64,000 nt of DNA from Cyanobium sp. NIES-981 (lineage in GTDB: Bacteria > Cyanobacteriota > Cyanobacteriia > PCC-6307 > Cyanobiaceae): assembly GCF_900088535.1 (NCBI RefSeq), contig NZ_LT578417.1, forward strand, positions 2,604,001 to 2,668,000, written 5' to 3'. The translations under genes and the position numbers were made by a program. The notes below the pieces were generated by a model that worked only from the letters and a program-made list of their open reading frames with translations, made no database searches and was not told where the DNA came from. Positions within the stretch are counted from its first letter, which is position 1; every line of letters begins with the position of its first letter. Below are positions 1 to 64,000 of this stretch, piece after piece.

Positions 1-31
1 GGAAGATGGTTTCCAGCCCTGGAGTTGCCCC

Positions 32-280
32 ATGCAGCCCCGTCGATCCCCTGAATGGCCCGAGCCCGCTGGGCCAGCTCCAGACTCAGGGCGGAACTAC
101 GCCAATGTGGTCGAGCTGCTGCAGCCCGGGAGCTTCGTGAAGCTGCGCAATCAGCCCTCGGACCTCCCCCCCTTCCAGTTGATCCAGTGCAGGGGAGGGC
201 GATGCTGGGTCCGCCAGCAGAGCTGGGGGCAGCTGGTGCAGTGGGAGGTCGCCCACCGCCAGCTCACCGCAGCAGCCTGA
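32..280 (+). CDS. small conserved-type hypothetical protein upstream of purB
   Basis: This 82-residue open frame starts with ATG and ends 76 bases before purB on the same strand. The product is soluble, with no membrane segment or signal peptide. Its C-terminal half, from about residue 27, is rich in Gln, Arg and Trp and looks like a compact small domain (motifs VELLQPGSFVKLR and CWVRQQSWGQL). I do not recognise the family; the regular codon use and the position just ahead of purB suggest a small lineage-specific protein, possibly co-transcribed. The opposite strand is also open here, so the call rests on frame quality and context only. Confidence 0.55.
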   Translation: MQPRRSPEWPEPAGPAPDSGRNYANVVELLQPGSFVKLRNQPSDLPPFQLIQCRGGRCWVRQQSWGQLVQWEVAHRQLTAAA

Positions 281-356
281 GGCCACCGCGCCCCGGCCCC
301 TGCTGCCCCATCCAGCTGCCCCATACATTGGATGGGCCGTTGCCACCCGCTGGTCC

Positions 357-1658
357 TTGATCGAGCGTTACACCCTGCCCGAAATGGGCGCCATCTGGAG
401 CGAAGAAGCCAAATTCCAGAGCTGGCTGGACGTGGAGATCGCGGCCACCGAGGCCAACAGCGAGCTCGGCCACGTGCCGGCCGAGGCTGTGGACACCATC
501 CGGAGGAAGGCTCGTTTCGAGGTGCGGCGGATCCTCGAGATCGAGGCCGAGGTGCGTCACGACGTGATCGCCTTCCTCACCAATGTGAACGAGCATGTCG
601 GGGACGCAGGGCGCTACATCCACGTCGGCATGACCAGCTCCGATGTGCTCGACACCGGCCTCGCCCTGCAGATGAAGGCCTCGGTTCAGCTGCTGCGTGA
701 CGAGCTGGACAAGCTGGCTGACGCTCTGCGCGCGCTGGCCCGGGCCCACAAGGACACCGTGATGATCGGACGGTCCCATGCCATCCATGGGGAGCCCATC
801 ACCTTCGGCTTCAAAGTGGCGGGCTGGCTGGCCGAGACCCTTCGCAACCAGGAACGGCTCGAGCGGCTCGAGGCGGTGGTGAGTGTGGGTCAGATCAGTG
901 GGGCCATGGGCACCTATGCCAACACCGATCCACGGGTTGAAGCCATGGCCTGTGCACGTCTGGGCCTGGTGCCGGACACGGCCAGCACCCAGGTGATCGC
1001 CCGCGATCGCCACGCGGAATATGTCCAGACCCTTGCCCTGGTGGGTGCGGCCCTGGAGCGATTTTCCACCGAAATCCGCAATCTGCAGCGCACCGACGTG
1101 CTGGAAGTGGAGGAAAACTTCGCCAAGGGGCAGAAGGGAAGCTCCGCCATGCCCCACAAGCGCAACCCGATCCGCAGCGAGCGGATCAGCGGCCTGGCGC
1201 GGGTGCTGCGCAGCTACACCGTGGCGGCACTGGAGAATTGTGCCCTGTGGCATGAGCGCGACATCAGCCACAGTTCGGTGGAGCGGATGATGCTGCCGGA
1301 CTGCTCCGCCACGCTGCACTTCATGCTGCGGGAGATGACTGACGTGGTGAGGGGTCTGGGGATCTATCCCGAAAACATGACCCGGAACATGAACGTGTAC
1401 GGGGGCGTGGTCTTCAGCCAGCGGGTTCTGCTGGCCTTGGTGGAATCAGGGCTGCGTCGCGAAGAGGCCTACCGCATCGTCCAGCACCACGCGCACGCGG
1501 CCTGGAACCGGGACGGTGGCGATTTTCGTGCCGCGCTCGAGGCGGACCCCAGCGTGACCGAGAGGCTCGATCCGGGCAAACTGGCCGAATGCTTCTCCAC
1601 GGAGGTGCACCGGGCCAACCTCCCGGTGATCTGGGAGCGACTCGGGCTTGCGGAGTGA
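357..1658 (+). CDS. purB: adenylosuccinate lyase
   Basis: PurB cleaves SAICAR to AICAR and adenylosuccinate to AMP, releasing fumarate, in cytosolic purine biosynthesis. The 433-residue product has the usual family length. The fumarase/lyase signature SSAMPHKRNP lies at residues 262-271 and carries the catalytic flexible-loop serine; the motif RSHAIHGEPITFG carries the conserved substrate-site histidine. I chose the TTG at 357 because it yields the N-terminus MIERYTLPEM, which matches the family start; the first in-frame ATG, at 384, would remove conserved residues. The next gene downstream is convergent, so purB probably ends its transcript here. Confidence 0.96.
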   Translation: MIERYTLPEMGAIWSEEAKFQSWLDVEIAATEANSELGHVPAEAVDTIRRKARFEVRRILEIEAEVRHDVIAFLTNVNEHVGDAGRYIHVGMTSSDVLDTGLALQMKASVQLLRDELDKLADALRALARAHKDTVMIGRSHAIHGEPITFGFKVAGWLAETLRNQERLERLEAVVSVGQISGAMGTYANTDPRVEAMACARLGLVPDTASTQVIARDRHAEYVQTLALVGAALERFSTEIRNLQRTDVLEVEENFAKGQKGSSAMPHKRNPIRSERISGLARVLRSYTVAALENCALWHERDISHSSVERMMLPDCSATLHFMLREMTDVVRGLGIYPENMTRNMNVYGGVVFSQRVLLALVESGLRREEAYRIVQHHAHAAWNRDGGDFRAALEADPSVTERLDPGKLAECFSTEVHRANLPVIWERLGLAE

Positions 1659-1736
1659 AGCCAGCAGCGTGATGCCCGGGGGGGGTGGCTGGCAGGGCGG
1701 AGCAGGCACGGGCCCGCGTGGGTCATGGTCAGTCAG

Positions 1737-2255
1737 TCAGCCGGTTCCCCTGCGGCTGCGGGAGGCCGGTTTGGCGGAAGCGCCCGGAGAGGGAGCCGGG
1801 GGAAAACCCGCTTTGTCAAGGAGCTGTTCGAGCTCATCGACATACATCTGAAAGCCCTCCAGCTCGAGGGCCTGCTGCCTCAGATCCGAAGGTAGATCAC
1901 TCCAGGGATCGGGCTTTCCGGCCTTCACATCGCGCTTGATCTTGGTGGCAGCCGCCTCCTGCAGCAGTGCCTGGAACTCGGCGTTGTCCGGGTCCTGCAG
2001 CAGTGCCCTGCTGAGCTCCCGAGCTGCCACCACTCCCTTTCGGTTGGCCAGCAGCGCCTTGACGCGGGCTGTCGTGGTCTTGCGCCATGCGGACCACTCG
2101 TCCGGAGAACGGTCGGCCGGATGGTCCAGCAGGCGCGCCAGCCGCTGCACCGGCGCTGGACGACGGGAGAGACCGAGCTTGCGCAGGCACCAGTGCAGCA
2201 CACGGGCAGGCAGCTTGCCTCGGCCACCGGGACGGGTCTTCGAGGGAGAGGCCAT
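1737..2255 (-). CDS. hypothetical protein, charged and helical
   Basis: A 172-residue soluble protein on the minus strand, convergent with purB. The frame is open further upstream to 2489, but the ATG at 2255 (MASPSKTRPGGRGK) is where protein-like composition begins. It is rich in Arg, Leu and Ala with predicted helices throughout. A motif-like stretch, WSDLPSDLRQQALELEGFQ, is followed by a helix containing VDELEQLLDKAGF. The C-terminus is low-complexity, rich in Pro, Ala and Ser. I do not recognise a domain; it resembles small helical proteins of unknown function common in picocyanobacteria. Confidence 0.6.
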   Translation of the reverse strand: MASPSKTRPGGRGKLPARVLHWCLRKLGLSRRPAPVQRLARLLDHPADRSPDEWSAWRKTTTARVKALLANRKGVVAARELSRALLQDPDNAEFQALLQEAAATKIKRDVKAGKPDPWSDLPSDLRQQALELEGFQMYVDELEQLLDKAGFPPAPSPGASAKPASRSRRGTG

Positions 2256-2415
2256 GCAGTGCTTGGCGGAGAACTGGTGGAGGTGGATCGAAGGCCAAAG
2301 CAGCCTGAAGCCTCGGCCCGCTTGAAAGACTAAGCCGTCACCCCGAGGCATGAGAGCAAACCACAGCCCCATACGGATCAGCGGTGCGGAGGAAGGCGAT
2401 GGAGCCGCACACCGT

Positions 2416-2445
2416 GATGGGATGACGACAGATGGGATGACGAGA
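2416..2445. repeat. two tandem 15-bp direct repeats
   Basis: The unit gatgggatgacgaca occurs twice in tandem, differing only at the fourteenth base. It is followed at about 2463-2480 by a second short duplication, gactggtatg/gactggtaga. Both lie in the 263-bp divergent spacer between 1737-2255 (minus) and 2519-3181 (plus), so they could sit in promoters of either gene. They may also simply be slippage repeats. Confidence 0.6.
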
Positions 2446-2518
2446 GACCAGTGAATTGTCCTGACTGGTATGGACTGGTAGATTCGCAATCCAGGAGCAG
2501 CTCGAGAAGGGAGATAGG

Positions 2519-3181
2519 ATGACGATCATTTCTTTTACCTACAAGTTCATTTTCTGCAAAACACTCAAGACCGCAGGAACAGCGCTGGAGGTGTCACTCT
2601 CAGCCCTGCTGCCACCCACAGATGTCGTAACCCCAGTGGTTCCAGAAGAACCAGGACATCAACCCAGAAATTACAGATACAGGGGAAAACGTCTTCGCAA
2701 TCATGTCCCGATGACAACCATACGGCAGATTTATGGTGATCAACTGGCAGGCTTTTCTTCCTTCTGCATTGAGCGGCATCCGATCGAGAAATGCCTTTCC
2801 CATTTCGCCATGCTACGCCACTCTCCCCATCACGCACACAGGCAGGACGCCTCCAGCCTGACTTGGGCTGATTATATCGAAACTGGCCTGTTCCCCATGG
2901 ATCTTCCCAGGTATGCCTCCCAGCGCGAGGATGGTCACTGGAGCAAGGAAGTTGATCTGGTTATCGATTATCCAGATCTTGAGACAGGCGTGAGAAAGTT
3001 TCTTTCAGAACGGGGCCTTCCAGGCTTTCAACTGGCATCACGGGCAAAGTCTGGTTTCCGCCAACAACCTGGAATTCCGACACCAGATCAAATCACGCAG
3101 GAGGAACGAAATAGGATCATGGAGGTGTTCAACGCATCGAACACATTCCTACGCGACAATTTTGGCATCAACTACACATGA
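2519..3181 (+). CDS. sulfotransferase-family protein (ST2-like)
   Basis: A 220-residue protein resembling the Sulfotransfer_2 group, which moves sulfate from PAPS to carbohydrate hydroxyls. The 5'-phosphosulfate loop is at residues 15-24 (TLKTAGTALE), close to the usual PKTAGTS form. The second conserved segment, with motif CIERHPIEKCLSHF (Arg plus a downstream Ser for 3'-phosphate binding), follows at about residues 82-95. The start is supported by a good ribosome site (aagggagatagg) directly before ATG 2519. Base composition is more AT-rich than purB. It opens a run of sulfotransferases in this locus, so its acceptor is probably a surface polysaccharide. Confidence 0.85.
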   Translation: MTIISFTYKFIFCKTLKTAGTALEVSLSALLPPTDVVTPVVPEEPGHQPRNYRYRGKRLRNHVPMTTIRQIYGDQLAGFSSFCIERHPIEKCLSHFAMLRHSPHHAHRQDASSLTWADYIETGLFPMDLPRYASQREDGHWSKEVDLVIDYPDLETGVRKFLSERGLPGFQLASRAKSGFRQQPGIPTPDQITQEERNRIMEVFNASNTFLRDNFGINYT

Positions 3182-3272
3182 TCAGCAGCAGAATGCCAAG
3201 CCACATGAAAGAACAGGAGAGCAGCGGTGGAATGAGGAGCCGAAGGGGGGCATCAGCACAAGGATCAGCCAT

Positions 3273-4427
3273 TCAAGGCTGGCTTGACTGCTCTTTCAAG
3301 GCTCTCTTCAGCTTGCTGTTTTCCGCAGCTTTATGGGCCATTTTATGCAACACTAAAAGCGAGAGTTTTGCGTAGGACGAGGGAGAGATACTATCGACCA
3401 CTTGAGCAACATCTCCCATGCCTCCCTGGAGAGAAGTTTCAACGGCAGCAGGCGGTGAAGGCTCACGACCATCTGCATAGGTCACAAGCTTTTCATAATC
3501 AATACCGCCGTATCTCAATCCATAGTGATCCGCCAGTTTAAGAAGCTCGGCGGCATGACAAGCTTCGATGTACTGTCTCCACGCTGGCCTTAGGCGAGCC
3601 CGCTGAGATTCTTGAGAGGCAGCACACTCTTGCAGACACAGGATAAGTTGCCGCGTGTCTGGAGTGAACGCGTTGCCGCGATCCCGATGAAAGGCCCTGC
3701 GGTAATCAAGCAACAGAGCCATTCCCTCCGCCGTGAGCGAAAGATTCTGTGGACTATGGCCCATGGCCAAAGACTTGTCTTCGAGATTGAGGAAGGGATT
3801 GATACTTGCCGTAGCATCCAGAAAGTCATCAACAACAGAGTTATTCTTCAGAGCTTCTCTCTCGTAAGGCCGAAACAGTACTGCTTCAGGAAAAATCGAC
3901 TTCCAGACAGAAAGAACTTCTGAGAACTCGTGCTTCCAGCCAATAGGGGTTGGCAGCTCATGGTGGGCCTTGATGGACTGCTGTGCACTGGAGAGGAACA
4001 GAGATCCAGGCTCGCGGACATAGGCCAGGATGAGAAATTTTTCGACCCCATGATCTTCCAGAAAACATCTCAACTCATGGACAGACTCTCTGTCAAGACG
4101 CGTAAGATATTCATCACTGAAGATCAGTGTCTCGCAGAAAGCATGGGATTTCAGCTCAGCAGAAACCAGTTTGCGCTGGAGCTGGCGATGCTCTGCGTAG
4201 TCAAGTTCTGAGCGAAAACGCATTCGATCAACGCGGCTGATGCTGCCTTTGTGAAAAGCAAAGTACAGACTTCGGTGGTTCAGCCCTACCTTGGCACCCG
4301 TCATGCCCGGAGCCAGAACACCAAAGGATTTCCAATGAATATAATTGGCTTTTAGAAAACCCTGGATGGATGAAGATCCAGCTTTAGGCGCTCCTATATG
4401 AAGAATGGCTTGGCGGCTCCCGGACAT
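3273..4427 (-). CDS. sulfotransferase-like protein
   Basis: A 384-residue protein with the PAPS-binding loop at residues 11-21 (IGAPKAGSSSI) following the beta strand AILH. A later segment, YVREPGSLFLSSAQQ, fits the 3'-phosphate-binding Arg/Ser motif. The start is taken at ATG 4427 (MSGSRQ); an upstream ATG at 4484 would add 19 residues unlike the family. It is longer than single-domain sulfotransferases because of a helical C-terminal extension of about 130 residues with no recognisable domain. It is convergent with the previous gene and divergent from the next sulfotransferase, so it has its own promoter. Confidence 0.82.
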   Translation of the reverse strand: MSGSRQAILHIGAPKAGSSSIQGFLKANYIHWKSFGVLAPGMTGAKVGLNHRSLYFAFHKGSISRVDRMRFRSELDYAEHRQLQRKLVSAELKSHAFCETLIFSDEYLTRLDRESVHELRCFLEDHGVEKFLILAYVREPGSLFLSSAQQSIKAHHELPTPIGWKHEFSEVLSVWKSIFPEAVLFRPYEREALKNNSVVDDFLDATASINPFLNLEDKSLAMGHSPQNLSLTAEGMALLLDYRRAFHRDRGNAFTPDTRQLILCLQECAASQESQRARLRPAWRQYIEACHAAELLKLADHYGLRYGGIDYEKLVTYADGREPSPPAAVETSLQGGMGDVAQVVDSISPSSYAKLSLLVLHKMAHKAAENSKLKRALKEQSSQP

Positions 4428-4673
4428 GCTCACAACGCAGACCTCTGCACGACAGCACTGGTCCTGACGGGCTCCAAGCTCCATTCAGGCTCCCCGCCAG
4501 GCAAAGGGGCCATGGGCTCCACTTTCGGAAGAGGCGTGCTTCGAGTATCCTATCAGTCTAGTAACTGGAGACTTTGTTATCCCCAGCCCTTTCTCGCTCT
4601 CCTGGCGGACGGAGGCGAACCATAGCCACGCTGACCCAGCGGCTGAGGGTGGAACTCCGATGACTGCTTGCTG

Positions 4674-5723
4674 ATGATCAAGACATTTGTGTTGCGGCCC
4701 TCCAACCAGGGCCAGAAAGTCTGTCGTAGATTCCTGAAGGGTCTCGGACTGGCTGTCACCGAGGCTTCACCAGACTCCGACAGGGCCACGGGTCACGATG
4801 TCTTCATGGGCTCGGATCTGACGGCACGCTATCGGAACCTGTCCACGGAGTTTCCCGGCTGTCGGTTCCTTCTGCTGGAGCCCTCGAACCAGGAGAATCA
4901 GGTACGCAACCAGGACGATCGCGATCGCACCCTGGCGCTGAACACCTTTTGCCAGGAGGTGGAGGCTTTCTTTGCAGATCAACCGGAAAGGTTGCTCAAG
5001 GTGAGGATGCCAAGCCCCGAGGCCAGGGTGGCCTTGCGACACTTTCTAGGCCTTGAGGAACCCACGGCACTGCCAGTGAGCGTCAGCGGAAAAGCTGCCA
5101 GGCGCGCACGACGACTACGCCGCAGGCGTGCCGGCACGAAGGTGTTCTGCATCGGATTTCACAAGACCGGCACCACGAGTCTGGAGCGGGCCCTGGAATA
5201 TCTGGGTTACCGCGTGGTTGGGCGAAAACGTCTCAGGAATACCCGCACAATCGAGGGCCTGTTCACGTCTTGCTGTGAACTGGTGCCGAGATACAATGCC
5301 TTTCAGGATAACCCTTGGCCCATCTTCTACAAGGAACTCGACGCCAAGTACCCCGGTAGCAAATTTATCCTGACCCACCGACCAGCCGAGGCCTGGCTTC
5401 GCAGCCAGGTGAAGCACTTTGGCAGGAAGTGTTCACGCATGAGGGAGTTGATCTATGGGGTCGGTTGTCCCGAAGGCCACGAATCCATCTTTCTCGATCG
5501 GTACCAGCAGCACAATGCGGAGGTCAGGGCGTACTTCAGGCACCGGCCCTCGGATCTGCTGGAGATTGACCTCACTGCCGGCGAGGGCTGGGACAAGCTC
5601 TGCCCTTTCCTGGGGCACCCTGTTCCCAGCGTCCCCTTCCCACGTTCCAACACGGCCCAGGACCGTCAACAACGCATCGAGCTCCGTAGCCTCACAGACG
5701 CTGCTCCACCTCGCCAGACGTAA
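4674..5723 (+). CDS. sulfotransferase with a degenerate duplicated N-terminal domain
   Basis: A 349-residue protein. The C-terminal half (residues about 156-325) is a clear sulfotransferase: PAPS loop FCIGFHKTGTTSLE, then KYPGSKFILTHRPAEAWL with the 3'-phosphate Arg. The N-terminal half (about 4-135) follows the same order without a functional loop: FVLRPSNQGQKVCRRFLKGL, then EFPGCRFLLLEPSN, then FFADQPERLLKVRM, matching YFRHRPSDLLEIDL of the C half. A basic linker at about 141-153 joins the halves. I read this as internal duplication with loss of PAPS binding in the first copy. ATG 4674 is preferred over TTG 4668. The 3' end overlaps the convergent fcl by 32 bases. Confidence 0.82.
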   Translation: MIKTFVLRPSNQGQKVCRRFLKGLGLAVTEASPDSDRATGHDVFMGSDLTARYRNLSTEFPGCRFLLLEPSNQENQVRNQDDRDRTLALNTFCQEVEAFFADQPERLLKVRMPSPEARVALRHFLGLEEPTALPVSVSGKAARRARRLRRRRAGTKVFCIGFHKTGTTSLERALEYLGYRVVGRKRLRNTRTIEGLFTSCCELVPRYNAFQDNPWPIFYKELDAKYPGSKFILTHRPAEAWLRSQVKHFGRKCSRMRELIYGVGCPEGHESIFLDRYQQHNAEVRAYFRHRPSDLLEIDLTAGEGWDKLCPFLGHPVPSVPFPRSNTAQDRQQRIELRSLTDAAPPRQT

Positions 5724-6702
5724 ACGCCTGGACCACCTGCCTCAGGCCGTCCTGGAGAGAAATTCTGGGCTGCCAGCCGAGCTGGGTCAGGCGGCTCACA
5801 TCCAGCCATTTCCGAGGGGTGCCATCCGGCTTGCTGGTGTCCCATTGGATCTCTCCTCCGTACCCCACGGCATCCGCAACGAGTCCGGCGAGTTCCGCGA
5901 TGGTGAGATCAGTGCCGCTGCCGACGTTGAGAAACGTGAGGGGTTGACCATCCGTCCGGCGTGGCGAGTCCGCCTGGCTGGGATCCCAGCAACGCAGGCA
6001 GTGCACGGCGGCATCCGCCAGATCGTCCACGTGGAGGAACTCACGCCTGGGCGTTCCTGATCCCCAGCACGTCAGGGAAGACATTCCCCGCATCTTGGCT
6101 TCGTGGAAACGGCGGATCAGGGCTGGGAGTACATGACTGTTCTGCGGATGGTAGTTATCACCGGGGCCGTAGAGGTTGGTTGGCATCAGACTGATGGCGT
6201 CAAAGCCGTGTTGCTGGCGCAGCGCCTCACAGAGCTTGATGCCAGTGATCTTTGCAATGGCATACCACTCGTTGGTGGGTTCAAGCCCACCCTGCAAGAG
6301 TTCCTCCTCCCTGATGGGCTGGGTCGCGAACTTTGGATAAATACAACTGCTGCCCAGAAAGAGCAGCCGGCGTGCAGAACAACGCCAGGCACTCTCGATC
6401 ACATTGTTCTGGATCTTGAGGTTCTCCAGCAGAAAATCAGCGGGGTAGGTTGCATTGGCCAGGATTCCCCCCACCTTGGCTGCCGCCAGCACCACAACAT
6501 CGGGGCGCTGGTGGCTGAACCAGCTGCCCACAGCCGCCGAATCGGTGAGGTCGAGCTCCGACCGCGTAACGGTCAGCAGGTTGCCATAGCCCTGGCGCAA
6601 CAACGAACGGCAGATGGCGCTGCCGGCCATGCCGCGATGGCCGGCGACGAAGATCCGATCGCTCGGCTGGATCAATGGCCGGAGCGACTCCATCACGGTC
6701 AT
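5692..6702 (-). CDS. fcl: GDP-L-fucose synthase
   Basis: Fcl (WcaG) is a short-chain dehydrogenase/reductase that epimerises and reduces GDP-4-keto-6-deoxy-mannose to GDP-L-fucose with NADPH. The 336-residue product has the Rossmann loop FVAGHRGMAGSA near residues 19-30, GSSCIYP with the catalytic Ser, and YAIAKITG with the Tyr/Lys pair. Further family motifs are LMPTNLYGPGDN and REFLHVDDLADA. The ATG start at 6702 shares one base with the gmd stop (TGATG), which indicates translational coupling. The frame is open further upstream inside gmd, but that is shadow sequence. The 3' end overlaps the convergent sulfotransferase gene. Confidence 0.96.
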   Translation of the reverse strand: MTVMESLRPLIQPSDRIFVAGHRGMAGSAICRSLLRQGYGNLLTVTRSELDLTDSAAVGSWFSHQRPDVVVLAAAKVGGILANATYPADFLLENLKIQNNVIESAWRCSARRLLFLGSSCIYPKFATQPIREEELLQGGLEPTNEWYAIAKITGIKLCEALRQQHGFDAISLMPTNLYGPGDNYHPQNSHVLPALIRRFHEAKMRGMSSLTCWGSGTPRREFLHVDDLADAAVHCLRCWDPSQADSPRRTDGQPLTFLNVGSGTDLTIAELAGLVADAVGYGGEIQWDTSKPDGTPRKWLDVSRLTQLGWQPRISLQDGLRQVVQAFTSGEVEQRL

Positions 6703-7859
6703 CAGAGCCTCCCTCCAGAGTTGCGCGGCGAGAGGTTGGTCGGAGGGTTCTCCATCGATCCGACCACCGCAAAGCCTTCGCGCCGCAGTGTTGCCTCTTT
6801 GGCGGCCTCCAGCTGGTCCGCCTGAACCATCTCCTGCACCAGTTCCTCCAGCGTGGTGGTGGGAGTCCATCCCAGTTTTTCGCGAGCGCGGCTGGGATCA
6901 CCCAGAAGTGTTTCAACTTCAGCTGGGCGGAAATAGCGTGGATCGATCCGCACCACGACCTCACCGGTATCCACCCGGCGACCCACTTCCTCCACGCCAT
7001 GGCCCTGCCATTCCAGCGCGGCACCGTGGTCATTCCGATGCCAGCCCAGGGCGACCGCGGCCAGCTCGATGAAGCGGCGCACACTTTCCTGACGCCCTGT
7101 GGCGATGACAAAGTCCTCCGGCGGTCCAGCCTGCTGCAGCATCCGCCATTGCATTTCCACATAGTCGCGGGCATGGCCCCAATCCCTGAGGGAATCCAGA
7201 TTGCCCATGAACAGGCACTGTTCAAGGCCTGCATCAATACGTGCCAAGCCGCGGGTGATCTTCCGCGTCACGAAAGTTTCACCGCGTCGCGGTGACTCAT
7301 GGTTGAAGAGAATACCGTTGCAAGCATACATTCCATAGGCTTCACGATAATTCACTGTGATCCAGTACGCATAGAGCTTGGCAACGCCATAGGGACTGCG
7401 GGGATAGAACGGCGTGCTTTCCCTCTGCGGTGTCTCCTGCACCAGACCGTAGAGCTCACTGGTGCTGGCTTGGTAGATCCGCGTTCTCTCGGTGAGACCG
7501 AGGATCCTCACCGCTTCAAGAAGGCGCAGTGTGCCCAGGGCATCGCTGTTGGCCGTGTACTCCGGGCTTTCGAAACTGACCTGCACGTGGCTCTGGGCGC
7601 CCAGGTTATAGATCTCATCAGGCTGCACCTGCTGCACGATCCGGATCAGGTTCGTGCTGTCGGTGAGGTCGCCATAGTGCAGCACAAGCCGCGGATTCTG
7701 GTCGTGGGGATCCTGATAGAGGTGATCGATCCGATCGGTGTTGAAGCTGCTGGCCCGCCGCTTGATGCCGTGCACCACATAGCCCTTCTCCAGCAGCAGT
7801 TCCGCCAGGTAGCTGCCGTCCTGCCCGGTGATGCCAGTGATCAAGGCTGTTTTGGTCAT
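6702..7859 (-). CDS. gmd: GDP-mannose 4,6-dehydratase
   Basis: Gmd converts GDP-D-mannose to GDP-4-keto-6-deoxy-D-mannose, the precursor of GDP-fucose and related deoxysugars. The 385-residue product begins [20 protein letters not shown], the NADP Rossmann loop, and includes the [10 protein letters not shown] segment typical of this family. It also has [10 protein letters not shown] and the [15 protein letters not shown] active-site Tyr/Lys segment. ATG 7859 is preferred to the longer open frame reaching 8021. It is the first gene of a two-gene unit with fcl and diverges from the gene at 7999 across a 139-bp spacer that must hold both promoters. Confidence 0.96.
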
Positions 7860-7998
7860 CCTGGACTCCTGGTGGCAGAGCGCGATGTCGTTGGGGCTGG
7901 ATCCCAGCCGCATTGTGACCCAGAGGGCGCAGGCTCCCAGCCTCAGGGGCTGACGGCGGGACGGACGACCAAGATGGTCCGACCCCCATGGAACCTCC

Positions 7999-8985
7999 GT
8001 GAGCGCAGTACGGATCGCCACTCCCCCGGGCTCAAGCGGGCCCGTTGTCGCACCGGCGGTGGAGCGGCTGGTCGCGGCTTTTCAGGATGCCGATCTCCCG
8101 GTTCAGCTGGTGCCGGACTGGGATCCGGGCCACGGTGGAGATGGACCGTTGCTGATGCTCTATCCGCCGCCGGACCAGGCCCTTGGTCCGGCTCTGCTGG
8201 AGGGCCCCGACGGCCTGGCGGGCCGGTACCGTCTCCTGCTGGAGCGGCTCGACGATCCGGGCCTGGCGCTCGCCGCGCAGCCGCTGCGGCTGGTGAACCT
8301 GGCCCTGTCCTCCCCGCCCCGGCTGATCGGCTGGTGCGTGGGTCAGCTCCAGCGGGACCTTGAGCCTGGGGAGAGCCAGCGGCCACTGCCAGCCCATCCG
8401 GGGGAGCCGGAGCTGGCACAACCGCCCGACCTCTGGTTCCAACCGCAGCCCGAACCGCTCGCGGCCCGGATCGTGCTGGAGCTGCTCGCCGCCGATCCCG
8501 GTGTGCTGCCGGCCTATCTGGCCCTGGAGGAGCACCCGCTGGCCGCCAGCGCCGAGGGCAGGGATGCCGACTTCGCCTACCCGGAGCGGCTGCAGGCGGC
8601 GGCGGCCATGGAGCAGCTGCTGCTGCAACACCAGGCGATGGCCGGCACGACAGCCGATCTGCGGCAACTGGGACGCGAGCTGGGGGCCGCCCGGGCGGAG
8701 CTGATCGATGCGGCCTGGATCCGGCAGCAGTTGAGCGATCAGCTCCAGGGATTGCAGGCCGCACTGGTGCAGCTGGATGACTGCCGGGAGGAGCTGAGGC
8801 AATTGCAGCAGCAGCTCGATGCCGAGCAGCTCCGCCAGGCGGAGCTGCAGGCCAACCAGCTGATGATCCAGTCCAGCCTGGAGCAGGCGGTGCAGTTCTC
8901 CCGCAGTCAGGGCGCCATGCAGGCTGCCGCCTCGCAGGTGATCAGCGCACTGGCCCGGCAGCTGGGTCGGTTCCCCCAGGGCTGA
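7999..8985 (+). CDS. coiled-coil protein of unknown function in the polysaccharide locus
   Basis: A 328-residue protein starting at GTG 7999. Residues about 1-190 form an alpha/beta-like region rich in Leu, Pro and Ala (for example [15 protein letters not shown] and [18 protein letters not shown]). Residues about 195-310 are a long Gln/Leu/Glu/Arg-rich coiled coil. No signal peptide or membrane span is visible. I do not recognise a family. The neighbours (GDP-fucose genes, a GT2 glycosyltransferase) suggest a role in polysaccharide assembly, perhaps as a scaffold or a glycosyltransferase partner. Its last 44 bases overlap the convergent GT2 gene. Confidence 0.65.
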
Positions 8986-10561
8986 CCACGGGCCGCGGGG
9001 ACCGCAGCCAGGCCGGCCGGTCGGGGCGGTCGTTGGGCAGGTAGCCGACCAGGGTGAGGCCGTCGTCCGCCAGAGCCCGCTCCAGTGAGCCGGAGTCGGT
9101 CCGGGGCCAGCGGGCCAGCAGACGGCTGCGGTTCGCTTCGATGAACCGGTAGCGCCCAGGACTGGATCCTTCGGGATGGATGGCACGGCTGGCGGCAGCC
9201 ACGGCACAGCAGCCGCCGAAGCGTTGCCGCAGTCGCAGGCAGAGGTCCGTGTCCTCCTGGCCATTGAGGTACCCCACATCGAATCCCTGCACGGCTGCGA
9301 ATTCCTCCGCACGCACGAGCACACAGGCAGCGGTGACCGCGGGCACCTCCCGCCCATGCAGCAGCGCAGGGTCCGGGCCAAGCCCCGCATGGAGGGCCAG
9401 ACCCAGCCGGCTGGCGCCACCGAAGACGATGCCAAGGCACTGCACCGCGCCGGTGGGCGTGATCAGCGCGGGTTGGACGGCACGGCAGTGGGGGTCCTCC
9501 AGCCGCTCCAGCAGAGGCTCCAGGGCATCGGCTTCGAGGCGGGCATCACTGTTGAGGAACAGAACCCGCGTTCCCTGGCTGGCGGCGAACCCCAGGTTGC
9601 AGCCGAGGGCAAAGCCGAAGTTGCGCGGCTGCGGCAGCACCCGCAGCCGGGGGTCGTGGAGCGGCGCCTCGGCCAGGACAGCGCGGGTGCCGGGATCGGT
9701 GTTGCCGTTGTCCACCAGGAGAATCTCGAGGGGAACTCCGGTCTGGATCCCGCGGAGACAGGCCAGACACGCGGCCAGCTCCCCGCCGGCGCCCCACACC
9801 GGGATCACGACGGACACCAGCTCCGGCCGGCGGGATCGCTTCCCCTCCTCAACCCAGTCGATCCGGCTCGACTCCTCGAGCAGCAGGGCATGGGTGGTCC
9901 TGCGGGCCTCCAGCCAGTGACGCGGAAGATCCGGGAGGGGCAGGGGGGCGCCGACCTCCGGCCCGAGCCGGCGCGGCAACCAGGGCCAGGGGTGCCATGC
10001 CTGCAGGCACCGCCGTCCCAGCGTGAGCCGGATGGCACGTTCCAGCCTGGCCTGCGGAGCCTGACGGGGGTTCAGGGCTGCCGGCGGCCGATCAGGTCGC
10101 TGCAGCCGGTGCCCGTCGAGGCAGTGCAGCTCCGCTCCCTGATGGAGCGCGTGGCCTGCCGCGTTCGTCGTGAGCCATACCGAGGCATCCCACACCTGCT
10201 GGTAGAGCAAGCCGAGACGCAGCATCTCCGGTGTGGCCTCCGTGAGTTCCACCAGGCGGGCGGGGTGGGCGACCACCCAGGCGAGCAGGCCCTCGGGACT
10301 GGCATGGGGTGGCCTGGGATTGGACAGCCAGGGGGCCCGCGTGTCCCGCTGCAGCGCATGCAGGGCCTGGCGCGCCCTCAGGCTGCAGAACGGCCGGAGG
10401 GCGGTGGAGCCGCTGGCCACCCGCATCAGCTGATGCAGGGCCTGCACCGGTCGCCCGGCCTCCATCAGCCGGGCAGCGCCGATCAGACGCCTGCTGGCCG
10501 GTGGCAGCCAGACGAGATCCGGGTTGCGGAACGCGGCCTGGCTGCCCCCTGGATCGCTCAT
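8942..10561 (-). CDS. family 2 glycosyltransferase with N-terminal extension
   Basis: A 539-residue protein. The N-terminal ~280 residues are helical, of unknown function, and contain LGRRCLQAWHPWPWLPRRLG. The C-terminal half is a GT-A family 2 glycosyltransferase: VSVVIPVWGAGGEL, ILLVDNGNTDPGT, VLFLNSDARLEADA (metal-binding region) and LNGQEDTDLCLRLRQRFG, which resembles rhamnosyltransferase-type GT2 enzymes. I chose ATG 10561 (MSDPGG); the frame stays open to 11044, but that part has proline-rich, non-protein-like composition. It probably extends a surface glycan. It diverges from the fucosyltransferase-like gene at 10941. Confidence 0.85.
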   Translation of the reverse strand: MSDPGGSQAAFRNPDLVWLPPASRRLIGAARLMEAGRPVQALHQLMRVASGSTALRPFCSLRARQALHALQRDTRAPWLSNPRPPHASPEGLLAWVVAHPARLVELTEATPEMLRLGLLYQQVWDASVWLTTNAAGHALHQGAELHCLDGHRLQRPDRPPAALNPRQAPQARLERAIRLTLGRRCLQAWHPWPWLPRRLGPEVGAPLPLPDLPRHWLEARRTTHALLLEESSRIDWVEEGKRSRRPELVSVVIPVWGAGGELAACLACLRGIQTGVPLEILLVDNGNTDPGTRAVLAEAPLHDPRLRVLPQPRNFGFALGCNLGFAASQGTRVLFLNSDARLEADALEPLLERLEDPHCRAVQPALITPTGAVQCLGIVFGGASRLGLALHAGLGPDPALLHGREVPAVTAACVLVRAEEFAAVQGFDVGYLNGQEDTDLCLRLRQRFGGCCAVAAASRAIHPEGSSPGRYRFIEANRSRLLARWPRTDSGSLERALADDGLTLVGYLPNDRPDRPAWLRSPRPVVSPGGTDPAAGPVR

Positions 10562-10940
10562 CGAACCTGGGGGCAGTGACGGTGGATCAGCCCAGGGGTG
10601 CGCCTGGGCCCAGGCGACGGTCGATCCACGGAGCTGGCGGGGGACGGACTCAGCAAGACGGGGCCGGTTCGGGCTGACGGAGGTGGGAGGGAAAGGAGGT
10701 GCGCAGGAAAAGATGTTGGGGGCGCGGGATCCGGCGCCGCCTTGAGCCTGCCCTGCTGGCTGCCATCCTCGCAGGCAGTTTCCTCCCCCTCCCGAGCCAG
10801 GCCGGAGCGACGTGCCAGAAGGGGCTGGAACGGGCTGAGGCGTACCCTCCTCGTACTCCCCCGTCCGGGAAGGAGTAGGACGAGACCCCGTGCCTGGCCG
10901 GCTGCCGGGCCGACCCGGAGGCTGATCAGGCGGCTGAATC
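10562..10940. other. 379-bp divergent spacer without a convincing gene
   Basis: This GC-rich stretch separates the GT2 gene (minus) from the fucosyltransferase-like gene (plus). Open frames cross it on both strands, but their translations are proline-, glycine- and arginine-rich and not protein-like. I expect two divergent promoters here and see no strong hairpin or repeat. Confidence 0.5.
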
Positions 10941-11939
10941 ATGAACGAACAGGTCCAGGCCGTCTTCGCCGAGCGCCACGGCATCGATCTCAGCCTGATG
11001 CAGGGGCACCGCATTCCCTCCCCCACGGCCCACCGCAAGCGCAACGACCCCTACGGCGTCCATCTCGGGGCCGGCGCCTCGGCGGAACACTTCGACGGGC
11101 GGGTCGACGCCCTGAGGATTCACCGCCTGGAGCGCTTCTCCAACAGCCTGGCCCAGCTGTGCCATGCCTCCCACCTGGCCCGACGGCTGGGTGTCCGGGT
11201 GCTGGAGGTGCCCGATGCCTGGTACCTGCGCCGTGGCAGCACGCGCCTGCCGGATGGCCTGGTGGTGATCAATGGCACCGACCACTTCCCGCCGGAACAC
11301 ACCCGGCTGGAGGGGCGCTACTTCTACTGCCACACCCTCAGCGGCCTGGCCCATCCGATGGAGGGCTTCCGCAGCCTTCTGCAGCAGCTGCGTCCGGCGA
11401 TGCACCTGGCCCTCGATGGGGATCCGCTCCCGGATGACCACCTGATGGTGCACATCCGCTGTGGCGACATCTTCGATCGCCACCCGCACCCGGGGTACTA
11501 CCAGCCGCCACTGGCGTTCTACAGCCTGGTGCTGCAGCAGCGTCCATGGAGCCACGTGCATGTGGTGTTCGAGGATTTCGGCAATCCCGTGGTGCTCGCC
11601 CTCAAGCGTCGTTGCGAGGAGCTCGGCCTGGGTGTGAGCCTGCACAGCTGGGGGCTGGAGCAGGACATCGCCTTTCTGGTGCGGGGCCGTCACTTCGTGG
11701 CGGGGCGGGGCACCTTCATGCAGGGCGTGGTTGCACTCTCGGCCCAGGCTGAGACGGTCTACAGCTTCTGGCCCTTCGACCCCGGCAACTGCTGGGGGCT
11801 CGACGGGGTGCGGAATGTCCTGATCGAGGACAGACAGGGGCGGTATCTCAACAAGATCCGGCCCTGGCGGAATTCACGCCTGCAGCGCGCCCTGATGCTG
11901 GCCTACCCCGAGCGCCTGCTGGATCTGCGTCTCGCCTGA
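10941..11939 (+). CDS. fucosyltransferase-like glycosyltransferase
   Basis: A 332-residue soluble protein. Near the middle, LMVHIRCGDIFDRHPHPGYY resembles the H-x-R-x-G-D nucleotide-sugar motif of GDP-fucose-using transferases (GT11 and relatives). A C-terminal block, RGRHFVAGRGTFMQGVVAL, fits the conserved Ser/Thr-Gly acceptor-side segment of these GT-B enzymes. gmd and fcl, which make GDP-fucose, lie 4 kb away. I therefore infer transfer of fucose or another GDP-deoxyhexose to the surface polysaccharide. The family assignment is by motif resemblance only; other GT-B families are possible. Its 3' end overlaps the convergent gene by 37 bases. Confidence 0.68.
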   Translation: MNEQVQAVFAERHGIDLSLMQGHRIPSPTAHRKRNDPYGVHLGAGASAEHFDGRVDALRIHRLERFSNSLAQLCHASHLARRLGVRVLEVPDAWYLRRGSTRLPDGLVVINGTDHFPPEHTRLEGRYFYCHTLSGLAHPMEGFRSLLQQLRPAMHLALDGDPLPDDHLMVHIRCGDIFDRHPHPGYYQPPLAFYSLVLQQRPWSHVHVVFEDFGNPVVLALKRRCEELGLGVSLHSWGLEQDIAFLVRGRHFVAGRGTFMQGVVALSAQAETVYSFWPFDPGNCWGLDGVRNVLIEDRQGRYLNKIRPWRNSRLQRALMLAYPERLLDLRLA

Positions 11940-12919
11940 CGCCGCCGTCGCCGCGGTGGGGTGGCCAGGGCGCGGGCCAGAGCGGTCGAGGAGGCGGTGT
12001 CCGGCCAGCCAAGGCCCCACACCTTCAGACCCAGCCGTTCCTGAGCGGCACAGAAACTCGAGGGAACGCCAGGAAGCTGCAGGACGTCAGCCCAGCTCTC
12101 CACGGTGGGCTCAAGGCCATGGGGCTGGGCCAGGCGCTCTTCGAGACGTCTGCGGAGTTGCTCGCGCTGCCTGCCCCGCGGGGGCTGCTGCTGGTGCTGC
12201 AGGAGCTCCTGGGCAAGGCGCACCCGGCGCAAGCTCCAGGTGGCAGGGCGCTCCTCAGGGGAACGCCACACCGGCGGCGGCAGCGGGGCCCGAAGCGAAC
12301 CACCGCTGCCGCCCCGGGGGCCGGCGCCACCGAGGGTGTCCAGGGTGTCCCAGGTGGTGGGCAGACGCCCTCCCGGACGGGACGAGTGCCGCACGAAGCG
12401 CAGACCGCGGGCCCCGAGCCACTCCAGCAGCGGCTCAAACAGTTGGTCCAGCCGGTAGCGCTGGGCATGCTGCTCCAGCTGCTGGTCCACGTAGTCGTCC
12501 AGCGAGCCGCAGAAGCGCAGGGAGATCAGCGCGCGGGCATAGTCCCGTGCCAGCTGCTCCCGGCCGTCCAGGAGATGCACCACCACGGCCATTCGGAAAC
12601 CCATGGCCGCCGTCTGCCTCTGGAGACGCCCGAAGCGGCGCTCCTGAAGCAGTGGATGCACCAGACCGTGGGCGACGGTCCAGACATGATCACCCCGACG
12701 CCAGGGCTTCCAGAGCCGGCGGCGCTCCCGCCAGCGCCAGGCCGTCCAGTCATTCCGCAGTGCGGCGGCGAGGAAGGCCTCGCCAGGCTGCAGGCTGATG
12801 CCCTGGCCGAGCAGCTGGGGCTGGTTGCAGGCCATTTCCCCGGCCAGTTCCCCCAGCAGGCCGGCATCAAGACCGGTGTGGATCACCAGTTCCCGCATCT
12901 CTGCGAAGGGTCGCGCCAC
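11903..12919 (-). CDS. unknown protein, possibly a degenerate sulfotransferase-like fold
   Basis: A 338-residue Arg-rich protein. It opens MARPFAEMRELVIHTGLDAG; a beta strand followed by a loop at this place resembles the start of sulfotransferases, but the loop lacks the Lys/Arg and Ser/Thr residues that bind PAPS. The middle block MAVVVHLLDGREQLARDYAR parallels the strand plus Arg...Ser motif of the neighbouring sulfotransferases. The C-terminal third is extremely Arg-rich. I cannot assign a family; a catalytically dead or very divergent sulfotransferase is one reading. It diverges from the epimerase gene at 12979 with a 59-base spacer. Confidence 0.6.
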   Translation of the reverse strand: MARPFAEMRELVIHTGLDAGLLGELAGEMACNQPQLLGQGISLQPGEAFLAAALRNDWTAWRWRERRRLWKPWRRGDHVWTVAHGLVHPLLQERRFGRLQRQTAAMGFRMAVVVHLLDGREQLARDYARALISLRFCGSLDDYVDQQLEQHAQRYRLDQLFEPLLEWLGARGLRFVRHSSRPGGRLPTTWDTLDTLGGAGPRGGSGGSLRAPLPPPVWRSPEERPATWSLRRVRLAQELLQHQQQPPRGRQREQLRRRLEERLAQPHGLEPTVESWADVLQLPGVPSSFCAAQERLGLKVWGLGWPDTASSTALARALATPPRRRRRQARRRSSRRSG

Positions 12920-12978
12920 GGCCTTGCCCAGGGTGGCTGCAGCCTACGGGTGGGGATGTCTGGCAGGCTGGCCCTCGG

Positions 12979-13557
12979 ATGCAGGCAGGCTCGGCATTGG
13001 CTATCCAGGCTCTGGCCACACCGCTCCACGGTCTGATCGAACTGCGGTCCGCCGCCTTCACCGATGGGCGCGGCAGTTTCCACAACGTCTTCCGCCGCGA
13101 GGACTACGCCCCCTGGTGGGGGGAGCGTCCGGTCCACCAGATCAACATCAGCTGCACCAAGCGGGTCGGAGCCATCCGCGGACTCCACACCCAGCTGGGA
13201 CCGACTCCTGAGGCGAAGCTGGTGCGCTGTCTGCGGGGCCGCGTGTTCGACGTAGCCGTGGATCTCCGCGAGGACTCACCCAGCCGGGGGCGATGGCACG
13301 CCCTGGAACTGAGCCCCCAGGACGGCAATGCCTGGCTGATTCCTGAAGGATGCCTGCATGGTTTTCAGGTGCTCGAGCCGGGCAGCCAGCTGCTCTATGT
13401 GCACTCGGCGCCTTACCGGCCAGAGGATCAGGTGGGTGTGGTGTGGAATGATCCATACCTCGCCATCGGGTGGCCCCTGCCGGCGGTCGACCTCAGTCGA
13501 CGCGACGAGCAGCTGCCCCGTCTGGCCGCCCTGTGCCCCCCGCTTCACTGGTTGTGA
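12979..13557 (+). CDS. rfbC: dTDP-4-dehydrorhamnose 3,5-epimerase family protein (RmlC-like)
   Basis: A 192-residue cupin enzyme. Conserved segments are DGRGSFHNVFRREDY near the N-terminus, GAIRGLHTQLGPTPEAKLVR with the catalytic His, GRVFDVAVDLR, and WLIPEGCLHGFQVLEPGSQL. The C-terminal end, with WNDPYLAIGWP, fits the family. The usual reaction is epimerisation of dTDP-4-keto-6-deoxy-glucose at C3 and/or C5. The next gene is a sugar C-methyltransferase that starts inside its stop codon (GTGA), so I infer a branched-deoxysugar pathway and not plain rhamnose, because rfbA, rfbB and rfbD are absent from the window. Confidence 0.88.
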   Translation: MQAGSALAIQALATPLHGLIELRSAAFTDGRGSFHNVFRREDYAPWWGERPVHQINISCTKRVGAIRGLHTQLGPTPEAKLVRCLRGRVFDVAVDLREDSPSRGRWHALELSPQDGNAWLIPEGCLHGFQVLEPGSQLLYVHSAPYRPEDQVGVVWNDPYLAIGWPLPAVDLSRRDEQLPRLAALCPPLHWL

Positions 13558-14792
13558 CCCATCACCGCTGCCGCCACTGCCAGACCCCACTGGAGCAGGA
13601 GGTGATCGATCTGGGCCACCAGCCACCCAGCAATGCCTACCTCACCGCCCAGCAACTGGCTGAGCCTGAAATCACCTATCCGCTCAAGGTGTATGTCTGC
13701 ACCAACTGCTGGCTGGTTCAGTTGCCGGCCCACGCAGCCGCCGAGGAGCTGTTCACTCCAGACTACGCTTACTTCTCCAGCACCTCCAGCAGCTGGTGTG
13801 CGCATGCTGAGCGCTATGTGACCACCACGAGCGAGCGGTTGGGACTGGGCGCTGACAGCCTTGTGGTTGAGCTCGCCAGCAATGACGGCTACCTGCTGCA
13901 GTATGTCCTGGCACGGGGCATTCCTTGCCTCGGCATCGATCCCACAACGGCAGCGTCCGCTGTTGCACGGCAGAAGGGGATTGCAACGATTGAGCGGTTC
14001 TTTGGCCTGGCCCTGGCGGAGGAGCTCGTGGAAGAGGGTCGCAGGGCCGATCTGATCGTGGCCAACAATGTGCTGGCCCACGTGCCGGATATCAATGACT
14101 TTCTGGCAGGAATGACAGTCCTGCTCAAGCCGACAGGGCAGGTTTCGGTGGAGTTCCCACACCTTCTTTCCTTGCTTCAAGGTAACCAGTTCGACACGAT
14201 CTACCACGAGCACTACAGCTATATCAGTCTGGGGGTGCTGCAACGGATCGCAAACCACGCGGGCCTGATGATTGTGGACGTGGAGAAGCTCAACACCCAT
14301 GGAGGCAGCCTGCGGGTCTGGATGGCAGCTCGCCAGGGAGATGTCGTCAGCGGGCCGGCGGCATCGGAGCGGATCAAAGCGATCCTGCAGGAGGAGGCGG
14401 ACGCCGAGCTGAACTCACTCAAGGCCTACGCAGGCTTTCAGCAGAGAGCCGAATTGGCCAAGCACAACCTGCTTCGCTTTCTCCTGGACGTGCGGCAACG
14501 GGGAGAAAGAGTATTGGGGTATGGGGCAGCGGCCAAGGGCAACACCCTGCTCAACTATGCAGGGGTGAGTGACGATCTGCTTCCGTTTGTGGCCGACAAG
14601 GCGCCCAGCAAGATTGGAAGGTTCCTGCCAGGAAGCCATATTCCTGTCATCAGCCCTGAGGAATGGCTGTCACTGAGCCCACACCATGTGCTCGTGCTTC
14701 CCTGGAATCTGGCCAAGGAGGTCAAGGCCATGTTTGCCGACCGCCCTGGCCTCCTGTTTCACCGGGCCATACCAAAACTTGAGACGATCTAG
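13554..14792 (+). CDS. sugar C-methyltransferase (SAM-dependent, zinc-binding N-terminus)
   Basis: A 412-residue protein with the three-part layout of TylCIII/NovU-type sugar C-methyltransferases. It has an N-terminal zinc site (CRHC near residue 5 and CTNC near 47), a central SAM-binding domain (VVELASNDGYLLQYVLARG) and a C-terminal domain with LGYGAAAKGNTLLNY. Such enzymes methylate C3 or another carbon of a dTDP-4-keto sugar, as in branched deoxysugars. The GTG start at 13554 overlaps the stop of the RmlC-like gene, giving coupled translation. The frame extends upstream into that gene but is not coding there. A hairpin follows at 14830. Confidence 0.9.
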   Translation: MTHHRCRHCQTPLEQEVIDLGHQPPSNAYLTAQQLAEPEITYPLKVYVCTNCWLVQLPAHAAAEELFTPDYAYFSSTSSSWCAHAERYVTTTSERLGLGADSLVVELASNDGYLLQYVLARGIPCLGIDPTTAASAVARQKGIATIERFFGLALAEELVEEGRRADLIVANNVLAHVPDINDFLAGMTVLLKPTGQVSVEFPHLLSLLQGNQFDTIYHEHYSYISLGVLQRIANHAGLMIVDVEKLNTHGGSLRVWMAARQGDVVSGPAASERIKAILQEEADAELNSLKAYAGFQQRAELAKHNLLRFLLDVRQRGERVLGYGAAAKGNTLLNYAGVSDDLLPFVADKAPSKIGRFLPGSHIPVISPEEWLSLSPHHVLVLPWNLAKEVKAMFADRPGLLFHRAIPKLETI

Positions 14793-14829
14793 GCCGCCGG
14801 TACAACCCGTGCGACCAGTTTGCGACGCA

Positions 14830-14858
14830 GCCGCTCAGCAACTCAGCAGCTGAGCGGC
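14830..14858. terminator. hairpin between convergent genes, likely bidirectional terminator
   Basis: A perfect 10-bp stem (gccgctcagc / gctgagcggc) with a 9-base loop lies in the 112-bp gap between the convergent methyltransferase (plus) and sulfotransferase (minus) genes. No clear T-run follows on either strand, so it may work as a stabilising or Rho-associated structure and not as a classic intrinsic terminator. Confidence 0.55.
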
Positions 14859-14904
14859 AAGGGAGCTGGGCGGCAAGAACAAAGATGCCCATCTCGCGTG
14901 CACC

Positions 14905-15657
14905 TCAGCCTGGAGAGTTCTCTGGGGAGCTGTCGGGGTACATGGCCTTGCGGAAACAAAGGGGGTAGTCCTTGTCCCGCAGCCACTGACGCCCTGCATG
15001 TTCAGCGGCGATGGCCTCCTGCACGGAGAGGGTTTCCTTCCAGGCGCCCGAGCGTCCATCGGTGATGTGGTTGGTGGTGATGAAGGTCTCGACGCGAACC
15101 GAACGGTCGCCACTACTCACCAGCAGGGAGCGCTCGCGTTGCTTCTCAGGCGAAGCGGCAGCCACCAGCTGAGCCTGTTTGTCAGGGGACAAGGGAACAT
15201 CAAGGAACGATGCCAGGTCTTCCACAAGAGCAGGCAGATTATGAACGATGGTCTCGTAGCGACCAATCCAGCAGTGACGACGGTCCTCGAATACGGCGCC
15301 GATGTCTATCTCTTCCCGTACAAATTGTGCGGCAATCTCAGGCCCGCGCTCCTCACTTCCAAACAGGAAGCGATTCTTTCTCCAAGCCGATGCCAAGGCA
15401 TCGCGAACATCCCGATAGGTATACAGATAGCGCGCACCCTGGTCAGGCAGAGCACGGCGCAGCACACGACGCGGGATGTGGACCTTGGCCAGCCAGGTGT
15501 GGTGGGGGTCGCTGGCCCTCGCCTGCATTTCCTCCACGGAACCACCCAGGCCATTGCTGCTGATCGTGAGTGGGCCAACATCACACAGGAGACCTTTCGC
15601 CATCTGGGCAACGAGGGTCGAGCCTGATCGATGCATGCCGCAGACGACAACGAGCAT
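14905..15657 (-). CDS. sulfotransferase-family protein
   Basis: A 250-residue protein that opens directly with the PAPS-binding loop (MLVVVCGMHRSGSTLVAQ, loop at residues 7-15). A YTYRDVRDALASAWR segment matches the second conserved motif, in which Arg and Ser contact the 3'-phosphate. This resembles the HRSGST subgroup of bacterial sulfotransferases. No signal or membrane segment is seen, so it acts in the cytosol on a nucleotide-sugar-derived or lipid-linked glycan. It is the first of several minus-strand genes and is separated from 15750-16382 by 92 AT-rich bases. Confidence 0.88.
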   Translation of the reverse strand: MLVVVCGMHRSGSTLVAQMAKGLLCDVGPLTISSNGLGGSVEEMQARASDPHHTWLAKVHIPRRVLRRALPDQGARYLYTYRDVRDALASAWRKNRFLFGSEERGPEIAAQFVREEIDIGAVFEDRRHCWIGRYETIVHNLPALVEDLASFLDVPLSPDKQAQLVAAASPEKQRERSLLVSSGDRSVRVETFITTNHITDGRSGAWKETLSVQEAIAAEHAGRQWLRDKDYPLCFRKAMYPDSSPENSPG

Positions 15658-15749
15658 GGATAATGTGCCGAAGATAAGTTAAGCGATCATAACCCACCAG
15701 GGCGAGGCGATTTCCAGCTCAGGAGAATGAGAGGTCAGTGATCACAGAA

Positions 15750-16382
15750 TCAAGGCAGAATACGCTCATAGCCATAGACTTCAAAGTCATTCGCATACAA
15801 CTTATTCACACGCTGAATACTGCGGGAACTTTGGAGTATTCCAGGATCCAAGGCCTTTAGAGCGGCTACGCGGTGGGCCAGTCTAGGGGCAGGAAGACGC
15901 AGCCTTTCAGCGATATCAACAACAGCGTCCTGAAGATCCTCGAAGCGGTAGACCTTATCCAGAGATTCAGTTAAAATGTTTCCATAGACACTATGGGGGC
16001 GGTAGGGGCGCTCACAGAAAGAATCAAGTTCCAAGAGCTCATTGTACCGATAAAAACGTAAATCATGTTCAAGGGTCATCGGAGAACCAAAACGGGCTTT
16101 GTACTTGCCAAAGTGGATAGCGCCCTTCTTGATGCCCACACCATAGAAACTGCTGTAGCGAGACAAAAGCGAAGCGGAGCGCGTATAGGGTGATCTTACA
16201 AAAGTGAACTTGAAATAATCGTCCCAATACACACGATAAAGCCGCCGGGCTTGGATCGACGTTAAATGCTTCTCCTCAGGACTGGCCCTCCATTGAGGAT
16301 CTGGGCTGAGCCAGTCTTCAATGCTGGTGCCTGCTGTGCGGGGAATATGGATAAAGATGCAGCGGTGCTGGTGAGATATCAT
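15750..16382 (-). CDS. sulfotransferase-family protein (ST2-like)
   Basis: A 210-residue protein. The N-terminus MISHQHRCIFIHIPRTAGTS is typical of bacterial carbohydrate sulfotransferases of the Sulfotransfer_2 group, with the PAPS loop at residues 13-20. FTFVRSPYTRSASLLSRYS supplies the second motif. I take ATG 16382; an upstream start at 16412 would overlap the GT61-like gene and add residues that do not fit the family. It lies 13 bases after that gene on the same strand, so the pair may be co-transcribed. Composition is more AT-rich than the core genes. Confidence 0.88.
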   Translation of the reverse strand: MISHQHRCIFIHIPRTAGTSIEDWLSPDPQWRASPEEKHLTSIQARRLYRVYWDDYFKFTFVRSPYTRSASLLSRYSSFYGVGIKKGAIHFGKYKARFGSPMTLEHDLRFYRYNELLELDSFCERPYRPHSVYGNILTESLDKVYRFEDLQDAVVDIAERLRLPAPRLAHRVAALKALDPGILQSSRSIQRVNKLYANDFEVYGYERILP

Positions 16383-16395
16383 GGCCCAAAGAAGA

Positions 16396-17511
16396 TTAGC
16401 CTTGCGCAGCAACCTGCTCTACAGCCTTGACAACAGCTTCCACATCAAAACTGTTGCTGCGCTGGAATCCCTCGTCGGCAGATTGACGAACGAGATCAGC
16501 AGGATGACAATCGACATAGTAGTCATCAAACTTACAAGCCGCATCAATATTGACCCAGTTTGTACTCAAGGTTCTGGGTCCTGCAAGGAACATGACTTGG
16601 CGGGCGACAGGCTGCTCCGGGGAAGACGGAACAAAGGCTTTGAGATTCATGCAAGCCTGGGGGAAGCCAATCACCCAGTCATACTGGCGGTAGAGCATGA
16701 GCTTTTGCTTGAAGTCAAGCTCTTCAGGGCAAATAACATCCACAGCAGGAAGAGTGGATATTCTGCCTACAACTTCACCTTCCCCAACAAATTTAGTCGT
16801 TCCAGTGCTTAACTTATGGCGCGACAAATAGGCAACCTTCTGTTTTCTCTTGGTGGAAGCCAACTGATGGCTAAGTTCAGGGCGCAGCGCCGCGAGGCAC
16901 GCATCATGGAAATCCTTCGTCACGAAACAGCGATCTCGATACAACACACTGCTGGACACGAGGGTCTTCGCTCGGATGGGGCGTCGGACCAGGCGCGCCC
17001 GCTGACGGATGCCCAGACAGTCCAACCAGTCGGTGATCAGGGTGCGCTCGGCAATCGTCCCACCCCGGCGTAGTCGGTGATAATGGAACCAGACCGGCGC
17101 ATCATGCTCCCGAAAGAGTCGCAACAGTTGATAGGTTCGGGTCATATCTAGCAGGAGGTGGCCAAAGTGATCAAAAAGGGTACCTCCGTAGAGCACAAGG
17201 TCTTTATGAATTGGTTCGGCTCCGACTCCACGCCCCTGGCTTACCTCCATGAGGCGCTCCGCCTGGGGGTAGTAGAAGTGGCGCTCACCGCGCTTGTCGT
17301 TGAGCTCTTCAAGGAGCTCACCTTCCCGGTCGACAACGCCGTGACTCATATTCAGCCACCACCTCTTATGGTAATGCTGGTGGCGATTGATATCTAATAC
17401 GAAAGCATCATTTTCGATGATGATATGGCTTCGTTCAGCGACCCTGGCCTTCCCCCACCAGGATGGATGGCGCTTCTTGGCTTCGCGGATGAGGTTGAAG
17501 GCAAGGGACAT
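16396..17511 (-). CDS. GT61-like (DUF563) glycosyltransferase
   Basis: A 371-residue protein. The block LYGGTLFDHFGHLLLD at residues 108-122 matches the signature 'xxFxHfllD' region of family 61 glycosyltransferases (DUF563). Other supporting segments are KVAYLSRHKLSTGT and a conserved acidic region ICPEELDFKQK. GT61 enzymes transfer pentoses or hexosamines; the donor cannot be told from sequence. The ATG at 17511 is preceded on the minus strand by a purine-rich stretch. It lies 41 bases after a sulfotransferase gene and 13 bases before another, suggesting a sulfation/glycosylation operon. Confidence 0.78.
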   Translation of the reverse strand: MSLAFNLIREAKKRHPSWWGKARVAERSHIIIENDAFVLDINRHQHYHKRWWLNMSHGVVDREGELLEELNDKRGERHFYYPQAERLMEVSQGRGVGAEPIHKDLVLYGGTLFDHFGHLLLDMTRTYQLLRLFREHDAPVWFHYHRLRRGGTIAERTLITDWLDCLGIRQRARLVRRPIRAKTLVSSSVLYRDRCFVTKDFHDACLAALRPELSHQLASTKRKQKVAYLSRHKLSTGTTKFVGEGEVVGRISTLPAVDVICPEELDFKQKLMLYRQYDWVIGFPQACMNLKAFVPSSPEQPVARQVMFLAGPRTLSTNWVNIDAACKFDDYYVDCHPADLVRQSADEGFQRSNSFDVEAVVKAVEQVAAQG

Positions 17512-17552
17512 GCTTCAGGGGCGAAGGGGGCGCCGATTGGTGGGATGGCTCA

Positions 17553-18431
17553 TCATAATTTCCAGTAGTCCAGGGGCTTGCCGATGTAGCGGAGGAAGAG
17601 CTCGGAGTCGGGTCGAATCTGGCGGCTGATCTGCCATTTCATCCACCAGGGCCAGGTTGGCTTCTCCACATAACGTCTCCCCTGCTGCCCCGCCTCATTG
17701 ACCATCGGCAACGTGGTGCCATCATTCAACAGGGGCTCAACAGGACCACCGACACCAAGGAACTGAAGAACCCGCTCCAGAATTGGTTTCGGGGAGCTGA
17801 GAAAGTCTTCAAACGTAAGGCAACATATCTGGTCGTCAGGGAAATAGGTGCGGAACTGGTTGATACGCTCGTAATAGAGAGAACAACCAATCACAAGACG
17901 CTTCAACCGTGATGTCTTCAATAGCCGCTCAAAGTCCGCGGTATCAGGATGTTTGCCCTTGATATGACGCCACTGAGAAACGATACGATCCAAGGGGTGT
18001 CGCACCATATAGATCAGCTTGACGCTTGGGAGATAGGTGTGGATCAACGCCGCCGTATGTTCGAAGCCAGGCAAGGGGCTGCTGTACATCGTGCTTCCCT
18101 CCCCTCTCAATCTGGATTCTGTACCTCCCGAGAAATGATCGGCATACCAGGCCCAGCCTCTGTCGTAATGGCGACCGAAGAACTTAGGCTCCTTAGGCTT
18201 GGACATGAAAATATCGGGATGGCGTCCCAGAACCCGCGTCAGGGTGGTTGTGGCTGATTTCGCCGCACCAACCACGATGAAATCAGGAAGAGACTCGGGA
18301 GCGATCCTGCTGACAACGGCACGATCAGCCCCTTCCAACCCCCTCTGAATAGCTGACAGCGTCTGCAACAGGCCAGGGTCGTCGTCATGCCTGACCTCAC
18401 AGGCTGGGTCCCGCCAGGACTGCACAGCCAT
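17553..18431 (-). CDS. sulfotransferase
   Basis: A 292-residue protein of the Sulfotransfer_1 group. The PAPS loop VVGAAKSATTTL lies at residues 53-64 and the 3'-phosphate motif VRHPLDRIVSQW at about 143-154, with the conserved Arg and Ser. KPKEPKFFG, common in heparan-type N-sulfotransferase relatives, follows the loop. The ATG at 18431 shares one base with the stop of the upstream NeuB fusion (TGATG), so the two are translationally coupled. Coupling suggests that the nonulosonic acid or the oligosaccharide carrying it may be the sulfate acceptor; this is inference. Confidence 0.92.
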   Translation of the reverse strand: MAVQSWRDPACEVRHDDDPGLLQTLSAIQRGLEGADRAVVSRIAPESLPDFIVVGAAKSATTTLTRVLGRHPDIFMSKPKEPKFFGRHYDRGWAWYADHFSGGTESRLRGEGSTMYSSPLPGFEHTAALIHTYLPSVKLIYMVRHPLDRIVSQWRHIKGKHPDTADFERLLKTSRLKRLVIGCSLYYERINQFRTYFPDDQICCLTFEDFLSSPKPILERVLQFLGVGGPVEPLLNDGTTLPMVNEAGQQGRRYVEKPTWPWWMKWQISRQIRPDSELFLRYIGKPLDYWKL

Positions 18432-20758
18432 CAACGCAAGACCGACTGGCTGAGATCGGATTCGGCTGGATCCCGCTCAGCCAAGCGGTCCGACCCAGAG
18501 GCTGATTCAGGTTGGTCATGCAACTCAAGCCTTTCCAGGGCCAGCCAGGCACCTTCACCCTGGTTCTTGTGACCTTGCCAGATTTCTGGAATGAAGGAGG
18601 CTTTCGGAGCGTGGTCTCTCAACATCCTGAAGAGTAAAGGCCAATCAATATCACCGTCGTTCACCTGAAGGCCTTCACCATCAACCCCTCGGGCATCGGC
18701 AAGATGGAGGTGAGCCGTAAGGGGAAGAATCCGCTCAAGAAAACGGTGAAAGGATTGTCCCAAGTGATTGCAAGCCAATTTTGAATGGGATACATCCAGG
18801 CAAACGCGGTAACCATACTGCTGACAAAACGACTCGATAAAGTCAGGATCAACAAATAGATTGTGAAACCGCTGTCCCCCAAAGTGCCAGGGGAAAGGTG
18901 GCATGGTCTGCGGAATGATTTCGACACCTTCGCTCGTGAGTTTCCCAAGACTATCGACGAGCGCCTCCAACATGGGGCGGCGATCGTCAGGGCACAGGTG
19001 CTGATGCGCTGAAAAGCCTCCTACGTTCGTAACCAGGAGAACGTCCTCCGGGCACTCAAAGCGGTCCTTGAGTAGGCGCGCGATCGTGATGACACGCTGC
19101 AGCTCACGGATGGAGTGATTGCGGTAATCTTCATCCAGGCTACAGAGGTCCAGTGTATGGTCACCCGAAAAGAGTTCCGGGGCGTGAACAACTAAGCCGA
19201 GCGGCACAGGCTCGGGGACAGCCTTATCGAGCGGAATATCGAGATCTTTATAGCTGAGGTGAATCTCCACCAGATCGAGATTGCTGGACTTGCTGAAGAG
19301 AGCAAGATCATGATAACGCACTGGCACCCCAAAGGGATTGAAGAAATGATAGTTGCGCGCCTTTACGCTCCCATCACCAAGATCGGATTCAAAGAAGAAG
19401 TCTCCCGGTTTCTTATCGCAGTTGAGAGTCTGTCCCAAAAGGTCTTGGAGTCGGTATGGCTGAAGGCCTTGGCCAGGGCTCTGAACACGCACCATGCTTG
19501 GCTCAATCCGTGTTCCCCGTGGAATCGAACAGGCGGCCACAAGGCTCTTGGCGAGGATTTCGCGGTTCATCAGTTCGCCCTGACTGATGGCCCGTTCGGC
19601 ATCGCTGCCCATGGATTCCTCCACGGCCCTGATGGCCTCAACCATGCGCGCAAAGTCGCTGGGGAGAAGGCTCACCTTGTGATCATTCCCCTCCATGCTG
19701 GGATCGAGGGTGATGTGCTTCTCCACCACCGTGGCTCCCAAGGCGACAGCGGCGATGGGAACCTCGATACCCCGTTCATGACCTGAATAACCCACCGGCG
19801 CATCGGAGAGCTCACGCAGGCGGGCCAGGTAACGCAAGTTGACATCCTTGTAGGGAGTCGGGTAGGTGGAATTGCAGTGCAGCAGCGCGAAAGGGGCGCC
19901 CAGCTTGCGCAGATGGCGAATACCACTGCTGATTTCCAGCTCTGTCGCCATTCCCGTGGAGCAGATCAAGGGCTTGCCCGTAGCAGCGATGGCACTGAGC
20001 AGGGCATGATTGGTGAAGTCGGCTGAGGCGACTTTGAATGCCTCCATACCCCAGCGATTCAACTTCTCCAGACTACTCAGATCCCAGGGAGTGCACAGAG
20101 GAATCATTCCCTTCTGAGCCGTATAGTCGAAGCAGCGATACAAGTCGTCATCACTCAGCTGGAAGCGCTCGAGCAAGTCCAGGGTGTATTGCGTCCCGAG
20201 ATCTGATGACATGTCATTGCTATCACCAGAGTTCACATAGAGATTCTTCATCTCGCGCATCTGAAACTTCGCACAATCCACGCCAGCCGCAGCCGCTGCG
20301 TCGATCAACTGCAATGCCAGGTCGAGGCTGCCATTGTGATTGTTGCCTATTTCAGCAATGAGAAAACTGGACGATCCCTCTCCAATCACACGTCCGGCAA
20401 TGCGCAGCTCCCGGGCCCCTTCCATGGCGACGGCCGCAATGCGGCCATGGCTGTCCAGCAGGGGAATCAGCTGAATCTGTGGACTGAACAACGGCAGCAG
20501 TTCAGCCGGGCTCATCCCGATCAAGCCCGTGCGGCAGCGAGGGTTCATCGCCCGTGTGACGGGAGCGTTCAGATCGATGCTGCTGCAGTCCGCCACCCAA
20601 CGGCGAAAGTCACCATCGCTCAACACCCCCTGGAGAATCCCACTTTCCGACACCACAAAGATCAGCCGGGACTTGTTGGCGGTGATCTTCGACAGAGCCG
20701 TCAGAACCGTGTCTTCGGCAAAGACAACAAATTGGGTGAAGTTGCGCTCGATCTGCAT
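18431..20758 (-). CDS. neuB: multidomain nonulosonic acid synthase: CBS pair + NeuB + SAF + TIM-barrel isomerase-like domain
   Basis: A 775-residue fusion. Residues about 10-120 form a CBS-domain pair (VLSDGDFRRWV is typical). Residues about 130-400 are a NeuB condensing domain, with IAEIGNNHNGS at 134-144 and EKHITLD at 346-352; it joins phosphoenolpyruvate to an N-acyl hexosamine to make a sialic-type sugar. Residues about 405-465 match a SAF/antifreeze-like domain (SIPRGTRIEPSMVR). Residues about 475-740 resemble xylose-isomerase-like TIM barrels (CLDVSHSKLA, HLHLADARGVDGEG). Ordinary NeuB is about 350 residues. The C-terminal barrel may perform or regulate an earlier isomerisation. No neuC is in the window. 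A NeuA-like gene lies upstream. Confidence 0.9.
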   Translation of the reverse strand: MQIERNFTQFVVFAEDTVLTALSKITANKSRLIFVVSESGILQGVLSDGDFRRWVADCSSIDLNAPVTRAMNPRCRTGLIGMSPAELLPLFSPQIQLIPLLDSHGRIAAVAMEGARELRIAGRVIGEGSSSFLIAEIGNNHNGSLDLALQLIDAAAAAGVDCAKFQMREMKNLYVNSGDSNDMSSDLGTQYTLDLLERFQLSDDDLYRCFDYTAQKGMIPLCTPWDLSSLEKLNRWGMEAFKVASADFTNHALLSAIAATGKPLICSTGMATELEISSGIRHLRKLGAPFALLHCNSTYPTPYKDVNLRYLARLRELSDAPVGYSGHERGIEVPIAAVALGATVVEKHITLDPSMEGNDHKVSLLPSDFARMVEAIRAVEESMGSDAERAISQGELMNREILAKSLVAACSIPRGTRIEPSMVRVQSPGQGLQPYRLQDLLGQTLNCDKKPGDFFFESDLGDGSVKARNYHFFNPFGVPVRYHDLALFSKSSNLDLVEIHLSYKDLDIPLDKAVPEPVPLGLVVHAPELFSGDHTLDLCSLDEDYRNHSIRELQRVITIARLLKDRFECPEDVLLVTNVGGFSAHQHLCPDDRRPMLEALVDSLGKLTSEGVEIIPQTMPPFPWHFGGQRFHNLFVDPDFIESFCQQYGYRVCLDVSHSKLACNHLGQSFHRFLERILPLTAHLHLADARGVDGEGLQVNDGDIDWPLLFRMLRDHAPKASFIPEIWQGHKNQGEGAWLALERLELHDQPESASGSDRLAERDPAESDLSQSVLR

Positions 20759-20768
20759 GCGTTACCCT

Positions 20769-20798
20769 TTCAATGCCGGTGTCTGGTTCAATGCCGGT
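20769..20798. repeat. 12-bp direct repeat at 18-bp spacing before the NeuB fusion
   Basis: ttcaatgccggt occurs at 20769-20780 and 20787-20798, just upstream of the NeuB fusion start at 20758 on the minus strand. A ribosome site (AAAGGG) lies between the repeat and the ATG. The position fits a leader or operator, but two copies alone do not establish a regulator site. Confidence 0.5.
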
Positions 20799-20892
20799 TA
20801 ACGGTTCCTCCTTGCCGTAACTTGTCACCCTGAGATTCGCTCCCTCGAGAGTTCTTCCCGCAGCAGACGAATCGCCCCGAGTCCGGGCCAGC

Positions 20893-22221
20893 CTACAGGC
20901 TGAACCTGGGTGTCACCAGAAGCAAGATACGCCGCCAGAGGCGGTTCCGGGCCCGCACGGCGGCGAGCCTGCGCTGGATGTTGCCGTGATCGGGGCGTTG
21001 CAGGGCGGCCATCTCCAGAAGCCTGGCCGCTTCCAGGTAGTCCTTGGTGGCAATGGCCTCCTCGGCGTTCAACCGCAGCTGGTTGCTGGAGAGATCGGCC
21101 GAGTTCACCACGTAGCCCCGCTGCTGCAGCCCCAGAGCCGGCTCCCTGGGGTCCGGGGCGGCGCACGCGCCCACGGCCCTGGCCTGGATGGCGGAGAAGA
21201 GGCTGGCCGGTGAGAAGCTCGGGTCATAGCCCACCCAGCGCAGCCAGTCGGGGTTGCCTTGGCGGTCCACCAGGGCATCGAGATCCTGGACGTCCTCAAG
21301 CCTCACCATCAGGTCGGACCCACCGAAGAAGTGGGTGCCCAGGTCGCTGCGGAGGCCGAAGTCCCCCACGAGGAGCGGGGTGCAGCCATGGTCAAGGGCA
21401 TCGAAGAACGCCGTGGAGGACAGGGTGGCGAACAGCCGGCTCTCCCTCAGCAACTGGGGAAGCGGGCTGTAGGAGAGCACGAGGTTGGGAGGGAAGGCCG
21501 GCGTGACACGGGCGAGGGTGTCGCTGATGTGCTCGCCGATGTCATGAAACGTTGCTTCATGGCGGGCCACCCGGGGCTTCATCACGATCCGCCAGTCCGG
21601 GAAGCGACGCGCCAGACCCACCAGCAGGGCGACCAGCCGCTCCCGTTCCTCCAGCCGGGCCGGCATCGCCACCTGTTCAGCGAAGACGAGCTGACGCAGC
21701 CTGGAGGATGGCGCTGGAGGGGCTGTCACCAGCGATCGGCGCAGTCCCGTGATCACCGTGGCCTGGCCGTGGTACGGGGTAGGCCCCACCATCCGCTCGA
21801 AGCGCACCTGGTCCCTCGGGCCGTTGAGGCAGATCAGGTCGTAGCCCAGCCGCCAGGTGACGGCCTCCTCGAAGCGCTCGAGCACCACCCCGTTGAAGCC
21901 GCAGAACAGCAGGGCATCGCGGTCCGGGTGCTGCTGGCGCGAGCGGATGTAGGCACTGCGGAACGCGGCGATCTTGCTGCCCGTCAGAAACACGCCGATG
22001 CCGCTGTAGCGGCCCAGATCGGCATCCTGGAGCAGAACCCCCATGCTGCGCTCCTGCACGGTGCCCAGGCGATGCATCCGCTGCTTCACCGCCTCGGGGG
22101 TTCCCTCGCGGGGTATGAGGTTGATGGTGAGGCGGATGCCGCAGGCAGCGTGGTCCCGCGCCAGGGCTTCGCAGTAGAGCAGCTGGCTGTCGGAATCAGC
22201 GATCAGCAGCACCGAGCTCAT
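20893..22221 (-). CDS. putative GT-B glycosyltransferase, paralogue 3 of a tandem trio
   Basis: A 442-residue protein. It shares ordered blocks with the two genes upstream of it on this strand: GYDLICLNGPRDQVRF, then LVFAEQVAMPARLEERERL, then WRIVMKPRVARHEATFHD, then FATLSSTAFFDALDHGCTPL. These resemble putative glycosyltransferases of the DUF6716 type; the KPR and SST elements recall the basic and Ser/Thr motifs of GT-B sialyltransferases. The C-terminal ~90 residues are an extra helical tail containing a tetratricopeptide-like helix pair. ATG 22221 overlaps the stop of the middle paralogue (ATGA). A nonulosonate transferase role is inferred from the NeuA/NeuB neighbours. Confidence 0.72.
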   Translation of the reverse strand: MSSVLLIADSDSQLLYCEALARDHAACGIRLTINLIPREGTPEAVKQRMHRLGTVQERSMGVLLQDADLGRYSGIGVFLTGSKIAAFRSAYIRSRQQHPDRDALLFCGFNGVVLERFEEAVTWRLGYDLICLNGPRDQVRFERMVGPTPYHGQATVITGLRRSLVTAPPAPSSRLRQLVFAEQVAMPARLEERERLVALLVGLARRFPDWRIVMKPRVARHEATFHDIGEHISDTLARVTPAFPPNLVLSYSPLPQLLRESRLFATLSSTAFFDALDHGCTPLLVGDFGLRSDLGTHFFGGSDLMVRLEDVQDLDALVDRQGNPDWLRWVGYDPSFSPASLFSAIQARAVGACAAPDPREPALGLQQRGYVVNSADLSSNQLRLNAEEAIATKDYLEAARLLEMAALQRPDHGNIQRRLAAVRARNRLWRRILLLVTPRFSL

Positions 22222-23264
22222 CGTTCCGCCCCAGCCTGAGGGCCCCGGTCGGCCCTGGCGGCCAGCCAACGGACCAGGGGCCCGGCATCCGGCCGGATGG
22301 TCCAGCCCATCTGACGCAACCACTCTGGGTTGGGGGCCGGCAGGTCACGAAGCTCCTCGAGGCTGTCGCAACCGGCCAGCCTGCCCATCAGTCCCGAACC
22401 GAACAGCAGGGGGCCGTCCATATCGGTGCGAATGCCGTAGTCACCCAGCAGCAGCAGTGGCAGGCCCAGGGCCAGGGTTTGCCAGAGCAGCGGGCTGCTG
22501 ATCGTGGCGCAGACCCCCGCGCTCCGGAGGCTCTGCCGCCAGATCTCCGGGGGAGCGGCCCGAAGCGAACGGTGACTGGCACGACCCTGGAGCAAGGCGC
22601 TCATGGCCGGTCCATCCTCCTCCGTCCCGGCAGCCGGGGCGGGGTGGCAAAACGGGTCAGCCTGGAGGATCAGCTCCCAGCCGGGGGAGTTCGCGCATAA
22701 CCGCTCCAGCACGGTGAGCAACCGTTCCCGCGCCCCTGGAGCCGGTGGGAGTCGTTGCTGTTCGAGAAACACGAGCCGTCTCGGCAGGCCATTGGGGTCC
22801 GGGGAGGCCTCCGGTGGGGAAGACCCGGATTGGCCCCAAGGTCCCAGCAGCACCGAGGCAGGCGCAGGGTGGCCACTGGTGCGCAACAGGTCGTCGAGTT
22901 CCTCCTGCTGGCGGGGCCCGTGCAAGCAGAGCAGATCCACCCCAAGCCTGGGCAGAAGGTCGGCCGTGAGTGCATCCCCCACCAGGGGGGTGGTGGGGCC
23001 ACTGAAGACAGCCACGGAGCGGCCGCCCCGCAGGGCACACGCCTGGCGCAGGCGCCGCAGGAAGCGTGGCAGGCACTCGGGAGCCGCGAACAGGCCCACG
23101 GCGTCCAGATGGGTGAGCAGGTCGCTGACGCTCAGGTCGTCGAGATCGAGCGGGGCTTCCTCGAACACCTCCACACCCCGGTGGCGCAGGGCAGCGGCGA
23201 GACGGCCGCAGGCAGAGCTGGCCAGAGCGGTGTCTGCCACCAGCAGCACCCTGATCGGCCTCAT
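22218..23264 (-). CDS. putative GT-B glycosyltransferase, middle and degenerate paralogue
   Basis: A 348-residue member of the tandem trio. Family blocks are present (GVDLLCLHGPRQQEEL, LVFLEQQRLPPAPGARERL, LLLLGDYGIRTDMDGPLLF). At the place where both relatives carry a basic KPR motif it reads LILQADP, and at their SSTA element it reads SSPLLWQ. It may therefore be catalytically weak or have an altered role, for instance as a partner subunit. ATG 23264 overlaps the previous stop (ATGA) and its own stop overlaps the next start, so all three are translationally coupled. Confidence 0.65.
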   Translation of the reverse strand: MRPIRVLLVADTALASSACGRLAAALRHRGVEVFEEAPLDLDDLSVSDLLTHLDAVGLFAAPECLPRFLRRLRQACALRGGRSVAVFSGPTTPLVGDALTADLLPRLGVDLLCLHGPRQQEELDDLLRTSGHPAPASVLLGPWGQSGSSPPEASPDPNGLPRRLVFLEQQRLPPAPGARERLLTVLERLCANSPGWELILQADPFCHPAPAAGTEEDGPAMSALLQGRASHRSLRAAPPEIWRQSLRSAGVCATISSPLLWQTLALGLPLLLLGDYGIRTDMDGPLLFGSGLMGRLAGCDSLEELRDLPAPNPEWLRQMGWTIRPDAGPLVRWLAARADRGPQAGAER

Positions 23265-24559
23265 CGGCCCCTGACGAAGTTCTCCACCCAGCGCAGCCCC
23301 AGCAGCAGATCCCGCAGGTAACGCACCACGTTCTTGCCGCGGTGGGTGGTCTTGAGACGGGAGCGGTTGCCGGCGCTGGTCAGCATCCGGCGACCTCCGT
23401 GCCGCAGGGCATAGCGCTGCCATGGCTCCGTTCCCCACCCCGGCGGTCCCGGAGTCAGGCCGGCCACCGCAGCGGAGGGCACCCGGCCCCGTTCGAGCCG
23501 TTCAACGAGCGCCTCGATGAAGCGCGCGCTGCCGTCCTGACAGCGGCCATGGCTGTCAAGCCAGGATTCGTCGTGGATCGGGGTGAAGGGATCGTCGATG
23601 ATCGCCTCGAAGCTGCGCACGGTGTTGGACCCCATGAAGTAGTGGTTCCCCAGGGTTTCATTCACTCCCAGATCCGCCACGATCCGGGTGCTGATGCCCA
23701 TGGCCATCGACTCCATGGCCGCCGTGGAGGACACGGTGATCGCACAGCCACACTGCCGCAGCAGGGCCAGGCTGGGCTTGTAGTTGATCTGCAGGTTGGG
23801 CGACTTCCTCATCAGCTTTTCAATCCGGCTGGCCATCTCCCCATGCCTGCGGTGGAGGGTGCGCTCCACCCCGGACGTCCGCGGCTTGAAGATCACGGTG
23901 TGGTCGGGCCAGCGCTTGGCAAGATCGTTGAGACGGTTGCAGATGTAGTGACGCTGGAGGGGGTTGGCCGGAACCGAGGGCTGCTCGAAGAAGACGATCG
24001 TCGGCTGGTCCCCACGGCCGCGTCGGCCCGGGTGAAGATTCCAGAGGATGGGCAGCCCGGTGACCACCGCGTTGTCGGAATTGAGCCCCAGAGCACGGCA
24101 GGCCTGCACGTAGAGATCCAGATCCACCGGAGAGTTGAGACAGAGCAGGTCCACCCCGGAGCGGTCCATCATCCCTTCGATCTGATGGCGGAACAGGATC
24201 CCCGGATAGGCGCTGATGGTGAGGGGCCAGCCCCCGGGCTGGACGTCGGCACGCAACAGCAGCTCCAGTTCACGGGTGCGCTGTCCGTCCAGCCCGAGCA
24301 CCAGGGCATCGAGATCGGCCAGGCTGGAACGGATCTGACGCAGAGCCTGCCACTCCTGGCGGACGATGGTGACCCTCGCATCGATGCGCTGGATTTCCAG
24401 CAACTGGCGGCGGGAGAGCCGCCGGCCCTGCACCTCGAGCAGGTAGAGGGTGGTGCGGGCCTGCTCCCGCCGGCATTGCGACAAGATCGTCATCGCGGTC
24501 TTCCCGAAGGAATCGAAGCTGGCGATGGCCGCGATGCGTCGCCCCTCCAGCCTCGTCAT
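23261..24559 (-). CDS. putative GT-B glycosyltransferase, paralogue 1 of a tandem trio
   Basis: A 432-residue protein with the fullest set of trio motifs: SGVDLLCLNSPVDLDLY, IVFFEQPSVPANPLQRHY, HTVIFKPRTSGVERTLHRRH and ITVSSTAAMESMAMGISTR. This layout is like putative DUF6716-type glycosyltransferases and like polysialyl/sialyltransferase-like GT-B enzymes. Immediately upstream is a NeuA-like cytidylyltransferase whose stop overlaps this ATG, so a CMP-nonulosonate is the plausible donor; that is inference from context. The C-terminus is basic (RSRLKTTHRGKNVVRYL), possibly for membrane association. No signal peptide is visible. Confidence 0.72.
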   Translation of the reverse strand: MTRLEGRRIAAIASFDSFGKTAMTILSQCRREQARTTLYLLEVQGRRLSRRQLLEIQRIDARVTIVRQEWQALRQIRSSLADLDALVLGLDGQRTRELELLLRADVQPGGWPLTISAYPGILFRHQIEGMMDRSGVDLLCLNSPVDLDLYVQACRALGLNSDNAVVTGLPILWNLHPGRRGRGDQPTIVFFEQPSVPANPLQRHYICNRLNDLAKRWPDHTVIFKPRTSGVERTLHRRHGEMASRIEKLMRKSPNLQINYKPSLALLRQCGCAITVSSTAAMESMAMGISTRIVADLGVNETLGNHYFMGSNTVRSFEAIIDDPFTPIHDESWLDSHGRCQDGSARFIEALVERLERGRVPSAAVAGLTPGPPGWGTEPWQRYALRHGGRRMLTSAGNRSRLKTTHRGKNVVRYLRDLLLGLRWVENFVRGR

Positions 24560-25314
24560 CGCGCCGATCCCCCAGGCTGGGCCGGATCCAGCAGTCCGGC
24601 CAGCCGCTGGCAGAGCGCCAGATCGTCCGGAGTGTCGATCTCCGGTGCCGGTCCCTCGACCGGCACCGGCAGGAGTGGAGGCACGAACCGGGTTTCCGCT
24701 GCCAGGAAGGGACCGGTGCGCAGGGCGTAGATCGCGCCGGTTTCGAGGTAACAGGGAGCGAGATCCTGACGCCGCTGCCGGGGGCGGCTGGCGTCGTGGT
24801 TGACCCCGAAGCCCCAGCCTTGGGCATCAAGACCCCAGAGAAAACCGTGCCAGGCCGTGACGGCGAAGGCCATGTTGGCCTTCGAGGCCTGCAGTGCCGC
24901 GAGCACGCGGTCGATCTGCCCGCTGGTGGTGAAGGGGGAGGTGCACTGGAGGAAGACGAACAGGGGCGGCAGCGGCCCCGCCTGGCCCAGGTGGTGCAGG
25001 GCATGGAGCAGGGCGGACTCCGAGGTGGCCGCATCGCCCGCCAGCGACGGAGGCCGGTGCACCACCTGAGCCCCGGCCGAGGAGGCGGCCTCCGCAATGG
25101 CCGTGTCCTCCGTGCTCACCACCGCCCGGTCGATGGTGGAGGCGGCCTTCACCGCCTGGATCGTGCGGCAGATCAGGGGAACGTCCCCCACAGGCTGCAG
25201 ATTCTTGCCCGGGATGCCCTTGGATCCTCCGCGCGCCGGGATGAGAGCCAGCGGGGGAAGGGCCGGATCGATGCGAATGCCAGGCTGCTCACGAGGTTGG
25301 ATCTCCGCTTCCAT
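24556..25314 (-). CDS. neuA: CMP-nonulosonate (NeuA-like) cytidylyltransferase
   Basis: A 252-residue nucleotidyltransferase that would activate a nonulosonic acid with CTP. LALIPARGGSKGIPGKNL at about residues 20-37 is the CTP-binding P-loop of this family. VVSTEDTAIAEAA and LFVFLQCTSPFTT are the other expected blocks. A late EIDTPDDLALCQRL corresponds to the C-terminal acidic motif. ATG 25314 (MEAEIQ) is chosen because a GGGG ribosome-site-like run precedes it and it avoids overlapping kpsC; ATG 25362 is possible. The stop overlaps the start of the first trio glycosyltransferase. A KdsB-like role on Kdo is less likely from the motif set. Confidence 0.85.
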   Translation of the reverse strand: MEAEIQPREQPGIRIDPALPPLALIPARGGSKGIPGKNLQPVGDVPLICRTIQAVKAASTIDRAVVSTEDTAIAEAASSAGAQVVHRPPSLAGDAATSESALLHALHHLGQAGPLPPLFVFLQCTSPFTTSGQIDRVLAALQASKANMAFAVTAWHGFLWGLDAQGWGFGVNHDASRPRQRRQDLAPCYLETGAIYALRTGPFLAAETRFVPPLLPVPVEGPAPEIDTPDDLALCQRLAGLLDPAQPGGSAR

Positions 25315-25348
25315 CCCCAGGACCCCGGGGCCCGCACGCTTCGAGAAC

Positions 25349-27508
25349 CTAGCAGCGCTCATCGGGAAGCCAGGCCCGTAGACGGGCCCGCGCCTGGGCG
25401 AGGCGGAAGCACAGCGGAGGCGGGAGTTCGAGGCCCAGCACCTCGAGCCAGCGCGGGGGCATCGCCGGGGAACGGCGGGGCAGGGCACCGTCCCGCAGCA
25501 GCCCCAGTTCCTCCACGGCCCGCTCCGGCGTGGTGTAGGCGCCGGAAACCAGGCTCAGGTAGACGGGGTAATGGATCAGCGCGGCGTAGACCAGATCGTC
25601 GAGCTGCAGCTGACGCCCCCGTCGAGAACACTGCAGCTGATCGACGCTGAGGCCCCAGCCCGCATAGAACGGCAGGCCCCAGGTGGTCACCGGGATCCCC
25701 CGCAGAAGGGCCTCGAATCCGGTGATGGACGTGCGCACATGCACACCGTCCACCTCCTCGAGCAAGACCTCCATCGGCGCCTCAGCCAGCACCAGGTCGC
25801 AGTGGTGGCGGGCATCGCGCTCCCCGGGGCCGGGGCGCTGACGCCCGGAGACCACGTCCGGGTGGGGCTTGTAGATCAGGAAGGCGTCGGGATGGGCAGC
25901 GCGAACGGCGCACAGCAGCGCAAGGTTGCTGTGCACGCTGGCATCGGCCGGCACGCCATAGCGGATCGACAGATCGACCTCCACCTGGCCGGGCACCAGG
26001 AGCACGGAGCGTCCCGCCAGATGGGCAGGACGCTGCCACCGCGGCGCTCGCAGGTTGTACTTGGTGAGGCGTGAGGCCACGATCCGCTGCCGCAGGGCCG
26101 CCGCACGCCGTCGTTCTGCCTCCGTGAACGGGTGTGTGGCCAGATAGGTCTCCAGATCGCTGGGAGCCGAGGCGTCGTAGTAGATGCCGCTGTGGTCCAC
26201 CACCCAGGAGATCGGTGGTACCCAGCGCAGCCACCAGCCCTGGCCCACGGAGCGGAGGAAACCGTCCTCGGCGTGGATCAGGGGCACCCCAGCCTGGCGC
26301 AGTCCTCTTCCCACGCGGTTGCCCCACACCAGGGCGCGGCCATGTTGGGCCCGCCCCGGCGGGGCGTGAAAGCCCCGGAAGCGAAGCCGCCGAGGGGTCA
26401 ACCCCCGCTGGAAACGGCGCACGGCATTGCGCTTCCAGCCGGCGATGCCGAACACCTCCAGGTTGCGCGGCACGGCCGCCCGCTGACGGCGCTGGAAACC
26501 CACCTGGGCGATCAACCGTTCGGGGGTGCTGATCTGCCCGGTTTCGGGGTCCAGGTAGCGGCCGTACCCCACAAGGCAACTGTGCACCAGGGTGTCCAGA
26601 TCGGTGTCGCCCCGGCGGGCTCCATGCTCCGGAGCAGCGAGCCGGTCGCAGGTGAGTCCCCACCCTGCGTAGAACGGCATTCCGAAGCAGTGCACGGGCT
26701 TGCCCCAGATCAGGGCCTCGAACCCCATCTGGGAGGTCACCACGTACACCGCAGTGGCCGCTTCGAGCAGGCCGACAGGATGGCCGCCATCGATGCAGGC
26801 ATGGACGCGGGGGTGCCGAAACAGTTCCGGGGAGAAATGCCCCTGACGCCCCCCGCCCACCACGGCGGGGTGGGTCTTGATCACGATCGTGTGGTCCGGA
26901 AAGTCGTCCAGCGCCGCGGCCACCATGGCCTGGAAGCTGGCGGCGGTCGCGGATCCGTGCACGATCGCGGCATCATCGGCCACCTGGTCCACCACCAGCA
27001 CGAAATCCTTCTCCGGTGGTGGCGACTCGGCGGCGGCGTTCACCTTGCTCACCCTGTGGTGGCGCCAGGCGGAGACCAGGTCCCGGGCGCGGAGGCGCTG
27101 CGCTGAATCGATCCCCGCGGCGATCAGGGCCTCCAGCCGACTCGGACGGGAGCTGTCGTAGTGAATGCCGCGATCATCCAGGACAATTCCCAGCGGAGGT
27201 GCACCGGGCCCCGGATCCACCGAACGGAGGAAGGCATCCTCCGCGCGCCAGAGGGGGAGGTGGTGGTGGCGGGCGAACCGTTCCCCCCAGCGTCCGCTGG
27301 GTCGACGCCCCCAGACGAGCAGGGCGTCAACGGCCTGGTGGGAACAAGCCCTGCGGCCCAGCACCAGACGGGCAGGGCTCAGCAGCGACTCCAGGGTGCT
27401 GTGGGCGAGAACGAGTGGATCGGGGATGCCGAGCACCAGGTCTGCCGCTGACCCCGAAAGCAGAGAAGGCAGGGTGGGGGGAGGTGCCTGCGGCGGGCTG
27501 TTCCCCAT
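25349..27508 (-). CDS. kpsC: capsule linker beta-Kdo transferase KpsC
   Basis: KpsC extends the poly-Kdo linker on the phosphatidylglycerol anchor of group 2 capsules. The 719-residue product has the expected two-module structure. Module 1 (about 1-340) contains WRAEDAFLRSVDPG, GIVLDDRGIHYDSSRPS and VIKTHPAVVGGG. Module 2 (about 350-719) repeats the pattern with HAEDGFLRSVGQG, WVVDHSGIYYDASAPS and LIYKPHPDVVSGR. E. coli KpsC is about 675 residues. It diverges from the kpsS fusion at 27652 across 143 bp. The neuA-like gene follows 35 bases after its stop. Confidence 0.94.
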   Translation of the reverse strand: MGNSPPQAPPPTLPSLLSGSAADLVLGIPDPLVLAHSTLESLLSPARLVLGRRACSHQAVDALLVWGRRPSGRWGERFARHHHLPLWRAEDAFLRSVDPGPGAPPLGIVLDDRGIHYDSSRPSRLEALIAAGIDSAQRLRARDLVSAWRHHRVSKVNAAAESPPPEKDFVLVVDQVADDAAIVHGSATAASFQAMVAAALDDFPDHTIVIKTHPAVVGGGRQGHFSPELFRHPRVHACIDGGHPVGLLEAATAVYVVTSQMGFEALIWGKPVHCFGMPFYAGWGLTCDRLAAPEHGARRGDTDLDTLVHSCLVGYGRYLDPETGQISTPERLIAQVGFQRRQRAAVPRNLEVFGIAGWKRNAVRRFQRGLTPRRLRFRGFHAPPGRAQHGRALVWGNRVGRGLRQAGVPLIHAEDGFLRSVGQGWWLRWVPPISWVVDHSGIYYDASAPSDLETYLATHPFTEAERRRAAALRQRIVASRLTKYNLRAPRWQRPAHLAGRSVLLVPGQVEVDLSIRYGVPADASVHSNLALLCAVRAAHPDAFLIYKPHPDVVSGRQRPGPGERDARHHCDLVLAEAPMEVLLEEVDGVHVRTSITGFEALLRGIPVTTWGLPFYAGWGLSVDQLQCSRRGRQLQLDDLVYAALIHYPVYLSLVSGAYTTPERAVEELGLLRDGALPRRSPAMPPRWLEVLGLELPPPLCFRLAQARARLRAWLPDERC

Positions 27509-27651
27509 ACCTGGCCCTGTCCCCGCATGCTGGCCGAATCCTAGGCCTCCGCACCTTCCGCGCTGCCGGAGGGCGCATCACCACTGGGATTGCCCCCGGC
27601 CCGTGGGAGGATGGCGCCAGGGCCGCAGGTGTGGCATTGGCCAGCGTTCAG

Positions 27652-29652
27652 GTGCAGATCGAAGGTCCCGTCCTGCTGCTGATGGGTCCCATCGGTCTGT
27701 TCTTCTCAAGGCTCTGGCACTACCTGGATGATTCGGGGGTGCCGGCCTACAAGATTTCCTACCCCCTGCACGAATTCGGCTTTCCACATCGCGCCAGAAT
27801 TCCATTCCGCGGCTCCATGCAGGAATGGCCGGAATTCCTTCGTGATGTGATTCAGAAGCAGGGGATTCGCCATCTGTTTATGTATGGCGACTTCATCGAC
27901 CCCCATCGCCTCGCCATCGAAGTCGCCAAAGAGATGGGGATCGACGCCTATGTATTTGAGCTGGGCTATGTCCGCCCAAACTACGTCACTCTCGAGCGCG
28001 ATCGCGTCAACTGTCGATCAAATCTCAACCAGCCGGTGGAGTTCTACGAGGCACTGCCACCGGTTTCCAGCCTGCCCCAGGCACGGCTGGATCCCGGTTG
28101 GCGATGGCGCAAAGTATGGAAGGCTCCCACCTTCATCCAGCATGCCTTCACCCGCTACAGAATCATCGAAGGCGAGCATAAACTTCAGCCATCGCCAAGA
28201 TTCCTGTGGTGCCAGGTGCGGGGATCAGTCCGCTATTGGATGTACCGACTGGAGGAGCGAAAACTCAAGCGCCTCCTGGTGGAGAACCTCTCATTTTTCC
28301 TGGCCATCCTTCAGGTTTCAAGCGACTCCCAGATCACGATGGGGTCAGGATTCCGTGGGATGCACGACTTCATCGAAACCGTGGTGGTTTCGTTCGCCGC
28401 CAATGCCCATCCATCGGATCATCTCGCCTTCAAACACCACCCTCGCGACCGGGGCTACAACAACTACAAAGCCCTGATTCGCCTTCTGGCTGAGCGCGAA
28501 GGTGTCACCGGTAGAGTCCACTATTTCCATGACGCGCCCCTCAGCGCCTTCATTCGCACGTGCCGTGGCGTCGTCACGGTGAACAGCACAGTTGGGCTTC
28601 AGGCCCTCTTTCATGCCGCACCCACCAAGGTGCTGGGTGAAACCTTCTACAACCTGCGGGGCCTCACGGATCAACAGCCCCTGGATGGTTTCTGGGCTTC
28701 GCCCCAGCCCAGCAGCAGGCCGCTGTTCTACCGGTTCTACCACCATCTGGTCACCACCACGCAGATCAACGGGAACTTCGATGGCGAGTTCCCCTTCCGG
28801 AACACCTTTCCTGTTTCACCCACCGCCCGTTCGAGTTCATTCCCACTCGCGAGCGCCGCTCCTCGGTTCGAGAAGTGGGTGATTCCATTCAGAGTGAGCT
28901 ACCGCCTGCTCTGTTTTGTCGCGATGTACATCGCCTATGGCCTGGAGCTGCTGGCGCTCAGTCTGGGAATGCGCCGCGCGGCCAAGCGCCTGCTCACCAG
29001 CGTTTCACGCTTCGGGCTCCGGGCTCTCGGCATTGATGTGATTGTTGATGACAGTCTGGTCCAGGCGGGTGATGCTCAGAGACGGGTACACATCTGGAAC
29101 CACAACAGCCCTTTCGATGTTTTTGCCATTCAGGCTTATCTGAGCATGCCGGCTGTCACGACTTCCGGACTCCACCTCAATCGTCTGCTGCCGTTTTTCA
29201 ACCGGTCAGCGAGCAATGCAGGACACGTGCTGCTCGACCACCGGCAACCTGATCAGCGACGCAGCAGCCTCTGGAAAGCCTCCCAGGTTCTGGAACAGCA
29301 CGGTCAGCTGATGATTGCCCCGAATGGATCCCTGCGCACCTCGATACTGCAGCGAGCCTCCGCCAGCGCCTTCCTGCTGGCCAGGCGCCATCAGGCCATC
29401 GTGGTGCCCTGGTGGTTTGAATACCGGGGGCTGGAAGGAATCGACGCCGCCACGCTCTACAAGCCGCTCCGGCTGCTGGGCCAGCGGTTGTGCGCCCCGA
29501 GGGCTGTGCTGCACTGTCGTCAGGGGCGTGCCGAGGATTTACGCCTTGGCCCCGGCGAAAGCAACCGGGATGGCTTCTCGCGGCGGGTGATCGCTTACTA
29601 CGCCCAGGATGCGGCCGGTTGGGCGGACTCCCACCAGAGCGTCGCTTCCTGA
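27652..29652 (+). CDS. kpsS: KpsS capsule Kdo transferase fused to a PlsC-type acyltransferase
   Basis: About 666 residues. Residues 1-~390 are KpsS-like: LLLMGPIGLFFSRLWHYLDD at the start, KHHPRDRGYNNY at about 261-272 and TVNSTVGLQALFH. KpsS adds the first Kdo to a lyso-phosphatidylglycerol. After a linker with hydrophobic helices (about 420-455) comes a PlsC/LPLAT-like domain: NHNSPFD at 483-489 (the NHx4D catalytic motif), GHVLLDHRQPDQRR, and APNGSLRTS at 556-564 in the place of the usual EGTRS motif, with Asn for Glu. Normal KpsS is about 390 residues and lacks this domain. No ATG suits the start; GTG 27652 is chosen, and GTG 27631 is possible. Confidence 0.88.
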   Translation: MQIEGPVLLLMGPIGLFFSRLWHYLDDSGVPAYKISYPLHEFGFPHRARIPFRGSMQEWPEFLRDVIQKQGIRHLFMYGDFIDPHRLAIEVAKEMGIDAYVFELGYVRPNYVTLERDRVNCRSNLNQPVEFYEALPPVSSLPQARLDPGWRWRKVWKAPTFIQHAFTRYRIIEGEHKLQPSPRFLWCQVRGSVRYWMYRLEERKLKRLLVENLSFFLAILQVSSDSQITMGSGFRGMHDFIETVVVSFAANAHPSDHLAFKHHPRDRGYNNYKALIRLLAEREGVTGRVHYFHDAPLSAFIRTCRGVVTVNSTVGLQALFHAAPTKVLGETFYNLRGLTDQQPLDGFWASPQPSSRPLFYRFYHHLVTTTQINGNFDGEFPFRNTFPVSPTARSSSFPLASAAPRFEKWVIPFRVSYRLLCFVAMYIAYGLELLALSLGMRRAAKRLLTSVSRFGLRALGIDVIVDDSLVQAGDAQRRVHIWNHNSPFDVFAIQAYLSMPAVTTSGLHLNRLLPFFNRSASNAGHVLLDHRQPDQRRSSLWKASQVLEQHGQLMIAPNGSLRTSILQRASASAFLLARRHQAIVVPWWFEYRGLEGIDAATLYKPLRLLGQRLCAPRAVLHCRQGRAEDLRLGPGESNRDGFSRRVIAYYAQDAAGWADSHQSVAS

Positions 29653-29699
29653 CGTCGCTGTCTCTGTCGCAGGGACGGCGACTGATCACGGCCACTGAT

Positions 29700-29725
29700 G
29701 ACAGGGAGTGAAGACAGGGAGTGAC
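29700..29725. repeat. 13-bp tandem repeat between convergent genes
   Basis: gacagggagtgaa is followed directly by gacagggagtgac, in the 95-bp gap between the kpsS fusion (plus) and fabF (minus). No hairpin is apparent. It looks like a slippage duplication near the transcript ends. Confidence 0.5.
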
Positions 29726-29747
29726 GCGAGGGAGGAGTGACAGGAAC

Positions 29748-30998
29748 TCAGCTGCCCTGAAGCACCAGCGAGATGTTGTGCCCACCGAAGCCGAAGGCAT
29801 TCTTCAGCACCGTGCGCCGCTCCTGAGGCACCGTCAGGGGCACAGGCTGATCAGTCACGAGATGGAGCTGGATCGCCGGATCGATGGGCTCGGCGTTGAC
29901 GCTCACCGGAACGAGGCCGGCACGCAGGGAACGGATCGCCATGATCACCTCGACCGCGCCCGCGCCGCCCAGCATGTGGCCGAACTGGCCCTTCGGTGCC
30001 GTGACCGGAATGTCAGCATGGGTTGCTCCAAGCAGGTGCTCGATGGCGCTGGCTTCCGCCAGGTCGCCCATCGTGGTGCCGGTGGCATGGGCCTGTATGA
30101 AGCTGAGGTCGCCAAGGCTCAGACCGCTGCGATCCAGGGCCTGTCGCATGGCCGCACTGGCCTGGGTACCTCGGGGATCGGGGGTCACCATGTGGTGCGC
30201 ATCCGCCGTGCTGCCCGCATCGAGCAGGAAGGCCTCACAGGAGGCGCCACGACTGCGTGCATCCCCCTCCCGCTCGAGCACCACCATGCCGGCGCCCTCG
30301 GCGATCACGAAACCATCACGGTCACGGCCGTAGGGACTGGACGCCAGGTGGGGGGTGTCGTTCCGGGTGGACAGCGCCCGCATGGCACTGAAGCCGGCCA
30401 GACCCAACGGGTTCACCGGGGCCTCCGATCCTCCGGCGATCACGACGTCCGCCCGATCATCCCGCAGCAGCAGCAGTCCCCAGAGCAAGGCTTCGGCGGA
30501 GGAGGCGCAGGCGGAGACCGGCGTGTGGGCGCCGGCATGCGCTCCCAGGGCGATGCTGATCTGGCCGGCGGCCGCGTTGGGGATCAGCATGGGCACGGTC
30601 ACGGGATTGACCCGGGATGCTCCGCGCTCCAGCAGGGTGCGGTACTGCTGTCCCATGGTCTCCAGGCCTCCGATGCCGCATCCCACCACCACGGCGACCC
30701 GGCGTTCCTCGGCGGGAATGGCCTGCGGGAGAGCCGACTGCTGCCAGGCTTCCAGGGCCGCGAGCAGGGCCAGCTGGGAACAGCGGTCCAGCCGGCGTCT
30801 CTGCAGAGGCTCCAGAGCCACGGTGGGATCGCCGGGGATGACACCCGCCAGGCGTGAGGGGAGGGACACGGCCCACTCCTGCTCGAGCCGACGGATGCCC
30901 GACTGGCCGGCCCGGTAGCGGTCCCAGCAGGTCTCGACTCCGCATCCGAGGGGGGACACCACTCCCATGCCCGTGATGGCGATCCTCTCCTTCGGCAC
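29748..30998 (-). CDS. fabF: beta-ketoacyl-ACP synthase II (FabF-type), accessory copy
   Basis: A 416-residue condensing enzyme that elongates acyl-ACP with malonyl-ACP. The Cys-His-His triad is intact: C164 in HTPVSACASSAEA, H304 in IQAHATGTTMGD and H341 in GQFGHMLGGAG. Length and ends (MPKERIAITGMGVVSPLG; NAFGFGGHNISLVL) match FabF. In cyanobacteria the housekeeping fabF usually neighbours acpP and tkt. Here it follows a separate ACP gene and an N-acyltransferase within a capsule locus, so I read it as an accessory enzyme tuned to a special acyl chain. Gaps to the ACP are 83 bases, on the same strand. Confidence 0.92.
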   Translation of the reverse strand: MPKERIAITGMGVVSPLGCGVETCWDRYRAGQSGIRRLEQEWAVSLPSRLAGVIPGDPTVALEPLQRRRLDRCSQLALLAALEAWQQSALPQAIPAEERRVAVVVGCGIGGLETMGQQYRTLLERGASRVNPVTVPMLIPNAAAGQISIALGAHAGAHTPVSACASSAEALLWGLLLLRDDRADVVIAGGSEAPVNPLGLAGFSAMRALSTRNDTPHLASSPYGRDRDGFVIAEGAGMVVLEREGDARSRGASCEAFLLDAGSTADAHHMVTPDPRGTQASAAMRQALDRSGLSLGDLSFIQAHATGTTMGDLAEASAIEHLLGATHADIPVTAPKGQFGHMLGGAGAVEVIMAIRSLRAGLVPVSVNAEPIDPAIQLHLVTDQPVPLTVPQERRTVLKNAFGFGGHNISLVLQGS

Positions 30999-31081
30999 GG
31001 GACTGTTCAGGCTCGTCGGGGAACGCCATCAAACCTAGGCTCCGGCAAGGCTCCGGCTCCGCGGCTGGCTTCTGGATGGAG

Positions 31082-31468
31082 TCAGCTCGGATTCTCCCTC
31101 TGTTCGATGTAGGTCACGATATCGCGAACCGTCTTGAAGGTGAGCAAATCCTTTTCTTCTATTTTGATGCCCATTGTCTCATCAGCTTCAATCAGGATTT
31201 CATAAAAACCGAGCGAATCAACCCCCACATCCTCGATGATCAAGGCGTCCAAGCTGATCGTGTCGGGGTCGGCTCCGGCAATCCTGGCAAGGATGTCTTT
31301 CAGTCCACGCAGAATCTCGGCCTGGGTGAGCGGTCGGCGAAGCGCGGGATCACCAGACACGCCAGTGTTGGTCATGCCGTCATCGGCCAAACCGTCCTTG
31401 GTCATGCCATCGCCGGTCAAGTCGTCATTGGATTCTGATGGAGTAGCTGGGTCTACCAAGGGACTCAA
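31082..31468 (-). CDS. acyl carrier protein with a repetitive N-terminal extension
   Basis: The C-terminal ~85 residues are an ACP: helix 1 ILRGLKDILARIAG, then DVGVDSLGFYEILIEADE with the phosphopantetheine Ser at residue 85, then KDLLTFKTVRDIVTYIE. The N-terminal extension holds a pentapeptide repeat (about residues 15-39). The longest reading begins at TTG 31468, which abuts the stop of the upstream N-acyltransferase. In-frame ATG codons at 31405 and 31375 would give proteins of 107 and 97 residues; the last has normal ACP length. It probably serves the neighbouring FabF and N-acyltransferase as a dedicated carrier. Confidence 0.88.
   Translation of the reverse strand: MSPLVDPATPSESNDDLTGDGMTKDGLADDGMTNTGVSGDPALRRPLTQAEILRGLKDILARIAGADPDTISLDALIIEDVGVDSLGFYEILIEADETMGIKIEEKDLLTFKTVRDIVTYIEQRENPS
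31352..31426 (-). repeat. five 15-bp coding repeats in the ACP N-terminus
   Basis: The encoded pentapeptides read DDLTG, DGMTK, DGLAD, DGMTN and TGVSG. Units two and four are nearly identical in DNA and each contains an ATG. The unit number could vary between strains by slippage. All of it lies upstream of the ACP fold. Confidence 0.6.
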
Positions 31469-32488
31469 TTATTGCGAGCTGGATGGGACTGAGAGGGTTT
31501 CCCCTGACACTTTATCATCGAGTTCTGAGCAGACAGGCTGGCTGAGCCACGATCCCATGGATTCAGATTGCCCCCGAAACCAGGGGAATTGCCTGTACAC
31601 CGGAGCATGCGGAAAGCCCACAAAGTGCTGAAGGCGACGCGGAGGAACATGGGTAAGGTCGGCCGTCATCAGGATTTCCGTGATCTGGTTGAAGTCCTTG
31701 GCGATGGAAATATCATGGGTCTTGGCGCCCATGAGGTTGATATATTGACGAAGCAGTACGGGCAGACGGAAGGCTGGCAGCTGGCGTTGCGCCTCAGCCT
31801 CAAGGTGCTGAATGGATTGGCAACCTCCACCGGCATGCAGCTCATCGCCGCGGAAGATTCTGGGGTAGCGCGCCGGCGGCAGATCCGCCACGGGCCCCCT
31901 GAAGGGAGGCAACATCAGGGAGCGAAGAAAGAAATCATTGAGAGCGCCTGGATATTGGAAATGATTGTAGGAAACCAAGCCATAGATAGCCGTGTAGCCG
32001 GAGGCAACTGCAGCCTGCAAGCCACCTCGAAAAAGTGTCATCAACGAGGCCGGTTGACGCTGAAAGGCTGGTGAGATGGCAACACGGCCTATTTCCAGAT
32101 GGCTGCCACGAGCCATCAAGCACTTTTTAATTCCCGGATAGACATGCTCCAGATAGGAGGTTGAGGAGCTGTGGGTGAGTCCTGCGTGGCTGGATTGGTG
32201 AGATGAGCTCTGGTCCGGGACGAACTGCAACCTGGCAGTTCCTGCCAGGGCGAACGTCGCATCATCCACGAGCACAAAGTGATCGTAATAAGGGTCGCGG
32301 CCATCCAGATCTTTATTGTTTCCCGAACCCGAAAGTTTCTGCCTGTATGTGAGCTCGCGAAGCAAGCCGACTTCGTCAGCGAAGTTTTCAAACGTATTGC
32401 CCGGTATCAAAAAGAGGGTCAGGCCATAATTTGAAAAGAAGAAGAAGGGCTTGATATCATCAATCAGAACTCGGCTCAGGGGAATCAT
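31469..32488 (-). CDS. OlsB-like N-acyltransferase (GNAT fold, acyl-ACP user)
   Basis: A 339-residue protein. The central domain resembles Acetyltransf_5/OlsB enzymes and the acyltransferases of exosortase loci, which use acyl-ACP to acylate an amine. HFVLVDDATFALAGTARLQF is the GNAT beta-hairpin region. LEIGRVAISPAFQRQP carries the 'ExxRxAVxP' block, followed by YTAIYGLVSYNHF. OlsB itself acylates ornithine to lyso-ornithine lipid. The ACP gene starts directly after its stop, so the pair is one transcript. The substrate could be ornithine, another amino acid, or an amino sugar of the capsule. Composition is more AT-rich than in fabF. Confidence 0.72.
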   Translation of the reverse strand: MIPLSRVLIDDIKPFFFFSNYGLTLFLIPGNTFENFADEVGLLRELTYRQKLSGSGNNKDLDGRDPYYDHFVLVDDATFALAGTARLQFVPDQSSSHQSSHAGLTHSSSTSYLEHVYPGIKKCLMARGSHLEIGRVAISPAFQRQPASLMTLFRGGLQAAVASGYTAIYGLVSYNHFQYPGALNDFFLRSLMLPPFRGPVADLPPARYPRIFRGDELHAGGGCQSIQHLEAEAQRQLPAFRLPVLLRQYINLMGAKTHDISIAKDFNQITEILMTADLTHVPPRRLQHFVGFPHAPVYRQFPWFRGQSESMGSWLSQPVCSELDDKVSGETLSVPSSSQ

Positions 32489-32885
32489 GGGCAGTCGGGG
32501 CTGAGCTCAGGGGTCAGGGGCGTCCCCCAGGAGTCGCGCTGCTGGACGGGCGGGCGCAAGAGACGGTTACGGCCCGTGCCCCGAGCAAGGGCCAGAGGGG
32601 GTAACGGCCCAGCGGGGGGAACACCAGCGGGGAGATCAGTGTGTGACAACCCCCCGCCCCGATGCACGTGGGCCGATTGTGACATCCACCTCCCGGCCTG
32701 GGACCCAAGACCGGACAGTTTGTGCGTGCGCCTCCACGGCCGCCATGGCCTGGAGAGCAGCGCTGCCGGTTGCTGGGCTGTCACCTGGAAGAGCCTCGCC
32801 ACCGCCCCTACAGTGAGCCCCCCTGGTCGGGCTGGGCCATCGCGGTCACGGGTCCGGCCCCTTGTGTGACCGCGGGTGTCCGTTG
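32489..32885. other. 397-bp divergent spacer, no gene recognised
   Basis: This very GC-rich spacer separates the N-acyltransferase (minus) and the Wza/KpsD-like gene (plus). Short open frames exist on both strands but translate to Arg/Pro/Gly-rich sequence. The fragment ttacggcccgtgcc recurs loosely near ggtaacggcccagc. Promoters for both directions are expected here; I cannot place them. Confidence 0.5.
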
Positions 32886-34124
32886 ATGATCCAGTTGTTC
32901 CCCCTCACCGCGCCGGCCCACTGGCTGGCCCCGCTCCGGGCCGGCCTCTGCGGCGTCCTGGTTGCGCAGACGGCCATGGCGCTGGCACCGCTTCCCGCCC
33001 GCTCCCAGCCCCAGTCCTTCCCCATCCCCGGGGATTCCACCACGTCCCCTGGTCCTCTGCCCGAGGACCGGCCGAGGACCAGGCCCGAGACACCGCCCGC
33101 GTCCCTGGCCCGTCGCTTCCCCGACAATCCCCAGAACGACGGCTTTCGCTATCGCCTGGCCCCCGGTGACCGGGTGCGGGTGTCCGTCTTCAAGGTTGAA
33201 GGCTATGAAGCGGAAACCGAGGTGCTCAGCGATGGCACGGTCAACCTGCCAAGGATTGGATCGGTGAACGTCTGGGGCCTCACCCTCGACGAAGCGAACA
33301 AGCGGATCACCCGGCTTTACAGCAGGATTCTCCGCCGCCCCCTGGTCTACATCGACCTGCTCACCCCACGGCCCGTACGGGTCACCATGGTGGGACAGGT
33401 GGAGCGGCCAGGCTTCTACACCCTCACCAGGGACCCCTCGACCTCCACGCTCAGGCCCTCAGGCCCCAGTCCGGAGGGCGTGGCGGTGACCACCTCAGGG
33501 TGGCCCACCATGGTGGATGCGATCCAGCGGGCTGGAGGCATCACGGCACTCGGGGACCTGTCCAACCTTGTGCTGGTGCGTCGGGGCCACACCCCCTCAG
33601 ACCCGCCTCGGGAATACCACTTCGACTACCTGAAGGTGCTCATGGAGAACGGCACTGCCGTCAATCCACTGATCTATGACGGCGATACCATTCGGGTCTC
33701 CAAGGTCAAGGGTCCCCGCTCCAGCGACGCCCTGATCGCTTCTTCCACATCCAACTTCGCTCCCGACTCCATTGCCGTCAATGTGGTGGGAGAGGTGGTG
33801 TCACCGGGCCTCAAGCAGGTGAAGTCGAACACTCCGCTCACCAACGCCGTGCTCGCGGCTGGGGGGCTGGATCCTCAGCGGGCGAACACCACCAATCTGC
33901 GGCTGCTTCGTCTGGAAAGTGATGGCACGATCGTTTCCAAGGAAGTGGCGTACGATCCCGCCGCGCCTCTGGGATCCGAGCAAAATCCACCCCTACGCAA
34001 CGGCGACGTGATCGTGGTGGCCCGGAACGCCTGGACGCGGGCGAACGACCTGCTGGTGCAGGCTGTCACCCCACTCGGCCCCCTGCTCAATGCAGCCTCT
34101 CTTTACAACATTCTCGCCCGATAG
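32886..34124 (+). CDS. outer-membrane polysaccharide export protein (Wza/KpsD-like)
   Basis: A 412-residue protein with an N-terminal signal-like hydrophobic segment (about residues 12-40, ending near ALAPLPARSQ). It has a Poly_export domain, FRYRLAPGDRVRVSVFKVEG with DGTVNLPRIGSVNVWGLTL. Two or three SLBB-like segments follow (VTMVGQVERPGFYTL, VNVVGEVVSPGLKQV and LRNGDVIVVARNAWT). It would form the outer-membrane channel that carries the capsule out of the cell, as KpsD does with KpsE. ATG 32886 is preferred because the upstream GTG at 32862 adds residues ahead of the signal. It stands alone, divergent from the N-acyltransferase. Confidence 0.92.
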   Translation: MIQLFPLTAPAHWLAPLRAGLCGVLVAQTAMALAPLPARSQPQSFPIPGDSTTSPGPLPEDRPRTRPETPPASLARRFPDNPQNDGFRYRLAPGDRVRVSVFKVEGYEAETEVLSDGTVNLPRIGSVNVWGLTLDEANKRITRLYSRILRRPLVYIDLLTPRPVRVTMVGQVERPGFYTLTRDPSTSTLRPSGPSPEGVAVTTSGWPTMVDAIQRAGGITALGDLSNLVLVRRGHTPSDPPREYHFDYLKVLMENGTAVNPLIYDGDTIRVSKVKGPRSSDALIASSTSNFAPDSIAVNVVGEVVSPGLKQVKSNTPLTNAVLAAGGLDPQRANTTNLRLLRLESDGTIVSKEVAYDPAAPLGSEQNPPLRNGDVIVVARNAWTRANDLLVQAVTPLGPLLNAASLYNILAR

Positions 34125-34321
34125 AGCTTTCCCCGCCCTGAGACTGTTACCGGCCTGAAAGTTTGTTGCTAAAGTGATTCCAAAGTGCCCTGATTGCGCC
34201 ATTTGTGATCACATGCAGCCATGACGGGAGGCACAATCGCAGCTCCTTGGAGGTGCTCTTCATGGCAGTTCCCCATGGCAGTTGAAGCGTCGCAGGGCCG
34301 GAGCGGCATCCCGCACCGGTC

Positions 34322-35239
34322 TCAGCCGCGCCCTGGAGATGTCCCCGTGTTCAGGATTCCTGCACAGCACTGAAGAATCTCCCCAGCCCTGTGCTCGAAT
34401 CTGTGGTGTCCAGCCACATGGCGGGAGAGCTGCTGCAGCAGGCCCACACGATCGCGGCAACGGTGCACGGCGGCCAAGGTCGCCTGCGGATCGTCCTTGG
34501 GACCATGCACCAGCACGGCGGGGCTCAGCTCCCCGGGACATCCCGGTGCGCCATCGGTGATCACCGGAACGCCGCAGGCCAGCACGTCAAACACCCGGTT
34601 ATTGAGATAGCCGAAATCCCGCATCGCCGTGTGGTGGTCGTTGAGAACGGCCAGACTGCGTGCATAGAGGTCAGGCAACTCATGGTTGCTGATGCTGCTC
34701 CTCTCAGCCCGGATGCCGTACACCTCCCAGCCTGCTCCGATCACCGTCAGGGGCAGGCCGCTGCGGGCGAAGGCCAGCACCAGGGGCCGGGCCACTCCCC
34801 GGGTGTTGCCCACGAAGAGCAACCCCCGGCAAGGTGCCTGCGGAGGGCCGAGCTGCTGGAAGTCGGTGGCCTGGAGCAACACCGTGGTGGGCCGACCGCT
34901 CAGATAGGCCAGGCGCTGCCGGTCCTGGGCTGAAGCCACGAACAGGTGGTCATAGGCCGCCAGCTCCTGCCGACTCACATCCAGTGGCCAGCTGATCTGC
35001 CAGAGCAGGAGGCTCTGGTAGGGGGCCTGCTCCAACCAGGCCGGAAGGGGGCGGAACTTGCCGCGCAGCACCAACAGCGCGGTTTCCGGTGGAGGGGCAG
35101 GGGCAGTTGTGTAGGTATCTCGAAAGAGCAACCGCGTCGCGACACCGAAGCTGCGGAACGCCCGCTGCAGGCTCTGGGCGAAGGCCACATCCCCCCAGCC
35201 CGCAAACCCGGCGGGATCGCTGGGAGCGGCCACCAGCAA
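34322..35239 (-). CDS. CgeB/GT1-like glycosyltransferase
   Basis: About 305 residues. The C-terminal segment YLNNRVFDVLACGVPVITD, followed by PKDDPQATL, matches the donor-side motif of the glycosyltransferases grouped as Glyco_trans_1_2 (CgeB-like). The middle block GLLFVGNTRGVARPLV and the N-terminal FAGWGDVAFAQSLQRA also fit. The start is uncertain: TTG 35239 with a GAGG ribosome site nine bases upstream is my choice, and TTG 35254 is possible. The long open frame to 35854 is antisense of the neighbouring gene. The sugar cannot be deduced. Confidence 0.78.
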   Translation of the reverse strand: MLVAAPSDPAGFAGWGDVAFAQSLQRAFRSFGVATRLLFRDTYTTAPAPPPETALLVLRGKFRPLPAWLEQAPYQSLLLWQISWPLDVSRQELAAYDHLFVASAQDRQRLAYLSGRPTTVLLQATDFQQLGPPQAPCRGLLFVGNTRGVARPLVLAFARSGLPLTVIGAGWEVYGIRAERSSISNHELPDLYARSLAVLNDHHTAMRDFGYLNNRVFDVLACGVPVITDGAPGCPGELSPAVLVHGPKDDPQATLAAVHRCRDRVGLLQQLSRHVAGHHRFEHRAGEILQCCAGILNTGTSPGRG

Positions 35240-35266
35240 GTCGAGCTGCCTCAAGCGGGAAGCGAA

Positions 35267-35280
35267 GATGGGATCCCATC
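35267..35280. other. 14-bp perfect palindrome between divergent genes
   Basis: gatgggatcccatc is its own reverse complement. It sits between the two divergent glycosyltransferase genes and contains ATG on both strands, but neither ATG is in frame with its gene. It could be a dimeric operator or chance. Confidence 0.5.
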
Positions 35281-35361
35281 CTCGCCCGGACCACCGTTCT
35301 GGACATTCACTCCCGCCTGAACCTCCAGGGGCTGATCCAGCGGCTGTACGCGCTGCCGGGC

Positions 35362-37767
35362 GTGGGCTCGTATGCCTTTGTCCATGGACTGGATCAGCTC
35401 TTGCTGGTGTCCAGCCCCGACAGCCCGGAGCACGTTGCCGGGCGGATCCCGAGCCTGATCGTGGTGAGCGGATCGGACGGCTCGCGCGCATGGGACCGCG
35501 CGCCGCTGGGGATGATGGCCCTGCTGCCGGTGGAATGGAGCAGGGATCTGGTAGCCGCCGGAGAGGCTCTTGACAGCCCGGAATGGTTGGAACCGTTCGG
35601 TTGCCGTCCGCTGAGCCTGGCCAGCCTGGCGTGGGAGGGGATTGGGTCCTCCGCCAGCTCCGCCCTCGCCGACCAGATCCGAACCTATCGCCGGTTGGTG
35701 CAGAAGCAGCCGGATCAGGATCCGGAGGCCCCAGCGGAACCCACCCTCGCAGCCTCCCTGGCCTTGCTGCAGCTGGAACGACGGTTGCGCTGCCGGATCG
35801 ATCCCCGCTCCTGGCCAGCAGGGAGCTGGAGAAATCCCATCGATCCCCGCCCATGGCTCAAGGCCTCAGCTCCGCCGAGCCCGGCTGAGGCTGATCAGCT
35901 CGTGGCCATGGTGCATCTGCTGCCCGGGGAGGAGCAGCCACGCTTTGCCCGCCGTCTGGCGCAACAGCTCGGGCTTCTGCTCCGTGGCGGGGTTGGGGAA
36001 GACGGTTCAGGGCAAGACGGTTCAGAGCCGCCGGCGGAATGGGTGTGGAGCGTCTGTGAAGCCCTCATCGGCGGCCTCAACACGCGCCAACCGGAGCTGG
36101 TGGACATCGGTGACAGGCTTCGACAGGAACACCTCGCTGCCGCCTGCCGGCTGGAGGACCCAGTTCAACGGACGCTCCGCCTGATCCAGGGCATCGATGA
36201 AGCCAGCTGTCGGCGCGATCCACAACTGGTCGCCACACTGGCAGCCGCGATCGGTGTGGTGGTGGAGCAGATCGAGCACGCTTCCAGCCGGGGGGACAGC
36301 CGGCGCAGGAGGCTGCTGCAACGTCAGCTCAGCGATGCCCTCAGGAGTGTCGGGTCCAACCTCCTGCTGCTTCGGGAGTTGGTGCTGCAGCTCAGCCCTG
36401 CCTGTTGCAGCCAGCTGCCGCAACGGCAACCGCCGTCGTCGTGCCTGCTCCTGCTGAAGGGGCTTCTGGTGCTGGATCGGGATCGCGTAGTGGTGCTGCC
36501 GGAGGAACAGCAAGGCGCTCTCGTGCAGCTGTTTGAACGCCTGCTGCCACGCGTGTGGTGGCAATCCGATCTCCTGCGTGTGCTGCTGCGGGATCTGCGG
36601 CGATTCCGGCTGGATCCAGGCTGGCTGGGCACGCAGGGAGGGGCTGTGCTCGAGGGCATGGTCCGTCTCCATCGGTACCTGGTGCCCCCACCGGAGCCGG
36701 GCACTCCTGCCGGGGAGGGGGCCGAACCCGTGAGCCCGAACCCTGAACTGGCCTTGATACGATGGCAGCTGCTGCTGCTGCTGCGGCTGGCGGGCGGGGT
36801 GCGTGACCGCACCAACCTGTTGCGCCGCGTACGCGAACTGGAGCCAGGAGGCACCCACCTCTGCTGGCAGGGAAGGAACGAGGGAGCGATTCTGGAGGCT
36901 GCCTGCGCCGGGCTCGGTGTCCACACCTCGTCCTTGCTGCGGCTCTGGTCGGCGGCCAGGGGAGTGCCGGAGCTGCTTCCGCTGTTACCGCGGGTCGATG
37001 GCGTGGGCGAAGCCTTCGACCGCGTGCTGGAGCACTGGCGGACTTACCGCCAGCAGCTGTCCTCACCCTCGGCCACTGCTCCGATCACCATCGTGATCAC
37101 CACCTTCAGGCCCGATCTGAAGCGTCTCGGACAGACTCTTGAATCCCTCAGGCTCCAAACCGTGCAGGCCGAGGAGATCCTGGTGGTGGATGACGGCTCC
37201 CCTGATGAAGAAGCTCGCGATCTGCAGCAACTGATCGCCCTCCATCGCCACGGCAAGGGGCTGCCGGTCAGGATGATCAGACAGGAACAGAACCGCGGTC
37301 AGTACGCCTGCCGGAACCTGGCGATCGCGGCAAGTCGTCAGCGGGTTGTGGCCATTCAGGATGATGACGACCTCTCCCATCCACTGCGGTTGGAACGGCA
37401 GTGGCAAGCGCTGCAGGGCGGTGTTCTCGCCTGCTACGCCCAGCATGTGCGGTTGGATGAGGCCACAGGACAACCGCAACCGGATGGGGATGGCGCCCGT
37501 GCAGTCGGGGACGGCATCACCACCCTGATGGTGCGACGCGCTACTGCGGCGGAGATGGGAGGCTTCTACCCAGTGCGCTCACGGGGCGACGTGGAATTCA
37601 GGAACCGCCTTGTCCGAAGATACGGCCAGGAAGCAGTGGGCTGGCTGGAGCAGCCCCTCTATCTGATGAGAGGAGCACCAACCACGATATCGTCGGGATT
37701 TGAATACGGCTGCAGCCTGAGGCTGCCGACGTGGCGAAGACTCATCCAGGAGGGTTATCTGACATGA
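35362..37767 (+). CDS. large glycosyltransferase with C-terminal GT2 domain
   Basis: About 800 residues. The N-terminal ~560 residues are Leu/Gln/Arg-rich and helical, of unknown function, with a capsule-locus-specific look. The C-terminal GT2 domain has ITIVITTFRPDLKRL, EILVVDDGSPDEEARDL and RVVAIQDDDDLSHPLR (metal-binding DDD). The start is unclear: coding-like sequence continues upstream to about 35290 (TTVLDIHSRLNLQG) without a conventional start there. GTG 35362 is the first usable codon after that point; GTG 35089 would overlap the divergent gene. The next gene starts inside its stop (ATGA). Confidence 0.8.
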   Translation: MGSYAFVHGLDQLLLVSSPDSPEHVAGRIPSLIVVSGSDGSRAWDRAPLGMMALLPVEWSRDLVAAGEALDSPEWLEPFGCRPLSLASLAWEGIGSSASSALADQIRTYRRLVQKQPDQDPEAPAEPTLAASLALLQLERRLRCRIDPRSWPAGSWRNPIDPRPWLKASAPPSPAEADQLVAMVHLLPGEEQPRFARRLAQQLGLLLRGGVGEDGSGQDGSEPPAEWVWSVCEALIGGLNTRQPELVDIGDRLRQEHLAAACRLEDPVQRTLRLIQGIDEASCRRDPQLVATLAAAIGVVVEQIEHASSRGDSRRRRLLQRQLSDALRSVGSNLLLLRELVLQLSPACCSQLPQRQPPSSCLLLLKGLLVLDRDRVVVLPEEQQGALVQLFERLLPRVWWQSDLLRVLLRDLRRFRLDPGWLGTQGGAVLEGMVRLHRYLVPPPEPGTPAGEGAEPVSPNPELALIRWQLLLLLRLAGGVRDRTNLLRRVRELEPGGTHLCWQGRNEGAILEAACAGLGVHTSSLLRLWSAARGVPELLPLLPRVDGVGEAFDRVLEHWRTYRQQLSSPSATAPITIVITTFRPDLKRLGQTLESLRLQTVQAEEILVVDDGSPDEEARDLQQLIALHRHGKGLPVRMIRQEQNRGQYACRNLAIAASRQRVVAIQDDDDLSHPLRLERQWQALQGGVLACYAQHVRLDEATGQPQPDGDGARAVGDGITTLMVRRATAAEMGGFYPVRSRGDVEFRNRLVRRYGQEAVGWLEQPLYLMRGAPTTISSGFEYGCSLRLPTWRRLIQEGYLT

Positions 37768-38615
37768 GCAGCCTGCCGCCTGTGTTGATTGGGATGACAT
37801 CAATACGTGGCCGGGAAAAGGCACTATGTCGCACCCTGGATACTTTGCTGCGCCAGAGACCACCCCAGGATGGCAGAAGGGTGAGGTTGAATCTCTTCCT
37901 TTCGCAGCAACCGTACCTGCTCGATGAAGGGTTTCAATCCGTTCCCAGCTTCATACAGCGTCGGATCGCATGGTCACAAGGTCGCAGGATAGAACTGGAG
38001 TGTCATTTTGTAGAGAACGTTGGCCCCTATCGCAAACTGTTGCCTCTAATCGCGCGACTGACAGAGCAACAGAAGGAAAACGACCCGTATCTGGTCACCG
38101 CTGACGATGACACTCTTTACCCACAGGACTGGTTGGTGCGACTGCTTGATGCCCAGGACACGCTCCAGTGCGTTGTTGGGTTTCGCGGGCGGAGAATGAT
38201 GGTGAAGGAGGGAAAGGTTGAACCGTACCATCGCTGGATCAAGCATGATTCATCCCTCACGTCCCCACACCTGCTGACCGTGCCGACAGGTAAAGATGGT
38301 ATCTGCTACCGCCTAAGCCAACTGCATGCAGCCGTGAGCGATACGGAAGCAGCTCTGAGGCTGGCTGGGCACGCCGACGATCTCTGGTTCAAGCACCACA
38401 CCCTGAAACTGGGGATACCCAGTGTCTTGCTCAACCCCTCACTAAGCCTGGAGTTTCCGGAACTGACCGCATCCGGCAGGAGGATTCGAGCCAAGAAACC
38501 AGAGGTTGCATTGAAGAGCCTGTTCCTCACCATCAATAAGAGTGGAGGAAATGATGCGGTAATGAAACGGCTGACGGATCCAGCCTTCTATCCCCTAGGG
38601 GATGAAAGCCAATAG
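37764..38615 (+). CDS. glycosyltransferase-like protein with a DDD motif
   Basis: A 283-residue soluble protein. VLIGMTSIRGREKALCRTLD opens a GT-A-like fold, and DPYLVTADDDTLYPQDWL supplies an acidic metal-binding motif. A C-terminal acceptor-side element resembles HADDLWFKHHTLKLG. I place it among GT2-like enzymes of surface glycan loci without a firm family. The ATG at 37764 overlaps the stop of the large GT2 gene, so the two are coupled and may act on the same glycan. The GT8 gene is convergent, 65 bases away. Confidence 0.75.
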   Translation: MSSLPPVLIGMTSIRGREKALCRTLDTLLRQRPPQDGRRVRLNLFLSQQPYLLDEGFQSVPSFIQRRIAWSQGRRIELECHFVENVGPYRKLLPLIARLTEQQKENDPYLVTADDDTLYPQDWLVRLLDAQDTLQCVVGFRGRRMMVKEGKVEPYHRWIKHDSSLTSPHLLTVPTGKDGICYRLSQLHAAVSDTEAALRLAGHADDLWFKHHTLKLGIPSVLLNPSLSLEFPELTASGRRIRAKKPEVALKSLFLTINKSGGNDAVMKRLTDPAFYPLGDESQ

Positions 38616-38680
38616 GACAGCAATTGTGAGCTCAGTTACTGAAGCCGCATGCCAGGGGTCGGGGACAACAACAGCAGGGG

Positions 38681-40246
38681 TCAATCGAGCCACTGAAAGC
38701 TGGAGCAGGGGACACGTCGTTCAACAGCTCGGCGCATGGTGTCCAGGCTGGTTCCATGCCACGGCACAAAAGCGCAGCCGCCCTCATCCAGCAAGTCAGG
38801 GGCACTGAAGCAGGGGTCCATGAGGATGTAGCGGTAGGTGGAAGGCAAAGGCGCAGGCAGCTGGGTCAGAAGGTGCCGCAGCTCGAAAGGAGCCCAGATG
38901 GACAGGGGCTGGCGCTGGTCATGGAACGCCCTCGCAAGAGTGGCCAGTGAGCTGAGCCAATGCTCTGGCCACCTGGGGGAGACTCCCCCATCGAAACCGA
39001 ACTGGTCAGCACTGTGAAGGATGAGATGGAGGGACAGCGAGGCGCTGTCCATGGGGATCAGGCTGGCAGGATCACAGGCCAGAACCGCTCGCGCCGTGCT
39101 GCAGGATGGACCTGCGGACTCCGACGATGAGCCGGTGGCAGCAGTGGTATGGCGATCAAGATAGCTATGGGTATCAAGATATGCTTGATACTGACGCAAC
39201 AGCTCTGTAGAGAGAAGCTTGCGGTAGTGTCGATGCCATAACCAGTGGTCAGTGATGGACTTGGAGCGGGGCCGGGACAACTGATCACTCAACCAGGGCT
39301 TGGGGCCGGCGAAGTGGATCAAAGACAAACCTTCAACGCAACCATCAAGAAACTGGACCACGTATTTAATGTTACAGTTATAATTCACCGGCATCATCTC
39401 TAGGGGCTGATCAGCCAAGAGTTGATTCCATACTTTTTGATCAGCAAAGCCATCCAGAAGGGGGCACACTGGGATGGCAGCGGAACGGACCAAGGTATGA
39501 ACACGATCGAGAAACAAGTCACCGAGTGCCCAGCCTGGTATCGAGATAACTCCGGAGTTGATCACTGGCAAGCCGGTATGCTCGCTGATCAGCCCATAGG
39601 GCCTGGCTCCACAATCCATCACTGCCCGGAACGTCTCGCCAGGCGCCCAGAGGGGATCAAGAGCGCCGAGGACAAGCACATCAGAGTCCAGAACAATCAC
39701 CCTCTCATATCCAGCCAGGGAGAAGGCATAGGTGTTCAGATAACCCAGGAGACCGATTCGAGCGCGATTAGGTGAATCAAGAGGGAGGGCATCAGCCCAT
39801 GATGGGCTGGGAACATGGAGACAGACCTCGTTGTATATCGACTGGAGTTCCAACAGATGGGTATCCGTCAGAGTACCGTCATGGAAGACAATGCAAGGGC
39901 TGGAAAGGTCTGGGTAGATCGCCACAAGTGACAACAACAACCCTTTTAGACCAGGAAGGAAGCGCTCGTTGGCGACGGTCACGAAGGCAACCCGCGGCCC
40001 TGGATTGGAAGCACTTGATGACGACCAAGTCCGGGCAGGCCAGCAGACGCGATCTTTTTCAACAGGCTCGTCGATGACGAGACGTCCGTAGGGGGGCAGG
40101 AGGGGCTTCTGACGTTCAAGAGCCAGACGCTCAGTGACCACTCGAAGACGGGCTGAGAGGCGGTCTCTCTGTCGTCGCGCAGTATCGCGCTGTTCACGTA
40201 GTACGTCGACAAACTGACGGCGCGGCCGACGCGGGAAGAATCTCAA
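38681..40246 (-). CDS. family 8 glycosyltransferase
   Basis: A 521-residue protein. The N-terminal ~65 residues are basic and coiled-coil-like. The GT8 domain (about 85-370) has VAFVTVANERFLPGLKGLLL, VIVLDSDVLVLGALDPLW with the DxD motif, and LSLIHFAGPKPW, the HxxGxxKPW signature. The C-terminal ~140 residues are of unknown function and Pro/Ser-rich at the junction. GT8 enzymes are retaining galactosyl, glucosyl or galacturonosyl transferases. The gene is the last of the minus-strand run helicase, DUF1997, kpsT, kpsM, kpsE, GT8, 13 bases after kpsE. Confidence 0.9.
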   Translation of the reverse strand: MRFFPRRPRRQFVDVLREQRDTARRQRDRLSARLRVVTERLALERQKPLLPPYGRLVIDEPVEKDRVCWPARTWSSSSASNPGPRVAFVTVANERFLPGLKGLLLSLVAIYPDLSSPCIVFHDGTLTDTHLLELQSIYNEVCLHVPSPSWADALPLDSPNRARIGLLGYLNTYAFSLAGYERVIVLDSDVLVLGALDPLWAPGETFRAVMDCGARPYGLISEHTGLPVINSGVISIPGWALGDLFLDRVHTLVRSAAIPVCPLLDGFADQKVWNQLLADQPLEMMPVNYNCNIKYVVQFLDGCVEGLSLIHFAGPKPWLSDQLSRPRSKSITDHWLWHRHYRKLLSTELLRQYQAYLDTHSYLDRHTTAATGSSSESAGPSCSTARAVLACDPASLIPMDSASLSLHLILHSADQFGFDGGVSPRWPEHWLSSLATLARAFHDQRQPLSIWAPFELRHLLTQLPAPLPSTYRYILMDPCFSAPDLLDEGGCAFVPWHGTSLDTMRRAVERRVPCSSFQWLD

Positions 40247-40259
40247 TCACACACCCCAG

Positions 40260-41642
40260 TCACTGTCGACGTGAGATCCCCAACACGAAACTGGCAAGGC
40301 CCCAACCCACGAGGAGGAGGGCGACCAGGGAAAGAAGACCCTTCCAGCGCCAATCCAGCGATTGCCCTGAAGGAGTAGCAGGGTTACTGAGCAAGACAAG
40401 AAATTTAAGCTGCCTTTGACTTTCAAGTCGACTGTTGTCGGCTGCCAGTTGGGATGCTTTGACAGATGCCTCAGCGAACTCGACTTCGGTATTGAGGTTG
40501 CGAAGCTCAGCAAGTTTCTCGTTGTAGTTCTTGGCATCCGGGCCCACAAGCTTGGAGCGCTCTTCGTCAATCTGTTGCCGAAGTTCAGCAATCTGGTCAC
40601 TCACATAAGACACCTCAGGACTGCTGGGATCGAGGAATTGACGCTTGAGGCGTCCTTCCTCCACTTGCAGATCAACCAGCCTGGCTTCTAAAGCAGAAAT
40701 GAAAGTACTTGTGGCTTCAGCAGTGGCAGCAGGATTGATTTCTCCTGCTCTATTATTAAAGTCAGCCAGTGCTTGCTGGGCAGCGGCTAGACGCTTACGG
40801 GAATTCTCAAGCTCCTGCTCAGCAAAAGTTTGTTGGTTACGGCTGATGTTTTGGTTGGATGTATTGAGGAAGTTTTCGGCTTCGTCCAGAAGAAAACGAT
40901 TCAGCTTAAAAGCTGTGGCCGGATCCAGACCGGTTGTAGTCAGTTGAATGACGCCCGTCAGGTCTTGCGGAACTACGTTGACCTGGCGGCGGAAGAAAGA
41001 GAGTCTTTGGTCGAAAGTTGCATTTTTCTGGAGTCCTGCAAAGATATCAATCCCCTTTCTCGCATAGGTGGTCTCCGGCTTCAACTTGTCAAAAGCGCGT
41101 GCCATGACCTCGGGTGAAGTGAGATAGACAGAAAGGAACCGTCCATCCTCCAAAGATCCCAGCATGGTCGGCCCAGCAAGGACACTCCCGAGCAATGACG
41201 GGGTGACACTGTTTGGAGCTTGCGGCAGTCTAACGATGAAGTCAGACGTAACCTGATAGCGGTTGCGACCAATGACTCCAAAATAAGCAACACCTCCCAG
41301 GAGGATGAGCGCTGCAATCCGCTTGGGACCAGGCACAAGCCAGCGCAAGTGCTCAGGTGAGGGTCGAGGGATTCTCCACCGCTGGGGTGGTGTCTGCTGC
41401 TGTCCAGAAGGCTGCGTGCTGGGCTTTTGGACACCAGCATTTGGCAACTCATCGTCAGACAGACCGAAGGTCTTGATCAAACGAATGAACGTGCCAGTGA
41501 GGCGACTGGCCACCCCTCCCGCCAACATACCCATTTCCAAAGCGCGAGACTCGGTGCGACCTCGGACGTCCAGCCGCGAGCGACGGGAAGGTCGAGAAGA
41601 CCGCGACTCTTTGGAGAGCCGTGAGGGGTGAAGACGGTTCAT
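40260..41642 (-). CDS. kpsE: capsule export inner-membrane/periplasmic protein KpsE (PCP family)
   Basis: KpsE bridges the ABC exporter to the outer-membrane channel. The 460-residue product has a basic, disordered cytosolic N-terminus of about 110 residues. A first membrane span follows at about 118-138 (IAALILLGGVAYFGVIG), then a long periplasmic coiled coil (ELENSRKRLAAAQQALADFN) and a C-terminal span (LSLVALLLVGWGLASFVLG). The ATG at 41642 is taken; the frame continues to 41687 without a better start. The N-terminal extension is longer than in E. coli KpsE. It follows kpsM after 80 bases and precedes GT8 by 13. Confidence 0.9.
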   Translation of the reverse strand: MNRLHPSRLSKESRSSRPSRRSRLDVRGRTESRALEMGMLAGGVASRLTGTFIRLIKTFGLSDDELPNAGVQKPSTQPSGQQQTPPQRWRIPRPSPEHLRWLVPGPKRIAALILLGGVAYFGVIGRNRYQVTSDFIVRLPQAPNSVTPSLLGSVLAGPTMLGSLEDGRFLSVYLTSPEVMARAFDKLKPETTYARKGIDIFAGLQKNATFDQRLSFFRRQVNVVPQDLTGVIQLTTTGLDPATAFKLNRFLLDEAENFLNTSNQNISRNQQTFAEQELENSRKRLAAAQQALADFNNRAGEINPAATAEATSTFISALEARLVDLQVEEGRLKRQFLDPSSPEVSYVSDQIAELRQQIDEERSKLVGPDAKNYNEKLAELRNLNTEVEFAEASVKASQLAADNSRLESQRQLKFLVLLSNPATPSGQSLDWRWKGLLSLVALLLVGWGLASFVLGISRRQ

Positions 41643-41722
41643 CACAACAATTTTAACATGGTCTGCAAAGTGCCCCACGCAATTCAAACTCTCCCTCGGG
41701 GAAAAGCAAGGGCGGAATGGAG

Positions 41723-42514
41723 TCAGTCCTCATCAGCCAAGAGAAGAGACTCATTGTTACCATATATAAAGAATCCAAACCCGAGCAGAAAGATGGTGGA
41801 TCCAATTAAGTAAGGAGCGGAAACATCTGGGATGGGGTACTCATGGTTAAAAGCATGGCGAAGAAGTTCAATTCCATGCGCAAGGGGATTCCACAGGATC
41901 CAACCGCGGAAGATATTGGGTATTGTACTTATCGAAAAGAAAATACAGGAGGTAAAAAGGAGAAGGCGTCGAATGGCGGTTCTGGCTATGCTCGCTACAA
42001 ACGGGATCCTATGGCCGATGATGAGTGTAACCAGTCCAACACCGAACGCTAAAAGCGAGAGCATCACGAAGTAAAACACCGCTAGGCCAGGCTCCTCAAC
42101 AATCGGTTTCCATTCATAAAAGAATGAGCCAAGAATAAAAGCAAGGATTAGAAGAGAGAATACTTGAGTATCAAGAATTGCCGAGCCCAAGAGATAGTCA
42201 ATAGGCCTGATTCGATTGTAATAGGTCAGTTTCGTGCTTTTCTTGACGCCATTCAGCGCCTTCAGAGCCACCTCAGAAAACATGAAGAAGCCAACAAAGC
42301 CGATGGCAGTCCACAAGACAGGATTAATATAGTCAGGCTGCAGTCCGCCTTGACTGCCAAACAGGCGAAAAGACATGAAGATAGCAATAAAGAAAAGGGG
42401 TTCAACAAACACACCAACTACACCCATGGGGCCCATGGCAGCGCGCATCTGCAATTCCCGCCTTGCAATAGCATTGACGATACGCAGCTGAAGAAAGAGC
42501 TTTTGAATGATCAT
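41723..42514 (-). CDS. kpsM: capsule ABC transporter permease KpsM
   Basis: A 263-residue ABC-2-type permease that carries lipid-linked capsule polymer across the inner membrane. Six membrane spans are visible, for example VFVEPLFFIAIFMSF, WTAIGFVGFFMFSEVAL, FSLLILAFILGSFF, and SIFFSISTIPN-like segments near the C-terminus. RRELQMRAAMGPMG matches the amphipathic N-terminal element of the family. It lies 17 bases after kpsT. Composition is AT-richer than the flanking core genes. The predicted C-terminal tail NNESLLLADED is acidic. Confidence 0.94.
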   Translation of the reverse strand: MIIQKLFLQLRIVNAIARRELQMRAAMGPMGVVGVFVEPLFFIAIFMSFRLFGSQGGLQPDYINPVLWTAIGFVGFFMFSEVALKALNGVKKSTKLTYYNRIRPIDYLLGSAILDTQVFSLLILAFILGSFFYEWKPIVEEPGLAVFYFVMLSLLAFGVGLVTLIIGHRIPFVASIARTAIRRLLLFTSCIFFSISTIPNIFRGWILWNPLAHGIELLRHAFNHEYPIPDVSAPYLIGSTIFLLGFGFFIYGNNESLLLADED

Positions 42515-42531
42515 CAGGAGTATGCTTTCAA

Positions 42532-43422
42532 TTAAAGAAGATTGGTTTTCACAGAATCAGGTGCCTTCGTTTCCCAGGGGTCCTGCGCCAATGGTGCATC
42601 ACCCAACAAATCATTCATTGTGCTTTCAAGGGAACTCTCAACATCGGAATGTTGTCGCAATGATCGTGATAGAGAGCGATCCTTGCGGGCAGCGCGAACT
42701 TCCTTGGCAAGAACAGCACTTTCATCCAAGGAGCCCTGGAAAATAACCTTCCCGTCCTTGAGCACAATGCCTTCAGAGCAATAGTCTCGGGCAAAGGACT
42801 GGGAGCCTGAAGCCTCAACAATGACAGTTCTTCCTTCCAAGCGTCTATCCACAAGCCGTTTGACCTGACGCATGAATGGTACTTCTGATCTGCAGTTCCA
42901 TCCATCCCATCGCATTACAGGATAGATTTCGAATTGGAACGCCAAGGCGAGAGCCAACTTAAGGCGGTCCTTCATGCCTACGGAATACTTTTCAAGAGGC
43001 TCATCAAAAAGCTCACCAAGATCACACAGCTGTCGAATAAAGTCAAGTTCTCTGGTGTCGTCCTCGTAGACTCCATACAGCGAGACAAGAAACTCTGCAT
43101 TGGCCCGAGCAGAGAGCGCTGGCATCAACGGCATGCGAGAGCCAATCACCCACGAGGAGCAGCCTGCGACGAGCAGGTTCCCACTGCTGATGGGCTCGTG
43201 GCCAGCGAGACAATTCAAAAAGGCACGGCTGCTTTCCTGGGATCCTGAAAAGACGGCAAGTCGTTTGCCTGGCGGAATGGTGTAGGTGATGTCATCAAGA
43301 ACTACGTTGGGAGCAGAACCACCAGTTGAGCTTCGCTTGGTCACATTCCTGAAGACAACCGAGCCAGGGGCCAACTCAGAGGATGTCACTGGCACCGTTG
43401 GGGGCTTCATCGCGCTCATCAT
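42532..43422 (-). CDS. kpsT: KpsT-like ABC ATPase with degenerate nucleotide-binding motifs
   Basis: A 296-residue protein placed like KpsT and sharing its fold order. The catalytic motifs are altered. Walker A reads GSQESSRA at residues 60-67, where the Lys is Arg and the Gly before it Ser. The signature loop is weak (EKYSVGMKDRLK, about 144-155). Walker B is PVMRWDGW at about 168-175, with the catalytic Glu replaced by Gly. The H-loop region (EASGSQS) has no His. Active KpsT would have GxxGxGKS/T, DE and His. I infer loss or change of ATPase activity. The start overlaps the DUF1997 gene by 47 bases; an internal ATG at 43410 is possible. Confidence 0.85.
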   Translation of the reverse strand: MMSAMKPPTVPVTSSELAPGSVVFRNVTKRSSTGGSAPNVVLDDITYTIPPGKRLAVFSGSQESSRAFLNCLAGHEPISSGNLLVAGCSSWVIGSRMPLMPALSARANAEFLVSLYGVYEDDTRELDFIRQLCDLGELFDEPLEKYSVGMKDRLKLALALAFQFEIYPVMRWDGWNCRSEVPFMRQVKRLVDRRLEGRTVIVEASGSQSFARDYCSEGIVLKDGKVIFQGSLDESAVLAKEVRAARKDRSLSRSLRQHSDVESSLESTMNDLLGDAPLAQDPWETKAPDSVKTNLL

Positions 43423-43987
43423 CAGAGACTCGCTCCAACCATCCCAAGGCTCCCAATCGTAACCGGCTCTGGCAGCGTGCTTCAAGTCTTGCCAGGCAAA
43501 CCAGCAGCACCTGGCGGGCAAGTGCCGTCAACAATGGCCTGGGAAGCCACAGCATCCGATTCGCTGCACAGATCTCGAGACTCGCCGTGGCGCAGGCCAT
43601 GAGCTGGAGCTGCACGGGTCGGATCGAAGCCCGAAGGCCGAACTGGATGGACTGCTGCGCAAGTGCTGGGGGGAGACCTGGCAGGTGGCAGGAGTCAAGA
43701 TGGATGGTCAGGGCATCTCCCTGCCACTCCGCTGAGAAAAAGAACTCAGGCTGGACGAGCCAGCGGGCTATGGCGACAGGTCGAGAGGAATAACGAAAGA
43801 CACCGGAAGGGAGGCGCTGGAGACGAGACCTGCTGAGTAGGGCCGAAAGAACGCGACCTGGATGGCTCACATAGCGTTGGAGTGCAGCGCAATGATGGGT
43901 AGACGGTGTCGGATCTGCCAGCGATGGAGGGTTCAACGTCACGGTGCAAGCGCGTGACTCACTCAACTTGACCGTCTCTAGGGTCAT
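43376..43987 (-). CDS. DUF1997 family protein
   Basis: A 203-residue protein resembling DUF1997, a family of cyanobacteria and plastids with unknown function. The segments RYVSHPGRVLSALLSRSRLQ, GVFRYSSRPVAIARWLVQPE and a DALTIHLDSC-like strand form the expected beta-rich body. It has no signal peptide or span. ATG 43987 overlaps the helicase stop (ATGA). The kpsT start lies 47 bases inside its 3' end. This ties a lineage-core gene pair to the capsule transporter on one strand. Confidence 0.8.
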   Translation of the reverse strand: MTLETVKLSESRACTVTLNPPSLADPTPSTHHCAALQRYVSHPGRVLSALLSRSRLQRLPSGVFRYSSRPVAIARWLVQPEFFFSAEWQGDALTIHLDSCHLPGLPPALAQQSIQFGLRASIRPVQLQLMACATASLEICAANRMLWLPRPLLTALARQVLLVCLARLEARCQSRLRLGALGWLERVSDDERDEAPNGASDIL

Positions 43988-46704
43988 GCTGCGGGAGCGG
44001 CTTGGCTCTCCAGCTCTGCAACCGGAAAGCGATTGATGGCCCGTTTTGCGGCAGCGGCAGTACGACGAAGCTTCTCACTCACAGCTTCGCAATAAGGCAC
44101 TTGCGCAAGGATATCCACGGTTCTACGCAGCACCCGCACGATGTCTCCCTCGTCCAAAGACGTATTGGCCACAACCTCGTGCCATGGAGCACCACTTGCC
44201 CATGCATGAACAAGACCTGTGAGTTCAGGCTCCCACCAGAGGGGGAGCATGACTCGGCCCCTGTCCTGCTGATGCGCGAGCTCACGCCTCACATCGCGTA
44301 GGGAATGCAGCACTTCCTCGACAGGGGCAGGAGGAGACCACGAACACCAGAGATCAGGGCGACTGACTTCCGTGGCAATCGCTTCCATTGTCGCGGCGAG
44401 TGCTGGGGGATCTAGATCATCGAGATAACCACTGAGAAGTACCAAGCCAATCCAAAGTTCATTGTCTCCACGAATCGCGCCAATACTTCGACCAATATCT
44501 GTCGGCTGGAGGCCATCATCACCTCCCAATGCGCCATAGTATTGAAGAATCTCGATAAGCCTGAGAAAAGTATCCCAGTGACGGTTCGCGCGAGCATGCA
44601 GGAGGGATCGACGCTCCTGCAGCTCGGCACGTAGCTCCAACATCCGCCGCCTGTGGCGCTTCAGCCGACGAAGGTCACCCGTGGTATGTACGGGGTGACT
44701 CTCAATCTCGTGTTCGAGTTGATGCACCAGCAGGGCTTGATGTTGGACTTCTCCGGCAAGATCATATTGGGGGGTGGTCATATCATGGCGTTGAGCCATG
44801 GATGCGACAGCGAGTGCCAGTCCTGCGCTCCTCTCATCACCGTGATGAATCTCACCAACACGCTGGAGATCGGGTATTGGCAAATCAGAATGTTGAAGGC
44901 AAGCCAACTCAGCATGAAGACACACCACGGCATTGCAAGGAACGAGAATCCATAAATTGGCAGCAGTCAGGCACAAGAGCCAGGGGAACTGGCCCGATCT
45001 CTTCAGCTTCCTCACGATCACGGCAGGAGCAATGGCACCACGGAGCTGGGGGGCCTTAAGGCTGACCAAAGTCCCTTCACTGGCAAAATTCAATGCAAGA
45101 GTGAGTTCATGCGCAACTGTCTCCTCGGCTTGGTGCTGCAGGACTCTCAGGAGGCGACGTTCCTCTCGCAATCGGGAACGCATCTTGTCATAGTGTTCGA
45201 AGTCTTCCCATGAAACATCAGAGTCACCAGCCTCAAGAATCTGTAACTGAGCCTCAAGATCAGAGATGAGATTTTCGTCTGTCCTGGAGTCCAGAGTGGC
45301 CAGGTAGCGGCCAAAACTGCGCTCAACGAGCTCACGTGCCTTGCTCAGGTCATACCGTTGCAAGAGGTTGAGGACCATGCCATAGCTCGGTGTGAACTGG
45401 CTGACAAGAGGATCGGCTTCCGCAGTGGCTAGTTCAGCTGCTTCACGAATGCCTTCAAAACGGCTCTGGACTGTGACGACATAGCCTTGCGTATCCAGAC
45501 CTCTGCGCCCAGCTCGACCGGCCATCTGGAGAAACTCACTACCCATCAAAGGCCGATGACCTCTCTCCGTTCGCTTGGAGAGCGAAGAGATCACAGTTGT
45601 TCGCGCAGGCATGTTGATTCCTGCCGCCAGTGTTTCTGTGGCAAAGACAACCTTGACGAGGCCAAGCTGGAACATCTCCTCGATAAACTCCTTCCATGCA
45701 GGCAGGACACCGGCATGATGGGAAGCAACGCCGTGAAGCAATGCTGCTACGTGACCTTCGCGAACTGCCTCAGGGGATGACTCAGAAAGCACATTGAGAT
45801 GATGCTGAACCTGAAGTTGTTCCTCTCGGGACAGCAGACAGACCTTGCCAAGATCGCGAACTGCCTTATCACAGCCACGTCGACTGAAAATAAAGTAGAT
45901 CGCGGGCAACATATCCCGCTGGGCAAGCTGCTCAACCACAAAAGGGAGGGGAGGAGATTCAGGCTGAGGAGGTTTTGGAGATTTAGACCCTTTTCGCTGA
46001 ACTCGTTTTGGAGCTCTCCATACCTTGGAGTTTGGGTGGATCCCAGTACGTGACTCATTCAGCAAGGGATGGAGGCCTTTGGCGCTACAGAAACTGAATT
46101 CGAGTGGGACGGGTCGGTGCGTACTGAACACAAGTTCAGTGGGACCATGGACGTGATTAAGCCAATCAGTAAGCTGTCCAGCATTGGCCACCGTAGCTGA
46201 CAGTGCAACCAATTGAATCGATGGCGGACAGTGGATAATCGACTCCTCCCAGACCGTTCCACGCTGGGAGTCATTCATGTAGTGGCATTCATCGAGGACA
46301 ACAGCCTCAACCTTTGACAAGAGATCGCCAGGGGAGGATTCGGCTCCCGAGTAAAGCATATTCCGGAATATCTCCGTGGTCATTACGACAACTGGGGCCT
46401 CACGGTTTACACTCAGATCACCGGTCAAGAGGCCAACGTTCTCATCGCCATATTGGCGTCTAAAATCACGTAGCTTTTGGTTAGACAGGGCTTTGAGCGG
46501 CGTCGTGTAGAAGACTTTGTGGCCATGGCTTAGCGCCCTGTGAATAGCATACTCGCCAACAAGTGTCTTACCCGATCCTGTAGGTGCGCTGACGACAACC
46601 GAAGACCCGTGATTCAAGGCTTGAATAGCTTCCAGCTGGAAGTCATCCAACTGAAATGGATATAACGATCGCAGATCAATGGAGCTTTCGGACGGGATCA
46701 TCAA
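43984..46704 (-). CDS. DExH RNA helicase, Ski2/ISE2-like
   Basis: A 906-residue helicase of the Ski2/Mtr4 group found in cyanobacteria and plastids (ISE2). Motif I is APTGSGKT at 40-47 and motif II is DECH at 138-141. SAT follows, and motif VI is QMAGRAGRRGLD. The region after about residue 430 is the Ski2-type helical and C-terminal part. The plant relative acts in chloroplast RNA processing, so an RNA maturation or decay role is likely. ATG 46704 is taken (a second ATG follows directly). Divergent transcription from the small gene at 46821 leaves 116 bases for promoters. Confidence 0.93.
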   Translation of the reverse strand: MMIPSESSIDLRSLYPFQLDDFQLEAIQALNHGSSVVVSAPTGSGKTLVGEYAIHRALSHGHKVFYTTPLKALSNQKLRDFRRQYGDENVGLLTGDLSVNREAPVVVMTTEIFRNMLYSGAESSPGDLLSKVEAVVLDECHYMNDSQRGTVWEESIIHCPPSIQLVALSATVANAGQLTDWLNHVHGPTELVFSTHRPVPLEFSFCSAKGLHPLLNESRTGIHPNSKVWRAPKRVQRKGSKSPKPPQPESPPLPFVVEQLAQRDMLPAIYFIFSRRGCDKAVRDLGKVCLLSREEQLQVQHHLNVLSESSPEAVREGHVAALLHGVASHHAGVLPAWKEFIEEMFQLGLVKVVFATETLAAGINMPARTTVISSLSKRTERGHRPLMGSEFLQMAGRAGRRGLDTQGYVVTVQSRFEGIREAAELATAEADPLVSQFTPSYGMVLNLLQRYDLSKARELVERSFGRYLATLDSRTDENLISDLEAQLQILEAGDSDVSWEDFEHYDKMRSRLREERRLLRVLQHQAEETVAHELTLALNFASEGTLVSLKAPQLRGAIAPAVIVRKLKRSGQFPWLLCLTAANLWILVPCNAVVCLHAELACLQHSDLPIPDLQRVGEIHHGDERSAGLALAVASMAQRHDMTTPQYDLAGEVQHQALLVHQLEHEIESHPVHTTGDLRRLKRHRRRMLELRAELQERRSLLHARANRHWDTFLRLIEILQYYGALGGDDGLQPTDIGRSIGAIRGDNELWIGLVLLSGYLDDLDPPALAATMEAIATEVSRPDLWCSWSPPAPVEEVLHSLRDVRRELAHQQDRGRVMLPLWWEPELTGLVHAWASGAPWHEVVANTSLDEGDIVRVLRRTVDILAQVPYCEAVSEKLRRTAAAAKRAINRFPVAELESQAAPAA

Positions 46705-46820
46705 ACAACCATCGCAATGACAAGGACTGGCTACGGAGGCCTCTATGGGAAAAGCGGAGGAAAGAATCAGATGTCCAGTCTATGCAGTAGAGTCTAGGGG
46801 CTTGGGGTTGGCAACGCACA

Positions 46821-47036
46821 ATGAAAAGACCACTCAATCATTTGGAACAAGAAAGGGAAGCTCTCTTTAAAACGTCATTAGAACTGAACGCAACGGCACA
46901 AGAGCTCGCACGTTGCAGACAGAGACTGTCATGGAATCGTGATCATCGCCAAGGTTCTGAAGCATTGAATCACAGGCGTCGAGAGCTGGAAAGCCGACTA
47001 AGAAGAGTTCTTTCTAGAATCAGTATGCTGAGCTGA
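46821..47036 (+). CDS. small coiled-coil protein, unknown
   Basis: A 71-residue, Arg/Glu/Leu-rich helical protein (MKRPLNHLEQEREALFKTSL at the start) predicted to form a coiled coil with heptad-like Leu spacing. It starts 116 bases from the helicase on the opposite strand, and its last 39 bases overlap the 3' end of the convergent large glycosyltransferase. Frame quality is good for such a short gene, but no family is recognised. Confidence 0.5.
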   Translation: MKRPLNHLEQEREALFKTSLELNATAQELARCRQRLSWNRDHRQGSEALNHRRRELESRLRRVLSRISMLS

Positions 47037-50000
47037 TAAGCCAACAACTTTATAGGTAAATGGCGTTGAACCACTTTTGACCTTGAGGTGTCGCCATCCA
47101 ATCGTTGCGAGATGTTCAGCGAGGGCACGCTTCCCAGCGTAGTGAGCATAGGGTTTTGCGAGCGACTCACCGCTGGAGGTGGAGTGCGCAGCAATTCTCC
47201 AGCTATAGGTATTCTTTGCAAGATAGGCTATGCTAAGACCTGCGCCAACACATCTCAAGACAAGATCGTAGTCCTGGGCTCCGTCATATTGAGCTCTGCA
47301 CCCGCCCAGTTCAGTTAGGAGGTTTCTTCGGAGACAAAGGAGGTGAGTAATGTAGTTATGCTTGTACAGCACCTTGATGTCTAAGTTGTGTTTCCTAATG
47401 GGCGAGTGACGACGTAGGCCATGGGCATCGACCTTGTCTTCATCGGTAAACACGACGTCGGCATCTATTGCTTTCAGGATGTTATACAAGTCCTGGAGGG
47501 CCATCGGATAGAGCAAGTCATCATGGTCAACCAGGCAAACAAACTCACCACTTGATGCACGCAAGGCATCATTTGTATTGTCAGAAATTCCTGCTGGAAC
47601 ATCAGATACCAGAATCTTCACCTTTCCAGGATTTGCTTCGGCAAAGCGTGAAAGCAGGTTGATGGAGTCGCGCGGTAGACAGCACGCTTTAACCACAAGC
47701 TCCCAATGCGGATAACGCTGGTTATCAATAGAACTTAGAAGCTGTTGGAGCATTGTACATGGTGTCTCAAATGCAGGCACAAGAATGGAGAAGAGTGGAG
47801 AGGCATCCACAGGAACATCTCGGTAAGAAGCAAGGGCACAAAGAATCGTTGAGAGATACGCAGACGGAGTACTACCTTCAGAAATTGCCATACGATTAGA
47901 CTCTATAGCTCGACTTCTCCATCCAGGATTCTGACTTATCGATAGGATTGCTGAGGCTGCCGAGTTGTCATCTTCAGGGTCAACAAGGCGTCCACCTAAA
48001 CCATCACCAAAAGCACGATGAATTGACGTCGCATCCTTGTAGGCGAGAATGGGTGTACCAACGGCCATCGCCTCCAGAACCGAATAAGGATAGGGATCGT
48101 GGCGAGAGGAGAGAAAGAATAAGTCAGATGCATGATGATAGACCTCTGTATTCTCTACTTTTCCAGGAAGTATGAGATAAGGATGGGTCTTTCTGTCGAG
48201 GTTACTCAACAGACCTTCCGAATATTTTCTCTGGCCTGGACTGGCAGGCTTCGGTCCAATCCAGACAAAATAGATTGGGTTCTCCTTGGCAAGAGCTTGG
48301 CACCTCTCATAGGCATGGAGAAAGCGATCAAAGCCTTTCCTTTCCTCAATCTGGCCACACCCAAGCACGACAAACGCATCAGGATGAATTCCTAATAATG
48401 TACGAACAGCTGTACGGGCTTGAAATGCGTTCAGACGTGGGAACTTGGCATCGTGAATTGGCTGGGGTAGGATTAGTATGGAGGGGGTATTATTGACGGT
48501 AAGTCCACAGAAGTCAAGAGCTTGGTCTCTTACTTCCGATCCGGGAAATACACAGACATCGGCCTCAAGAGAATTTCGAAAGAAGGATTCCGGCCAAACA
48601 CGATACGATGCAGACTCATGTATTAAGCTGACAACTGGTATGGCTTTTGCTTTTGCCTCAACGACTACATCCGAGCAGACCACTGTGTTGGCAATGACGA
48701 GATCAATCCCGCTGGATTGCGCAAAGAGATCACTGTAAAACTCTCTGGACCTACATTCCGATGGAAGAATAATAAAACGCTGGAACTGCCTGAATTCGGA
48801 CAACAAGTCTCCATTGCCAAGACTCACTATAAAGATTTTATAGCTCTCATCAAGCAATGCTTTGGCCAAGGAAAGGACAACTCTCGGAGCGCCACTATTG
48901 GAAAGATCATGTGTGAAGAGAAGTGCACGTCGTTCCCCCGTTCCTTGGCAGAAGTCAAAGAGATCTTGTGCACTTTGGGACAGGTACCTATATTGCCTAT
49001 TAACAAAGAACCCCGTCGCATACCCCTGAGAATAGGCACAGTATGGGAGTACACGTTCTAGTGCATGCAGAATAGTTCCATCCGTCGGGACAGGCTCTAA
49101 TGGAATGGGAAGTTTTGTGAGTTCTGATCTGAAGATCGGCTGAAGTGCGTCCGGACGGAACCAAAACATGGTCCCGGATGGATAGGCAAGATCACGGGTG
49201 CCATAATAGTGATTGAGCAGATCTGGGGAGAGTGAAAATGCTAGATAGGCAGTGTCAAGAATATTAAGAGACCATCCTGTATTGCACGTCCCCTGCATGG
49301 CTGCCGGCGCAAGCATTCCCAAGCCTGGATTGGAATCAAAGATAGCTGCAATCTTTTCGATGTGATGACTTCCATTCAGCATTGCACCGACCAGATAAGA
49401 GGCCCAATCAGATGAAAAGTCCTTGTTGAGGTGATGACTCTTCTTAATATGAATCTTGCCGATCAAATCATAGTTCGAAATGAGCGCGTAAGGAAGAGAG
49501 AAGAATGGGATGATGTCTCGTCCTAGATTGGGAAAGACAAAGACATGAACACCCATGGGATCTATCTGTGATTCCTTGACAAATTCAAGAATCTCATCGC
49601 GCTTCTCGGTGGTATCTGTTGTAATCAGAAGATCGATTAGGCTGGGTTGTCCTGACAGCATCTCCAGCAACCTTGGCAGTACATCCGTATAAAAGATATG
49701 AACAACAAGTGCCAAGCGTGAACTATTTCTTGCAGGGCTCTTCTGCTTAGGAAGGGCATAGGCATCAATATCATAGGCATAGGATAGTTCTGGCTTTGTT
49801 CCAAAAGTCGCAGCAAGATCAGTAGGTATAGACTGAATGATCGGTATGTAATCATACTCAAGGGAGCGAAGGTATGATTGCAAAAACTGCCTTATTCGTG
49901 GTAGCGCCGTAAATCCACCTTGAAAGATCTTGTGGTTCTCAAGGATTTTCTTCAGCAATCCTGCATAGTGCACTTGGTCATGCTCACCGGAAACAACGGT

Positions 50001-50513
50001 GGTCAGAACATTGTTACAAGCACTTGATCCTTTGGAATCCCTTTGCGAACCAGGGTTAACATTGAACAGTGAATGCTCATAGAGTGGTGGCAACTCTTGA
50101 GCGACGGCTAGATTCAGGCCATCAGCAGAAAGAATTTCACTGTTCCAAAAGAACTTGTGAAAGGCAACAAAGCATAACAACGAATCTGATTCCTTCCGGT
50201 TCGCAAGCCTGAGCGTCGTTGCATCTTCATGGATAGACCAAGCAATTCCCGAAGGGAGTGCTTTGGCCAATGCAGGCAATGATGAAAAGGACAGAAAAGC
50301 AGCTTCATTCTTTTCAAAGTCATGGGGAAGGTCGATGACTTTCTGATCTCTCTGTGCTCGGGGCGAATGATCAGCTTGCTTGTGGAGACGCAAAAAGATT
50401 GCTGCCAGCACTGAAGGATGGTGCGATCCCCAGCAGAGCTCACGCAATGTCAAGAAGAGTGCTTGCCGGTACAAGCCTGCATGCTCAAGGCTATGGAGAT
50501 CGCTCAGAGACAT
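46998..50513 (-). CDS. three-part glycosyltransferase: RgpF-like + GT4 + GT2
   Basis: A 1,171-residue fusion. Residues about 1-260 are of unknown function. Residues about 265-525 match rhamnan synthesis protein F (RgpF) with LALVVHIFYTDVLPRLLEML, FVFPNLGRDIIPFF and GKIHIKKSHH. Residues about 535-880 are a GT4 module (HDLSNSGAPRVVLSLAKAL; DLFFLSSRHDPYPYSVLEAM). Residues about 915-1150 are a GT2 module (FSILVPAFETPCTMLQ; EFVCLVDHDDLLYPMA). Such fusions assemble rhamnose- or deoxyhexose-containing glycans in several steps. Composition is clearly AT-richer than the core genes. The C-terminus is short after the GT2 domain. ATG 50513 is taken. Confidence 0.9.
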   Translation of the reverse strand: MSLSDLHSLEHAGLYRQALFLTLRELCWGSHHPSVLAAIFLRLHKQADHSPRAQRDQKVIDLPHDFEKNEAAFLSFSSLPALAKALPSGIAWSIHEDATTLRLANRKESDSLLCFVAFHKFFWNSEILSADGLNLAVAQELPPLYEHSLFNVNPGSQRDSKGSSACNNVLTTVVSGEHDQVHYAGLLKKILENHKIFQGGFTALPRIRQFLQSYLRSLEYDYIPIIQSIPTDLAATFGTKPELSYAYDIDAYALPKQKSPARNSSRLALVVHIFYTDVLPRLLEMLSGQPSLIDLLITTDTTEKRDEILEFVKESQIDPMGVHVFVFPNLGRDIIPFFSLPYALISNYDLIGKIHIKKSHHLNKDFSSDWASYLVGAMLNGSHHIEKIAAIFDSNPGLGMLAPAAMQGTCNTGWSLNILDTAYLAFSLSPDLLNHYYGTRDLAYPSGTMFWFRPDALQPIFRSELTKLPIPLEPVPTDGTILHALERVLPYCAYSQGYATGFFVNRQYRYLSQSAQDLFDFCQGTGERRALLFTHDLSNSGAPRVVLSLAKALLDESYKIFIVSLGNGDLLSEFRQFQRFIILPSECRSREFYSDLFAQSSGIDLVIANTVVCSDVVVEAKAKAIPVVSLIHESASYRVWPESFFRNSLEADVCVFPGSEVRDQALDFCGLTVNNTPSILILPQPIHDAKFPRLNAFQARTAVRTLLGIHPDAFVVLGCGQIEERKGFDRFLHAYERCQALAKENPIYFVWIGPKPASPGQRKYSEGLLSNLDRKTHPYLILPGKVENTEVYHHASDLFFLSSRHDPYPYSVLEAMAVGTPILAYKDATSIHRAFGDGLGGRLVDPEDDNSAASAILSISQNPGWRSRAIESNRMAISEGSTPSAYLSTILCALASYRDVPVDASPLFSILVPAFETPCTMLQQLLSSIDNQRYPHWELVVKACCLPRDSINLLSRFAEANPGKVKILVSDVPAGISDNTNDALRASSGEFVCLVDHDDLLYPMALQDLYNILKAIDADVVFTDEDKVDAHGLRRHSPIRKHNLDIKVLYKHNYITHLLCLRRNLLTELGGCRAQYDGAQDYDLVLRCVGAGLSIAYLAKNTYSWRIAAHSTSSGESLAKPYAHYAGKRALAEHLATIGWRHLKVKSGSTPFTYKVVGLSAQHTDSRKNSS

Positions 50514-51380
50514 GTCTTATCGTTCCTATGGTGGGAATCTAGCATGATTGATTCCCATTCATTCATACCAAGGCTTCAAAGTAGGCCCTCTCACAGGTTA
50601 CAAGATCAGCGAAGCTGAAACATACAGCGTGATAGCTGTGGCTTGAAACCCAGAGCGAAAGTCCAAACGGCCCAGGCAGGCGGCTGCGATGGAAAGCCAT
50701 CAGCAAGAGATCTGGGCGGAACAGCCAAGGCCCCATAGGAATGGCCACCCCTGTGGGGTGGAAAATCTGATGCTTAACGAACGAAACACCTTCACCCTCT
50801 CCAGGTCTGTATTGTCATCATAAGTTGCGATCACCAAGATGATCGCAGCCGCCAGAACGATCCATACTCCCAACACAGAACAGACCGTACCTCCAGCCGT
50901 ACATCCAAATCTGAACGTTTCTAGGGTCTACTCAGAAGTTCCGTGTTATCAAGAGCTCACAGGATAACAGCTACAGCAAGCTTCAGGCCCATGAGGCTGA
51001 TCATCTGATTGCCTAGGGCTGTCTTACCATGGTCTTCGAGATTGAGGTTATTTTTAAATTAACTTGGCATGAAGCCTTCATCGTTATCCTGCGTTCAGCC
51101 TGGGCACAAAGTCCGCACTGGCGCCTATGAACCGGTACGCTCACGACCCGCCTTCACGCCCATGGATTTCAAGCCAGGATTCCAAGCAGGATCTCTGGAG
51201 CATTCCACCAGTGACAGCCTGATAAGATCACTATGCCAGTATCAATCGAGCTCGAGGGTGAAATCCTGTCCGTCCATACTCATTGAATGAAACCCAACTG
51301 AATCAAAACACAAGAGTCTACACAGAACAGTTCAGTTTCCAGAAGCAACAATTCAACCAACTGACAGGGTCTTCTTCAGA
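50514..51380. other. 867-bp stretch without a convincing gene
   Basis: This AT-rich gap separates the large minus-strand glycosyltransferase from the plus-strand gene at 51381. Only short open frames occur. An AT-rich near-palindrome (gttatttttaaattaac, 51048-51064) could belong to a promoter. One minus-strand stretch at 50563-50826 is stop-free and somewhat protein-like (listed separately). No inverted terminal repeats or transposase remnant are visible. Confidence 0.55.
50563..50760 (-). pseudogene. possible gene remnant or small ORF
   Basis: A stop-free reading frame translates to aromatic, strand-rich sequence (MGPWLFRPDLLLMAFHRSRL, then GLSLWVSSHSYH and CFSFADLVTCERAYFEAL). The frame runs open to 50826 without ATG; GTG 50760 is possible. 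It could be the tail of a decayed glycosyltransferase gene. I do not recognise it and the evidence is weak. Confidence 0.2.
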
Positions 51381-52661
51381 ATGAACCAACAATCCTGCTT
51401 CGTGCTTGGGCATCATGAAGCCCACTGTTTAGAAGCGGATCATCTCTATTCCACGTTGGACGGCAGGACTGCTCTTGATGTGGCTAGGGTGCAACATGTC
51501 AATAGAATCAAGACGCACAACGCTACCTTGATTGTTGCAGTCCGAGATTTTCCAAGAATCTTTACCGATGAGTTTGCATCCGAACTTAAGGACAGTGGTG
51601 CTATCGATGCTGTCAACCACGATGGACTCAAACTTATACTAGACCATTCGAATGAAGGAGCAGGCGAACGCGAACTTGAGGTTGCCAGCGCATTGATGAA
51701 GCAGCTGGGCATTGAAGATCTCCAAAACATTTCCTGGCTGGGGGCAAACACATTGGTTCATCCACAGAAAACTGGGAGAATCCGACACTGTCAATACCAT
51801 TACTTTCTTCTTGCCGTTTACACCAAGCTGCATCAACAGATCACCTCCAACCGTCTGAATGGCAAGTGGATCAAGCGCTCCTTTCACAGCAATCAGCGAC
51901 AACCCTACGCTCTCTGCCTCAACGCAACACCTCGGCTGAGGAGAATCATCTCGATTTTGGAGTTACTTCATCAAAGGGTATTTGAGTGGGAAGAATTTCT
52001 TTCTTATCGTGTTCCCAACCTACCTTTTCTCTCTTTCTCAGGATTCGGCGGTTCCAAACTCGGCGGATGCGATAGGGAGACGGTCCGTCGAGAACTGGAA
52101 GCGATTGGCAGAGCTGATCTCTTGGAAACGCTTAATAAGCTCGAGAAGTTGGCTCCTCTTAAAGTGGATGGCTTTACCGAGAAGGGAAACATGCTCTTCG
52201 ATAGAATTGACTCCTCTGTCTATGAGCACACAATCTTTTCATGTGTCACAGAGACACATTGGGATTCGTCTCAACAGCTGCTCATGACAGAGAAGCTGAT
52301 CAAGCCCCTTTGCCTGGGTCATCCCGTGGTTATTTTTGGGGCTGGAGGTCTGCTTAGCCTGGCCCGCCGTCTGGGGTTCGGCACGTTTGAGCATGTTCTC
52401 GATCCAACCTACGACTCAATCAGTCACTATCCAGATCGGATCCGCGCTGCGGCACGCTCCGCCCGACAAGCTCAATTGTTAAGCAAAGAGTCAATGATGG
52501 AGTGGGAAGATCAAGTCCTCCCCATGATGATTGCAAACAACAGATGGGCAGTCAATGGATTCAAGAATCTTTTGGACAACCTCTATCACCGCCCATTAAG
52601 GTTGCTGATCAATGGTTCGGCTGCCCTTTGGGGATTTCAGGAACTGACGAGTGAATCGTGA
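51381..52661 (+). CDS. putative glycosyltransferase of surface-glycan loci
   Basis: A 426-residue soluble protein. Its C-terminal half contains IFSCVTETHWDSSQQLLMTE, then EKLIKPLCLGHPVVIFGAGG and RLGFGTFEHVLDPTYDSI. This series (VTET, TEK-x2-KP, GHP, G-x2-G-x-L, LGF-x-TF) is familiar from unclassified glycosyltransferase-like proteins of cyanobacterial and phage glycan loci. The arrangement recalls GT-B donor sites. I do not know the donor or acceptor. The AT-rich composition matches its neighbours. A nucleotide-sugar epimerase starts 44 bases downstream on the same strand, so they may be co-transcribed. Confidence 0.65.
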   Translation: MNQQSCFVLGHHEAHCLEADHLYSTLDGRTALDVARVQHVNRIKTHNATLIVAVRDFPRIFTDEFASELKDSGAIDAVNHDGLKLILDHSNEGAGERELEVASALMKQLGIEDLQNISWLGANTLVHPQKTGRIRHCQYHYFLLAVYTKLHQQITSNRLNGKWIKRSFHSNQRQPYALCLNATPRLRRIISILELLHQRVFEWEEFLSYRVPNLPFLSFSGFGGSKLGGCDRETVRRELEAIGRADLLETLNKLEKLAPLKVDGFTEKGNMLFDRIDSSVYEHTIFSCVTETHWDSSQQLLMTEKLIKPLCLGHPVVIFGAGGLLSLARRLGFGTFEHVLDPTYDSISHYPDRIRAAARSARQAQLLSKESMMEWEDQVLPMMIANNRWAVNGFKNLLDNLYHRPLRLLINGSAALWGFQELTSES

Positions 52662-52705
52662 AACCACTCATCTTATCACCATAATTACTCCCATTCAGAT
52701 AGTAC

Positions 52706-53662
52706 ATGCAATCAGGAAACATTCTTATCTTGGGCGACACGGGATTCCTGGGCTCCAACCTTATCCACCATTTCATCAGCTTCTACCCTCTCTGGCAGTG
52801 CACAGGAATCAGCCGGAGGTCATCAGGCCTGCTCCTCAACCCGAACGGTTCCTATCAGCATGTTTGCCTTGATGCCAATACCCCCTCATCACTTGAACAG
52901 TGGATGCAATGGGCTGATGTCGTTGTCGATTTTGCTCACTCGCGCAAACCACTGACCAACAATGATGACAAGGATTCTGGGCTCGACTACGAGTACTTTC
53001 AAGCCCTTGAAACCCGACTCAGATTGGCTGAAAAGTCTTCGGTTCATCTTTACCTCTATTCTTCCTCAGGGGGAGCCGTTTATGGGAATAAATATGATGA
53101 CGGTATAGCAAAGCTTTCAGCCGAAGAAAGTGCGCTCAAGCCAATTTCAATCTACGGACTTGAGAAGTGCATCGCCGAGCAGATCGTAGCCTTCACGCTG
53201 AGGGAATCTTCAACAAACTACGTTCTTATGAGGATTTCAAATCCCTATGGATCTCTCGTTCCTGCTCACAGGCGTCACGGTTTCATCCCAAGACTACTCA
53301 GGTCGATCTTGGCTGACGACACTGTTGAAATCTGGGGCGATCCAGACTCGATCCAAAAAGACTTTATCTTCATGGAAGATGTTTGCGCATGTATCGCAAA
53401 AATCCTGAGCTACCATGGACATGAGCATGTGTTCAATATTGGCTCTGCAACGTCGATTTCACTGACAAATGTGATCAGGATCGCAGAAGAGAAATGCGGC
53501 AGAAGAGCAAAGCTTCGTCTCTCCGAAGGAAAACCAGGCGATGTGACCAAATTTTGCCTGGACATCTCTCGAGCCGCCAAAGAACTGGGCTGGAGTCCGT
53601 CCACACCCCTTGAGGACGGGATGGGAAAAACTCTGGCCGCTCTCTCCATGGAGCAGTCCTGA
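52706..53662 (+). CDS. NAD-dependent nucleotide-sugar epimerase/dehydratase
   Basis: A 318-residue extended short-chain dehydrogenase. The Rossmann loop is GDTGFLGSN near residues 10-18, SSSGGAVYGN supplies the catalytic Ser region and YGLEKCIAE the Tyr/Lys pair. RISNPYGSLVPAHRR and KDFIFMEDVCACI follow, as in UDP-glucose 4-epimerase-like enzymes. The exact sugar is not evident; a UDP-hexose 4-epimerase or a reductase/dehydratase are alternatives. It ends the AT-rich segment; after it the sequence returns to high GC. Confidence 0.88.
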   Translation: MQSGNILILGDTGFLGSNLIHHFISFYPLWQCTGISRRSSGLLLNPNGSYQHVCLDANTPSSLEQWMQWADVVVDFAHSRKPLTNNDDKDSGLDYEYFQALETRLRLAEKSSVHLYLYSSSGGAVYGNKYDDGIAKLSAEESALKPISIYGLEKCIAEQIVAFTLRESSTNYVLMRISNPYGSLVPAHRRHGFIPRLLRSILADDTVEIWGDPDSIQKDFIFMEDVCACIAKILSYHGHEHVFNIGSATSISLTNVIRIAEEKCGRRAKLRLSEGKPGDVTKFCLDISRAAKELGWSPSTPLEDGMGKTLAALSMEQS

Positions 53663-53972
53663 GACCAGCTTCGGCCCAGCACCGTGGTGATCGCGGCCAG
53701 GGCTGCGGCACGCTCAAGCCTGCCAGGGTGGTGCTGTTCTCTTCAGTAGGGAATTACAGGACGCTTTCCTCCGTGAGCTTTCCTCCGTGAGCGTTCCTCC
53801 GTGAGCTTTCCTCCGTGAGCTTTCCTCCGTGAGCGTTCCTCCGTGAGCTGGTCTCCGCGAGCGGCCCCTCCACAGCACCCCCCGGGATTCGGACGGATGA
53901 CACGCTCCGGCGGGCTCCTGGGCGGTGGAACCGCAGGTCTAATCTCAATCCATCGCAGGTCCCGATCGAGGT
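53663..53972. other. 310-bp spacer before bioF, holding tandem repeats
   Basis: The spacer marks the return from AT-rich capsule genes to the GC-rich core. It contains the 14-bp tandem repeats listed separately. The rest shows no gene; the minus strand reads open through the repeats only because each unit lacks stops. The bioF promoter should lie between about 53865 and 53970. Confidence 0.5.
53763..53860. repeat. seven tandem 14-bp repeats upstream of bioF
   Basis: Six near-perfect units (gctttcctccgtga or gcgttcctccgtga) are followed by one diverged unit. Third-base variants form the order T T G T T G, so a 42-bp higher-order unit has also duplicated. On the minus strand each unit contains GGAGG, a ribosome-site core. 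The unit length is not a multiple of three, which argues against coding. Confidence 0.85.
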
Positions 53973-55205
53973 GTGGAACGCAGCGGGGGTAGGAAGGAGG
54001 GAGGCGATGGGTCGTCCGCTGGGCCATCAAGCTGGCAGCAACAGCTGCGGTGCGCCCTGACGGCCATCCCCACACATCGGCAGCGCCAGCTGAGGCCCCT
54101 GTCCCCGCTGGCCGGCCAGCCCCGTTTCATCGATGCGGACCGGTGCATGCTGCTGGATCTGGCCAGTAACGACTACCTGGGCCTGGCTCATCATCCTGAG
54201 GTCGTGGAAGCCAGCCAGCGCGCCATTGCCGAACTGGGGGCTGGGGCTGGGGGATCCAGGCTGGTGAGCGGTACGCGCCCCCTGCATCTCCAACTGGAAC
54301 GGGAGCTGGCTGCCTGGCTGGGGCGCGAGAAGGTGCTGCTCTTCCCCAGCGGATTCCAGGCCAACCTGGCCGCCATCACTGCTCTGGCGGATCGTCGAAC
54401 GCTGGTGCTGGCGGACAGGCTCGTGCACCACTCCCTGCTCAGCGGAGTGCGGACCAGCCAGGCCCGACTCCAGCGGTACCGGCACAATGACCTGGAGGAT
54501 CTGTCGACCCGACTGTCCGCCGCACGGCGGGCCTGTCCCCAGCGCAGGCTGCTGGTGCTGAGCGAGAGTCTTTTCTCCATGGAGGGAACCAGCCCGGACG
54601 TGGCGGCCCTGGTCGCTGTCTGTTCAGCCCACAGTGCGGCTCTGGTGCTGGACGAGGCCCATGCCCTGGGGGTTCTCGGTCCGGGAGGGCGGGGGCTGGG
54701 GTACGGCCATGCCGGAATCGCCCTGATCAGCGGCACGTTCGGCAAGGCCTTCGGCAGCGGTGGTGCCTTCCTCACAGGAGATCCTCTTGCCATGGATTGG
54801 CTTCTCCAGAGCAGCGGAGCTTTCCGCTACACCACAGCCCTGGCACCGGCCCTCACGGCGGCGGCTCTGGCTGCGCTGGCGCTTCTTCGAGGCGTGGCGG
54901 CACCCGGTGCTGCTCCGGGTGAGCGGCTGCTGGCCCGCTCCCAGCGCTGGCGGGATGCCCTCGAGGCGGCAGGATGGCCCCGACCTCCTGGGAAAGGACC
55001 CATCCTGTCTCTGGTCGTGGGCGGGGACATCGCAGCGATGGACCTGCAGCACCAACTGGAAGCGGCAGGCCTGCTGGTGGTGGCGATCCGGCCGCCGACC
55101 GTGCCTGATGGCACGGCACGCCTGCGGGTCGTGGTTCGCCAGGATCTGCCTGATGGCAGCTTGCGCCGGTTGTTGCAGGCCCTGGGACCGGCACCATGCA
55201 GGTGA
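53973..55205 (+). CDS. bioF: 8-amino-7-oxononanoate synthase
   Basis: BioF joins pimeloyl-ACP and alanine to 8-amino-7-oxononanoate with PLP. The 410-residue product has LDLASNDYLGLAHHPEV, GSRLVSGTRPLHLQLE, VLDEAHALGVLGPGGRG and SGTFGKAFGSGG, the last holding the PLP lysine. The start is uncertain: GTG 53973 is the only in-frame start near the expected end, and about 15 N-terminal residues look loose. A good ribosome site before ATG 54007 is out of frame. It is the first gene of a tightly overlapped biotin operon; the next gene starts 10 bases before its end. Confidence 0.93.
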   Translation: MERSGGRKEGGDGSSAGPSSWQQQLRCALTAIPTHRQRQLRPLSPLAGQPRFIDADRCMLLDLASNDYLGLAHHPEVVEASQRAIAELGAGAGGSRLVSGTRPLHLQLERELAAWLGREKVLLFPSGFQANLAAITALADRRTLVLADRLVHHSLLSGVRTSQARLQRYRHNDLEDLSTRLSAARRACPQRRLLVLSESLFSMEGTSPDVAALVAVCSAHSAALVLDEAHALGVLGPGGRGLGYGHAGIALISGTFGKAFGSGGAFLTGDPLAMDWLLQSSGAFRYTTALAPALTAAALAALALLRGVAAPGAAPGERLLARSQRWRDALEAAGWPRPPGKGPILSLVVGGDIAAMDLQHQLEAAGLLVVAIRPPTVPDGTARLRVVVRQDLPDGSLRRLLQALGPAPCR

Positions 55206-55873
55206 TCGCCATGCATGGTTGGTGCGGCATCGGACGCGCCTGGGCCCCCATGGCAGAAGCGGCGCGACGCCTCGGCTGGAGCTGGCAGAGCGGCGAGCGG
55301 GGCTATGGATCGATCCCCCCCATGGTGCCCGGCTGGCGGGGCGGCTCACCGCGGGTAGTGATCGCCCACTCCCTGGGCCCGCATCTCCTGCCCGCTGCCG
55401 TGCTGGAGCAGGCTGACACCGTGGTGCTGCTCGCCAGCTTCGGCCGGTTCGTGCCCGAAGGGGCAGCCGGCCGCCCCGTGCGCAGGGCCCTGGAGGGCAT
55501 GGAACGGTGCCTGCGGGGCGTGGACCCCACCCCGATGCTGCAGTCCTTTCTGGAACGGGCCGCCGATCCCCAGCCCTGGAGCGCGCTGCCGGAGACGGTC
55601 CTGGACGAGCCCCTGCGCCAGCCGGGCCTGCAGCGGCTGCTCCAGGATCTGCAGCTTCTGGCCCACTGCCGCGGCCTGCCGGCCGGATTTCCCGTCGGGG
55701 CCCGCTGCCTGATTGTGGAGGCAGGGGCCGACCGGATCGTGGCACCGGAAGCACGGCAGAAGCTGCGCGTGGTCTTGCCCGGCGCGGAGCACCTCCTCCT
55801 CCCGGACGCGGGACACGCGCTGCTGGTGCCGGATCTGGGGGAGCGGGTGCTCGGATGGATCGGATCACTCTGA
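55196..55873 (+). CDS. pimeloyl-ACP methyl ester esterase (BioH/BioK-like)
   Basis: A 225-residue alpha/beta hydrolase. MQVIAMHGWCGIGRAW is the oxyanion-side start, RVVIAHSLGPHLL holds the nucleophile Ser in a GxSxG-like elbow with Ala first, and LPDAGHALLVPD supplies the His. In biotin synthesis such an esterase removes the methyl group that BioC adds, releasing pimeloyl-ACP for BioF. The position between bioF and bioC matches the cyanobacterial BioK arrangement. It overlaps bioF by 10 bases and bioC by 19. Sequence divergence from E. coli BioH is large, so I leave the symbol blank. Confidence 0.8.
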   Translation: MQVIAMHGWCGIGRAWAPMAEAARRLGWSWQSGERGYGSIPPMVPGWRGGSPRVVIAHSLGPHLLPAAVLEQADTVVLLASFGRFVPEGAAGRPVRRALEGMERCLRGVDPTPMLQSFLERAADPQPWSALPETVLDEPLRQPGLQRLLQDLQLLAHCRGLPAGFPVGARCLIVEAGADRIVAPEARQKLRVVLPGAEHLLLPDAGHALLVPDLGERVLGWIGSL

Positions 55874-56637
55874 ACCCGGCCCACCAGGCTCCGGCCCAAC
55901 TCCGGGTTGTGGAGGGTTTTGCCCTGCGGGCCAGCCGCTACAACCACCATGCGCGGCTGCAGCGGAGCCTGGCCTGGCGGCTGGCCCATCACAGCCTGGA
56001 GCTGCCGCTGCCCAGCGGTCCGATGGCTGATCTGGGGGCGGGCAGTGGACTGGTAGGCCAGGCCCTGCTGCAGCAGGGCTTTCAGGGCAGGCTGCTGCAG
56101 GTGGACGCCTGCCCTGCGCTGCTGGCCCACAATCCACTGGCAGCCCGGCACGGTGCCTTGCTCTGGGACCTCAACCAGGGGCTCCCCGCCGAGCTGGGGA
56201 ATTCCGCCCTGCTGATCTCCAGCTTCGTTCTGCAGTGGCTGGACCGGCCAGCGGAGCGACTGGAGACCTGGTGCCGGCAGCTCGCACCGGGGGGATGGCT
56301 GCTTCTGGCTGTTCCCACCGCGGGAAGCTTCCCCCAGTGGACCGGGGCCGCCCGGGCCGCCGGGGTTCGCTGCACCCGCTGGCCGTTGCCCAGCAGCCAC
56401 GGCCTGACGGCCATGGCTGCTGGGCAACTCGAGATTCACCTGCTGCGGCGGCTTCACTTCAGCCTGACGTACGCCGATGGCCTCGCCTTCCTGCAGCAGC
56501 TCAAGGAGCTGGGGGCAGGCACCAGCCGTCAACCCCCGTTGGCCCCCCAGGAACTGCGGCGGCTGCTGCAGCATTGGCCCAGCTCTGGGTTGGTGACGTG
56601 GAACGTGCTGCTGCTGATCGGCCAGAAGCTCCCGTGA
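55855..56637 (+). CDS. bioC: malonyl-ACP O-methyltransferase
   Basis: BioC methylates malonyl-ACP with SAM so that it can enter fatty acid synthesis as a pimelate primer. The 260-residue protein has MADLGAGSGLVGQALLQQGF (SAM motif I), LLISSFVLQWLDRP typical of BioC, and LAPGGWLLLAVPT. ATG 55855 (MDRITLNPAHQ) is taken; the open frame further upstream is shadow of the esterase. The stop overlaps the bioD GTG start (GTGA). Confidence 0.9.
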   Translation: MDRITLNPAHQAPAQLRVVEGFALRASRYNHHARLQRSLAWRLAHHSLELPLPSGPMADLGAGSGLVGQALLQQGFQGRLLQVDACPALLAHNPLAARHGALLWDLNQGLPAELGNSALLISSFVLQWLDRPAERLETWCRQLAPGGWLLLAVPTAGSFPQWTGAARAAGVRCTRWPLPSSHGLTAMAAGQLEIHLLRRLHFSLTYADGLAFLQQLKELGAGTSRQPPLAPQELRRLLQHWPSSGLVTWNVLLLIGQKLP

Positions 56638-57338
56638 CCCCCACGCCGCCCGTGAAGTTGGTGGTCTGCGGCACCGACACCGATGTGGGCAAGACCGTGG
56701 TGAGCGCCTGGCTGGTGCAGGGGCTCGGGGCGCACTACTGGAAGCCGGTGCAGAGCGGGCTGGATGGCGGTGGCGATGCGGGCCGGGTGCAGGCCCTGCT
56801 GGACCTGCCCGCCGGTCGCCTCTGTCCCGAGGCCTACCGGCTGCGGGAACCCGCTTCCCCCCACTGGGCGGCGGAACTCGAGGGAGTGCGGATCGATCCC
56901 GGGCGTCTGGCGCTGCCATCCGTGCCTGGGCCCCTGGTGGTGGAAACCGCCGGCGGCCTGCTGGTGCCCCTGCGGCGGGACTGGCTGCAGATCGAGCAAC
57001 TGCAGCAATGGCAACTGCCGGTGGTGCTGGTGGCCCGCAGCGGCCTGGGCACCCTCAACCACACCCTGCTGTCCCTGGAGGCACTGAGCCGGCGCGAGAT
57101 CACCGTGCTGGGCCTGATTCTGAACGGTCCGGCCCATCCCGACAATCCACGCACCCTGACCGAGCTGGGCGGCGTGCCCCTGATCGGCCATCTGCCTCCC
57201 CTGCCGAACCTCCTTGCCAGCGCCCTCCAGGCGGAATGGCAACGCCAGCGGATCGCCCATAGATTGCAGACGCTGATCACAGCCCGGCAACCGGGAGGAT
57301 GGCGATGCAGCGACGCCGATCGGCCCGCAGATCCATGA
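56634..57338 (+). CDS. bioD: dethiobiotin synthetase
   Basis: BioD carboxylates 7,8-diaminononanoate to dethiobiotin with ATP. The 234-residue product has the P-loop GTDTDVGKT at 13-21, YWKPVQSGLDGGGDAGR, a VVETAGGLLVPL block and GLILNGPAHPDNPRTL. GTG 56634 overlaps the bioC stop, and the long upstream frame is shadow. bioA and bioB are not in the window. A small membrane protein gene begins inside its 3' end. Confidence 0.93.
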   Translation: MTPTPPVKLVVCGTDTDVGKTVVSAWLVQGLGAHYWKPVQSGLDGGGDAGRVQALLDLPAGRLCPEAYRLREPASPHWAAELEGVRIDPGRLALPSVPGPLVVETAGGLLVPLRRDWLQIEQLQQWQLPVVLVARSGLGTLNHTLLSLEALSRREITVLGLILNGPAHPDNPRTLTELGGVPLIGHLPPLPNLLASALQAEWQRQRIAHRLQTLITARQPGGWRCSDADRPADP

Positions 57339-57490
57339 TCAGCCGCAACTCCCTGGTGAGTGTGATCCTCGTGCTGGTGTGCGGCGCGATCCTCTCGATC
57401 TTCACCGACGTGGAACTCAGGCTGGTGGAGTGGTTGAACTGTGGCCCGCAGGCCCCGGCGGACGAGCAGCGCAGCGGGGTGTGCCGCTGA
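57305..57490 (+). CDS. small single-span membrane protein
   Basis: A 61-residue protein with a basic N-terminus (MQRRRSARRSMISRN), one membrane span (LVSVILVLVCGAILSIF) and a short C-terminal tail. The ATG at 57305 has a GGGAGG ribosome site six bases upstream, which decides it over ATG 57299. It overlaps the last 34 bases of bioD, so it is probably the last gene of the biotin operon. The function is unknown. Confidence 0.65.
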   Translation: MQRRRSARRSMISRNSLVSVILVLVCGAILSIFTDVELRLVEWLNCGPQAPADEQRSGVCR

Positions 57491-57499
57491 TCCCTGGGG

Positions 57500-57766
57500 T
57501 CACGGTCCCGCCAGGATCGCCGCCTCCACATCGGCGCGGGAGAGTCCGTAGGGGAACTGGCGAACACATTCCTGCCCATCCGCCTGCCAGCTCACCTTGA
57601 GGTCCTCCACCTCCAGCTCGATGCTCGCGCTCCAGCAGGGGCGGTGCAGATCCCAGAGGCAGGGGTCGGACGGCCGGCGGCTGGCTCCGAGATGGAGCAG
57701 CCAGGCCTCCAGGGCCGGCAGGGGGTGGTTGTAGAGGGGGGTGGTCTCGGGGGGGAGAGCGGACAT
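57500..57766 (-). CDS. DUF3143 family protein
   Basis: An 88-residue protein with the cyanobacterial DUF3143 pattern: TTPLYNHPLPALEAWLLHLG near the start, LWDLHRPCWSASIELEVEDL in the middle and FPYGLSRADVEAAILAGP at the end. No span. ATG 57766 is the natural start; the open frame beyond is out-of-frame shadow. It lies 47 bases after a J-domain gene on the same strand, a pairing common in cyanobacteria. The function is unknown. Confidence 0.82.
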   Translation of the reverse strand: MSALPPETTPLYNHPLPALEAWLLHLGASRRPSDPCLWDLHRPCWSASIELEVEDLKVSWQADGQECVRQFPYGLSRADVEAAILAGP

Positions 57767-57813
57767 GCGAAGCAGCAGGACTGGTGGGAGAGGGAGCCGC
57801 AGGCTGGCAGAGT

Positions 57814-58326
57814 TCAGCCCGGGGGCCACCAGCTGGGCAGGCGAGCCAGCTCCATCCCCCTGGCCAGGGCCAGGCCCACCCCCAGCACCAGGCTGAGCAC
57901 AAGGGCGAGGGCCAGCAGCAGCAGGGCCAGCCACTCCCCTCCGGAGAGGGAACGGCGCCCCGACATCGGGCGTCCGGGCGTCACGGTCTGGGGCGCCGGC
58001 AAGGGATCGGCAGGCAGAGCCGTCTGGAGGCGGACCGGGGCCATGGCCCGAAGCAGCTCAGCGTCGTAGCGGCGGCGGCTTTCCGGGTTGCTCAGCACGG
58101 CGTAGGCCTGCTTGAGCCGCTGGAAGGCCTCGGCGGCCTCCTCCACGGGAAGGGAGGTGGTGTCCGGGTGGTAGAGCTTGCTGAGGCTGCGGAACGCCTG
58201 CCGCAACTCCTCCGGGCTGGCCGAGGAGGGCAACTGCAGCAGCGTGTAGTGGCTGGGGCTGGCGCCGAAGGGTGGCAACGGCACAGGGACCGGGCTGCGA
58301 GATCCTAAGGATGCCTCTCCCGACAT
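57814..58326 (-). CDS. J-domain protein with C-terminal membrane anchor
   Basis: A 170-residue DnaJ-like co-chaperone. The J domain (about 26-90) has [20 protein letters not shown] and HPD at 53-55, the tripeptide that stimulates Hsp70 ATPase; [14 protein letters not shown] ends it. One hydrophobic span (about 130-155, [18 protein letters not shown]) follows, so the J domain should face the cytosol from a membrane. ATG 58326 is taken. It diverges from rsmG with only 6 bases between starts, so promoters must overlap the coding sequences. Confidence 0.88.
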
Positions 58327-58332
58327 CGAACG

Positions 58333-59109
58333 ATGGCGTCCGCCACCGGATCCCGGGCTGCCGACGGAGTCAGCCGCGGTCAGCTCTGGGCGGCCCTGGG
58401 CTGGCAACCCAGCTCCGTCCAGGAAGAGCAGCTGGAGCGGCTGCAGGAGCAACTGCGGCACTGGAACAGCCGGCTCAACCTCACCCGGCTGGTGGACGGT
58501 GACGACTACTGGATCGCCCAGGTGTTCGACAGCCTCTGGCCGCTCGTGCCGCTGCTGACCAACCGCGGATCCAGCAGCGAGCCGCTTCAGCTGATCGATG
58601 TGGGAACCGGCTGCGGCTTCCCGGGCCTGGCGGTGGCCGTGGCACTCCCCCAGGCCCACCTCACCCTGGTGGACTCGGTGGGACGCAAACTGGAGGCCGT
58701 GGGGGCGATGGCGGAGGCTCTGGGGCTGGGGGACAGGGTGACCCTGCACTGCGAGCGGGCGGAACGCACCGGCCGCAGGCCGGATGGCCGTGGCCGGTTC
58801 GACTGGGCGCTGGCGCGGGCCGTCGCCAGTGCCCCGGTCGTTGCCGAGTACCTCATTCCGCTGCTGAAGCCCGAGGGAATGGCCCTGCTCTACCGCGGCC
58901 AGTGGACTGCCGCCGACCGGCAGGATCTGGAACGGGCCTGCAAGCCCCTCCTGGCTCGGGTGGTCGCAGTGGACCAGCGGCATCTTCCGGGAGGACGGGG
59001 CTGCCGTCATGCCGTGGTTCTCAGCCCGGCGGGGCCCTGCCCCGGGGTCTATCCCCGGGCGGTGGGCGTTCCCGCCAGGCAACCCCTTGGCACCAGGTCA
59101 GGACGCTGA
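58333..59109 (+). CDS. rsmG: 16S rRNA (guanine(527)-N7)-methyltransferase
   Basis: RsmG (GidB) methylates G527 of 16S rRNA with SAM. The 258-residue protein has the family's N-terminal helix and [13 protein letters not shown] block, [20 protein letters not shown] (SAM site), [20 protein letters not shown] and [19 protein letters not shown]. The ATG at 58333 lies 6 bases from the divergent J-domain start. The last 12 bases overlap the convergent aldo/keto reductase gene. Confidence 0.94.
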
Positions 59110-60303
59110 ACTGAGCCGTTGCACGGCGTGGCCGCCCACCCTCTCCCGCAGACGCCTGAGGAGAGCGGGAATCTCCCTGCGCCAGGGACTGTGCCGCAGG
59201 GCGCGATCCAGGCTCCCCTCGCTCACCACCGCATCGAGAACGTCGGCGTTGGCGCCGGGGAACCAGTGACCACCGTTGCCAAGCAGGCCGTAGCGCGCCC
59301 GCGCGAAGCCTTCCAGATCCCAGGCCTCCAGCAGGTTGTGGAGCCAGAGCAGGACAGGCAGATTGAGCTCACCTGGGGTGTCCTGCCAATCGGGCAGCCC
59401 CTCACGCCAGCTGGAAAGCCATTGCCTCCCCAGGGCTTCCTCCCGGGCTGTCTCCAGGCGCTCCAGCACGGGCGGCAGCAGGGCGGGCGCCTGATCCAGC
59501 AGCCCCACGGCTTCGAGGTGAAGCTCCAGGTCAGCCGGACGGGCGGCGCCGACGGAGATGGTGTGGATGCCCTCGGCCGCCAGGCAGAACAGGTCGTTGA
59601 ACACGATCGGGTGCAACGGCGCGCACAACTCGATCAGGCGGGCTGACGGCGTGTGCAGATGCCCGCCCTTGTCCGTGGGACTGATCACGAACACACCCAT
59701 GTCATGGGCCATCGCCCGATCGATGGCGGGCCGGTTGTCCTGGCGAATGAAATACCAGTGCAGATTGACGTAATCGAAGGCATCGGAGGCGATGGCCTCC
59801 TCGATCAGGCTGAGGCTGGCATGGGTGGAGAAGCCCACATGGCCGATCCGCCCCTGGCGCTGCCACTGCCGCACCACGGCCAGACAACCTCCAGGCCGGA
59901 GGGTGGCCTCGAGGTGTTCGGGCCGATTGATGCCGTGAATGGCCAGCAGGTCCACACGCTCCACACCCAGCCGCTGGAAGCTGAGGCTGAGTTCAGCCTC
60001 GAACGCCCGGGCATCCGCCTGGGGAGGCACCTTGGTCTGCAGTATCCGGTTTGGATCGGCAAGGTCATGGAGCAGCCAGCCCAGCTGCCGCTCCGAGCTG
60101 CCGTAGTGGCGGGCCGTTTCCAGATGGTGAAGCCCGGCTGCCCTGGCCTCCTCCAGCGTGGCGCGGAGGTTGGCCTGACTCTCGGCCGTGATCTGGTCGG
60201 GGGGCAGGTCGGTCCAGCTCTGCTGGAACCGCATCCCGCCGAGGGAGAGCACCGGCATGGCCAGCTCGGTGCGCCCGAAGCGACGGGTGGGAATCATGGC
60301 CAT
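59098..60303 (-). CDS. aldo/keto reductase
   Basis: A 401-residue NADPH-dependent oxidoreductase. [20 protein letters not shown] is the family start. [17 protein letters not shown] carries the catalytic Tyr, ILQTKVPP the Lys and [10 protein letters not shown] the His; the usual Asp before the Tyr motif is Glu. [13 protein letters not shown] and [13 protein letters not shown] are later NADP contacts. The C-terminal ~110 residues, with [10 protein letters not shown], extend beyond a standard AKR. ATG 60303 or 60297 may be used. The substrate is unknown. A ferredoxin gene lies 33 bases upstream on the same strand. Confidence 0.9.
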
Positions 60304-60336
60304 GGGGAAGCAGCGGGAACGGGCGTCCGGCCCCTG

Positions 60337-60786
60337 TCACTGCGAAGGCGTGGGGGCGGAACGACGGGGCAGGGTGCGCTTGACCCTGGCGGGGCTGGGA
60401 AACCCCAGGGGCTGGAGGTCCTGCTGGGCCAGCTGATCGGCCAGGGCAGGCAGCTCTTCGTAAGCCACCCAGTGGATGCAGTCCACCGGGCAGGTGTCGA
60501 TCGCCTCCTGAATGAGCGCCGTGCTGTCTCCGTCCTGGCGGATGGCCCGGGATCGCCCCCAGCGCTCCTCCACCAGGAATGTATTGGCCGCCACGTGGGC
60601 GCAGTAGCGGCAGCCGATGCACACCGCTTCATCCACCCAGACAGCCTGCTCGCGCAGGGCACCGGCCAGCACAGGCTCCAGTCCGGTGGGGGAGGGGGCG
60701 GCGAGGGAAGCGGCGTCACGGAAGGCGAGGGCCGGATCCACCGCCTGCATGGCCAGGGAGCCGGGCTCCGGCGCCATCCCGGTCAC
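60337..60786 (-). CDS. 4Fe-4S ferredoxin (single cluster)
   Basis: A 149-residue soluble electron carrier. The cluster ligands are C56, C59 and C62 (CIGCRYC) plus C99 in DTCPVDCIHWV, the 3+1 pattern of bacterial-type ferredoxins. The N-terminal ~45 residues are Ala/Pro-rich with no known domain, and a basic tail follows. Similar proteins occur in cyanobacteria next to Ycf35. It lies 2 bases from the Ycf35 gene upstream, so co-transcription is likely. Confidence 0.9.
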   Translation of the reverse strand: MTGMAPEPGSLAMQAVDPALAFRDAASLAAPSPTGLEPVLAGALREQAVWVDEAVCIGCRYCAHVAANTFLVEERWGRSRAIRQDGDSTALIQEAIDTCPVDCIHWVAYEELPALADQLAQQDLQPLGFPSPARVKRTLPRRSAPTPSQ

Positions 60787-60788
60787 AC

Positions 60789-61178
60789 TCAGCTCCAGCG
60801 GGTCACCACCAGCTCGATGCTGCCATCGACCTGGTCGATCTGCTCACTCACCTGGAAACCTTCGTCGTCGGTGGCGGCGAGGATGGTGCGCAGGGCGTAG
60901 CGCTGGGTCAGCTGGGCCAGAAAGCGCTCGATCGGCACCCGCTGGGACCAGAGGTCGAGGTCGGTGACGAGTTCGTAGGAGCCGGTGGCGGGGTTGAGGC
61001 GAAAGCCGATGTCGGCGCCGTTGGGCTGGGCGATGGCCATGTGAGCCAGTTCGGTCTGCCCCCGGTAACCGCGCACCGGAAGCTCGCCTTCCCGGGGATC
61101 GTGGCCAAGATCCTGGAGGGCGGCCAGCAGGGCCTCGCGATCGCGCAGTTCGGTCTTGACGGTGCTGAAGTGGGACAT
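60789..61178 (-). CDS. ycf35: Ycf35 family protein (DUF1257)
   Basis: A 129-residue protein of the cyanobacterial/red-plastid Ycf35 family, function unknown. MSHFSTVKTELRDREALLAA starts it at ATG 61178, YRGQTELAHMAIAQPNGADI and ELVTDLDLWSQRVPIERFL are the conserved blocks, and it ends QVDGSIELVVTRWS. The longer open frame upstream is not coding. A DUF2997 gene precedes it by 4 bases, the known partner arrangement. Confidence 0.94.
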   Translation of the reverse strand: MSHFSTVKTELRDREALLAALQDLGHDPREGELPVRGYRGQTELAHMAIAQPNGADIGFRLNPATGSYELVTDLDLWSQRVPIERFLAQLTQRYALRTILAATDDEGFQVSEQIDQVDGSIELVVTRWS

Positions 61179-61182
61179 GACC

Positions 61183-61389
61183 TCAAGAGAGCTGGGTGGT
61201 CTGGGATTGGGACTGACGCCGGATGGCGGGCTGGAAGGACTCCGCGGTGCTGCTCCGCTGCAGAACGGAGCCAAGGCGAGCCTCGATCCGCTCGGTGAGC
61301 TGCTCGCAGGCAAGGCCCTGGATTCCCTCCACCAGCTCCTCGACCCGACCATCGGGCCGGATGCGGAAACGGATGGATTCCTGTGCCAT
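61183..61389 (-). CDS. DUF2997 family protein
   Basis: A 68-residue protein whose start MAQESIRFRIRPDGRVEELV and continuation GLACEQLTERIEARLG match DUF2997, commonly encoded beside DUF1257/Ycf35. The tail (residues about 45-68) is polar and Ser/Gln-rich, probably disordered. It is 4 bases upstream of ycf35. The function is unknown. Confidence 0.88.
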   Translation of the reverse strand: MAQESIRFRIRPDGRVEELVEGIQGLACEQLTERIEARLGSVLQRSSTAESFQPAIRRQSQSQTTQLS

Positions 61390-61453
61390 CCCAGACCCTG
61401 GCGGAATGGGCGGATGCTAGCCGTGATCGGCGGGTGCTGTGTTGCAGCGTGGT

Positions 61454-62287
61454 TCAGGCCAGCAGGCCCTCATCCACCAGGGTCTGCAGCCGCTCCAGCA
61501 CCTCCGGCTGCTCCAGCTGCTCGAGGGCCAGGCGGGCCTCATCGCGCACCCCGGATTCGGCGTCGTGCAGCATGGCGTGGAGCAGGGATTCCACCACGTC
61601 CCGCTGGCGGGGTTCGACGAGATCGGGGTAGAGGCGCCCGAGCCCCCAGGCGCTGTTGCTGCGCACGGCGGGCTCACTGTCGATGCGGAGGCTGAGCAGC
61701 AACTGGGCTGCGGCGGGGTCTGCCTTGGCGGGCCCCGTGCCGCCGGCATCCGCCAGGGAGCTCGCCGCCCAGAGACGCACCGCGGCGATGTCCACCTGGA
61801 GGGCCCGGATCAGGGGATTGAGCACCGGAGCATCGGGGTAGTTCCCCAGACTCCAGGCGACCGCCTTGCGGACGTAGCCGTTGTCGTCGCCGCCCAGCAG
61901 GCTGAGGAGGGGGGCCACGGCCTGGGGACTGGGGTTGCGGCCGAGGGCGTACACCGCACTCATGCGGAGGATCGGACAGCTGGCGGACAGCAGGGGCAGC
62001 AGCAGGGGCACCGCGCGGGGGTCCCGGTGTTCGCAGAAGATGCGCAACCCCTGCATCCGCTGCTCGTGCGGACCCTGGAGCAGGCTGAGGCCGAGATCGC
62101 ACTCCGCTGCCACATCGACACTGGAGGCATCGGCTCCATCGATCTCATCGAGAGGGTCCCCCAGCAGTTCCTGGGCCAGCTCCTGGGCCAGAACCTCCGG
62201 ATCGAGGTACAGCTCCTGGGGGCTTTCGGGATAGGGACCAGGAGGCCCGGGCTGCTCAGGCGGGGGGTCGGGGGGCGGAACACTCAC
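61454..62287 (-). CDS. HEAT-repeat protein (PBS lyase-like repeats)
   Basis: A 277-residue protein. After a Pro-rich start (about 1-25), repeated helix pairs follow from about residue 65: AVPLLLPLLSASCPILRMSA, SAVYALGRNPSPQAVAPLL and VRKAVAWSLGNYPDAPVLNP. Such repeats occur in phycobilin lyases and scaffold proteins; lyase activity cannot be concluded. GTG 62287 is chosen as the first start ahead of the repeats. A 41-codon gene lies 8 bases upstream. Confidence 0.87.
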   Translation of the reverse strand: MSVPPPDPPPEQPGPPGPYPESPQELYLDPEVLAQELAQELLGDPLDEIDGADASSVDVAAECDLGLSLLQGPHEQRMQGLRIFCEHRDPRAVPLLLPLLSASCPILRMSAVYALGRNPSPQAVAPLLSLLGGDDNGYVRKAVAWSLGNYPDAPVLNPLIRALQVDIAAVRLWAASSLADAGGTGPAKADPAAAQLLLSLRIDSEPAVRSNSAWGLGRLYPDLVEPRQRDVVESLLHAMLHDAESGVRDEARLALEQLEQPEVLERLQTLVDEGLLA

Positions 62288-62295
62288 GACGCCGC

Positions 62296-62421
62296 TCAAG
62301 CCATCGGAGCAGGGGCGGCCATGTCGCCCGGAAGCCAGATCCGGGCACTCACCGCCAGCAGGGCCAGGGCGAACAGCAGCACGATGGCCGCCGGCAGCAG
62401 GGTGGAGCGAAAGAATTGCAC
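62296..62421 (-). CDS. 41-residue membrane protein
   Basis: A short frame from GTG 62421 encodes VQFFRSTLLPAAIVLLFALA, then LLAVSARIWLPGDM and a short Ala/Pro tail. One membrane span fills most of it. It lies between the symporter (36 bases upstream) and the HEAT-repeat gene (8 bases downstream) on the same strand, so it fits an operon. No Shine-Dalgarno site is visible. The function is unknown. Confidence 0.5.
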   Translation of the reverse strand: MQFFRSTLLPAAIVLLFALALLAVSARIWLPGDMAAPAPMA

Positions 62422-62457
62422 TGTCGTGGAGAGGGGGGCCGTTCGCCACCGCCATCA

Positions 62458-64000
62458 TCACCCCTGCAGGGTCTGGCCCAGGGCGCGACGCAAACCGGCC
62501 TGCAACTGAGGCAGCTGGCGCAGCGCCACCGCCCCCAGCACGGCCGTGACCAGCCCACCCCATCCCCAGAGCGGCAGCTTCAGCAGGAAGCCGCCCAGCC
62601 CCAACAGGGCGCCGAACAGGACCGCACAGCTGAACATCAGCTGGGCCACCAGGTCGAGCAGGCTCTCCTGGGGCTCCACGCCGGTGCGCTGACGCCACAG
62701 ACGCCAGCCCGGTCCGGCAGGGCGCACCTGGCGGACGAACCGCTCCAGCACCGGGGCTGATTCGGGTGGGGTGGCATACATCACCACCACCCAGAGCAGG
62801 GCGGTGATCCCCGTGGTGAAGAGCAGACGCTCGCCGTAGTCGTCGATGCGCACCATGGGCAGCACCGAGGTGCCGAAGCCCACGACGAAGCCGCCCACCA
62901 TCGCCGCCAGCTCCGCAGCCGCGTTGACCCTCCACCAGAACCAGCGCAGCACCAGCACCACGCCGGGCCCGGTGCCGATGGCGATCACCAGCCGGAACAC
63001 GGTGCCGATGCTGGTGCTCACCAGGGCGGTGAGCACCCCGAGCACCACCAGCAGAACGGAGGCCAGCTGGCCCACCAGCAGCAGCTCCCGCTGGGACGCA
63101 GCCGGACGCATGAAGCGCTGGTAGAGGTCGTGGGTGAGGTAACTCGCCCCCCAATTCACCGCCGTGCTCACGGTGCTCATGAACGCCGCCACGAGGGACA
63201 CCACCACCAGGCCCAGGGCCACCGGGGGCAGCAGCCGCACCGCCAGCAGGGGATAGCTCTGTTCCCAGTCGGTCTGGTCGGGCAGCAGCACCACGGCGGC
63301 CAGGGCCACCAGGATCCAGGGCCAGCTGCGCAGCAGGTAGTTCACCCCGAGGAACACCCAGCTGGCCACCCGGGCTTCACGCTCATTGCGGGTGGCGAGC
63401 AGCCGCTGGATGAACTCGCCGCCACCGTCGCTGCGCCGGAAGCTCCACCACTGCAGGGCGATGTAGGCGCTGAAGGTGGAGATCGAGATCCCGGCACTGT
63501 CGATCCAGCGCAGCTGGCCGTCCTGGAGCTGCCACGGCACCAGGGAGAGGAGTTCGGGCCGCTCCAGCGCCCGCAGGCTGGCCAGCAGGGCATCCATCCC
63601 GCCCGCGGCCTGAACGGCGGCCACGGCCACGGCCGTGGCGCCCGCCAGGGCCAGCACCAGCTGCACCATGTCCGTGACCACCACGGCCCAGAGCCCCCCG
63701 GCGGCCGTGTACACCAGCACCAAGACCCCCACGATCGCCAGCAGGGTGAACCGGGCCTGGGGGGTGGGGGCCAGGCCCAGGGCTTCGCTCACCTTGGCCA
63801 TGGCCAGGAAGGCGTAGCCGATGCCGATGCAGTTGATCGGCAGGGCGAACAGGAACGCCTTGATGCCCCGCAGCCAGGCCGCCGTGGCACCGCCGTAGCG
63901 CAGCTCGGTGAAGGCCGCATCGGTGAGCACACCGCTGCGGCGCCACAACGGCGCGAACACCACCGCCATGGCCACATGGGCCACACCGAAACTCCACCAC
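62458..64000 (-). CDS. sodium:solute symporter (SSS family), 5' end outside window
   Basis: A membrane transporter cut by the window end; about 514 residues are visible. The frame is open through the last base (reading WWSFGVAHVAMAVVFAPLWR). Many spans follow, with GYAFLAMAKVSEAL, LVLVYTAAGGLWAVVVTDMV (the family signature), SLVAAFMSTVSTAVNWGASY (Na+-site Ser/Thr region) and LVIAIGTGPGVVLVLRWFWW. SSS members import solutes with Na+; the substrate cannot be told. The C-terminal ~130 residues add two or three spans. Confidence 0.9.
   Translation of the reverse strand, partial: WWSFGVAHVAMAVVFAPLWRRSGVLTDAAFTELRYGGATAAWLRGIKAFLFALPINCIGIGYAFLAMAKVSEALGLAPTPQARFTLLAIVGVLVLVYTAAGGLWAVVVTDMVQLVLALAGATAVAVAAVQAAGGMDALLASLRALERPELLSLVPWQLQDGQLRWIDSAGISISTFSAYIALQWWSFRRSDGGGEFIQRLLATRNEREARVASWVFLGVNYLLRSWPWILVALAAVVLLPDQTDWEQSYPLLAVRLLPPVALGLVVVSLVAAFMSTVSTAVNWGASYLTHDLYQRFMRPAASQRELLLVGQLASVLLVVLGVLTALVSTSIGTVFRLVIAIGTGPGVVLVLRWFWWRVNAAAELAAMVGGFVVGFGTSVLPMVRIDDYGERLLFTTGITALLWVVVMYATPPESAPVLERFVRQVRPAGPGWRLWRQRTGVEPQESLLDLVAQLMFSCAVLFGALLGLGGFLLKLPLWGWGGLVTAVLGAVALRQLPQLQAGLRRALGQTLQG

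Follow-up and report, generated by a model that had tools for sequence, protein, structure and literature searches.

Gene content of the locus

The window, a stretch of 64,000 nucleotides from the genome of Cyanobium sp. NIES-981, carries at positions 27652-29652 of the forward strand one stop-free frame of 666 residues, in which a KpsS domain is joined at its C-terminal side to a PlsC/LPLAT domain. The GTG at 27652, taken as the start in the initial annotation, varies in relatives (ATT in G390, GTA in two others), so that the true start is probably the GTG at 27631, seven codons upstream. The 257 open codons upstream of the fusion were also considered as coding; their length is not conserved, they overlap KpsC, and beyond the first few they were judged non-coding. 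The features of the gene and its neighbours are listed in Table 1.

Table 1. Features of the KpsS-LPLAT gene and of the genes around it (residues numbered from position 27652).
Feature	Position	Strand	Remarks
KpsS-LPLAT fusion gene	27631..29652	+	Start probably GTG 27631, versus GTG 27652 in the initial annotation
KpsS Kdo-transferase domain (residues 1-389)	27652..28818	+	E103, Q221xxxD225 and H263-P264 invariant; motif roles from PMC10148158
Fast-evolving linker (residues 390-411)	28819..28884	+	End point of canonical KpsS
LPLAT/PlsC-like O-acyltransferase domain (residues 412-666)	28885..29649	+	Predicted from PF01553, model fold and profile comparison
Catalytic motif I, N483-H484-x4-D489	29098..29118	+	
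Motif III, PNGS (residues 557-560)	29320..29331	+	Replaces PEGT(R)
KpsC, dual Kdo transferase	25349..27508	-	Both QxxxD motifs present
FabF-type ketosynthase	29748..30998	-	C-H-K-H active site intact in 21/21
Acyl carrier protein (ACP)	31082..31468	-	DSL motif intact in 21/21
PF13444 GNAT acyltransferase	31469..32488	-	Like the OlsB half of OlsF; constant neighbour
Wza/KpsD-type outer-membrane export protein	32862..34124	+	
CMP-sugar synthetase (CTP_transf_3)	24556..25488	-	Distinct from the KdsB of the genome
KpsM-like ABC permease	41723..42514	-	
KpsT-like ABC ATPase	42532..43521	-	Weak match; homologues adjoin KpsC in genus g8 loci

The constant core, found at every locus with enough contig, consists of KpsC, the KpsS-LPLAT fusion and the convergent PF13444 GNAT. 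Among 386 cyanobacteria spread over the phylum, the GNAT is present in exactly the 11 genomes that bear the fusion, which are related genomes and not 11 independent events. All the GNATs tested were recognized by PF13444, and their best family match was OlsF, over its OlsB-like half, with 24-55 bits against a cut-off of 620. In Cyanobium, in marine Synechococcus and in some further genera, the interval from the fusion to the GNAT holds FabF and ACP. Neither gene is present close to the fusion in genus g8 or the reduced genomes, and the FabF-ACP pair was therefore discarded as an obligatory partner. The Wza/KpsD gene comes next, after the GNAT, and in genus g8 the KpsM/KpsT-like genes are located on the other side of KpsC.

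KpsC is inverted with respect to KpsS only in the subclade of the window (G000, G386 and G390); in the other loci the two genes share a strand, with KpsC upstream. Further genes, all on the reverse strand, are found beyond KpsC. A sulfotransferase gene (17553-18434), which suggests a sulfated polymer, adjoins the nonulosonate genes. These include a four-domain CBS-NeuB-SAF-AP_endonuc_2 protein (18431-20758), a nonulosonate synthase carrying an additional TIM barrel that is kept in the Cyanobium and marine Synechococcus loci. Three successive DUF6716 putative glycosyltransferases (20893-24559) stand beside the CMP-sugar synthetase and are kept across loci.

Distribution and conservation of the fusion

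The full-length fusion was found in 12 of the 13 genomes of the window's genus, the 13th being 78% complete, and in 11 of the 386 cyanobacteria, where a search with the KpsS model returned exactly those 11 genomes and no further KpsS. Within the Cyanobiaceae, 61 of 400 genomes were KpsS-positive; the two domains are fused in 55 of these and encoded by separate genes in two, and the remaining four end at contig ends. A scan with LPLAT-domain patterns over one genome each of 84,980 species, which is blind to independent fusions of KpsS with other acyltransferase families, gave 17 loci, all of them fused (17/17), whose hosts are Cyanobium, Vulcanococcus, Synechococcus or a cyanobacterial MAG. As to independent fusions outside the cyanobacteria, KpsS matches in 101 plasmid records extend over at most 59% of the query, short of 80% coverage in every case, so that none of these records shows a fusion.

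The initial annotation had left room for a stop or a frameshift separating the two parts. Since the gene is full-length in nearly all genomes of the genus and in those 11 of the phylum sample, a frameshift or missed stop is excluded, and sequencing error is likewise ruled out by a two-domain frame that is kept in dozens of genomes. The fusion is real and not an artefact. Moreover, both domains have dN/dS values far under 1 (0.03-0.05 for KpsS and 0.07-0.11 for LPLAT), and the linker has 0.22-0.30; all these values are rough because dS exceeds 1.

The KpsS half and the supply of Kdo

The N-terminal part is a KpsS, as first annotated. PF05159 matches residues 77-376 of the fusion protein (6.6e-55, 187 bits against a Pfam cut-off of 20) and the KpsS model NF050054 matches residues 7-376 (5.5e-82). 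The equivalog cut-off of NF050054 is 600 bits and the fusion reaches only 276, but the E. coli control genome is also below it, so this cut-off is non-discriminating here. This half is 36% identical to an enterobacterial KpsS, whose end falls at the start of the linker. The catalytic residues described for beta-Kdo transferases are a Glu, a QxxxD nucleophile and an HP motif (PMC10148158); E103, Q221-D225 and H263-P264 occupy these positions, are invariant in 21 fusions and align with those of an enterobacterial KpsS.

Regarding the donor, the genome encodes KdsA (391 bits, cut-off 314) and KdsB (188 bits, cut-off 155), a supply of CMP-Kdo. KdsA is present in 11 of 11 KpsS-positive genomes of the phylum sample and in every KpsS-positive genome tested. 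In genus g2, with genomes of 1.5-1.7 Mb and loci of about 28% GC, KdsA lies about 3-4 kb from KpsS in the two KpsS-positive genomes, which are the reduced ones, and it is absent from the KpsS-negative genomes of that genus. On these genomic grounds, co-occurrence and proximity tie KpsS to Kdo. A transferase of another ulosonic acid was considered, as NeuB and a NeuA-like synthetase are encoded at the locus, and was rejected because KdsA and KdsB are present and KdsA tracks KpsS.

The acyltransferase half

The C-terminal part had been described as a PlsC-type acyltransferase from its motifs, and both the profile search and the structure prediction agree with it. PF01553 matches residues 476-589 (5.2e-9, 36.4 bits against a Pfam cut-off of 23), and profile comparison of this half with cyanobacterial PlsC gave 5e-9 across 202 columns. 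The full-length AlphaFold model of the fusion is poor, and the fold evidence comes from a model of the LPLAT half (pLDDT 82.6, pTM 0.81), whose best match is Thermotoga maritima PlsC (5kym, E 5.7e-6, probability 1.0); PatA comes second (E 2.9e-3) and the remainder is noise. A sequence search of the PDB with this half gave no match. A hydrophobic segment at about residues 409-440 precedes the HX4D motif (NHNSPFD), and GHVLLDHR and PNGS come after it. By cut-off, predicted fold and HX4D, this half is assigned to the PF01553 acyltransferases.

Its substrate side seems to be different from that of PlsC. Motif III of the fused family is P[N/S]GSL and not PEGTR, with ALNGSL as the single exception. 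In T. maritima PlsC, Lys105 and Arg159 bind the phosphate of the substrate (PMC6688108, PMC8319176), and the motif alignment showed no equivalents of either residue in the fused family. SalA, an O-acyltransferase of amino-lipids, also lacks the phosphate-binding Arg (PMC8319176). An amino-lipid-like or a sugar acceptor would fit these motifs better than lyso-phosphatidylglycerol (lyso-PG). With regard to narrower families, TIGR00530 (PlsC) gives 30 bits against a cut-off of 103, and NF052553 (OlsA) matches just 2 of 21 family members with a best E of 0.0016, which falls short of an OlsA assignment. No TPR domain, as in the TPR-LPLAT architecture of VexE, was matched in the fusion, where the N-terminal half is KpsS. 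Furthermore, the genome encodes a canonical-looking PlsC separately (L098), so the fused LPLAT is not the housekeeping enzyme.

Split, tandem and decayed copies

Both genomes with separate genes are reduced ones: in G723 KpsS and LPLAT are adjacent, overlapping frames, and in G668 they are on different contigs. Six marine Synechococcus genomes have a second LPLAT, a stand-alone gene that comes directly after the fusion. In four of these (G557, G661, G577 and G550) HX4D and PNGSL are gone from the fused domain, whose frame is still open, and the stand-alone copy is intact. The decayed domains have long branches. In the KpsS tree these four genomes interleave with intact ones on short branches, whereas their decayed domains group together; hence, the downstream block may have been exchanged, and the four genomes are not necessarily four events.

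The rule that the fused domain decays only when a tandem copy is present is broken by G420, which has a decayed tail and in whose genome the search found no other LPLAT of the fused family. The truncated G449 is probably similar, with a degenerate tail and no second LPLAT of the family found by the search. These cases indicate that the acyltransferase activity can be lost. Two loci of genus g166 (L142 and L143) show a degenerate KpsS tail with no acyltransferase match, and L142 retains the GNAT, FabF and ACP.

Proposed function

The domains, the intact catalytic residues, their conservation and the co-location of the genes can be read from the sequences, and with fair probability they describe a bifunctional enzyme, a Kdo transferase joined to an O-acyltransferase that is probably ACP-dependent, which together with the GNAT builds the lipid terminus of the capsule. 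As for the acyl donor, the acceptor, the order of the steps and the structure of the capsule, we infer the following scheme. At the membrane, the N-terminal half would take the first beta-Kdo from CMP-Kdo and place it on a lipid acceptor. The C-terminal half would be held there by its own N-terminal helices and would use His484 and Asp489 to move an acyl chain, whose donor is probably acyl-ACP, onto a hydroxyl of the lipid that KpsS primes, either before or after Kdo has been added to it. The adjoining GNAT would add an amide-linked chain, and in loci that have FabF and ACP these could provide a dedicated chain. KpsC would afterwards lengthen the Kdo linker, and the polymer would be exported as in capsules of the ABC-transporter type.

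A bifunctional enzyme that primes the capsule linker and modifies its lipid, taken to be lyso-PG, had already been proposed in the initial annotation. The bifunctional part is supported, with two intact-looking active sites. That both halves act together is backed by the conservation, by the two reduced genomes that encode them as separate genes (side by side in one of the two), by the decay beside intact stand-alone copies (n=4) and by the adjoining acyl-handling genes. The part that did not hold as worded is lyso-PG as the acyl acceptor: Lys105 and Arg159 are absent, and a constant OlsB/OlsF-like N-acyltransferase neighbour points to an amide-bearing lipid and not to plain PG.

In a more specific and tentative form, the Kdo-linked capsule may be anchored on a dedicated, perhaps phosphorus-free, N-acyl/O-acyl lipid instead of lyso-PG. 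The OlsB-like GNAT would make the amide, the fused LPLAT would add the ester, as OlsA or SalA do, and KpsS would put Kdo on the same molecule, so that one protein would join anchor synthesis and capsule initiation.

Acylation of lyso-PG is possible, if on the unlikely side. The LPLAT half would add an acyl chain to lyso-PG or Kdo-lyso-PG, giving the diacyl form, or make lyso-PG for KpsS by transacylation. In its favour, (lyso-)PG is the substrate of E. coli KpsS, and both mono- and diacyl forms have been reported (PMC7694667, PMC10148158); PlsC is also the nearest fold of this half; against it, the two phosphate-binding residues are missing, motif III is P[N/S]GSL and the constant GNAT is left unexplained. 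It is rather unlikely that the acceptor is a sugar, Kdo or another terminal residue, in the way PatA acts on mannose and VexE on UDP-GlcNAc. PatA is the second structural match and VexE is a precedent within a capsule locus (PMC9597891), but the PatA match is much weaker than that of PlsC and the TPR domain of VexE is missing.

An LPLAT domain without enzyme activity, serving KpsS as a membrane anchor or scaffold, would agree with the five fused copies that lack HX4D and still retain 220-250 open codons. This reading is improbable, since H484-x4-D489 is intact in 50 of the 55 fused copies, counting one with an ambiguous base at the Asp, and in 8 of 8 stand-alone copies, while the decayed copies are long-branched and 4 of 5 have an active-looking neighbour copy. 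Gene fusions may be neutral, but a chance fusion of neighbours that share no pathway is very improbable given that the fusion keeps its motifs intact in seven genera, that one more genus has the two parts as separate adjacent genes, and that the acyl neighbours are conserved.

Returning to the bifunctional enzyme, the origin of the acyl chains at the lipid terminus of ABC-transporter capsules is little known, and here the acyl step is genetically wired to the first Kdo transfer. No description of a KpsS-PlsC fusion, or of a KpsS-acyltransferase fusion in cyanobacteria, was found in open-licence full texts, in line with the initial annotation, which knew of none; an older or subscription report may exist. 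The fusion represents a new form of the ABC-transporter capsule pathway. A 2015 survey of the phylum took the confined distribution of KpsS and KpsC as a sign that cyanobacteria have no poly-Kdo linker or rely on other mechanisms (PMC4594306), and cyanobacterial LPS has been reported to be free of Kdo (PMC4390846, a paper whose subject does not include the capsule). The present data argue, in contrast, for a Kdo-initiated capsule in some abundant picocyanobacteria. Because KpsS is fused to an acyltransferase and a second acyltransferase gene adjoins it, the locus suggests that picocyanobacteria themselves make a fatty anchor dedicated to the capsule. If this anchor were free of phosphorus, it would suit phosphate-poor water.

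Comparison with known systems

The group 2 capsule systems of E. coli and Neisseria share with the fusion the Glu, QxxxD and HP residues of KpsS; the two-module KpsC adjoining, KdsA and KdsB in the genome, and the ABC transporter and Wza/KpsD in the region are further likenesses. Nevertheless, canonical KpsS has about 390-415 residues with no acyltransferase and takes (lyso-)PG as its acceptor, and that system has no known acyltransferase in the capsule locus. The 1-acylglycerol-3-phosphate acyltransferase PlsC resembles the C-terminal half in fold, N-terminal helices and NHx4D, whereas the fused family has neither PEGTR nor an equivalent of Lys105.

Amino-lipid pathways pair a GNAT N-acyltransferase with a PF01553 O-acyltransferase, as in OlsB/OlsA (PMC11631085). 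The locus has such a pair, with a GNAT nearest to the OlsB half of OlsF and an LPLAT that, like SalA, lacks the phosphate-binding Arg of PlsC (PMC8319176). However, no KpsS partner is known for OlsB/OlsA, OlsF or SalA, and the profile scores found here are far below the family cut-offs.

The nearest functional precedent is VexE of the Salmonella Typhi Vi antigen, an LPLAT-family, hydroxyacyl-ACP-dependent enzyme that makes an acylated capsule terminus (PMC9597891) and is likewise encoded in an ABC-transporter capsule locus. Unlike the fusion, VexE is joined to TPRs and not to KpsS, the Vi system has no KpsS or KpsC, and the motif His is kept with a Tyr in place of the Asp. It is this precedent, together with the pairing of GNAT and PF01553 enzymes in amino-lipid pathways, that leads us to favour a dedicated lipid terminus.
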